Shown here: positions 1 to 34,971 of the stretch, piece by piece | Layout of the letters: each line of letters begins with the position of its first letter | Numbering within the stretch: the first letter of the stretch is position 1 | Translations under genes and position numbers: made by a program | The notes under the pieces: model-generated | What the model was told of the DNA's origin: nothing | The model's input: the letters and a program-made list of their open reading frames with translations, nothing else | Database searches by the model: none | Source: Candidatus Cloacimonadota bacterium | Lineage (GTDB): Bacteria; Cloacimonadota; Cloacimonadia; JGIOTU-2 | Direction of reading: 5' to 3' | NCBI GenBank assembly: GCA_016932035.1 | Contig: JAFGDR010000046.1 | Span: forward strand, 1-34,971 | Length of the DNA stretch: 34,971 nt

Positions 1-335
1 AGGTTATCAATAATCTTCTAACAAATGCAATTAAATATTCACATAAGGGATCAAATGTATTTATTGAAATTGAAGAGAATAAAGAGAGTATTATTCTATC
101 AGTTAAGGATGAAGGGTTAGGCATTGCAAAAGATGAACGAGAACTACTTTTCAAACCCTTTCAGAAGACCGGCACAAAAAGCACAGGTGGGGAAAAGAGC
201 ATGGGACTTGGTTTGTATATTGTAAAGAGAATTATTGATGCGCATAATGGATCGATTAGAGTGAAAAGTGCTGTAAACAAAGGTTCTACATTTTATGTAG
301 AGCTTCCAAAAAATCCAACAGGGAGAGAACAATGA
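1..335 (+). CDS. Sensor histidine kinase, C-terminal ATPase part (5' truncated by window)
   Basis: The reading frame is open from base 3 to the TGA at 333-335. It encodes about 110 residues of a HATPase_c domain. Visible landmarks are an N-box (NNLLTNAIKYS), a G1 box (DEGLGI), an F-box (LFKPFQKTG) and a G2 box (MGLGLYIVKR), in the correct order and ending close to the expected C-terminus. This part binds ATP and would phosphorylate a histidine in the missing N-terminal dimerisation domain. The stop overlaps the next start (ATGA, 332-335), so it is translationally coupled to the receiver-kinase gene downstream, a plausible phosphotransfer partner. The sensing input lies outside the window and cannot be inferred. 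Confidence 0.93.
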   Translation, partial: VINNLLTNAIKYSHKGSNVFIEIEENKESIILSVKDEGLGIAKDERELLFKPFQKTGTKSTGGEKSMGLGLYIVKRIIDAHNGSIRVKSAVNKGSTFYVELPKNPTGREQ

Positions 336-1348
336 AAAGTACAATACTTTTAGTTGATGATGAAATGTATAATCAAAAGATCTATTCGAAAATACTGAAG
401 GATGCAGGATATGAAGTATTGATTGCAAAAGATTCTCAAGAAGCATTTTCAACGTTAGAGAAGACAAAACCGGATATGCTTCTGATTGATATTGTACTTC
501 ATGGTGAATCAGGAATTGATATTCTGAAAGAGATAAGGTCCGATAATGCTCTAAAGGACTTGTTCGTCGTTATGATCACCAGCAAATTAACAACTCGAGA
601 TGACCAGTCAGCAGGTTTGGAGCAGGGAGCAGATGGGTACATTGTACGACCGATTGAAAAAAGGGAACTTGTTGCGCGCATCAATGCATTTATGAAACAT
701 ATACAAACTTTAAAAGCACTCAAAATTAGCGAGGAGCGTTTCAAGATTGCAAACTCGATCCTCCGTCACGATATTACAAATGATCTTACCGTTATACAAA
801 GCGCTCTTTACCTGTATGAAACTGAGAATGACAAGACAATGCTCGATGAGATAAAGAAAAGAGTTGAAATGAGTCTTGATACGATTGCACGGCAAAGGGA
901 GCATGAAATCTTTTTAAATGCACATGTAGAGCTTGATGAATATGATATCGTTGATGTGCTGAATAAAGTAACAATTAATTACCCAGAACTTGAAGTTAGC
1001 ATTAATGGTAAAGGAAAAATCTATGCTGATAATGCTGTTTTTTCAGTCTTCGATAATATAATAAGCAATGCTATCAAGCATGGAAAGTCTAACAAGATAG
1101 ATGTCGATATTACTGCGGATGAAGAGTATTGCACAATTTCATTTGCTGATAATGGTACTGGAATTCCTGATAATATCAAGGATAAGATATTTGATAAGGG
1201 CTTTCACTATGGACCTTCCGGTCATACTGGTATCGGATTGTATATCGTTAAGAAAACTTTGGATGATTACGAAGGTGAAGTCTATGTTGAAGATAATAAT
1301 ACAAAAGGTGCAGTGATAATTCTGAAGATGAGAAAGGTGATGAGTTAA
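332..1348 (+). CDS. Response-regulator receiver / histidine kinase hybrid
   Basis: A 338-residue cytoplasmic protein without membrane segments. Residues 1-125 form a receiver domain with an acidic pocket (D9, D10), phosphoacceptor D53 (LLIDIVL) and T83. The usually conserved lysine before the proline of the fifth strand is an arginine (IVRPIEK, R106). Residues 135-200 are a dimerisation helix pair with probable phospho-His H146 in ILRHDITNDL, a variant of the H-box. Residues 225-335 are HATPase_c with an N-box (DNIISNAIKHG), G1 (DNGTGIP) and G2 (GIGLYIVKKT). It overlaps the upstream kinase by 4 nt and is probably fed by it. The kinase half is clearly paralogous to the C-terminus of the gene at 5809. 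There is no DNA-binding output, so this is a relay component rather than a transcription factor. Confidence 0.93.
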   Translation: MKSTILLVDDEMYNQKIYSKILKDAGYEVLIAKDSQEAFSTLEKTKPDMLLIDIVLHGESGIDILKEIRSDNALKDLFVVMITSKLTTRDDQSAGLEQGADGYIVRPIEKRELVARINAFMKHIQTLKALKISEERFKIANSILRHDITNDLTVIQSALYLYETENDKTMLDEIKKRVEMSLDTIARQREHEIFLNAHVELDEYDIVDVLNKVTINYPELEVSINGKGKIYADNAVFSVFDNIISNAIKHGKSNKIDVDITADEEYCTISFADNGTGIPDNIKDKIFDKGFHYGPSGHTGIGLYIVKKTLDDYEGEVYVEDNNTKGAVIILKMRKVMS

Positions 1349-1370
1349 AATTTCTTAGGAGATAATATCA

Positions 1371-3995
1371 GTGAAAAAGAAGAAAACTGAACAGATACAA
1401 GAATTTTTGAAGGACTGGAAAGCCTTTGTTATTGCCATTCTGATCTTTATAATAGTCTTGTTGGGTAACTCTGTATATTCATACATCAAGATGAAAAAAG
1501 AGACTTTAAAGCAAATCGATGAAAGATTGCATATAGGTGCTCTAACAATAAAAAACATTTTACCATCGGAATTTCATGATCGAGCTATTGATAAAGAGAG
1601 TATTTCTATTGATGAAGATGATCAGAATATTCGAGCTTTATCAGATTTTGCAAATAAAGCTGGTTTCAAATTTCTTTATACGTTAGTAGTAAAAGGAGAT
1701 GACATATATATTACATCTTCTAACGCCACAGAACAAGAGTTAGCAGATAATGAAGAGGTAAGATATTTCACAATTTACCAAGAGGCAGACTCATCCTTCC
1801 AAGAGTCATACAACAATGATTGCATAAGATCATTTACTCACAAAGATAGATGGGGTATTTTCAGAGCTTTAGTTGTTCCTGAAATAAGTCCAGGAGGTAA
1901 TAGATATCTATCTGTGGCTGAACTGGATATTTCATCAGTTGATGCAATCCACAGACAAAAAACCTTAGAAGCTTTTATTCATGCAGTATTGATCGTTATT
2001 GGTTCACTTCCTCTTATATTTGTTCTATACAGCAGATTGCGTCACAGTGTCGAACAAAAGCAAAAAACCGCTCAACTAGAACGGATGGTTTCGCAAAGAA
2101 CCAAGAAACTCGAAGAGAGCGAGAGGAAATTGAAAAGTATTATTGAGAACAGTACTAATCTGTTCTATACGCATACGGTGGATCATAAAATTAGTTTTAT
2201 CAGTCCCCAAGTTCGTGATGTTCTAGGGTATGAACCAGAAGAAGTTATGCAGCGCTGGACAGAGTTTATTACTGATAATCCTATCAATGAGCAAGCCATA
2301 GAGTTCACAGAAAAAGCCATTAAAACCGGAGAACGTCAACCAACCTATCTGCTTGAAATGAAACGTAAAGATGGCAAAAAGATCATTGTTGAGGTAAGGG
2401 AAACCCCGATCCTTGAAAATGGAAAAGTCATGTCAATAGTTGGATCACTTACTGATATTACAGAACGGAAAAAGGCAGAGGAAAAATTAAAGATTAGTGA
2501 AGAAAAACATCGTATTATTAATGAAAATGTTCCTGTCCTTGTATATGCAGCCCTTCCTGATGAACATTCAACCAGTCTCTTTTTGTCAGGTCTTGCTCAT
2601 GAACTTACCGGTTATACAGCCAGAGAACTTATAGAAGATACTACATTGTGGGCAAAGATAATTCATCCGAATGATGCTGACTATGTCTGGCAAAAAATAT
2701 CTGAACATCGCAGGATAAAATCAGTTTTGGATATTGAATATAGGATCATTACAAAAGATAATAAGGTGAAATGGATCCATGATAAAGCGAAACCACTGCT
2801 TGATGAGAAAGGTAATATTCTTCAGATTCAAGGCTTCATGGAAGATATTACGGATCGTAAAAGGAATGAAGAAATAAAAAATATTGTATTTAATATTTCA
2901 CGGGCAGTAAATACTATAGATAATGTTGTGGAACTCTGTAAAAAAATTAGAGAAATTCTCGATACAATTATTGATACATCAAATTTCTATGTAGCTCTCT
3001 ATGATGAAGAAAGAAATATGATTACGTTACCATATATCGTTGATCAAAAAGATGATTTTACAGAATTTCCTCCTGGAAAAACTATGAGCGCACATGTGAT
3101 CAAAACAGGTGAACCATTGCTGGCGGCACGGGAAGTCGTAGAAGATCTTACCAAAAAGGGTATGATCGAAACAATCGGTAGTCATTCTGCAGTATGGCTT
3201 GGAGTTCCTCTTAAAATTCACAATCAGGTTATTGGATTGATCGGTTTGCAAAGTTATGATGATCCGGAACACTATACTGAGAAAGACCTCGAAATCCTGA
3301 ACTTTGTTTCAGAGGAGATCGCGATTGCAATACAGCATATACAATCAACTCAAGATATTAAAAGAGAGTTGAAAGAAAAAGAAGTATTGTTGAGTGAGAT
3401 TCATCATAGGGTAAAAAATAATTTGCAAACCCTGCTTGGACTTCTTCAACTTCAGCAGGAGACAATTAAAACTAAGGAAGATGCGATACGGAGTTTTGAG
3501 GTAAGTCAGGATAGGATATTTGCAATGTCACGAGTGTACGATATGCTCTTAAGGTCAGACTATATGTCAGAAGTAAGTTTAGGTGCATATATTCTCAGTG
3601 TTGCTGAGCATATCAAGCGTTCATATGACCACCATAACAAGATCGAACTTGTGCACTCCTTTGATGAGTTCTATGCAGATACAGTTGCGTTAGGAAAGGT
3701 TGGGCTCATAATAAATGAACTCATTACCAATGCAATGAAATATGCTTTTGCTGATAGAAATAAGGGAACAATATTTATGGGTTTGAAGATTTCTGAGAAG
3801 AGTTGCGAGATAGAAATATCAGATAACGGAATTGGATTACCTGAAAATGTGAGTTTTGATGGAGAAAAGACATTGGGGCTTTCTTTAGTGGATATGATCA
3901 CGATGGAACTGGAGGGTAAAGTGTTTTACAAAGTGGAAAATGGCACACATTTTACGATAACTGTTCCCAAAGAATCTTTAATGAGACAAAAATAA
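1371..3995 (+). CDS. Membrane sensor histidine kinase, PAS-PAS-GAF-HisKA_2-HATPase
   Basis: An 874-residue kinase. It starts at GTG 1371, which has an AGGAGA ribosome site (1357-1362) 8 nt upstream; no ATG fits as well. One membrane segment is at about residues 18-39 and a second at about 200-222, bracketing a probable periplasmic sensing domain of about 160 residues. Next come PAS (about 253-367), PAS (about 377-498), GAF (about 503-658), and a HisKA_2-type dimerisation domain with EIHHRVKNNLQ (likely phospho-His H679). The C-terminal ATPase domain (about 774-870) has LIINELITNAMKYAF and DNGIGLP. Its first PAS is nearly the same as the first PAS of the kinase at 8404. It follows the receiver hybrid by 22 nt, so co-transcription is likely. 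The periplasmic ligand is unknown. Confidence 0.94.
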   Translation: MKKKKTEQIQEFLKDWKAFVIAILIFIIVLLGNSVYSYIKMKKETLKQIDERLHIGALTIKNILPSEFHDRAIDKESISIDEDDQNIRALSDFANKAGFKFLYTLVVKGDDIYITSSNATEQELADNEEVRYFTIYQEADSSFQESYNNDCIRSFTHKDRWGIFRALVVPEISPGGNRYLSVAELDISSVDAIHRQKTLEAFIHAVLIVIGSLPLIFVLYSRLRHSVEQKQKTAQLERMVSQRTKKLEESERKLKSIIENSTNLFYTHTVDHKISFISPQVRDVLGYEPEEVMQRWTEFITDNPINEQAIEFTEKAIKTGERQPTYLLEMKRKDGKKIIVEVRETPILENGKVMSIVGSLTDITERKKAEEKLKISEEKHRIINENVPVLVYAALPDEHSTSLFLSGLAHELTGYTARELIEDTTLWAKIIHPNDADYVWQKISEHRRIKSVLDIEYRIITKDNKVKWIHDKAKPLLDEKGNILQIQGFMEDITDRKRNEEIKNIVFNISRAVNTIDNVVELCKKIREILDTIIDTSNFYVALYDEERNMITLPYIVDQKDDFTEFPPGKTMSAHVIKTGEPLLAAREVVEDLTKKGMIETIGSHSAVWLGVPLKIHNQVIGLIGLQSYDDPEHYTEKDLEILNFVSEEIAIAIQHIQSTQDIKRELKEKEVLLSEIHHRVKNNLQTLLGLLQLQQETIKTKEDAIRSFEVSQDRIFAMSRVYDMLLRSDYMSEVSLGAYILSVAEHIKRSYDHHNKIELVHSFDEFYADTVALGKVGLIINELITNAMKYAFADRNKGTIFMGLKISEKSCEIEISDNGIGLPENVSFDGEKTLGLSLVDMITMELEGKVFYKVENGTHFTITVPKESLMRQK

Positions 3996-4081
3996 TATGG
4001 ATACATCATTGAGAAGATATTTTGAAAGAAAAGACAATAGTGTTCCAAACAGATTGCATTTGCTGAAGCTGTTAAACAGTG

Positions 4082-4111
4082 TTTGTTTATGTTATTTTAT
4101 ATTTAAATTGT
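4082..4111 (+). promoter_or_regulatory. Possible promoter of the corrinoid/UroD/DUF1638-kinase operon
   Basis: In the AT-rich 135-nt gap before the corrinoid gene, TTTG at 4082-4085 is followed after 18 nt by TAAATTGT (4104-4111). The spacing and the TA..TT form resemble the elements seen upstream of the Mrp gene and the tRNA in this window. The ribosome site AAAGGAA (4118-4124) lies just before ATG 4131. No B12-box sequence typical of a cobalamin riboswitch was found by eye. The call rests on weak, AT-rich matches. Confidence 0.3.
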
Positions 4112-4130
4112 ATACGTAAAGGAATTATAC

Positions 4131-4790
4131 ATGGATTTTAAGAAACAACTATTAAACGAAATATTGGGGGCGAATAGGGATAATGCGAACAAGATCATTG
4201 ATGCATGGGCTTCCAAACACTCGTATCGCGAAGTGCTACCCGGCATTCTTGAACCCGTTCTTATCCAGATCGGTGACCTATGGAAAGATGAAAAGGTGTC
4301 CTTGGCTCAGGGATACGTAGCCGTGAAGATTGCTGAAGATGTGCTGAATAAAATATTGCAGGATCAGGATACCGATGAGAGTCCTCAAGTCAAAAAAGGC
4401 CCTGTTGTTATTGCTAACATCGAAGATGATTATCACTCTCTTGGCAGGAAAATGGTCGGAACCTTCTTACGGGCAAATGGCTGGGAGGTTGTGGATATGG
4501 GAAATGATGTTCCTGCAGAAGATATTGTAGATAAATGTGAAGAGATTGGTGCAAGGGTGGTTGGGGTGTCTGCAATGATGTTCACCACTGCAAGAAATAT
4601 CAAGAGCTTAAGAGAATGTATCGACCAGAGGGGATTGGAAGATACACTGAAACTTGCGGTAGGTGGAGCTGTGTTCAAACTAAGACCTTCCCTTGTAGAT
4701 GATGTGGGAGGAGATGGAACAGCACCAAGTGCACTACAAGCTCCTGAGCTGTTTGAACAACTCTGGAAAGAGTCAGAGCAAGGAGTCTAG
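4131..4790 (+). CDS. Corrinoid (cobalamin)-binding protein, MtaC/MtbC/MetH-like
   Basis: A 219-residue soluble protein, about the usual length of stand-alone methyltransferase corrinoid proteins. Residues 1-85 form a helical cap domain. Residues 90-215 form a Rossmann-like B12-binding domain. The cobalamin signature DxHxxG is intact (D100, H102, G105), with H102 expected as the lower cobalt ligand. The second motif reads VGVSAMM around S147 (the family usually has SxL), and the GG pair is at 178-179 (AVGGAVF). In known systems such proteins carry a methyl group on cobalt between two methyltransferases. Here no substrate methyltransferase is adjacent. The gene directly abuts the UroD-like gene (TAG 4788-4790, ATG 4791), indicating coupled translation. 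A catalytic or a sensory role is possible; the kinase context favours sensing. Confidence 0.92.
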   Translation: MDFKKQLLNEILGANRDNANKIIDAWASKHSYREVLPGILEPVLIQIGDLWKDEKVSLAQGYVAVKIAEDVLNKILQDQDTDESPQVKKGPVVIANIEDDYHSLGRKMVGTFLRANGWEVVDMGNDVPAEDIVDKCEEIGARVVGVSAMMFTTARNIKSLRECIDQRGLEDTLKLAVGGAVFKLRPSLVDDVGGDGTAPSALQAPELFEQLWKESEQGV

Positions 4791-5816
4791 ATGAATAGTA
4801 AGGAGCGACTAGGTGCAGTCCTGACCGGTGAAAAGCAGGACCGCCAGATGTTTACTGCAACCCTGAGCATGTACGGAGCTAAACTGATTTCATGCCCACT
4901 GAAAGAGTATTATAATGATGCAGAAAAATATCTCTTGGGGCAGCAGCAGGTTGTGGAAAAGATACAGCCTGATATTATATTCTCTCCCTTTTCAATCCCC
5001 CTGGAAGCACACGCATTTGGCTCAAAGATCATCTATTTCCCCAAAAATCCTCCAAATGTTACGGCTCCTGTTCTAACTAATGCTGATGAGATCGATACTT
5101 TCACGATTCCCAAACTCAAAACCTCTCCACCTCACACGTATTTTCTTGATTCGATACAACGACTTGCAGATCAGTATAAAGGCATCATTCCTATTGCAGC
5201 TCCCACAAGCAGTCCGGTTGATTTCCCAATTCTTCTCATGGGAATTGAAGGTTGGCTCGATACCTTTCTTTTTAAAAGAAAACAAGCCAGAAAATTAATT
5301 GAAATGCTTATCGAATATTTTGTGGAATGGGCTAATATCCAGCTGCAAGCCGGGGCAGATTTTGTTGTTGTACCGGTTATTTTCAGTAATCCTGAGTTCC
5401 TCACTCGGGATCTCATACAAAAAGAAACACTACAGTATTACAACGCTGCATTTTCACAGATCAATGGTCCGATCGTGCTTCATCACGGTGGAGCAAAAAT
5501 GAACAATTTCATCTCGAATTTTGCAAACCTTTCTAATGTCGCAGCTTTTGTTATCGATTATAAAGATTCATTCTCTGAAGCTCGATCAGAGATTAGGGAG
5601 CGACCAGTACTTGTTGGCAATCTCGATGGTCCCAATCTCTGGCGTTTTGATGCAGAGCAAATGAAAAAAGTGTGTGAACATAAAAAAAAGCAGATGACCG
5701 GTGCAGGGAAGATCATACTGGGAACATCAAATGCTGATGTCGCTTATGATACTCCTCTTGAAACCTTACAGGCACTGTATACCTTCGTTGAAGAAGACTG
5801 GAGATTTGATGGATAA
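4791..5816 (+). CDS. Uroporphyrinogen decarboxylase / MtaA-family methyltransferase-like protein
   Basis: A 341-residue soluble TIM-barrel-type protein of the UroD superfamily, full length for MtaA/MtbA-like proteins. Family features are NSKERLGAVLTGEKQDR at the N-terminus, a central barrel, IVLHHGG near residue 231, GNLDGPNLW and a C-terminal DTPLETLQAL. In corrinoid:coenzyme M methyltransferases the zinc site is HxC plus a late Cys in a GPGC-like motif. Here the first motif reads H231-H-G233 and the late motif GTSN (N314), so both cysteines appear replaced. Canonical zinc-thiol activation therefore looks unlikely, and the protein may handle another methyl donor/acceptor or act as a non-catalytic partner. 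It abuts the corrinoid gene with no gap and overlaps the DUF1638-kinase gene by 8 nt. True heme-pathway HemE is unlikely in this context. Confidence 0.87.
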   Translation: MNSKERLGAVLTGEKQDRQMFTATLSMYGAKLISCPLKEYYNDAEKYLLGQQQVVEKIQPDIIFSPFSIPLEAHAFGSKIIYFPKNPPNVTAPVLTNADEIDTFTIPKLKTSPPHTYFLDSIQRLADQYKGIIPIAAPTSSPVDFPILLMGIEGWLDTFLFKRKQARKLIEMLIEYFVEWANIQLQAGADFVVVPVIFSNPEFLTRDLIQKETLQYYNAAFSQINGPIVLHHGGAKMNNFISNFANLSNVAAFVIDYKDSFSEARSEIRERPVLVGNLDGPNLWRFDAEQMKKVCEHKKKQMTGAGKIILGTSNADVAYDTPLETLQALYTFVEEDWRFDG

Positions 5817-8310
5817 CATACAAGGAATAGCGTGTTCGATATTCAAAGAAGCGATCACAAAACTTCAGCAGGAAGGCAAAATAACAATTCCATTTACATA
5901 TATTGATTCCCATAATCATATGCATCCTGAGAAGCTTGAAGCTGAACTTGATGCACTGATCCAGAAAGATGAAAAAACATTACTTGTTTTTGGAGATTGC
6001 CATGCAAATATGGTTGATCTTGAGACCAATGAAAATATCTCACGTGTAAAAGGAATGAACTGCGTAGAAGTTTTTCTCGGATCTGAACAATACCGCGAGC
6101 TGGTAAGACAAGGTGCTTTTTTCCTGTTACACGAATGGACAAGAAGATGGGAAAAGGTTTTCAAGGATTGGCTTGGACTCAACGAAAAAAATGCCAAAGA
6201 TTTTATGCACGAGATGCATTCACAGCTCATATACGTTGATATCGGACTCTCTCCGATTCCGGAAAAAGAGCTGGAAAAAATATCAAAATACTGCGATCTG
6301 CCGTATTCGATCTTGAAGACTGATCTGCAGCATATCGAAAAATCTATTCAGAACTCACTCAAGAAATTTCAAGAAATTGATAAACATAATGAACCAAGAA
6401 CTCGAGCATATGACTTTCTTGTCGTTGATTTAGTAGAAAAATTGCTCACCTTCGCTTCATCTTCAGAACAATGCAGTAAAATAATTGCACAGACTATTCG
6501 TGAACTTATCGGCGTGAAAGCAGTGGCTGTGATCGAGCACGAAAAGAATAATTCTACAGACAAAGATACACTTCTGAGCATAGAACCGGCAAGAAGAAAG
6601 AAACAATATGAAAGTGCTGATATAAATGCTCTTATCTCTGAAATCAAGTCTTTCGATGAAGTTGAAGTTTTAGATAAAGAAGTACCTAACAACGTGCTTA
6701 CAGGCTTTCTTTCGAAATATTCCATAGAAAAGATCGGTGTGCTCCCTCTCAAAGTAAGTGCTCAGAGGATCGGCAGTATACTCTTGCTCGATCTTTATGA
6801 TGACCGGAATATCCAGGCTGTACTTGAAAGCATTAAGATGATCTCAAGTATCATTGCGTTGATCCTCCAGAACTCGAACATCATAGATAATCTCGAAAGT
6901 ATCATTGATGTACGTACTTCAGAACTTGAACTGAGTAAAGAACGGGCAGAACTGATAACGAGAACAGTTCCAAACGGTATCTTCACGGTCGATACGGATA
7001 GAATTGTAACGAGCTGGAATCCGATGAGCGAAAAGATCACTGGTTATGCTGCTGATGAGATCATTGGTCAGTCCTGTTCTGTTTTTGCTATCAATACATG
7101 CGGGGATGTATGTCGCGTCTTTGATGAGGGAAAATCAATATTGGGAGCTGAATGTATAATCAGATGTAAGGATGGAACTGAGAAACATGTGCTGAAAAAT
7201 ACAGATCTTTTGCGGGATAAGCAGGGGAACATAATAGGAGCTATTGAAAGTTTTGAGGATATTTCTGAGAGATTAGAGAACCAGAGAAAAGTTAAAGATA
7301 GTGAAATGAAGTTTAAATCCCTTTATGAATATATGAATGAAGGGATATGCTTACATGAACTTGTGTATGATGAAACTGGAACACCAATAAACTATAAGAT
7401 TATCGATGTGAACAAAAAATATGAAACGAGCTTGGGCTTAAATAAACAGACTATTCAAAATCAACTTGCTACAAATGTATATAAAACTAAAGAAGCACCA
7501 TATCTAAAAGAATATGCTGAGGTAGTAAAAACTAAAAAACCATTTAGTTTTCAAACATATTTCGAACCCCTGGATAAACATTTCTATATTTCTGCTTTCT
7601 CACCTGAAAAGGATAGATTTGCTACAGTTTTTCTTGATATTACAGATAGAATTAAAGCCGAGGAAGCTTTAAACCTCAATAGAGATAGACTCAAAACTGC
7701 GAACTCCATCCTCCGTCATGACATTACAAATGATTTCGTCGTAATCCAGAGTGCTGTTGATATTTTTAGAGATGAACAGGATGAATCGTTGCTCGATGAA
7801 ATTGAGAAACGGGTGCAAATGAGTCTCGATACGATTGCATGGCAACGCGAACATGAGAACTTCTTGAGTGAGCATGCAGAACTCGATGAATATGACATAA
7901 GAAACGTTATAGAAAAAGTTCTAAGCAAGTATTCATACCTGGATTCAAAGATCAACGGAAAAGGTGCAGTATTTGCTGATAGGGCAATATATTCAGTTAT
8001 CGGAAACATTGTGAGCAACGCTGTGAAACACGGGAGAACAAATAAGTTAGATGTGACAATATCCGATGAAGACAATTTCTGCGTTGTGCGCATTGCAGAT
8101 TCCGGTATTGGTATTCCCGATGAGATCAAGAGTCATATCTTTCATAAAGGATTTCATTACGGACCTGCAGGACATACCGGTATCGGGTTGTATATCGTGC
8201 AAAAGACTATGGATGAATACGGCGGAGAAGTATATGTAGAGGATAATAAACCCAAAGGCACGGTGATTATCCTGAAGATGAGGAAGGTGATACATGATAT
8301 CGCTCTCTAA
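5809..8310 (+). CDS. DUF1638-like / GAF-like / PAS-PAS sensor histidine kinase fusion
   Basis: 833 residues from ATG 5809, which overlaps the end of the UroD-like gene by 8 nt; an upstream in-frame ATG would lie deep inside that gene. Residues 1-185 resemble DUF1638, with TLLVFGDCHANM (C64), NCVEVFLGSEQY (C85), FFLLHEW (H108) and QLIYVDIGL in family order. Residues 205-360 look like a divergent GAF domain. PAS1 (380-485) is cysteine-rich (C423, C431, C435, C449, C453), and PAS2 spans about 500-615. The dimerisation helix has ILRHDITND (H637), followed by HATPase_c (SNAVKHG, GIGIPDE, GIGLYIVQKT). There are no membrane segments. DUF1638 proteins are usually free-standing neighbours of corrinoid methyltransferase genes, and fusion to a kinase is unusual. 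The likely input is the state of the co-encoded corrinoid/UroD pair. Confidence 0.88.
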   Translation: MDNIQGIACSIFKEAITKLQQEGKITIPFTYIDSHNHMHPEKLEAELDALIQKDEKTLLVFGDCHANMVDLETNENISRVKGMNCVEVFLGSEQYRELVRQGAFFLLHEWTRRWEKVFKDWLGLNEKNAKDFMHEMHSQLIYVDIGLSPIPEKELEKISKYCDLPYSILKTDLQHIEKSIQNSLKKFQEIDKHNEPRTRAYDFLVVDLVEKLLTFASSSEQCSKIIAQTIRELIGVKAVAVIEHEKNNSTDKDTLLSIEPARRKKQYESADINALISEIKSFDEVEVLDKEVPNNVLTGFLSKYSIEKIGVLPLKVSAQRIGSILLLDLYDDRNIQAVLESIKMISSIIALILQNSNIIDNLESIIDVRTSELELSKERAELITRTVPNGIFTVDTDRIVTSWNPMSEKITGYAADEIIGQSCSVFAINTCGDVCRVFDEGKSILGAECIIRCKDGTEKHVLKNTDLLRDKQGNIIGAIESFEDISERLENQRKVKDSEMKFKSLYEYMNEGICLHELVYDETGTPINYKIIDVNKKYETSLGLNKQTIQNQLATNVYKTKEAPYLKEYAEVVKTKKPFSFQTYFEPLDKHFYISAFSPEKDRFATVFLDITDRIKAEEALNLNRDRLKTANSILRHDITNDFVVIQSAVDIFRDEQDESLLDEIEKRVQMSLDTIAWQREHENFLSEHAELDEYDIRNVIEKVLSKYSYLDSKINGKGAVFADRAIYSVIGNIVSNAVKHGRTNKLDVTISDEDNFCVVRIADSGIGIPDEIKSHIFHKGFHYGPAGHTGIGLYIVQKTMDEYGGEVYVEDNKPKGTVIILKMRKVIHDIAL

Positions 8311-8318
8311 TGATTTAA

Positions 8319-8348
8319 TTGACACGGATTAAATAAATTGATTATTAA
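8319..8348 (+). promoter_or_regulatory. Candidate promoter for the seven-PAS kinase
   Basis: A perfect TTGACA (8319-8324) is followed after 18 nt by TATTAA (8343-8348, four of six to TATAAT). It lies in the 93-nt gap between the DUF1638-kinase stop and ATG 8404. The start is further supported by AAGGAG at 8387-8392. This suggests the gene at 8404 has its own transcription start rather than depending only on the upstream operon. Confidence 0.5.
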
Positions 8349-8403
8349 TAATATGGTTTTTACTGTATAAAATTGCAAAGTACGAGAAGGAGTAATCAAT
8401 TAG

Positions 8404-11400
8404 ATGGGTAATAAAAGGCATGATCCAATAAAATTTCTGATCCTGGAAGACAATCTCGCTGATGCTGAACTTATTCAACGTATGTTACAAAAAATTAATA
8501 AGAATTATGATACCACAGTCGCACATGATAAAACGCAATTCATTTATCTGCTTGAAAATTATATGCCGGATATCATACTCTCTGATTTTTCCTTGCGCCA
8601 GTTCAATGGACTGGAAGCGCTTGAAATAGTCAAGCAAAAATACCCAGATATACCATTCATAATTGTAACTGGTACGCTGGATGAGGAAAGAGCCGTCATG
8701 TGTCTTAAAGAAGGAGCCTGGGACTATGTGCTTAAGCATAAACTCTTTAAACTTAAACCAGCAATCGAAAGAGCTCTGGAAGTACACAAAAAGATACTTG
8801 AAAAGAGAAAAACCGAAAAGGATTTACTGGAAAGTGAAAATAAACTGAGAAATATTATTGAGAACAGCACAAATCTTTTCTATACACACTCAGTGGATCA
8901 TAAAATCACATTTGTAAGTCCGCAAGTTCGTGAAATACTGGGATGTGAGCCAGAAGAAGCAATGAAACGTTGGACGGATTTTGCAACGGATAATCCGATA
9001 AACGAAAAGGGATTCAAACTGACCGAAAAAGCAATTAAAATAGGAAAACGCCAGCCGATTTACGAACTTGAATTACAGCGTAAAGATGGCAGAAAGATAA
9101 TCGTTGAAGTTAGGGAGTCACCTATTGTTGAAAATGGAAAAGTCGTGTCAATCGTAGGATCTCTTGCAGATATTACTGAACGAAAAAAAGCAGAAGAAGC
9201 GTTAAAAGAAAGTGAGGAACGCTTTAAAAAATTATCAAATTTAACGTTTGAAGGTATCTTGATCCATGATAATGGTGTGGTCGTTGATGCGAATCAATCA
9301 TTGCTTGATTTGTTTGGATATACTTTGGAGGAAGTCATTGGTAAAAACATGCTTGAGCTCGCTATTCCAAAAGAGTTTCATAAAGAGATATTTGGATATT
9401 TTCAAAGCAAAATAGTTGAACCATATCAGATCGAAGCTGTTAAAAAAGACTGCACACGCTTTCCTATCGAGGTAATTGCAAAAGAGGTAATGATAAAAGG
9501 AAAATCACATAGAGTTGCTGCAATTAGAGATATCACTGAAAAGAAAAAAGCAGAAGAAGTTCTTGAACAGTCTAAAAGAAGTTATGAAGCAATTTATAAC
9601 AACTCGACGGACTGCATCTTTATACATGATGGGAAAACAGGGGAAATCGTCGATGTAAACCAGGCTACTCTTGATGTTTTCGGCTACACCAAAGATGAAA
9701 TAAGAAAGTTAAATGTTGGTGATCTTAGTCTTAATGAACCGCCTTATACTCAGAAGGAGGCAGTACAATTTATTCGTAGAGCTGTGAAAGAAGGTGCGCA
9801 ATACTTTGAATGGCTGGCAAAAAAGAAAAATGGTGAGTTGATCTGGTTTGAAAACAGTTTAAAATTTGCTGAGATTGCTGGTGAACAGCAAGTTCTTGTT
9901 ATCGGCAGAGATATTTCAGATCGTAAAAAAGCGGAAAAAGAACTTAAAAAAGCACAAATGTTTGCCGATAAGATCGCTGAAACTACACCAGCTTTATTAT
10001 ATATTTATGACCATCAAAAGAGTAAAAATATCTGGACTAATGAAGTTCATAAGAATTACTTCAAAAAATTAGTTAAAAGCTATCCCGAAATGCATTACAA
10101 AAATGTGGTAGAAGTTATCCACAAAGACGATTTTGCCAGAGTTTTAGAGGAAACTGAAAAATTGAATAGTGATCAGCAACTGGATAGATTCAGTTTGGAT
10201 ATCAGAATTAAATCAACCGGTAAAGATTGGAAGTGGATGACGTTAATAACCTCTGCATTCAAAAGAGATGAAAATGGCAAATTACTGCAAACGATAGGTG
10301 CTCTTTTTGACATCACTGAAAGAAAGAAAGTTGAAGAGGATTTGAGAGAAAGTGAAGAAAGATATGAAAGGGTGGTAAACTATACAAATGATGTACTCTA
10401 TTCATTATCTCCTCAAGGAAAGATTGAATTTATATCTCCAAAGATCAAAAAATATGGTTATTCTAAAGAAGATATTCTTGGTAAAAGGTTTGAAACGTTT
10501 GTCCATAAGGAAGACGCTAATATTATTGGTGCTCAATTTATGGAAACCTTAAAAACTGGAAAAATATTCCCTCCTGTAAGCTTCAGGATTCTGAAAAAAG
10601 ACAAAAGCATTGCTTATGTTGAGGAAGATGGAAGTCCAATCAAAGATAGTGAAGGAAGAATAATAGGGATTACAGGAGTTTTAAGAGATGTTACAGAAAG
10701 AAAAAAAGCAGAAAAAGAATTCTTTGAAGTAAGTGAAAGATTGGAACTTGCAATGGATGCTGGAGAGCATGGTTTTTGGGATTGGAATCTTGATACAAAT
10801 GATGTCTATTTCAGCCCTTGTTATTATAGAATGCTGGGCTATGAAACAGGTGAACTACCGATGAAATTAGAAACATGGGTAAAACTTTTGCATCCTGATG
10901 ATAGAAAAACCATTGTATCAAAAGTTGAAAATTATGTTAAGAAAGCGCAGCCATATGAAGTTGAATTCAGACTGAAAACAAAAGATGGAGATTGGAGATG
11001 GATAGCAGGTAGAGGAAAATCCTATCAAAAGGATAAAGATGGAGTTCCACATAGAGCAGTTGGTGTTCATGTTGACATTACAGAACGTAAGCAAGCTGAA
11101 GAAGAATTAAAGCAAAGCGAAGAACGCTTCAAGACGCTTTCCAACCTTACCTTTGAAGGAATTCTGATTCATGATAATGGTGTAGTAATTGACACAAATC
11201 AATCTCTAATGGAAATGTTTGGTTATTCTCGAGATGAAGTAGTTGGTAAGAGTATTTTTCAGTTGGCGATACCCAACGAATTCCATGAGGAAATTTTTGG
11301 ATATTTTAAGAGCAAGTCTGTTGATCCTTATCAAATTGAAGCAGTAAAAAAAGATGGAACACGTTTACCGATAGAGATTGTAGCCAAAGATGTTATTATT

Positions 11401-12108
11401 GATAATAAAAAACTTAGAGTAGCTGCTATAAGAGACATCACAGAACGTAAGGTAGCAGAAGAAAAGATCGAAAAAGAGCTGAGAGAAAATAGGTTACTTC
11501 TGAGTGAGATCCATCACAGAGTAAAAAATAATCTCCAGACCTTATCCGGTCTTCTTCAATTGCAGCAGGATCTGATCGAAACAAAAGAAGATGCAATCAA
11601 AGCATTTGAAGCAAGCCAGGACAGGATCATGGCTATGGCACGTGCCTATGAGCTTCTCCTGCACTCGGAACATATGTCTGATGTGAATGTTCCTGAATAT
11701 ATCGAGAGTATTGTACGGCAACTCAAGTTCTCTTATGATCCTGAAAGCAGGGTTTTTGTTGATTATTATCTTGATAACTGCGAAATGGAAATCCAGGAGT
11801 TGAGTAAAACCGGTCTGATCATTAACGAGCTTGTAAGCAATGCTTTTAAATATGCTTTTCAGGGAAGAGAGCAGGGACGTCTTGAGCTGTCCGTATACGA
11901 AAAAAATAATATAATTTACTTTGAAATAGCAGATGATGGAGTAGGTTTACCCAAAGATATCGATTTTGAGGGAACCGAAACGCTTGGTCTTTCACTTGTG
12001 AGTATGATGATCAAGGAACTGAAGGGAAAATTTACGTATAATGTAGATAAGGGAACGCGATTTATTATCGAAATACCAAAGGGTACAAAAAAACAGATTC
12101 GTCGTTAA
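8404..12108 (+). CDS. Receiver + seven PAS + HisKA_2 histidine kinase
   Basis: A 1234-residue soluble hybrid kinase. Residues 10-130 are a receiver with phosphoacceptor D61 (IILSDFSL), VTGT and a terminal DYVLKHKL lysine, the Rcp-like pattern. Seven PAS domains follow at about 148-262, 273-384, 393-509, 516-642, 651-766, 778-896 and 906-1018, most ending in the DITERKKAEE-type linker. The dimerisation domain has EIHHRVKNNLQ (H1038), and the HATPase has GLIINELVSNAFKYAF and DDGVGLP. PAS2 and PAS7 are close internal duplicates, and PAS1 is close to the first PAS of the kinase at 1371. With an N-terminal receiver it could be a downstream step in a relay from the neighbouring kinases. It ends 2 nt before the convergent Mrp stop, with no room for a terminator between them. 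Confidence 0.94.
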   Translation: MGNKRHDPIKFLILEDNLADAELIQRMLQKINKNYDTTVAHDKTQFIYLLENYMPDIILSDFSLRQFNGLEALEIVKQKYPDIPFIIVTGTLDEERAVMCLKEGAWDYVLKHKLFKLKPAIERALEVHKKILEKRKTEKDLLESENKLRNIIENSTNLFYTHSVDHKITFVSPQVREILGCEPEEAMKRWTDFATDNPINEKGFKLTEKAIKIGKRQPIYELELQRKDGRKIIVEVRESPIVENGKVVSIVGSLADITERKKAEEALKESEERFKKLSNLTFEGILIHDNGVVVDANQSLLDLFGYTLEEVIGKNMLELAIPKEFHKEIFGYFQSKIVEPYQIEAVKKDCTRFPIEVIAKEVMIKGKSHRVAAIRDITEKKKAEEVLEQSKRSYEAIYNNSTDCIFIHDGKTGEIVDVNQATLDVFGYTKDEIRKLNVGDLSLNEPPYTQKEAVQFIRRAVKEGAQYFEWLAKKKNGELIWFENSLKFAEIAGEQQVLVIGRDISDRKKAEKELKKAQMFADKIAETTPALLYIYDHQKSKNIWTNEVHKNYFKKLVKSYPEMHYKNVVEVIHKDDFARVLEETEKLNSDQQLDRFSLDIRIKSTGKDWKWMTLITSAFKRDENGKLLQTIGALFDITERKKVEEDLRESEERYERVVNYTNDVLYSLSPQGKIEFISPKIKKYGYSKEDILGKRFETFVHKEDANIIGAQFMETLKTGKIFPPVSFRILKKDKSIAYVEEDGSPIKDSEGRIIGITGVLRDVTERKKAEKEFFEVSERLELAMDAGEHGFWDWNLDTNDVYFSPCYYRMLGYETGELPMKLETWVKLLHPDDRKTIVSKVENYVKKAQPYEVEFRLKTKDGDWRWIAGRGKSYQKDKDGVPHRAVGVHVDITERKQAEEELKQSEERFKTLSNLTFEGILIHDNGVVIDTNQSLMEMFGYSRDEVVGKSIFQLAIPNEFHEEIFGYFKSKSVDPYQIEAVKKDGTRLPIEIVAKDVIIDNKKLRVAAIRDITERKVAEEKIEKELRENRLLLSEIHHRVKNNLQTLSGLLQLQQDLIETKEDAIKAFEASQDRIMAMARAYELLLHSEHMSDVNVPEYIESIVRQLKFSYDPESRVFVDYYLDNCEMEIQELSKTGLIINELVSNAFKYAFQGREQGRLELSVYEKNNIIYFEIADDGVGLPKDIDFEGTETLGLSLVSMMIKELKGKFTYNVDKGTRFIIEIPKGTKKQIRR
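9217..9558 (+). repeat. Intragenic PAS duplicate, copy A (PAS2 of the 8404 kinase)
   Basis: This segment encodes a PAS domain whose core (LSNLTFEGILIHDNGVV, then AIPKEFHKEIFGYF, PYQIEAVKKD and RVAAIRDITE) recurs almost unchanged at 11122-11459 in the same protein. Differences at DNA level fall largely in third codon positions, so the duplication is old and kept under protein-level constraint. Confidence 0.85.
11122..11459 (+). repeat. Intragenic PAS duplicate, copy B (PAS7 of the 8404 kinase)
   Basis: Second copy of the PAS domain at 9217-9558, immediately before the dimerisation helix. It shares LSNLTFEGILIHDNGVV, the HEEIFGYF stretch and PYQIEAVKKDG. Four unrelated PAS domains lie between the two copies, so both ends of the PAS array may sense the same ligand class. 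Confidence 0.85.
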
Positions 12109-12110
12109 AA

Positions 12111-12932
12111 TTACGAGAGTTTCTTTTCGATATTATTCGCTACTTCGTTAAATCGTTTTCCTGCTTCTGAGTTTGCAAAGTTTTGAATGAAGGGAGTTCC
12201 TGTATCTCCGGATAGTACAACCTGAACGTCAAAGGGAATGCGTCCCAGCAAATCGATACTGAAATCCTTTAATGCCTTTTCGCCACTACCTGGCTTGAAA
12301 AGTTCTATGTGCTGTCCGCAGTGAGGGCACACGATCTCTGTCATATTTTCTACAATACCAAGTATCGGAATTTCTAGTTTTTTAGCAAAATTGATTGCTT
12401 TTCGAACGTCCAGATACGCAATTTCCTGTGGAGTGGATACAATCACAACACCTGTAATATTTTTGAGGATTTGAATAACACTCAATGGTTCGTCACCGGT
12501 TCCGGGAGGGCAGTCGACAATAAGGTAGTCGAGTTCGGGCCATGCAATATCTTCCATGAACTGCTTGATCAAGTTCATTTTCATGGGTCCACGCCAGATA
12601 ACGGGCGCATCCGGGTCTTGCAGAAGCGATGCAATTGAAAGAACAACGAGGTTATCCGTAACCTTTACCGGAGTGGGGGATTGCCCTTCCTGAGCCATCA
12701 ATTTTTTATTTTCGGTACCGGTCATTTTAACGATTGAAGGACCATGAATATCGGTATCGAGAATCCCAACCATATTTCCTTTTCCAGCAAGTGCGTAAGC
12801 AAGATTGACAGCAACAGTGCTTTTGCCAACACCACCCTTGCCGCTCATAACAACGATTATATGTTTGATATTATGTAAATTCTTTTCATATAATTCTTTT
12901 TTCTTTTGCTGATCCTGTTGAATATCTGCCAT
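12111..12932 (-). CDS. mrp: Mrp/NBP35-family P-loop ATPase (iron-sulfur carrier)
   Basis: 273 residues. I place the start at ATG 12932 (MADIQQ) because GAGGAG lies about 6 nt upstream of it; a longer in-frame ATG at 12962 has no ribosome site. Residues 31-39 are the deviant Walker A GKGGVGKST of the MinD/Mrp class. LDTDIHGPS, LIVDCPPGTGDEP and the late CPHC (C202, C205) are all present. Family members bind a bridging 4Fe-4S cluster through the CxxC of a dimer and hand it to apoproteins, or act as antiporter-associated Mrp in some annotations. The short N-terminus lacks the MIP18-like domain of many bacterial Mrp proteins. It is convergent with the seven-PAS kinase and divergent from the exported protein at 13082, so it is probably a single-gene unit. 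Confidence 0.93.
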   Translation of the reverse strand: MADIQQDQQKKKELYEKNLHNIKHIIVVMSGKGGVGKSTVAVNLAYALAGKGNMVGILDTDIHGPSIVKMTGTENKKLMAQEGQSPTPVKVTDNLVVLSIASLLQDPDAPVIWRGPMKMNLIKQFMEDIAWPELDYLIVDCPPGTGDEPLSVIQILKNITGVVIVSTPQEIAYLDVRKAINFAKKLEIPILGIVENMTEIVCPHCGQHIELFKPGSGEKALKDFSIDLLGRIPFDVQVVLSGDTGTPFIQNFANSEAGKRFNEVANNIEKKLS

Positions 12933-12964
12933 TTCATACTCCTCTTTTTTGATTTTATACATAC

Positions 12965-12991
12965 AAGGTATGAAATAAATTGGATTGTCAA
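12965..12991 (-). promoter_or_regulatory. Candidate promoter of the Mrp gene
   Basis: On the minus strand, TTGACA (12991-12986, part of TTTGACA) is followed by TACCTTGT starting at 12970. The gap from TTTG to TA is 18 nt, the spacing also seen upstream of the tRNA gene and the kinase at 19209. The start codon at 12932 lies about 30 nt further on. Confidence 0.4.
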
Positions 12992-13023
12992 ATATTAAGA
13001 ATATTTTTTCTTAAATTTTTAGA

Positions 13024-13052
13024 TTGACATCTTAAAGGAATGAATGGATAGT
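13024..13052 (+). promoter_or_regulatory. Candidate promoter for the exported protein at 13082
   Basis: TTGACA (13024-13029), 17 nt, then GATAGT (13047-13052, four of six to TATAAT). The ribosome site GGAG at 13071-13074 precedes ATG 13082 by 7 nt. It is divergent from the Mrp promoter. Confidence 0.45.
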
Positions 13053-13081
13053 AACTCGAAGAAAAAATATGGAGAAAAAAA

Positions 13082-13624
13082 ATGAAAAAAATTGTTTTGA
13101 TTTTCATAATTATATTCAGCACATATGTCCTGTTTGCAGATGAACCACCAGAGGAACCACTCGAAAAGTATACTCTTGACCAGGCGCACGAAATCTTTGC
13201 AGTTGAATTTTTCAACAATACCTGGGATTTTCTTGATAAACCGGAGCGTACCTATGAAGAGAACGAAGTAATGCTCAATCTTGCGCATGCATCACTCATG
13301 CATTGGTCGATCATAGGGAAGCCGATAAATATGCAGCGTGGGGAATGGATGGTTGCACATGTCTATACGATCCTTGAGCGAAAAGAACCGGCACTTCATC
13401 ATGCAAAGAACTGCCTGAGTATTACCGAGAAATTCGGTTTTGATGATTTTGATCTCGCTTTTGCTTATGAAGAGTATGCTCGTGCTCTTGCCCTTAATGA
13501 TGACGACAGCTGGGAGGAATATTATGATCTGGCGAAAAGTGCTGGTGAACTCATCAAAGAACAAGGTGACAGGGATTATTTTCTGCAGGTTCTCGATGAA
13601 GGGCCGTGGTTCGGGAAGAGGTAA
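13082..13624 (+). CDS. Exported member of a conserved helical-repeat family of unknown function
   Basis: 180 residues. Residues 1-19 are a signal peptide (MKKIVLIFIIIFSTYVLFA, cleavage before DEPPEEP). The rest is helical and TPR-like. The pattern FFNNTWDFLDKPERT, AHASLMHWSIIGKP, QRGEWMVAHVYTIL, EPALHHAKNCL, FDLAFAYEEYARALAL resembles, from memory, a widespread small bacterial family normally found in the cytosol and lacking a signal peptide. Its function is unknown to me. A gene-specific promoter is plausible (13024). The gene stands alone between the divergent Mrp gene and the tRNA region, so context gives no functional clue. The signal peptide is the odd feature. The gene call is firm; the family assignment is moderate. 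Confidence 0.85.
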   Translation: MKKIVLIFIIIFSTYVLFADEPPEEPLEKYTLDQAHEIFAVEFFNNTWDFLDKPERTYEENEVMLNLAHASLMHWSIIGKPINMQRGEWMVAHVYTILERKEPALHHAKNCLSITEKFGFDDFDLAFAYEEYARALALNDDDSWEEYYDLAKSAGELIKEQGDRDYFLQVLDEGPWFGKR

Positions 13625-13666
13625 ATACAGTTCTGAAAAAGTATTTTGCACTTGTTTTTCCAAAAC

Positions 13667-13695
13667 TTGACAACCAAACCTATCCCTTAGCTTTT
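13667..13695 (+). promoter_or_regulatory. Candidate promoter for the tRNA-Thr region
   Basis: TTGACA (13667-13672) is followed by TAGCTTTT (13688-13695), with 18 nt between TTG and TA, matching the Bacteroidota-type TA..TTTG form except for the last base. A second possible -10, TATAGT at 13709-13714, lies nearer the truncated tRNA copy but lacks a good -35. Confidence 0.35.
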
Positions 13696-13733
13696 CTCTT
13701 ACTTTACGTATAGTATGTTGATTACGTATTACA

Positions 13734-13776
13734 GCCACCATAGCTCAGTTGGTAGAGCAACTGATTCGTAATCAGT
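13734..13776 (+). pseudogene. Truncated tRNA-Thr(CGT) copy, 5' half only
   Basis: Bases 13733-13776 are identical to 13923-13966, the first 43 nt of the intact tRNA-Thr plus one upstream base: the acceptor 5' strand, the D arm and the complete anticodon arm with CGT. After AATCAGT the sequence diverges (TGAAGAAT in place of AGGTCGTG). No T arm, 3' acceptor strand or CCA follows, so it cannot fold as a tRNA. It looks like a partial duplication, or the scar of an integration or excision event at the tRNA gene. Confidence 0.85.
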
Positions 13777-13923
13777 TGAAGAATAGAGTGTTCTTTATAT
13801 GTAGCTTAGAGTGAAGTGCTTTGAGATAGTCACCCTCATTTCGCTCTTTAGAAAACTGATTTTAAAATCAGTTGATGTATTTGATGTCGTACTGTACTGG
13901 CTTCGTATTTTTTATTTAATTTA
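13777..13923 (+). other. Spacer between the truncated and intact tRNA-Thr copies, with hairpins
   Basis: 147 nt with no gene. It contains AGAGTGAA facing TTCGCTCT, a short imperfect hairpin, and then the perfect 20-bp palindrome at 13854-13873. The end of the palindrome (AATCAGTTGA) repeats the junction sequence that follows the truncated tRNA copy. This supports a rearranged origin. No integrase or transposase gene is seen nearby. Confidence 0.6.
13854..13873. repeat. Perfect 20-bp palindrome resembling an altered anticodon arm
   Basis: AACTGATTTTAAAATCAGTT equals its own reverse complement. Its arms (ACTGA/TCAGT) are those of the tRNA-Thr anticodon stem, with the loop TTCGTAA replaced by TTTTAAAA. 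It could be a degenerate anticodon-arm remnant, a recombination site or an operator. Confidence 0.7.
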
Positions 13924-13999
<76 letters not shown>

Positions 14000-14012
14000 T
14001 ATTTGATTTTTC

Positions 14013-17000
14013 ATGAGTAAATATAATAACGTATTACGCACATTCAGAAATAAATATGTTCTCAATCTATTTCTTGAGAACATACTCTACCTGATCGCGA
14101 TTTTAGCACTTTTCTTCATTCTATTTTCCTTTTTGTGCTTTAAACTTACAACATCTTATGAATTTTATGAACCCTTGACATTTTGGTCATTGGCATCGAA
14201 GATCATAACGGGTTTATTGTTCATTGTCTTTATCATTAGATTTCTTTTAAATATCCCGAGCATGCACACAATTGCTCGAAAAGTATCAGAAACGAATCCT
14301 GAGAAAAATGAGATCATTCTTTCTGCTTACGAATTAGACAAACGATTTGACCTTTCTGACTATTCGAAAGAAATTCTGGATAAAGCAAGAAAAGATGCAG
14401 ATGAAAGGTCATCCGAACTCTCATATAAAGATATTTTTCAGTTATTTGGACTAAGAAGGGCGTTTCAATCTTTTCTTTTTGGGGTGGTGGCACTTATTAT
14501 TGTATTACTCATTAACCCAATTGTATTGAAAACTTCTTCCAACATAATATTTCATCCATCCTCATTTGCACCAAAATATGATTCTTTTATTATTGTTAAG
14601 CCGGGTAATGCAAGGATTCTTAAGGGAAATTCTCTTCAAATTGATGTTATAAATTTCTATCCCGAACTATCATATATCCTGAATATTGAAAAGCAAAAAC
14701 GATGGCAGGATTTCCAGCTCGATACAGCAACGCATACGATTTACAATGTTACAGAGAACATCAGGTACACTATTGCTAATGAATATGCAAACTCAGACAC
14801 TTTTACTATCGAGGTTCTCGAAAAACCAATTGTGAAGAATCTGGGAATTCGATATGACTATCCAGCTTACACGAAACTTACTGACAGAGTTGACCAAGAC
14901 ATTTCAGGAAAGATCGTGGCGATCAAAGGTACTGAAATTGTACTTGATTTAATTGTCAATAACGAACTGACTGATTATCGGATCGTCTTTTCTGATGGTA
15001 CGACTCACGAGCTAACAAAAATCGGGAAATTCGCTTATAGAACAGCGTTTACCGTTGATAAAAGTAGTAGTTATCATTTTTATTTTAAGGACATTCTGGG
15101 AAATACGAACAATATTGTTGAGCGAACTATTTTTGCTGAAGAAGATCTACAACCCAAGATCGAGATCATGTTCCCTGCACGTGATAAAATCCTTGCTCAG
15201 AATATGCAGGAACGGATCGATTTCACTGCTTCTGATGATTTTGGGGTAGACCGCATAGATATTCTCTACAAGAAAAATGATGGTGAATATATTTCCAGAA
15301 CAGTGTTTGATACGACTGGAATTACCACACTCACTGCGAGTTATAACTTTGATGTGACAGATCAGAATCTTCTACCCGGAGATGTGATATTCTATTATTT
15401 GCAGGTATATGACAATTGTACTGTACCCGAAGCACAAACAGCAAAAACAAAGATTTACCTCTTGAAATTCCCTTCGATCGAAGAACTGTATGATGAAATA
15501 CAAAAGCAGCAATCGGGGAACATGGATGATATGCGTGAGTCTCTCGAAGAATCGAGGAAAAATAAACAGAAGTTCGATGAGTTGAGACGTAAGTTCTTGA
15601 AAAATGAAGAGATGGACTGGCAGCAAAAGGAGGATCTGAAAGAGGTCATCAAAAAGCAGCAGGAGCTTGCTAAAAAAGCAGAGGAGGCTGCCAAGGAGTA
15701 TGAGAAATTTGTCGATGAACTCGAAAAGAACAATGCAGTTGCACGGGAAACGCTTGAGAAATTAAAGCAAATTCAAGAATTAATGAAGGATATCTCATCT
15801 CCTGAACTTGAAACAGCAATGAAAGAGCTTCAAAAGCAGATGGAAAAGATCTCTCCTGAGCAAATGAAGAATGCATTGAATAACTTCAAATTTTCACAGG
15901 AAGATTTTAATAAGAAGCTTGAGCAAACCCTTAAACTGCTCAAAAGCATACAGCTCGAGCAAAAATTACAGGAAGCGCTTCAAAAAGCTAAAGAATTGGA
16001 AAAACTTCAGGAAGATCTAAACAAACAGACATCAGAGAGGATAGATAAAAAACAGGATTTAAGTGAATTAGCTCAATCCCAATCTGACATCCAGGAAGGG
16101 TATCAGTCTCTTAAAAAAGAGCTGGAAGAGTTAACAAAGGAACTGGCTGCTCATAATGAAAAGAATGCTGCCAACGAACTTGAAAAAGGGTTGCAGCAAG
16201 CAACGCAGAATCAACTTTCAGATAGTATGCAAAAAGCTGTAGAAATGCTCAAGCGTGATAATCCTCAGTGTAAGAGGGAACAGACCAATATTCAGGTTGG
16301 TTTTTCAGAACTTAGAAATTCAATTTGCATGGCGCAAATGAAGATGCAGGCATCTCTGTTCACAGAGTTTCAGAAATTGTTAAAAAAGACATTGAATGAA
16401 CTCCTTTATTATTCACAAAAGCAGGAGATCTTTCTCGATAAATCCTACAGTACATATGATATTCTCGATCAAGAGATCAGTATGTATGAAGGTATTAAAA
16501 ATTCAGTAAATACGCTTTTCCGCGACCCGATGATGATCCTCATGATGGATCCAAAATTCTTTCCGCATTCAGCAATGGCACTCAATAACTTTGAGAAAAT
16601 GTTTGATAGAATTTCTGAGAATAGCCATGCAAATATCGAGCAAGATAAAGTTGATATCCTGCATTCAATAAATCTTATGATCATTGATCTTCTTCTTTCA
16701 AAAAGCAAGCAGCCGCAAGGTTCTGGTGGAAGTATGCAGCAACTTCTGCAGCAGCTTCAACAGATGTCCCAGGGGCAGCAATCGATCAATATGCTTACCC
16801 AGGCACTACTCGAGCAGTTCATGAGCCAGCAGAGCCAGGGAATGGGACTTTCAGACGAACAAAAGCAGATGCTGGATAGAATTGCAGGTAATGAGCAGCA
16901 GATCAAGGAGAATTTCGAACGAATGCTGAGAGACTACCCCGAAGCTGAAAAACTGCTTGGTAATATGGAAGGATTGAAAGGGGATTTAAAAGAGGTTGTT

Positions 17001-17291
17001 GATAAGCTTCAGCAGGGCATTATCGACGATCAGGTCATCAGAAAGCAGGAAAATATTCTATCTCGACTTTTGGATGCGCAACGTTCCATTCATGAAAGGG
17101 ATTACAGTAAGAAAAGAGAGTCCGAAACTCCCAACCAGGAAACATGGGAAGTTCCTGATGATCTTATCATTGATACAACAAATATGGAAGTTAGGGATAT
17201 TCTGAAATACATTAATGAGAATTATCCCGAAGAATATCATCGTCTTATCAAAGAATACCTGGAAAAAATACAGCATGAAAATAATAAATAA
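14013..17291 (+). CDS. Large DUF4175-like membrane protein with coiled coil
   Basis: 1092 residues. Hydrophobic segments are at about 24-44, 57-79 and 153-172. They are followed by an extracytoplasmic beta-rich part (about 180-480, with Ig-like strands such as FTVDKSSSYHFYFKD) and then a long K/E/Q-rich coiled coil (about 500-760). Residues about 900-960 are Gln/Met/Ser-rich (QQLLQQLQQMSQGQQS). This layout matches DUF4175-like proteins of FCB and other bacteria, whose function is not established; an envelope role is likely. ATG 14013 lies 13 nt after the tRNA CCA and has no visible ribosome site, so translation may start on a processed, nearly leaderless message. The 3' end overlaps the TPR gene by 17 nt, so the two products probably work together at the envelope. 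Confidence 0.88.
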   Translation: MSKYNNVLRTFRNKYVLNLFLENILYLIAILALFFILFSFLCFKLTTSYEFYEPLTFWSLASKIITGLLFIVFIIRFLLNIPSMHTIARKVSETNPEKNEIILSAYELDKRFDLSDYSKEILDKARKDADERSSELSYKDIFQLFGLRRAFQSFLFGVVALIIVLLINPIVLKTSSNIIFHPSSFAPKYDSFIIVKPGNARILKGNSLQIDVINFYPELSYILNIEKQKRWQDFQLDTATHTIYNVTENIRYTIANEYANSDTFTIEVLEKPIVKNLGIRYDYPAYTKLTDRVDQDISGKIVAIKGTEIVLDLIVNNELTDYRIVFSDGTTHELTKIGKFAYRTAFTVDKSSSYHFYFKDILGNTNNIVERTIFAEEDLQPKIEIMFPARDKILAQNMQERIDFTASDDFGVDRIDILYKKNDGEYISRTVFDTTGITTLTASYNFDVTDQNLLPGDVIFYYLQVYDNCTVPEAQTAKTKIYLLKFPSIEELYDEIQKQQSGNMDDMRESLEESRKNKQKFDELRRKFLKNEEMDWQQKEDLKEVIKKQQELAKKAEEAAKEYEKFVDELEKNNAVARETLEKLKQIQELMKDISSPELETAMKELQKQMEKISPEQMKNALNNFKFSQEDFNKKLEQTLKLLKSIQLEQKLQEALQKAKELEKLQEDLNKQTSERIDKKQDLSELAQSQSDIQEGYQSLKKELEELTKELAAHNEKNAANELEKGLQQATQNQLSDSMQKAVEMLKRDNPQCKREQTNIQVGFSELRNSICMAQMKMQASLFTEFQKLLKKTLNELLYYSQKQEIFLDKSYSTYDILDQEISMYEGIKNSVNTLFRDPMMILMMDPKFFPHSAMALNNFEKMFDRISENSHANIEQDKVDILHSINLMIIDLLLSKSKQPQGSGGSMQQLLQQLQQMSQGQQSINMLTQALLEQFMSQQSQGMGLSDEQKQMLDRIAGNEQQIKENFERMLRDYPEAEKLLGNMEGLKGDLKEVVDKLQQGIIDDQVIRKQENILSRLLDAQRSIHERDYSKKRESETPNQETWEVPDDLIIDTTNMEVRDILKYINENYPEEYHRLIKEYLEKIQHENNK

Positions 17292-19053
17292 ATCAATCCT
17301 TGTTTGCATAATTTTTATCATTATTGCGTCAGTACTTTATGCTGTTGATGACCAGGCAATACTTCAGGTAAAGATTCGTGAAGCATTGCATTATGAACAA
17401 CAGGGAAATAGCCAGGAAGCAGAAAGACTATATAATCAACTACTTGAAGATTTTCCTCATAACGGTCAAGTAATAAGCAGGTTAGTTTATTTATACTTTA
17501 GAACAAATAATCTTGATAAGCTCAAAGTATTGCTTAGCCGGGAGAAAGAATATCTTAACAAAAATTATTACCAGATTACGCAGATGGAGCTGCTTCTCAA
17601 GGAGAATAATCTCGATCAGGCACATGACCTGGCTGAGAGTATGCTCATTGAAGCCCGGACAAATGCAGGAGTAACACGACAGATAGCACAACTCTACCAG
17701 CGTTATAGTTTGTATGAGGATGCTGTACGATTGTATCTGCGTGCACGAGAAGAATCAAGCAGTTCTCAGCTCTTTGCGCAAGAGCTCGCACAGGTTTACC
17801 AGGCAATGGATAGACCGTATGATGCAATGGATGAATATCTCAACATTCTTGATGAAAAAAATTATAGTAATGTCAGGTATCGAATCGAGAAACTTGATCT
17901 CTCAACCAAGGAGATACTAACAATTCTTCAAGCGTATAAAAATGATAAGCCAGGTGTAGAAATAAATAGACTGATTGGTGAGTTCTACGTGCTGTCAAAG
18001 CAATATCAAAAGGCTTTTGAACTTTATCAGTCTCAGGGAAATGATGCATTGATACAATTGGCAACAATAGCTGAAAAGCAACAATTATATGATCTTGCAA
18101 TTCAGTGTCTTACAGAAGTACTAAAAACAACGGCGGACGACCAAACCATTCTGTTTCTTGAAAATAGGATAGGGGGGCTTCATTTCCTGAATAATGATCA
18201 TATAAAAGCCTATGAACATTATATGAAAGTTATTGATCTTTACCAAAATACCAAAGCTGCATTACCCCTAAACGTGATGTATAATGTATACAAGAATGTA
18301 GCAATGATCGAGTTGTTTTACTTTAAAGATACGCAGAAATCTCAGCTTTCACTTGAAAAAGCGTTAGAATTTGCGTTGGCCAATAACGAAAAAGCAAGTC
18401 TTTCTATTATGCTGTCACAATGTTACTTACAGCAAGAAGATTACGTAAAAGGTGAGGCGGTTTTAAATGATGTCCTTCACAATAAGCCCTATAGTAAGGA
18501 TATGAAAGATCTGGCAAAAACCCAATTGTTACAGACAATGATCTTACGAGGTGATTTTGCTCAAGCTGATACATTGGCAAAAGAATATCTTACTCATGAT
18601 TATGAGTCGTTATATGTAAATGACATTGGAGATATGTATCGAACAATCAATCAAGAACTGCATCTAGCTCATGCAAATGCTGATGTTCAAAGTTTCTCTC
18701 GTAATTTATTTTATGATTTGTATTTTAATAATTCCCCAAAAATATTGGATGACTACAATCAACTTGCTGCGGTTATTCAGGATTCATCAGCAGTTTCCTA
18801 TACGGGCATGAAGGTAGCAGATTATTTCTTTGATCAAGGAGATTATGAGACTGCTTCAGTTCTGTATGAACAAGTCCTTGAAAATAATGAGAGTCCCTAC
18901 GTTGAATATTGCATATACAGGATTGCAGACTGTATGTTACAGCTTGGTTTCGAGGAAAAGGCAGAGACATACTATACTGATTACCTGCTTGTTTATCCAC
19001 AAGGAACCTTTGCACCGGAAATACGTTTAATTTTGAAGAAACTCAAATTCTAA
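17275..19053 (+). CDS. Exported TPR-repeat protein
   Basis: 592 residues from ATG 17275 (MKIINKSILVC), chosen because a signal peptide (about residues 1-23, ending SVLYA) begins there. A longer in-frame start at 17215 would place this hydrophobic segment internally. The mature part is almost entirely helix pairs of about 34 residues, for example EAERLYNQLLEDFP, DAVRLYLRAREES, KAFELYQSQGND, YETASVLYEQVLENN and KAETYYTDYLLVYPQG, so TPR-like repeats fill the protein. It overlaps the DUF4175-like gene by 17 nt, indicating translational coupling. It is probably a periplasmic scaffold for that membrane partner. No catalytic motif is visible. Confidence 0.9.
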   Translation: MKIINKSILVCIIFIIIASVLYAVDDQAILQVKIREALHYEQQGNSQEAERLYNQLLEDFPHNGQVISRLVYLYFRTNNLDKLKVLLSREKEYLNKNYYQITQMELLLKENNLDQAHDLAESMLIEARTNAGVTRQIAQLYQRYSLYEDAVRLYLRAREESSSSQLFAQELAQVYQAMDRPYDAMDEYLNILDEKNYSNVRYRIEKLDLSTKEILTILQAYKNDKPGVEINRLIGEFYVLSKQYQKAFELYQSQGNDALIQLATIAEKQQLYDLAIQCLTEVLKTTADDQTILFLENRIGGLHFLNNDHIKAYEHYMKVIDLYQNTKAALPLNVMYNVYKNVAMIELFYFKDTQKSQLSLEKALEFALANNEKASLSIMLSQCYLQQEDYVKGEAVLNDVLHNKPYSKDMKDLAKTQLLQTMILRGDFAQADTLAKEYLTHDYESLYVNDIGDMYRTINQELHLAHANADVQSFSRNLFYDLYFNNSPKILDDYNQLAAVIQDSSAVSYTGMKVADYFFDQGDYETASVLYEQVLENNESPYVEYCIYRIADCMLQLGFEEKAETYYTDYLLVYPQGTFAPEIRLILKKLKF

Positions 19054-19108
19054 AAAAGAGTTAATTTATCTCATTTATTAAACAAAATTTGTGATATTTT
19101 TAGAATAA

Positions 19109-19138
19109 TTTGACAAGAATAAACTTAGTTTACTAAAC
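19109..19138 (+). promoter_or_regulatory. Candidate promoter of the 19209 kinase
   Basis: TTTGACA (19109-19115) is followed after 18 nt (counted from TTTG) by TACTAAAC (19131-19138). The surrounding AT-rich gap (19054-19208) also holds two similar blocks, TTTATTAAACAAAATT (about 19075-19090) and TTTACTAAACAAATTC (19129-19144), which could be regulator half-sites. The start ATG 19209 has AGGAG at 19199-19203. Confidence 0.4.
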
Positions 19139-19208
19139 AAATTCAGTATATTTAATCCAATTTATTATTTTCTAATGTTCTTATCGTCCAATTTTCACAG
19201 GAGATTTG

Positions 19209-22200
19209 ATGGCTAAGAAGAGATTCAGTCTTCAGCAACAACTGCGTTTTGATGAGCTTTTTTTACAAAATGTGTTAGATGCTATCCAGGATGGCATTTC
19301 TGTACTCGATTCTGAATTCAACATCCTCCACACGAATAAAATCATGGAAAAAATGTATCAGGAGCACATGCCGTTAGTAGGGAAGAAGTGTTATAAGGTT
19401 TATCAGGAACGAAAATCACTCTGCCCCTGGTGTCCATCCATAAAATGTCTAAAAGAGGGAAAAAAGTTTATGGAACAAGTTCCACTTGGTTCTGAAAAAG
19501 CACCAAGAGGATGGCTCGAACTTACATCCTATCCAATGTTCGATAAAAATGGAGATATTATCGGTGTCATCGAAAATGTTAAAGACATTACAGCATGGAA
19601 AAATACTCAAGCTGAACTTGATAAAGAACGAGATCTTTTCTCAGAAGGTCCCGTACTAACTATTGTCTGGTCTCCTGAGAAAAATTGGCCTGTTACCTAT
19701 GTTTCTCAAAACATCGTCGATGTTTTGGGGTATAACAAGGACGAGTGGCTTTCCGAGGATTTCACCTATGCAGACATTATACATCCCGATGATCTTGACC
19801 GAATCACCAAAGAGGTGAAGAGCAACATACGAAATCAGGTTGATACCTATTCGCAGGAGTACAGGGTCAGGAAAAAGAATGGATCTTATATCGATATCTA
19901 CGATTTTACAAAACTCGATAGGAACGAGAAAGGTAAACTGGTTGCTATTCGTGGTTATATTTTTGATCAGACTGAGCGAAAAGCAGCCGGTGCAATAGCA
20001 GAAACTCTCTATAAAATCTCTGATGCTCTAAACAAAAGTGATGATCTAGATGTCTTGTATGACAAAATAAGAGAATACCTTGGAAAGATTATTGATACTT
20101 CTAACTTTTTTATCGGTCTTTATGATGAAGACAATGACCTCCTTTCAATTCCTTATGATATAGATGAAAAGAATGAGTTCAAGGAATTAATCTATTACAA
20201 TGAGCAAGAGGATAAAGTAACTGCAATCCCTATGAAAAAGACCGTTACAGCACATGTGATTCGAACCGGTGAACCACTTCTTGCAACCAAGAAACAGATT
20301 GAAGATATGCAGAGATCGGGCATTGTTGAAGGACTTGGGACATTACCCGAGATTTGGCTTGGTGTTCCACTGAAAACTCAGGATAAAATTATTGGTGCGA
20401 TCGTTGTTCAGAATTATCACGATCCGAACACATATACTGAACATGAGAAAGATATTCTTTCCAATGTTTCGAATCAGATAGCCTTGATGATTCAAAAAAA
20501 GAATATTGACGATGCTTTGCGAGCCAGTGAAGAAAAGTATCGAAAGCTGATAAAAAATTCCAATGATATACTTGTTATCATCGATGAAAATGCAAAAGAA
20601 CTCTATGTAAGTGAATCTGTTGAACGTATTATTGGTTATTCCCCTGAAGCCTTTTTAGGTACGAGTGGATTTGATCACATTCATAAAGATGATGTAGAAC
20701 CAATGAGAGAAAAACTCAATCAACTTCTTAAATATCCTGATAAAAAAGTCCGAAATGTATATCGACATCGTCATAAAGATGGTCACTGGGTATATTTAGA
20801 AGCAATAGGTACAAACTATTTGAATGATCCCAAGATTAAGGGTATTGTGCTTAATATCAGAGACATAACAGAGCGCAGAAAAGCTGATGAAGCACTTCGG
20901 GAAAGTGAGGAGAAGTACAGGACAATAGTAAGTTCCATGAGCGATATCATTTTATTACATGATAAAAATAATCGATATGTTGAATTTCATTGCAAACCTG
21001 ATAGTAGTCTTTTGTTAAATCCTGACGAGTTCATCGGAAAAACGGTAAGAGAAATTATGCCAGAATCTATTACAAATGAATTTGAGATTCTCGCAGAAAA
21101 AGTACGTCAAACTGGTGAAAAAGAGGAGATGGAATACTCTCTTAAAATACAAGGAAAAAAAATGTGGTTTTCTGGAACGCTGTATTTGTATAGTGACGGA
21201 GAGAGTATTGTCTTTGATGTTAGAGATGTAACAAAAAGAAAAAAAGCAGAACAAGTACAGTTGGCAATGTATAATATTTCCCATGCAGTGAATACTGTAG
21301 AGAATATGCATGAACTCTATATGAAAATTCGAGAATACCTTGGCAGCGTTATTGATACAACTAACTTCTATGTTGTTTTGTATGATAAAAAAAGCGACAC
21401 GATTTCATTACCCTTTGAAGTGGATGAGAAAGATACATTTGAAACCTTTCCTGCTGGGAAAACCCTCACAGCTTATGTTATAAAAACAGGCAAACCATTA
21501 TTTGCATCCAAAGATGTACAGAATAAGCTTGTTAAGGAAGGATTGATAGAGATCATCGGGTCACCAGCACATCTGTGGCTTGGAGCACCTTTGAAATCGG
21601 ATGGCAATGTAATTGGTGCGATCGTTGTACAGAGCTATGATGATCCTGAATTGTATTCCGAAGAGGATATCGATATTCTGACATTCATATCGGAGGAAAT
21701 TGTACTTGCAATACAACATGCACAGTCACATGAACAATTGCAGAGAGATCTTAAAGAGAAAAAAGTATTATTAAGGGAAATACAGCACAGGGTGAAAAAC
21801 AATTTACAAACGATCTCCGGTCTTCTTCAGCTTCAGCAATACAAGATCGAAACCAAAGAGGATGCGATCAAAGGATTTGAAGTAAGCCAGGATAGAATAC
21901 TTGCTATGGCAAAGGCATATGAGATACTGCTTGAATCTGAATACCTTTCTGACGTGGGGATCGGGAAGTATATCAAATCACTTGCAGGGCAATTAAAACG
22001 AAATTATGACATCTATAATAAAATTGATATTGAGTACTTCTTGGATGAAGTGATAATTGATACCGAAAGACTTGGAAAGATAGGACTCATAATTAATGAA
22101 ATCATCACAAATTCGATGAAATATGCATTTAAAGAAAGGGAAGAGGGGAAAATACAAATACAATTGAAAGATCTGGATAAGGATATTAAGATTTCGATAT

Positions 22201-22367
22201 CAGATAATGGAGTTGGTATTCCAAAGGATATAGAATTCCCAAATCCAGACACACTCGGTATGTCACTAATAGAAATGCTGATAAAAGAACTCGAGGGAGA
22301 AATATCGCTTGTGAAGGAAGCAGGTACTACATACAGTATGATCATTCCTAAAGAGAAGAAGTGGTAA
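19209..22367 (+). CDS. Soluble sensor kinase, PAS-PAS-GAF-PAS-PAS-GAF-HisKA_2-HATPase
   Basis: 1052 residues from ATG 19209 (AGGAG 5 nt upstream; a TTG one codon earlier is too close to the ribosome site). There are no membrane segments. PAS1 (18-134) carries four cysteines, C61, C72, C75 and C80, in KKCYKVYQ...LCPWCPSIKC, suggesting a metal or redox site. PAS2 is at about 141-259, GAF1 261-430, PAS3 441-559, PAS4 568-679 and GAF2 681-840. Both GAFs resemble the single GAF of the 1371 kinase (IIDTSNF, HVIRTGEPLLA, WLGVPLK). The dimerisation domain has EIQHRVKNNLQ with H860, and the HATPase has GLIINEIITNSMKYAF and DNGVGIP. No receiver gene is adjacent, so it is an orphan kinase, possibly feeding the receiver hybrids at 332 or 8404. 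Confidence 0.94.
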   Translation: MAKKRFSLQQQLRFDELFLQNVLDAIQDGISVLDSEFNILHTNKIMEKMYQEHMPLVGKKCYKVYQERKSLCPWCPSIKCLKEGKKFMEQVPLGSEKAPRGWLELTSYPMFDKNGDIIGVIENVKDITAWKNTQAELDKERDLFSEGPVLTIVWSPEKNWPVTYVSQNIVDVLGYNKDEWLSEDFTYADIIHPDDLDRITKEVKSNIRNQVDTYSQEYRVRKKNGSYIDIYDFTKLDRNEKGKLVAIRGYIFDQTERKAAGAIAETLYKISDALNKSDDLDVLYDKIREYLGKIIDTSNFFIGLYDEDNDLLSIPYDIDEKNEFKELIYYNEQEDKVTAIPMKKTVTAHVIRTGEPLLATKKQIEDMQRSGIVEGLGTLPEIWLGVPLKTQDKIIGAIVVQNYHDPNTYTEHEKDILSNVSNQIALMIQKKNIDDALRASEEKYRKLIKNSNDILVIIDENAKELYVSESVERIIGYSPEAFLGTSGFDHIHKDDVEPMREKLNQLLKYPDKKVRNVYRHRHKDGHWVYLEAIGTNYLNDPKIKGIVLNIRDITERRKADEALRESEEKYRTIVSSMSDIILLHDKNNRYVEFHCKPDSSLLLNPDEFIGKTVREIMPESITNEFEILAEKVRQTGEKEEMEYSLKIQGKKMWFSGTLYLYSDGESIVFDVRDVTKRKKAEQVQLAMYNISHAVNTVENMHELYMKIREYLGSVIDTTNFYVVLYDKKSDTISLPFEVDEKDTFETFPAGKTLTAYVIKTGKPLFASKDVQNKLVKEGLIEIIGSPAHLWLGAPLKSDGNVIGAIVVQSYDDPELYSEEDIDILTFISEEIVLAIQHAQSHEQLQRDLKEKKVLLREIQHRVKNNLQTISGLLQLQQYKIETKEDAIKGFEVSQDRILAMAKAYEILLESEYLSDVGIGKYIKSLAGQLKRNYDIYNKIDIEYFLDEVIIDTERLGKIGLIINEIITNSMKYAFKEREEGKIQIQLKDLDKDIKISISDNGVGIPKDIEFPNPDTLGMSLIEMLIKELEGEISLVKEAGTTYSMIIPKEKKW

Positions 22368-22410
22368 CAATAATCATACATTATAGATACTAATAAAAAA
22401 ATATAGAAAA

Positions 22411-22444
22411 TTTGACAACATTTCTCAGGCATGCATTAAATTAC
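22411..22444 (+). promoter_or_regulatory. Candidate promoter of the TetR operon
   Basis: TTTGACA (22411-22417) is followed 22 nt after TTTG by TAAATTAC (22437-22444). Alternatively ATTAAA at 22435-22440 gives a 17-nt spacer from TTGACA. Either -10 runs into the palindromic operator, so a bound repressor would block the polymerase. Confidence 0.5.
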
Positions 22445-22458
22445 ACACGTGTGTAATT
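22439..22458. promoter_or_regulatory. Perfect 20-bp palindromic operator for the TetR-family regulator
   Basis: AATTACACACGTGTGTAATT is identical to its reverse complement. It is centred between 22448 and 22449, about 38 nt upstream of the regulator start, and overlaps the likely -10/+1 region. Its length and perfect two-fold symmetry are typical of a TetR dimer site, which fits autorepression of the regulator and of the exported proteins behind it. That this particular protein binds it is inferred from position. Confidence 0.8.
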
Positions 22459-22486
22459 AAAACACAGGCGTAACGCCGGAGATGAT

Positions 22487-23101
22487 ATGAATAGAAAAGA
22501 AAGAGAAATGCTTAGACGTAAGAACGAGATCATTGAAGCAGCACGGCAACTATTTACCGAAAAGGGTGTCGAAGAAGTCACGATGGACGAGATTGCACAA
22601 CGAGCAGAATTTACAAGAAGAACCCTTTACTCCTACTTTCAAAGCAAATTAGACCTCGTCGTAGAAGTTGTAATAAAAGCGTTTTCTTCAGCATCTGAAA
22701 ATTTTCTCGCTATTCGTTCACTAGACAAAAATCCATATGAAAAACTTATAGAACTGGCAAAGGTCTATCTTCAGTTCTTCAAGGATAATCCAATATATTA
22801 CTCTTTGTTACAGCAATGTGATCTTGCGATACATAATGACAGAGACAAGCTAAGTCCAGGTGTTATCAATGATATTAAAGCAGATCCGCTGGATATAGAT
22901 TCCATTGCTCAGGATTGTTTTGAAAAGGGTGTTCAGGAAGGAATATTCTATGATGATGTTCGACCTGATCTTGCGGCAGCTTTTTTCTTCAAATCGCTGT
23001 ATGGGATCATTCATCAATATGTCTTACATCCGCAGTTTCCAGAAGATGATTTTTATGTCGAGTTAACGTACTTGTTACGAGGATTAACCAAAAAAATGTA
23101 A
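22487..23101 (+). CDS. TetR/AcrR-family transcriptional regulator
   Basis: 204 residues. The N-terminal DNA-binding domain is canonical: RKNEIIEAARQLFTEKG, then a helix-turn-helix at about 31-52 (VTMDEIAQRAEFTRRTLYSY) and FQSKLDL. Residues 65-204 form a variable helical ligand domain including YLQFFKDNPIYYSLL and FFFKSLYGIIHQYV. The ribosome site GGAG (22478-22481) is 5 nt before ATG. The perfect palindrome just upstream indicates autoregulation. The next gene's ribosome site follows within 10 nt of the stop, so the regulator is the first gene of a four-gene operon for exported proteins. The ligand is unknown. Confidence 0.95.
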   Translation: MNRKEREMLRRKNEIIEAARQLFTEKGVEEVTMDEIAQRAEFTRRTLYSYFQSKLDLVVEVVIKAFSSASENFLAIRSLDKNPYEKLIELAKVYLQFFKDNPIYYSLLQQCDLAIHNDRDKLSPGVINDIKADPLDIDSIAQDCFEKGVQEGIFYDDVRPDLAAAFFFKSLYGIIHQYVLHPQFPEDDFYVELTYLLRGLTKKM

Positions 23102-23119
23102 TAAATGTATGGAGGTCTC

Positions 23120-24211
23120 ATGAAAAAGGGTATAGCTATTGCTTTATTTTTGATGATATGTATGCCGTGCATGGCGCAGAATCTATTGAACGGTCCCGAG
23201 GATATGATCTACTATCCTGCAGATGTATGCTTTTATGTTTCAAATTGGGCAGGTAATAATATTATACGAATCGATCAGGATAACAATCAGACATTATTTA
23301 AATCCAGTATCACTCATGCTCATGGTATGCTGAGGGATGGTGACACTTTGTATGTTGCGTCAAATTCTTATATTAAGAAGATAGATTTGCAGAGTTCAAC
23401 GACGGTACAATCATATTATATTGTTGGAGCTCAGCGACTTGGTCATATAACAACAGACAACAATAGCATTCTGTACGCGTCAGATTGGAATAATGGGAAG
23501 ATCTTCACATTGGATCTCAATACCGGTCAATCACAGACGCTTGCGACGGACCTGCCAACGCCGGTTGGAATTTCGTATGATGAAGAAAATGCACGATTGA
23601 TCCTGTGCTGTATGGAAGATTATGCTCCTGTTCGGGCTGTTGATATCACGACGGGTAATGTAACCGAAATAGCGTATCCAAATCTTGGTTCTTTAGATGC
23701 TATTACAGAAGATGACAACGGGTACTACTATATATCCGTGTGGTCAGAAAGCGCGATTTACAAATTTGATCATGATTTTCTGAACACAGCTGAGCTTATC
23801 TCAAGTGGTCATAATGGTCCTTCGGGTCTTGAATATTATCCGGAACTTAATGCATTGGGTGTAACGAACTATAATTCAAATTCTGTTTCATTGATCTATC
23901 TTGGAACAAGTTTAGATGATCCAAATCAACACGACAAATCATTATGTGTCGCATATCCTAATCCTTTAAAGCAAAGCATTTCTTTTGAATTTCATAACAT
24001 GAGTATGTCTTCAAACGTACGTAAGAGTGCAATCTATAATTCGAAGGGACAGCATATCATTGATTTGAATCTATCATGTACAGAAAACTGTTTTATTTCA
24101 TCATGGAATGGACACGATTCGATGGGAAGAGCTGCTGTTCCGGGTGTTTACTTTGTCGTCATACAAAATGGAACTGATCGTATAACAAAAAAATTACTCT
24201 TGATAAAATAA
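23120..24211 (+). CDS. Exported beta-propeller protein with type IX secretion sorting domain
   Basis: 363 residues from ATG 23120, which has GGAGG at 23111-23115 and opens a signal peptide (MKKGIAIALFLMICMPCMAQ); the longer start at 23105 would precede the ribosome site. Residues about 25-270 resemble an NHL/SMP-30-type propeller, with repeats such as YVSNWAGNNIIRID, YASDWNNGKIFTLDLNTG, YISVWSESAIYKFD and GVTNYNSNSVSLI. Residues about 275-363 are a C-terminal sorting module (VAYPNPLKQSISFEF, SAIYNSKGQHI, PGVYFVVIQNG, KKLLLIK). It is therefore probably secreted across the outer membrane and surface-attached. Second gene of the TetR operon. The ligand is unknown; sugar or protein binding is possible. 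Confidence 0.85.
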   Translation: MKKGIAIALFLMICMPCMAQNLLNGPEDMIYYPADVCFYVSNWAGNNIIRIDQDNNQTLFKSSITHAHGMLRDGDTLYVASNSYIKKIDLQSSTTVQSYYIVGAQRLGHITTDNNSILYASDWNNGKIFTLDLNTGQSQTLATDLPTPVGISYDEENARLILCCMEDYAPVRAVDITTGNVTEIAYPNLGSLDAITEDDNGYYYISVWSESAIYKFDHDFLNTAELISSGHNGPSGLEYYPELNALGVTNYNSNSVSLIYLGTSLDDPNQHDKSLCVAYPNPLKQSISFEFHNMSMSSNVRKSAIYNSKGQHIIDLNLSCTENCFISSWNGHDSMGRAAVPGVYFVVIQNGTDRITKKLLLIK

Positions 24212-24242
24212 AAAAAGTGTTTACACAAAACATGGAGGTCTC

Positions 24243-24860
24243 ATGAAAAAAATTATCACGTGTGGGGTAATAATACTCCTCTTTCTTTCAGCATCGCTTT
24301 GTGCTGATAATGTTAGGGCACTTGTAATTGTACCCACTCAGTATGGTGCAAACAGTTTCCTGATTATAGAGAAACTGCGGGAAATGGGCTTGGATATTAC
24401 AACGACAGGCGTTACGGTTACTGTGCCGCCTTGTTTCTGGGGAGAATCGATCACTGTTGATCTGTTGGTCTCAGAGGTTTCGAACATAGCTGATTATGAT
24501 TGTCTCATACTATTTCCAGCACAATCATATGCAAATCCTGCAGGTGCGTATAATACGATCCTCAATTCGAATGCTGCAATGGATTTGTTCGTGAACGCAA
24601 ATGCTAACGGATTGGTGATCTTTGCCACCTGCGCCGGTGTTCGCTGTCTTGCAGCGGCAGATATCATCAATGGCGTCAACATCACTGGCAAAGATTACTA
24701 TCTTCAAGAATATATCGATGCAGGAGCAAACTTTCTGGGAACGCAGATCCCTGCAGTCATCGATGGAAATATCGTAACGTCAACACGCGGTCAGTACTAT
24801 TGGCAGCAGAATATTGAAGCGATCAGGACAGCAATGGAAAACCTGATCAGTTCACGATAG
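24243..24860 (+). CDS. Exported DJ-1/PfpI-family protein
   Basis: 205 residues, with a signal peptide (MKKIITCGVIILLFLSASLCA, residues 1-21). The remainder resembles the DJ-1/PfpI fold: ALVIVPTQYG near the N-terminus, YDCLILFPAQS, and the nucleophile elbow FATCAG with C130, followed by LAAADIINGVNITG as in the family's usual 'LA.AGLL.G...T'. Family members are glyoxalases, chaperones, proteases or amidases; most are cytosolic, so export is notable. No sorting domain is seen, so it probably stays in the periplasm. The ribosome region repeats that of the previous gene (ATGGAGGTCTCATG). Gaps are 31 nt before and 10 nt after, within the TetR operon. Substrate unknown. Confidence 0.82.
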   Translation: MKKIITCGVIILLFLSASLCADNVRALVIVPTQYGANSFLIIEKLREMGLDITTTGVTVTVPPCFWGESITVDLLVSEVSNIADYDCLILFPAQSYANPAGAYNTILNSNAAMDLFVNANANGLVIFATCAGVRCLAAADIINGVNITGKDYYLQEYIDAGANFLGTQIPAVIDGNIVTSTRGQYYWQQNIEAIRTAMENLISSR

Positions 24861-24870
24861 GGGAGGTATC

Positions 24871-27294
24871 ATGAAAAAAATATGCGTACTTTTCAGTCTC
24901 TGTATAGTTATGATTATATCAGGCACATTATATGCAGATTTTCATAATTTATGGGATGAATACTTTGGCGGACCTTTTGCAGACGGTGCAAAAGCAGTTA
25001 TAGAAGCAAATGACGACGGACTTATCATCGCTGGTTACACCTATTCAGATAGCTATGGATACCAGGATATGTATGTTCTCAAGGTCGATGAAAACGGTAA
25101 TGAGGTTTGGAGTAATCACTTTGGTGGATCAAATTTCGATGCTGCGTTCTCAATATGCAATTCAATTAATAATGATGGCTATATTCTACTTGGTAATACA
25201 GCGTCTTTTGGACAGGGATCAAAGGATATCTATGCTGTGAAAATAACAAATACCGGCGTTGAAGAATGGTCAAATACATACGGTGGAGCTGCTGTGGATT
25301 TGGGACGAGGAATAGTCCGAACCTCTGATGATGCATATGTGATTTGCGGATATACCGAATCATCGGGGGCAGGGGAAGATGATATCTATGTCCTGAAGAT
25401 CGATGCTGATGGAGATACACTTTGGACAAAAACAGTCGGCACTTCACATTCCGAAACAGCAGAGAATTTTATCGAAACATCTGATGGGCATTATGTAATC
25501 GTCGGTTCGACCGGCATCTATGATACGCCGGGTGTTACTTCCGGAAATAATCGAGAGATCTATCTTGTGAAAATGGATTCTTATGGAAATGTTACCAACG
25601 AAGGAATCTACTGGGTCATGACATCCGGACAGGGCAGTTATGATGACGGATTCGATGTGTGTGAAGCACCTGATGGGGGATTCGTCTTAATAGGGGGATG
25701 TACCCAGGAATCTGTAGAAGTGATGGATGTTGCTTTGATCAAAACGAACGAAAATTTAACAATGGAATGGAAAAATCATCTCGAAGTACCTGAATGTGCA
25801 TTCTATGATTTCGCGAAATCACTTGTATATTGTCCGCTCGACAATACCTATCTTATCTGCGGATCAGCAGAATATACCGACCTTTCAACAGATCTCTTTG
25901 TTATGAAAGTGGATGATGAAGGAAATATCCTCTGGACGCAAACCTATGGCGGTCCGGGAAATCAAAGCGGATTTGATATCCTTCTCAGCAGTTCCGGCTA
26001 CTGCTATGTGGTCGGGCAGTCATATTTGTATGGCGGCGGAGGTTATAATGTCTGGCTCATGAAGTTCATCGAACTCTCTGCTGATTTCGAAGGGACGCCG
26101 AATTCAGGTCATGCTCCATTGGAAGTTCAGTTCGGCAATTTCGTTCTTGGAACTGTGGATTCCTTTGAATGGGACCTGGATGGTGACGGATCGATCGATA
26201 GCACAGAACCAACCCCAACATGGACCTATGCTGATACCGGTTCGTATAATGTAAGTCTTACTGTTACAGTTGATACACTTTCTCTGACCGAACTCAAAGA
26301 GAATTACATTCGCGTGTTTGACGGGCAGAGCTCCCTCGAATTTGATGAAGGTGATAACAGGGTGACATGCGAGAGCGATTTGTATCCTGCTATGACAGGC
26401 GCATTCACTGTTGAAGCATGGATAAATCCAACAGATTATGGTATTGATCCCTTTTTTGGATTTGGCAGGATCTTTGAAAGAAAATCCATTCTGATCTACC
26501 TTTCCAACCAGTTTCCAACATTGACTATCGAAAGTCTGGTTGCTCAAATTCAGAACGAAGCAGGAGCGAACTACTTTTATTCTACCGAGAATAATTCCAT
26601 TGTCCTCAACCAGTGGCAGCATGTTGCTGTAACCTATGACGGCATCGATCAAGTATGTATGTATATCAATGGAGAAGAAAAACTTGCGTATCAGTCCGGC
26701 ACGTTATCCGGAACTATCAAAGATAATGCAGACTATGATATACTATTCGGGAACAGTGCTGATTATGCAAAGTCCTTTACCGGTCGAATCGATGAGGTGC
26801 GTATATGGAATGTGTGCAGGTCCCAGGCAGATATACAGGCATATATGAATATGTATCTTCACGGGTATGAAACCGGTTTAATTGGTTACTTAACCTTTGA
26901 TGAGGGCTATGGTGACTATGCGCTCGATGAAGTAACAGACCAAGATGTGTTAATCTCTTTAACACATTGGGCACAGGGCTATCCGCTTGCTCCAGTCTGT
27001 GTCGATCCCGGAAATGAATCTGATGAGTTTTTGTTTTCTGTATATCCAAATCCTGCCCGAAACGTGATCAACTTCTCTTTTTCCAGCAAAAATGCTGAAA
27101 ACTTAACCATTAATATTTATAACATTCTTGGGCAAAGAGTGAATACTCTGCGAGATAAAGATACAAATACACCCGGATACATGACATGGAATTGTACGGA
27201 TTATAAAGGTAATAAACTCGCAAACGGTATATATTTTTGTGAGCTGGTGCAAAAAGATAAAACAATATTACAAAAAGTGCTCCTTCTGAGATAA
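24871..27294 (+). CDS. Surface protein: seven propeller repeats, PKD, LamG-like, type IX sorting domain
   Basis: 807 residues with a signal peptide (1-23, ending TLYAD). Seven repeats of about 52 residues span about 30-395, each with a DDGY.I.G-type strand and a DIYVLKIDADG-type strand ending in W, which suggests one seven-bladed propeller. A PKD domain follows (about 400-485: DLDGDGSID, TWTYADTGSYNVSLTV), then a concanavalin/LamG-like domain (about 487-705: FTVEAWINPTDYG, WQHVAVTYDGIDQVCMYING, GRIDEVRIWN), then the sorting module (SVYPNPARNVINFSF, YNILGQRVNTL, KLANGIYFCEL). The GGGGAGG site ends a few nt before ATG 24871. Last gene of the TetR operon, followed by a terminator. Likely role: adhesion or substrate binding at the cell surface. 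Confidence 0.92.
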   Translation: MKKICVLFSLCIVMIISGTLYADFHNLWDEYFGGPFADGAKAVIEANDDGLIIAGYTYSDSYGYQDMYVLKVDENGNEVWSNHFGGSNFDAAFSICNSINNDGYILLGNTASFGQGSKDIYAVKITNTGVEEWSNTYGGAAVDLGRGIVRTSDDAYVICGYTESSGAGEDDIYVLKIDADGDTLWTKTVGTSHSETAENFIETSDGHYVIVGSTGIYDTPGVTSGNNREIYLVKMDSYGNVTNEGIYWVMTSGQGSYDDGFDVCEAPDGGFVLIGGCTQESVEVMDVALIKTNENLTMEWKNHLEVPECAFYDFAKSLVYCPLDNTYLICGSAEYTDLSTDLFVMKVDDEGNILWTQTYGGPGNQSGFDILLSSSGYCYVVGQSYLYGGGGYNVWLMKFIELSADFEGTPNSGHAPLEVQFGNFVLGTVDSFEWDLDGDGSIDSTEPTPTWTYADTGSYNVSLTVTVDTLSLTELKENYIRVFDGQSSLEFDEGDNRVTCESDLYPAMTGAFTVEAWINPTDYGIDPFFGFGRIFERKSILIYLSNQFPTLTIESLVAQIQNEAGANYFYSTENNSIVLNQWQHVAVTYDGIDQVCMYINGEEKLAYQSGTLSGTIKDNADYDILFGNSADYAKSFTGRIDEVRIWNVCRSQADIQAYMNMYLHGYETGLIGYLTFDEGYGDYALDEVTDQDVLISLTHWAQGYPLAPVCVDPGNESDEFLFSVYPNPARNVINFSFSSKNAENLTINIYNILGQRVNTLRDKDTNTPGYMTWNCTDYKGNKLANGIYFCELVQKDKTILQKVLLLR

Positions 27295-27315
27295 ATGAGC
27301 TGTTTGAAATCCAAG

Positions 27316-27348
27316 CGGCGAGTGGCAGAGATGTTGCTCGTCGTTTTT
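27316..27348 (+). terminator. Rho-independent terminator of the TetR operon
   Basis: The stem CGGCGAG (27316-27322) pairs with CTCGTCG (27337-27343, one G-T pair) across a 14-nt loop and is followed by five T's. It lies 21 nt after the stop of the 24871 gene, closing the unit that begins at the 22411 promoter. Confidence 0.75.
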
Positions 27349-27378
27349 CAACAACTAAGCATAAAATTTGTTAAACAA

Positions 27379-27405
27379 TTTGACAAGATAGGTATCTATT
27401 ATAAA
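27379..27405 (+). promoter_or_regulatory. Candidate promoter of the 27604 surface protein
   Basis: TTTGACA (27379-27385) is followed 17 nt after TTTG by TATAAA (27400-27405). It sits directly behind the terminator of the preceding operon, as expected for an independent unit. The 12-mer AATTTGACAAGA is shared with the 19109 promoter. Confidence 0.45.
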
Positions 27406-27603
27406 AAGAGTATGTGAACTTGAGAGGTGTTTGGATGTACATTTAAACTTGAACAGAATTAGATACTGAAAAAAATCGGAATTAATTTCAGCGCGCCTGC
27501 GAAAAAATAAATAAAGAAGTATATGAATAATTTCGATAATCAAAAACGGTTGGGCTTATTCTCTGATCTAAAACCTTCAAATAAATCCTAAATTGGAGGA
27601 TTC

Positions 27604-30150
27604 ATGAAAACAAGAACTATTTTAATTTGTATTTCGTTATTGATATTTAACACGGTTTTATTTGCCCAAACACCTGAATGGGATTGGGCAACTCATGCTG
27701 GTGGAAGCGGATTAGATTTAGGGTTTAACATTACAATTGATGCTGATGGTAATCTTTATACGACAGGAAGATTCGAAGGTACTGCTGATTTTGGTTCCTA
27801 CACTCTTATCAGTAATGGCGAATCTGATATTTTTGTTGCAAAGATGGACGCAGATGGAAACTGGATTCGTGCATCCAAAGCTGGTGGAGCTTCTTCTGAA
27901 AGTGGAATAAAAATCAAGATAGATAGCGCGGGGAATAGTTTTATAACAGGAAGTTTCGAAGGGATAGCAACTTTTGGTTCTTCTACTCTTTATAGTTCAG
28001 GAATGGAAGATATTTATGTAGCAAAGCTGGATGCTGATGGAAACTGGTTATGGGCAACCCAGGTTGGCGGAGATAATGTAGATATTGGAAATGCAATCAC
28101 AATAGATGATGCTGGAAATTGTTATGTAACAGGTTCTTTTAGAAGTAATTCAGTAAACTTTGGCTCCTATACTCTTACCAACAGCAATGTTGGTGATTTA
28201 CATAGTGATATTTTTGTGGCAAAGATTAATGCTAATGGTTATTGGCAATGGGCAGCCCAGGCTGGTGGAATTCAGGGTGAAGTAACAACTGGAATCGCAA
28301 TAGATGGAGTAGGGAATTTATATATGACAGGATATTTTACACACACAGCAGAATTTGGTTATTTCTCTCTTACTAGCGCAGGATGGGAAGATATTTTTGT
28401 TGCAAAGATGGATGTGAACGGAAACTGGCTCTGGGTAACCCAAGCTACTGGTACTAATGAAGACGAGGGATTGGAAATTGTAATAGATGATTCAGGAAAC
28501 AGTTATGTCACAGGAACTTTTAAAAGTAATACCATAAATTTTGGACCCTATACTCTTACAAGTAGTGGTAGTTATGTATATGATATTTTTGTAGCAAAGG
28601 TGAATGTGAACGGGAACTGGCAATGGGCAACTCAAGCTGGTGGAGCTATACATGATAAAGGTTATGGAATCACAATTGATAATGCTGGAAATAATTATGT
28701 AACAGGAAGATTTATGTCAAATGCAACCTTTGGTTCATATTCTCTTACCAGCAGTGGAGATTATGATATATTTATTGCTAAGATGGATGTCAATGGTAAC
28801 TGGCAACAGGCAACAAGGGCTGGTGGAAATGGGGGTGATGCAGGAAAGAGCATCACAATAGATAATACTGAAAATTGTTATGTGATAGGAAATTATTGCG
28901 AAACAGCAAATTTTGGTACCCACTCTATTACCAGTAATGGGGATTCGGATATTTTTGTAGCAAAATTTAGTTATAATTATGATATAACATTCAATTCATT
29001 AGCAGATATGATTACAGCAAGATCTGGTTTTGCTTATGCAAATGATGGAGATTATCTATATGCTATAGCTGGTGCAAATCATGATCTTCCTAATGATAGA
29101 ATTAATAACATTGAAAAATACGATTCTGCTACTAATAGCTGGTCTGAATTTGCAGATGGATTAATTCCCAGACTATATTGTAGAGCAGAATATATACAAA
29201 GCACAGACAATATTTATATCTTTGGCGGATTAGCAGGTAATAATGCAACACATTCGGATACTGTAGAAGTAGTTGATGTTAACACTGGTAATTTAACCTA
29301 TTTAACCGCGGATCACATTCTAAGTTCGCAATCGGGTTCTGCTGTCTGGAACAATAAGATTTATATTTTTGGTGGCACTCAAAATACTGGATATTCCAAT
29401 GAATTATATGAATTTGAACCTTCAGGCAATAATTGGACACAGCTTGCAGACATGCCGGAATCAAAAGAAACTGAAGGTGAAATTGTTGATGGGATATTGT
29501 ATGTTTTCGGAGGATACAACGGTTCCGTTTCCAATAGAATAGATGCGTATAATATTCAGAACAATGAATGGTCTTTTATCGGGTATATGCCAACCGGTGT
29601 TTCTGCACATCATACTACAGCATCAGGGCAGTATATCTGGTTAACAGGCAGTTATAGTGATCTCAATTTTGTAGCTGAATTCAATACGGCAACACATGAA
29701 TTCACCCAATTGAGCAATAATATGATTGGCCGTAGACATTGTGGCACTGAAGTAATTGGAGATAATTTGTATGTTTATGGAGGTTATATTCCCGGCAATG
29801 ATTTATCTAGTTTACAATATGCAGATATTTCTAATGTAGATATTGATGATGAACCAAATATAATTCCTTCGCCAATTACTCTCTTTCAAAATTATCCAAA
29901 TCCATTTTATCCCAAAACCACAATTTCCTTTTGTATTAAGCAAAATAGCGACATTGAACTCGAAATATTCAATATAAAAGGACAGAAAATTAAAACGCTT
30001 ATTAACGAGTTTATGCAAACAGGCAATCATTCAATCATCTGGAATGGTGATGATGAGTATGGTAAACATGTGTGTTCAGGTTTATATTTTTACAAGCTAA
30101 GTGCAAATGGTAAAACCGAGGTAATAAAGAAATGTTTGTTGGTAAAATAA
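27604..30150 (+). CDS. Surface protein: seven SBBP-like repeats, Kelch-like repeats, type IX sorting domain
   Basis: 848 residues with a signal peptide (1-22, ending TVLFAQ). Residues about 25-455 are seven repeats of about 60 residues built as W..QAGG, a GITIDNAGNNYVTG strand, a FG.Y.L.S strand and DIFVAKMDVNGNW. These are SBBP-like and suggest a seven-bladed propeller. Residues about 460-745 are Kelch-like (NKIYIFGGTQN, GILYVFGGYNG, NLYVYGGY), a second propeller. Residues about 757-848 are a classic sorting module (LFQNYPNPFYPKTTISF, EIFNIKGQKIKTL, CSGLYFYKLSANG). The start is supported by GGAGG at 27596-27600. It is the only gene in its unit unless the glycosyltransferase 93 nt downstream is co-transcribed. 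Likely a cell-surface binding protein. Confidence 0.92.
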   Translation: MKTRTILICISLLIFNTVLFAQTPEWDWATHAGGSGLDLGFNITIDADGNLYTTGRFEGTADFGSYTLISNGESDIFVAKMDADGNWIRASKAGGASSESGIKIKIDSAGNSFITGSFEGIATFGSSTLYSSGMEDIYVAKLDADGNWLWATQVGGDNVDIGNAITIDDAGNCYVTGSFRSNSVNFGSYTLTNSNVGDLHSDIFVAKINANGYWQWAAQAGGIQGEVTTGIAIDGVGNLYMTGYFTHTAEFGYFSLTSAGWEDIFVAKMDVNGNWLWVTQATGTNEDEGLEIVIDDSGNSYVTGTFKSNTINFGPYTLTSSGSYVYDIFVAKVNVNGNWQWATQAGGAIHDKGYGITIDNAGNNYVTGRFMSNATFGSYSLTSSGDYDIFIAKMDVNGNWQQATRAGGNGGDAGKSITIDNTENCYVIGNYCETANFGTHSITSNGDSDIFVAKFSYNYDITFNSLADMITARSGFAYANDGDYLYAIAGANHDLPNDRINNIEKYDSATNSWSEFADGLIPRLYCRAEYIQSTDNIYIFGGLAGNNATHSDTVEVVDVNTGNLTYLTADHILSSQSGSAVWNNKIYIFGGTQNTGYSNELYEFEPSGNNWTQLADMPESKETEGEIVDGILYVFGGYNGSVSNRIDAYNIQNNEWSFIGYMPTGVSAHHTTASGQYIWLTGSYSDLNFVAEFNTATHEFTQLSNNMIGRRHCGTEVIGDNLYVYGGYIPGNDLSSLQYADISNVDIDDEPNIIPSPITLFQNYPNPFYPKTTISFCIKQNSDIELEIFNIKGQKIKTLINEFMQTGNHSIIWNGDDEYGKHVCSGLYFYKLSANGKTEVIKKCLLVK

Positions 30151-30243
30151 AAGAATTGCTGCTAACAAACAACTCCAAGACTGAAGCGTGGCAGAGGCAA
30201 GACATCAGACGCAATATTACCTTTTCATAAATAGGAGATCTGA

Positions 30244-31446
30244 ATGAAGCGAATACTTTTTATAAGCGGATCCATGGGTCTTGGCCATATTATCAGAGAT
30301 ATCGCTATTGCCAATAAGATAGCATGTGTAAACGAAAATGTGAAAATCATATGGCTCGCAAATGGTCCGGCTGCAAAAGAAATAAAGCGGGTGGGCGGAG
30401 TATTACACAAAAGATGGGAAGAGTTTGCAGATCTTAACACAGAAGCTGAAAGCGTTGTGAAAGGTTTTTCTCTGCGATTACCGGATTACGGTAGAGTTTC
30501 ACGACCAAGATGGGAAAGTAACTATCGATTATTTTGTAACATTTTGAGTTATGAAGAATATGACGTTGCCGTGGGGGATGAAACATATGGAATATGGTTT
30601 CATCTCGATAATCTTCATGATAAGATAAAAACTCCTTTTGTTATGATTTACGATTTTGTGGGATTTAGTTACTTAACTTTCATGCAAAGACTTAGGAATT
30701 TATTACACGGAAAAAAGTCTACTAACGAGCAACAGTCTCAAGACCATAAGCGAATAAAAGCTGGAAAGAATAGTGTCCTATTCATCGGCGAAAATGAAGA
30801 TATATCTGATAGCAGATTCGGGTTTCTGTTGCCAAATCGTAGACGCTATGCACAAAAGCATTATTTCTTAATTGGATATGTTTTAAATTTCACTCCGGGA
30901 GCAATACCAGATCGGAACAGATTAAAGAAGGTTTTAGGGTATGGTGACAATCCGCTGATTATCTGTGCGATTGGTGGAACAAGTGTTGGTAGACAAATCC
31001 TGGATTTGTGTTCTAGAGCCTACGTCTATGTGAAAGATGAAATCCCAGATCTGCAAATGGTACTGGTTTGTGGTCCACGTCTTGACCCAGCTTCTATTAT
31101 AGTATCTGGTGGGATTGAGGTTAAAGGTTATGTTCCGAAACTCTATGAGCATTTTGCAGCGAGTGATTTGGTGATAACCCAAGCAGGGGGGACCGCAACA
31201 CTCGAGCTGACAGCGCTTAAAGTACCATTTATTTATTTCCCAATAGAAGGACACGAAGAGCAAGAGACACATGTATCTAAGAGGTTGGAGAGACATCAAG
31301 CCGGTGTTAAAATGTTATTCAAGAATACTGATCCGTTAAGATTAGCTCAAAAAGTCCTGCAGAACATAAACAAACCAGTGTCTTCTGTGAGCATTCCTAT
31401 TGATGGTGCCCAAAAAGCCGCTGAAATAATATGTTCTTTTCTCTAG
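30244..31446 (+). CDS. MurG-like glycosyltransferase (GT-B fold)
   Basis: 400 residues, without a signal peptide. The N-terminus has the glycine-rich SGSMGLGHIIRDIAIA loop typical of GT-B enzymes of the MurG/GT28 group. The C-terminal half has the nucleotide-sugar site region (CAIGGTSVG, VKGYVPKLYEHFAASDLVI, TQAGGTATLELTALKVPFI near residues 310-330). A UDP-sugar donor is likely; the acceptor cannot be told, and it is not MurG itself by context because no cell-division genes are nearby. AGGAGA lies 5-10 nt before ATG 30244. It lies between surface-protein genes, so surface glycan or glycoprotein modification is a reasonable guess only. Confidence 0.83.
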   Translation: MKRILFISGSMGLGHIIRDIAIANKIACVNENVKIIWLANGPAAKEIKRVGGVLHKRWEEFADLNTEAESVVKGFSLRLPDYGRVSRPRWESNYRLFCNILSYEEYDVAVGDETYGIWFHLDNLHDKIKTPFVMIYDFVGFSYLTFMQRLRNLLHGKKSTNEQQSQDHKRIKAGKNSVLFIGENEDISDSRFGFLLPNRRRYAQKHYFLIGYVLNFTPGAIPDRNRLKKVLGYGDNPLIICAIGGTSVGRQILDLCSRAYVYVKDEIPDLQMVLVCGPRLDPASIIVSGGIEVKGYVPKLYEHFAASDLVITQAGGTATLELTALKVPFIYFPIEGHEEQETHVSKRLERHQAGVKMLFKNTDPLRLAQKVLQNINKPVSSVSIPIDGAQKAAEIICSFL

Positions 31447-31839
31447 TGTCATTAGTTCATTGAGAGGTTGGCAGAGGGCACATGATATGCTTTCTTCGGC
31501 ATTACTGCTTCTAACTACGGCTTGACGACTACGCACCCTCCGATATCTTAATCTAAATGCACGATGACGCTGGCATTTCACCAAGCACCAATCCGTTAAG
31601 TAAGATACTAATCAAAATTTAAATGAAAGATAAGACAAAAAAACATGAAAAAATATGCGAAGTTTAATTTATTTAGTTATAATGATTTTAAATTGTAGGT
31701 GGGTTTGATCTGAGAATTTGAAGGTACATTTAATGAAATGAGGGGGAGGAAGGAGGACACATTCACATCATTTTATTTGACAATCAAATTTACAATATTA
31801 AATAGTAGTTCTAAATAGAAACACTAAATTGGAGTGCAC
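31447..31839 (+). other. Intergenic region upstream of the TrmB-family gene
   Basis: 393 nt with no convincing gene. The first part (31447-31610) is richer in GC and looks unlike the AT-rich remainder. It contains TGGCAGAG (31469-31476), also present after two other genes, and GAGGG (31474-31478) that could pair with CCCTC (31536-31540). The last part has the promoter candidate at 31776-31806. A short purine run (AGGGGGAGGAAGGAGGA, 31741-31757) resembles ribosome sites but no start follows it. Confidence 0.55.
31776..31806 (+). promoter_or_regulatory. Candidate promoter of the TrmB-family regulator
   Basis: TTTGACA (31776-31782) is followed by TAAATAGT (31799-31806), 19 nt after TTTG. TTTGA (31776-31780) and TCAAA (31784-31788) form a short inverted repeat over the -35, a possible regulator site. 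The start ATG is 34 nt downstream. Confidence 0.4.
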
Positions 31840-32706
31840 ATGAATTCCGCAGAATTACTCGGACTTCTTACCAGCATCGGATTTACCCGCATCGAAGCAG
31901 AAGTGTACCTGTCATTGGCGCAAGGTGCTGCACAGTCGGGATATACAATTTCGAACAGTATTGGCAAATCCCGCTCGAATGTGTACCAGGCACTGAAGAC
32001 TTTGGAGCAAAAAGGGGCGATTGTCGAGCTTCAGGCAGGTAGGAACAAACAGTTCCAGGCAGTGCCCATTGAGCAGGTACTCGAGCAGAAGGAAAAAGAT
32101 TTTTTAACAAAAAAAGAAGCGATCACCGAAGCGTTCAGTTCCATTCAAAACCGGGAACAGGACGACCAGATATATGCGTTGAACACGGTCAGTCAGGTTT
32201 ATACAAAAGCAGAGGAAATGATACAATCGGCTGAGGAGGTCATATTTATCGATGTTCAACCCATGCAACTCGAACGGATCAGGTCGGTGCTCGAAGAAAC
32301 CGCATCGCGCGGTATCAAGATCGTCATACTCGGTGACGAAACCTACGAGGTCAAAGGGTGTGAGATCATGAAATATTCCTATTATGTTACACCAGGTAAA
32401 ACCTATGAACCATGGGGGCTAGACTGGTTCTGTATTGCTGTGGACGGGGGCAAATTTCTGATTTCGACCTTTAAGCAACAGGAAGAGGAACTGATATATG
32501 CGCTATGGAGCAGCAGTACGTTCCTTGCCGGCTGGATCTACAGTGATATGCTGTACGAGATTGCATTCAGCCATATTATCAATATGTTCAAAGACGGGCT
32601 TTCACGGGAGCAGATATGGGACGGCATCAATGCGTATGCTGCGAAATATTTCGATATAGCACCTGCAATCATTCGTCTCAAAGCACTTTATAAAGACGCA
32701 CCTTAA
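31840..32706 (+). CDS. TrmB-family transcriptional regulator
   Basis: 288 residues from ATG 31840 (TTGGAG ends 5 nt upstream); a GTG two codons earlier falls inside the ribosome site. Residues 1-75 are a winged helix-turn-helix (LLTSIGFTRIEAEVYLSLA, TISNSIGKSRSNVYQALKTL, KGAIVELQAGRNKQF). A coiled linker (85-115) leads to a phospholipase-D-like regulatory domain (EEVIFIDVQPMQL, RGIKIVILGD, DWFCIAVDGGKFLIS). TrmB proteins, best known from archaea and also common in bacteria, often respond to sugars. The gene lies 35 nt before a surface-protein gene on the same strand, so it probably controls it and itself. The ligand is unknown. Confidence 0.9.
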   Translation: MNSAELLGLLTSIGFTRIEAEVYLSLAQGAAQSGYTISNSIGKSRSNVYQALKTLEQKGAIVELQAGRNKQFQAVPIEQVLEQKEKDFLTKKEAITEAFSSIQNREQDDQIYALNTVSQVYTKAEEMIQSAEEVIFIDVQPMQLERIRSVLEETASRGIKIVILGDETYEVKGCEIMKYSYYVTPGKTYEPWGLDWFCIAVDGGKFLISTFKQQEEELIYALWSSSTFLAGWIYSDMLYEIAFSHIINMFKDGLSREQIWDGINAYAAKYFDIAPAIIRLKALYKDAP

Positions 32707-32741
32707 TCTCAGAAAAAATAAAATCAATAAGGGGAGCACAC

Positions 32742-34971
32742 ATGAAAAAAAGAATAGGAATGACCCTATTTCTTGTAATAGGGCTTGTACAATTATCTCT
32801 GCTTTATGCAGACACATTGCTGGAAGAGCACACACTTTTCGAAAATACGAACGGCGCATGTGCAATTGCAGCAGCGGATTTCAATCTTGACGGTTTCCAG
32901 GATCTTGTGTACACATGTTTTCAGAGCGGACATATCACATGGCTGGAAAATGACGGAAACCTGAACTTTTCAGAACATCTGGTTATCAATGGATACACGA
33001 ATGCAAAAGCAATCGATGTGGGAGACATCAATCAGGACGGATATCCTGATTTTGTAGCAACGGCAAATGGAGCTGACAGGATCACATGGTTCGAGAATAA
33101 TCATGATGAAACCTTCACAGCTCATGATGTTGCGACAACCTGGGATGAACCGGGTTTCGTACAGGTAACAGATCGTCCGAGTGGAAATCTTATCGATATC
33201 AATTCTGACGGTGAAGTAGATATCCTTGCAACTGCATGCCAGATTGGAAGGATCGGTTGGTTTGAAAATGACGGTGAAGAAAATTTCGAAGAGCACATTA
33301 TTAAAGATGACTGGACTGTAGTAAGCGGAGCAGTGGCACTGGATGTGGATGGAGACACTGATATCGATATCATTGCGGCAGCACAAGGTGGGGGAGTCGT
33401 ATGGTTCGAAAACATCGGTGATGACGAAGTTTTTACGGAACATCTTCTCTTTGACGGCTGGGATAAATCAAACTGGATACAGGCAGGATTTATCAATGAT
33501 GACACGTATGTAGATTTTGCCCTTACATCATGCGGGATTAGTGATAATGTCGGCTGGTTTGAGAATGACGGCAGCCAGAATTTTACATTACACATGTTGA
33601 ATGACAGCTATGCTGGAGGTCGAAGCCCGGTTTTATCAGATATCGATGAAGACGGCGATACGGACATTTTTGCAATTGCCTGGCAGGATGCTGTTGCGTC
33701 ATTCTTTGAAAATGACGGAGAAGCGAATTTTACGGAAACCTTTATCAGCACAGATGCACTTGATCTATTAAAATTGTTTATTGTCGACCTTGATTCAGAT
33801 GATGATTTGGATATTGTCGGATGTACGGCAGTGTATGGTGTTCATCATATACGTTGGTGGGAAAACGTCAATGAGTTCCTTGTTGCAGATTTTACCGTCG
33901 ATGTGGTGACTGGAAATGTACCTTTGTCTGTAAATTTCAGCGAATCGACGTTCAGTAAGCCACCAGTGCAGTATTGGCATTGGGATTTCGATAATGATGG
34001 CATAATAGATTCGTATGAACAAAATCCTGAATGGACCTATAACGAAGTTGGATCCTATATGCCTACACTCGTGGTGTCGAATGGTGTGATCACTGAAACA
34101 GTTACACTTGATGACAGCATACGGGTTTTCGATGGTGAAAGCGCATTATATTTTGAATCAGGGAATTGTGTGATGGTCTCACCGTCTCCAACGCTTAATA
34201 TTATCGATGATCTTACCATGGAAGCCTGGATAAAACCGATTGGTTGGGGATTACATCCCTCTCTAGGATTTGGCAGGATCATCGATAAGACGGCGTATGT
34301 CCTGATGCTTATCAAAGAATATGCTGTGACGAATAATTACTGTCTTGCAATGTGGCTGTATAACGAAAACGGCACAAATTCTATAATAACAACACCTGAT
34401 AGTTCGATTTCCCTAGATACATGGCAACACGTTGCAGCAAGTTTTTCCAACACATATGATGAAGTAAAAATGTATATAAATGGTATTGAGCAGGAGCTTT
34501 CTTTTACAAATACACCTTCAGGTCCAATAGCAGATAATAGCGCAAGTGACTTAGCAATCGGCAGTACTAATTATAATTGTTTTACTTTTAATGGCACAAT
34601 TGATGAAGTTCGCGTTTGGAATGATAGTCGGAGTTCTGATGATATTCAATATTACCGGAATTACTATTTAAGCGGCTCAGAACCCGGTTTGTCGGGTTAT
34701 TGGCAAATGAATGAAGGAAATGGTATTCTTGTTCATGATTCGAGCCCAAATTTCAACGATGGCGTAATTCTAGATCCAGTCTGGACGCATGGCAAAGGTC
34801 TTTTGCCAGTAGGTATCGATGAAATAATCGAAAATGAGGAACTTTACTCACAAATATTGCCAAATCCTTGTAGAAAAAATCTGAATATTTCATTTTTCTG
34901 TAAAAAATCAGAAAATATTAAGATAAATATCTATAATATTCGCGGTCAAAGAGTAAAAACGTTAGCTGACA
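32742..34971 (+). CDS. Surface protein: seven VCBS/FG-GAP-like repeats, PKD, LamG-like, sorting domain (3' truncated)
   Basis: The frame is open from ATG 32742 (GGGGAG at 32731-32736) to the window end, 743 codons. Residues 1-23 are a signal peptide (ending LSLLYA). Seven repeats of about 50 residues (about 38-380) carry calcium-loop-like DxDxDGD or DINQDGYPD strands and a WFENDG strand, the VCBS/FG-GAP pattern of a seven-bladed propeller. Then come PKD (about 382-465: WDFDNDGIIDSYE, WTYNEVGSYMPTLVV), a LamG-like domain (about 473-680: LTMEAWIKPIGWG, WQHVAASFSN, GTIDEVRVWN) and the start of a sorting module (QILPNPCRKNLNISF, YNIRGQRVKTLAD). The PKD-LamG-sorting stalk is paralogous to that of the 24871 protein. 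Probably co-transcribed with the TrmB-family gene. Confidence 0.92.
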   Translation, partial: MKKRIGMTLFLVIGLVQLSLLYADTLLEEHTLFENTNGACAIAAADFNLDGFQDLVYTCFQSGHITWLENDGNLNFSEHLVINGYTNAKAIDVGDINQDGYPDFVATANGADRITWFENNHDETFTAHDVATTWDEPGFVQVTDRPSGNLIDINSDGEVDILATACQIGRIGWFENDGEENFEEHIIKDDWTVVSGAVALDVDGDTDIDIIAAAQGGGVVWFENIGDDEVFTEHLLFDGWDKSNWIQAGFINDDTYVDFALTSCGISDNVGWFENDGSQNFTLHMLNDSYAGGRSPVLSDIDEDGDTDIFAIAWQDAVASFFENDGEANFTETFISTDALDLLKLFIVDLDSDDDLDIVGCTAVYGVHHIRWWENVNEFLVADFTVDVVTGNVPLSVNFSESTFSKPPVQYWHWDFDNDGIIDSYEQNPEWTYNEVGSYMPTLVVSNGVITETVTLDDSIRVFDGESALYFESGNCVMVSPSPTLNIIDDLTMEAWIKPIGWGLHPSLGFGRIIDKTAYVLMLIKEYAVTNNYCLAMWLYNENGTNSIITTPDSSISLDTWQHVAASFSNTYDEVKMYINGIEQELSFTNTPSGPIADNSASDLAIGSTNYNCFTFNGTIDEVRVWNDSRSSDDIQYYRNYYLSGSEPGLSGYWQMNEGNGILVHDSSPNFNDGVILDPVWTHGKGLLPVGIDEIIENEELYSQILPNPCRKNLNISFFCKKSENIKINIYNIRGQRVKTLAD

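Follow-up and report, generated by a model that had tools for sequence, protein, structure and literature searches.

The window analysed here is a stretch of 34,971 nt of contig JAFGDR010000046.1 from a Candidatus Cloacimonadota bacterium (GCA_016932035.1). The three genes considered, referred to below as the trio, occupy positions 4131-8310. Their open reading frames lie on the + strand with a spacing of 0 nt between the first two (4131/4791) and an overlap of 8 nt between the last two (4791/5809), as described in the first-pass annotation, which had also placed them within a cluster of kinases. Pfam bears out this placement, the flanking genes at 332-1348, 1371-3995 and 8404-12108 coding for kinases or receivers. 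The genes and their parts are as follows.

332..1348, + strand: receiver-kinase (Pfam), its core sharing 62% identity with the fusion's core
4131..4790, + strand: corrinoid (B12) protein of 219 aa with a helical cap and a base-off/His-on B12 domain, motif DDYHSLG (Pfam)
4791..5816, + strand: URO-D-superfamily methyltransferase-like protein of 341 aa (PF01208, 2.7e-42)
5809..8310, + strand: DUF1638 - GAF-like adaptor - PAS - histidine kinase fusion of 833 aa, from the ATG at 5809 (Pfam)
5809..6396, + strand: DUF1638 domain, residues 1-196 of the fusion (PF07796, residues 32-179)
6400..6948, + strand: GAF-like adaptor, residues about 198-380 of the fusion (homology to four-gene-locus kinases)
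6949..7272, + strand: PAS domain, residues about 381-488 of the fusion (PAS_9 PF13426, 1.3e-12)
7633..8292, + strand: kinase core of a resident genus-specific type, residues 609-828 of the fusion (H637 at 7717-7719)
8404..12108, + strand: receiver - multiple PAS - HisKA_2 kinase (Pfam), 93 bp downstream of the fusion

The 4131 product was announced as a B12-binding protein with an intact DxHxxG motif, and D100, the axial H102 and G105 are indeed conserved. The B12-binding domain PF02310 (74.5 bits, 8.1e-21) and the cap PF02607 (24.2 bits, 3.8e-5) are both matched above cut-off, which together with DxHxxG are the features defining a corrinoid protein; W51 and L58 of the cap are also conserved. 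The protein shares 43-56% identity with the corrinoid proteins of 51 homologous loci, found using it as the only query. Against TIGR02370, the model for methyltransferase-cognate corrinoid proteins, it scores 99.2 bits, under the curated cut-off of 215.3, and the trio proteins are likewise below the NCBIfam cut-offs for PRK06252, TIGR01463, MtaA and MtbA.

The 4791 gene is the only URO-D gene of the genome. Its product had been called MtaA/UroD-like, of which the URO-D half stands and the MtaA half does not. The nearest solved relative is the methylcobalamin:CoM methyltransferase 4ay7 (fold compared through a homologue), and scores against the NCBIfam models MtaA, MtbA and CmuA reach 73-101 bits, below the subfamily cut-offs (235-600 bits). 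Among the MtaA/MtbA zinc ligands (His-x-Cys ... Cys) the His is kept, the Cys of HxC is replaced by Gly and the distal Cys is missing. The motif is absent from 53 aligned URO-D proteins belonging to both lineages described below. The missing ligands rule out a role as zinc-dependent CoM methyltransferase, and the label 'MtaA-type' should therefore not imply CoM methylation. His231, Asn277 and Asp316 are among the residues invariant across lineage 1. The URO-D superfamily contains the substrate methyltransferases MtvB, OdmB, VdmB and CdmB, some of them zinc-free, with zinc not required by CdmB and MtvB (PMC13222342). Because the superfamily includes such enzymes, the 4791 product may itself be a substrate methyltransferase (MT I, e.g. 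of the CdmB/MtvB type). It is a candidate subunit for binding a ligand or methyl donor, and it could also bind a ligand without transferring a methyl group.

The third product starts with a DUF1638 domain, the only one of the genome. The resemblance seen by eye was confirmed by profile search against PF07796 (95.3 bits, E=4.7e-27, residues 32-179; gathering cut-off 27 bits). C9, H37, C64 and C85 are conserved and the AF2 model of the domain has a pLDDT of 95.4. No relative was found in the PDB by sequence, and the best fold match (E=0.019, TM about 0.2) is unconvincing, so no mechanism can be borrowed from a solved structure. Classical DUF1638 genes adjoin RamA or methyltransferases, in agreement with the first-pass statement that they are often found beside methyltransferase systems. 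In Phaeobacter, the B12-dependent methionine synthase needs a DUF1638 protein (PMC5764234), which ties the family functionally to corrinoid proteins. The Phaeobacter/Ruegeria B12 reactivation systems share with the trio the DUF1638 family and its functional link to a cap-plus-B12 protein (PMC5764234, PMC12478193). Their DUF1638 proteins stand alone, are linked with either methionine synthase or the utilization of glycine betaine, and have a RamA-like companion (PMC5764234, PMC12478193), whereas trio-type DUF1638 domains form a group apart from the RamA-linked ones (99/86 support) and are tied to signalling outputs.

The GAF-like adaptor of the fusion has its homologue in the N-terminal part of the kinases that four-gene loci encode separately (BLAST E=1e-31 against the L032 kinase); Pfam recognizes a GAF domain in 23 of 49 homologues. 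The fusion carries the phospho-acceptor H637 in 'RHDITND', the N-box (733), G1 (764), G2 (785) and HATPase_c (1e-20), the elements by which a histidine kinase is recognized; the HisKA Pfam model did not match the 5809 product. With its H, N, G1 and G2 boxes, PAS and GAF domains and neighbouring receivers it resembles two-component phosphorelay kinases, but takes its input from a set of three proteins that has been borrowed from the chemistry of corrinoid methyl transfer. The kinase core is 70% identical to another kinase of the same genome (G000:C15) and 62% identical to the 332-1348 product, whose kinase type is the likely source of the core. By sequence comparison the core is resident while the remainder of the fusion resembles a foreign module, which marks the fusion as chimeric in origin. 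A binning error is disfavoured for this contig, since sister species and further contigs carry kinases closely related to the core.

The gene content of the homologous loci was established by six-frame profile searches. In line with the proposal to look for conserved adjacency, the URO-D gene directly follows the corrinoid gene in 50 of the 51 loci and DUF1638 comes directly downstream in 49, in many phyla, and since this gene order recurs across so many phyla the arrangement is far beyond chance. Nearly all loci with the trio then carry a kinase whose N-terminus is a dedicated GAF domain, homologous to the adaptor; where the kinase is separate, its start often overlaps the DUF1638 stop. A kinase was detected downstream in 44 loci, one locus has an HD-GYP protein, one kinase is truncated and four loci run off their contig. 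The outputs comprise kinases, kinase-receivers, HD-GYP and GGDEF proteins (HATPase_c in 47/49, receiver in 30, HD-GYP in L036, GGDEF in L099). The GGDEF version L099 comes from Geomesophilobacter, and isolates carrying the genes include Geomonas edaphica (L034) and Desulfocicer vacuolatum (L033). In all 9 loci of a second, divergent lineage (L010, L017, L096-L102) DUF1638 and the output form one fusion protein, and URO-D-DUF1638 fusions occur in L061 and L063. Distance matrices of the corrinoid, URO-D, DUF1638 and GAF parts correlate with one another at r=0.91-0.94, in part by shared descent, and with those of the kinase cores at 0.38-0.42. Composition, conserved order, exchangeable outputs and co-variation of the four parts are thus established at the level of sequence. 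They define, in this analysis, a class of signalling module in which B12, URO-D and DUF1638 are encoded one after the other and a GAF-led output comes next or is fused to them, as in the trio. Clustering of flanking genes revealed no recurrent neighbour except the kinase; no regulon is therefore suggested.

All three protein families otherwise belong to methyltransferase pathways, and the trio could be metabolic, its co-transcribed kinase sensing something else. The trio shares with URO-D corrinoid methyltransferase systems (MtaABC, MtbA, OdmB/MtvB/VdmB, CdmBC) a capped corrinoid protein with DxHxxG, the URO-D fold and, for some of them, an adjoining DUF1638 gene. It departs from them by its NCBIfam scores, the lost zinc cysteines and a kinase or other signalling output in place of a nearby RamA or MT II. 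Moreover, DUF1638 occurs joined to kinase, HD-GYP and GGDEF enzymes, the GAF part varies together with the trio, and searches revealed neither an acceptor methyltransferase nor RamA nor a recurring metabolic neighbour; a purely metabolic trio is accordingly improbable. The absence of a RamA-like activator stated in the first-pass annotation was upheld by profile searches, on which the genome-wide statements for this host are based: PF14574, the RamA C-terminal domain, has no match near the trio or elsewhere in the genome, so that a RamA-dependent methyltransferase operon, with its activator in operon or genome, is not what is found here. The same searches detected no MTTB and one pterin-binding protein. 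The companion claim, that a substrate methyltransferase is lacking, holds for classical partners in the genome; as an argument it is weak, because the URO-D protein could be one. That the trio is a signalling unit, and not a part of a methyltransferase operon, is supported.

RamA is absent from 14 of 29 host genomes searched, and in the other 15 its matches lie on different contigs or more than 40 kb from the module. Its absence from about half of the hosts weighs against the methyl-transfer reading given below, in which a methylated or oxidised corrinoid would have to be reset. The same absence would fit a sensor of redox or cobamide status, in which the redox state or occupancy of the corrinoid is read and the URO-D protein is a structural or inhibitory partner that transfers no methyl group. 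A URO-D protein devoid of the MtaA zinc cysteines, the conserved Cys and His residues of DUF1638 and the largely anaerobic hosts, in which Co(I)/Co(II) could report redox, are consistent with this explanation. However, zinc-free URO-D methyltransferases such as CdmB exist (PMC13222342), and a URO-D protein kept in 50/51 loci with invariant residues seems to be more than a scaffold needs. Such a sensor is rather unlikely.

B12-based light sensors with varied outputs are known (PMC10979010, PMC11796333). Like the module, CarH/LitR and photocobilins use a capped B12 domain in signalling, and their outputs can include a diguanylate cyclase (PMC11796333), as module outputs include GGDEF. Sensing of light through adenosylcobalamin would leave URO-D and DUF1638, subunits additional to those of photoreceptors, unexplained. 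The photoreceptor signature consists of GxxW, EH, GxxH and GxxxP (PMC11796333). Among 62 module corrinoid proteins, GxxW of the cap is kept in 61, with Trp51 invariant, and GxxxP in 27, while EH and GxxH are each found in 0/62; none thus has all four elements, which are all present in another B12 protein that the same genome encodes (L014). CarH-type light sensing is rejected on these residues and retains hardly any probability.

The trio was not found in 16 searched genomes of the same genus and family, and the four-gene form with a separate kinase is commoner elsewhere. Both observations would agree with a degenerate remnant, fusion and lost partners reflecting the decay of an acquired system. 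Yet the three frames are intact with catalytic and cofactor motifs kept, and fusions of this type have also arisen in L038, L023, L036 and the second lineage, leaving decay a very slim chance. A tblastn search of plasmids with the DUF1638 domain gave no match.

The trio is therefore best read as a three-protein corrinoid sensory input module, which probably responds to methyl transfer or to the state of the corrinoid and controls outputs that can be exchanged. Support for the sensory role is strong; methylation or corrinoid state as the signal, the order of contacts between the proteins and the receiver partner are inferred. In the proposed mechanism the trio would be a soluble device that senses corrinoid methyl chemistry and answers through a kinase. 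The URO-D protein would be the receptor, binding a small methylated compound (or product) and either giving a methyl group to the corrinoid protein or taking one from it. DUF1638, located beside the GAF adaptor, would recognize the state in which this leaves the corrinoid (Co(I), Co(II) or methyl-Co(III)), or a complex carrying that state, and would control the kinase, from which phosphate would pass to receivers of the neighbouring kinase cluster. A bolder version, plausible though falling a little short of an even chance, sees here a sensory principle of a new kind. Detection would then consist in the catalytic transfer of a methyl group from a compound of the environment or of metabolism onto the corrinoid protein, with an enzyme in the place of a receptor and the methyl-cobalt bond as the signal that is bound. 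DUF1638 would read this signal and relay it to kinase or cyclic-di-GMP outputs that can replace one another. The principle would operate in many anaerobic phyla, and the variants of URO-D would determine which ligand is detected.

The open-licence literature searched contains no description of this corrinoid/URO-D/DUF1638/kinase composition, as the first-pass annotation had supposed, and the trio is a compact version of an apparently undescribed system found in many anaerobic bacteria. Cells probably use the module to detect methylated compounds or the B12 cofactor's state. If this is right, it represents a widespread sensory input class, many corrinoid, URO-D and DUF1638 proteins outside methyl metabolism acquire an explanation, and DUF1638 is given a role that can be tested, that of reading a corrinoid protein. 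Anaerobes, among them metal reducers, sulfate reducers and Cloacimonadota, may then sense methylated compounds or corrinoid state, and the natural GGDEF or HD-GYP versions allow simple in vitro assays. In the window, the 8404-12108 product is a possible phosphotransfer partner of the fusion, and in locus L011 the DUF1638/kinase pair likewise has a REC-PAS-HisKA_2 gene of similar type on its downstream side.

The corrinoid, URO-D and DUF1638-kinase genes lie where the first-pass annotation had placed them, with 0 nt spacing between the first two and an 8 nt overlap between the second and the third (open reading frame check), and profile searches recognised the expected domains in all three products:

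4131-4790, + strand: corrinoid protein, cap-plus-B12 (PF02607, PF02310)
4791-5816, + strand: URO-D protein (PF01208, 2.7e-42)
5809-8310, + strand: DUF1638, PAS domain and histidine kinase ATPase (PF07796, 4.7e-27)

The axial-ligand motif DxHxxG of the corrinoid protein is indeed intact, and its cap carries Trp51 and Leu58, which we take to be the positions of F708 and L715 in MetH. The H, N, G1 and G2 boxes of the kinase are all kept in the fusion, in which Pfam identified no membrane domain. The neighbouring genes encode kinases and receivers according to Pfam, in keeping with the kinase-rich surroundings initially described.

The same adjacency is conserved elsewhere. A scan of 84,980 species, each represented by a single genome, with the corrinoid protein alone as bait recovered 51 loci of the window type (lineage 1) at 43-56% identity, one of which (L028) is the Cloacimonadota locus included in the query. 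Conditional on this corrinoid subfamily, URO-D is encoded downstream on the same strand in 50/51 loci and DUF1638 in 49/51, and a kinase was detected after both in 44. At four loci (L020, L023, L039 and L056) the contig ends before the module is complete, the kinase is truncated at L063, and L028 is devoid of URO-D. At L018, from Desulfoluna, DUF1638 is missing and the corrinoid and URO-D genes are followed by that of a 275-residue protein starting with the GAF-like domain typical of the module kinases. This GAF-like protein has a cysteine-rich C-terminal end (LCSFCKKI...ICPDC), and the locus (L018 8001-10540) is without a kinase; the next gene encodes a Cache-domain chemoreceptor. The hosts include Desulfobacterota (many Geobacteraceae), Spirochaetota, Verrucomicrobiota, Planctomycetota, Bacteroidota, Clostridia, Omnitrophota, Myxococcota, Nitrospirota and Armatimonadota. 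The distribution is patchy, since the corrinoid protein occurs in 26/141 genomes of the order of Geomonas.

In four-gene loci, the separate kinases begin with homologous GAF-like domains and their start codon often overlaps the DUF1638 stop. The window fusion carries this domain after DUF1638 (BLAST E=1e-31 to the L032 kinase). The output behind the GAF-like domain includes HATPase_c in 47/49 cases, a C-terminal receiver in 30, a HisKA_2-type domain in four and HD-GYP at L036. A deeply separate set of nine loci (lineage 2), found in Cloacimonadota (G053 and G122), Geomonas, Clostridia, Armatimonadota and others, keeps the order corrinoid, URO-D, DUF1638 and fuses DUF1638 to the output region in 9/9 loci: seven are Pfam-confirmed kinases or kinase-receivers, one is a GGDEF protein (L099) and one is without recognised output (L102). 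At the latter locus (Geomonas sp. Red32, 1010-10799), where the lineage-2 DUF1638 protein measures 462 aa, a lineage-1 four-gene module lies about 2 kb away on the same contig. URO-D and DUF1638 are themselves fused at L061 and L063. That the parts occur fused to one another, and also to signalling outputs of three kinds, is the strongest evidence that the trio is a sensory input module, a conclusion we draw with high confidence.

The window kinase is a chimaera of a foreign input module and a resident kinase core, because its DUF1638 and GAF parts match four-gene loci whereas the core resembles kinases of its own genome. For residues 609-828, identity is 70% with a kinase encoded elsewhere in this genome (contig C15), 62% with the one at 332-1348 of the window and at most 60% with sister-species kinases; with four-gene kinases, the core shares only about 20-30%. 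Within lineage 1, the distance matrices for the corrinoid protein, URO-D, DUF1638 and GAF agree closely with one another (correlations of 0.91-0.94, to which shared descent contributes) but much less with those of the kinase cores (only 0.38-0.42), a contrast that fits output swapping.

The first-pass annotation had argued for sensing from the absence of a substrate methyltransferase and of RamA. The nearest solved relative of the URO-D protein by sequence is the methylcobalamin:CoM methyltransferase 4ay7, with which the fold of a URO-D homologue agrees (TM 0.87, normalised to 4ay7). In contrast to the 4ay7 family, the module's URO-D proteins all lack the zinc motif HxC...C, of which only the His is kept, making MtaA-like methylation of CoM or another thiol unlikely. 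However, the URO-D superfamily also comprises substrate methyltransferases, among which CdmB and a Moorella enzyme are zinc-independent (PMC13222342). The argument from a missing substrate methyltransferase therefore does not hold, and the 4791 protein may itself be a substrate methyltransferase.

In the host genome (2.44 Mb, 95% complete), profile searches detected a single DUF1638 and a single URO-D, both within the trio, and neither RamA nor an MTTB-type methyltransferase. The one pterin-binding protein reads as a dihydropteroate synthase. Among the four B12-binding proteins, only that of the trio resembles a methyl-transfer-type corrinoid protein, the others being read as a mutase subunit, a B12 radical-SAM protein and a photoreceptor-like protein. 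A search of 16 genomes from the same genus and family found DUF1638 in none of them. RamA was not found in 14/29 module-bearing genomes, and in the remaining ones its matches are either on a different contig or separated from the module by more than 40 kb.

Other DUF1638 genes of the same genomes are mostly stand-alone, several of them beside RamA or methyltransferases. All 50 lineage-1 DUF1638 domains fall apart from these on one side of a branch (support 99/86), in a tree with some long branches and unsure fine placement. In Phaeobacter, the B12-dependent methionine synthase requires DUF1638 (PMC5764234), and DUF1638 abundance is raised in Ruegeria on methylated osmolytes (PMC12478193). Conserved C9, H37, C64 and C85 of lineage-1 DUF1638 form a possible metal or cofactor site; the fold is predicted at pLDDT 95, with no solved counterpart found. 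At L012 (Cloacimonadota G044), a URO-D protein with an intact HIC...SSGC motif (4512-5528) lies near a stand-alone lineage-2 DUF1638 on the opposite strand (7022-7411).

By homology, URO-D would take up a methylated ligand and exchange its methyl group with the corrinoid. The fusion and the conserved gene order point to DUF1638 as the candidate reader of the corrinoid protein's state, and GAF would, again by homology, relay the signal to the kinase and thence phosphate to nearby receivers. The signal itself we infer to be, with fair probability, the methyl or corrinoid state; catalytic methyl transfer as the detection event is a tentative proposal, given slightly less than even weight. As a phosphorelay, the system is a variation on known ones. 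The open-licence literature searched contained no counterpart of the input module, as the first-pass annotation had supposed.

Half of the published light signature is missing from the module corrinoid proteins (EH 0/62, GxxH 0/62; PMC11796333). On contig C15 of the window's own genome (L014 864-3865, minus strand), the complete signature (GxxW, EH, GxxH and GxxxP) is present in a B12 protein with cap and binding domains. It adjoins a membrane-type kinase that shares 70% identity with the window fusion over the core, and may be a B12 light sensor that acts on this family of kinases. At L059 (3434-5309), a CarH-type B12 protein (EH motif) immediately precedes a histidine kinase; a lineage-1 module follows about 2.5 kb downstream. 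Elsewhere in the window, a 1092-residue open reading frame without Pfam match (14013-17291) immediately follows a tRNA-Thr gene (13924-13999), and a series of probable secreted proteins with PKD, Laminin_G, kelch, FG-GAP and C-terminal sorting domains (23105-34970) encloses a TrmB-type regulator (31834-32706).
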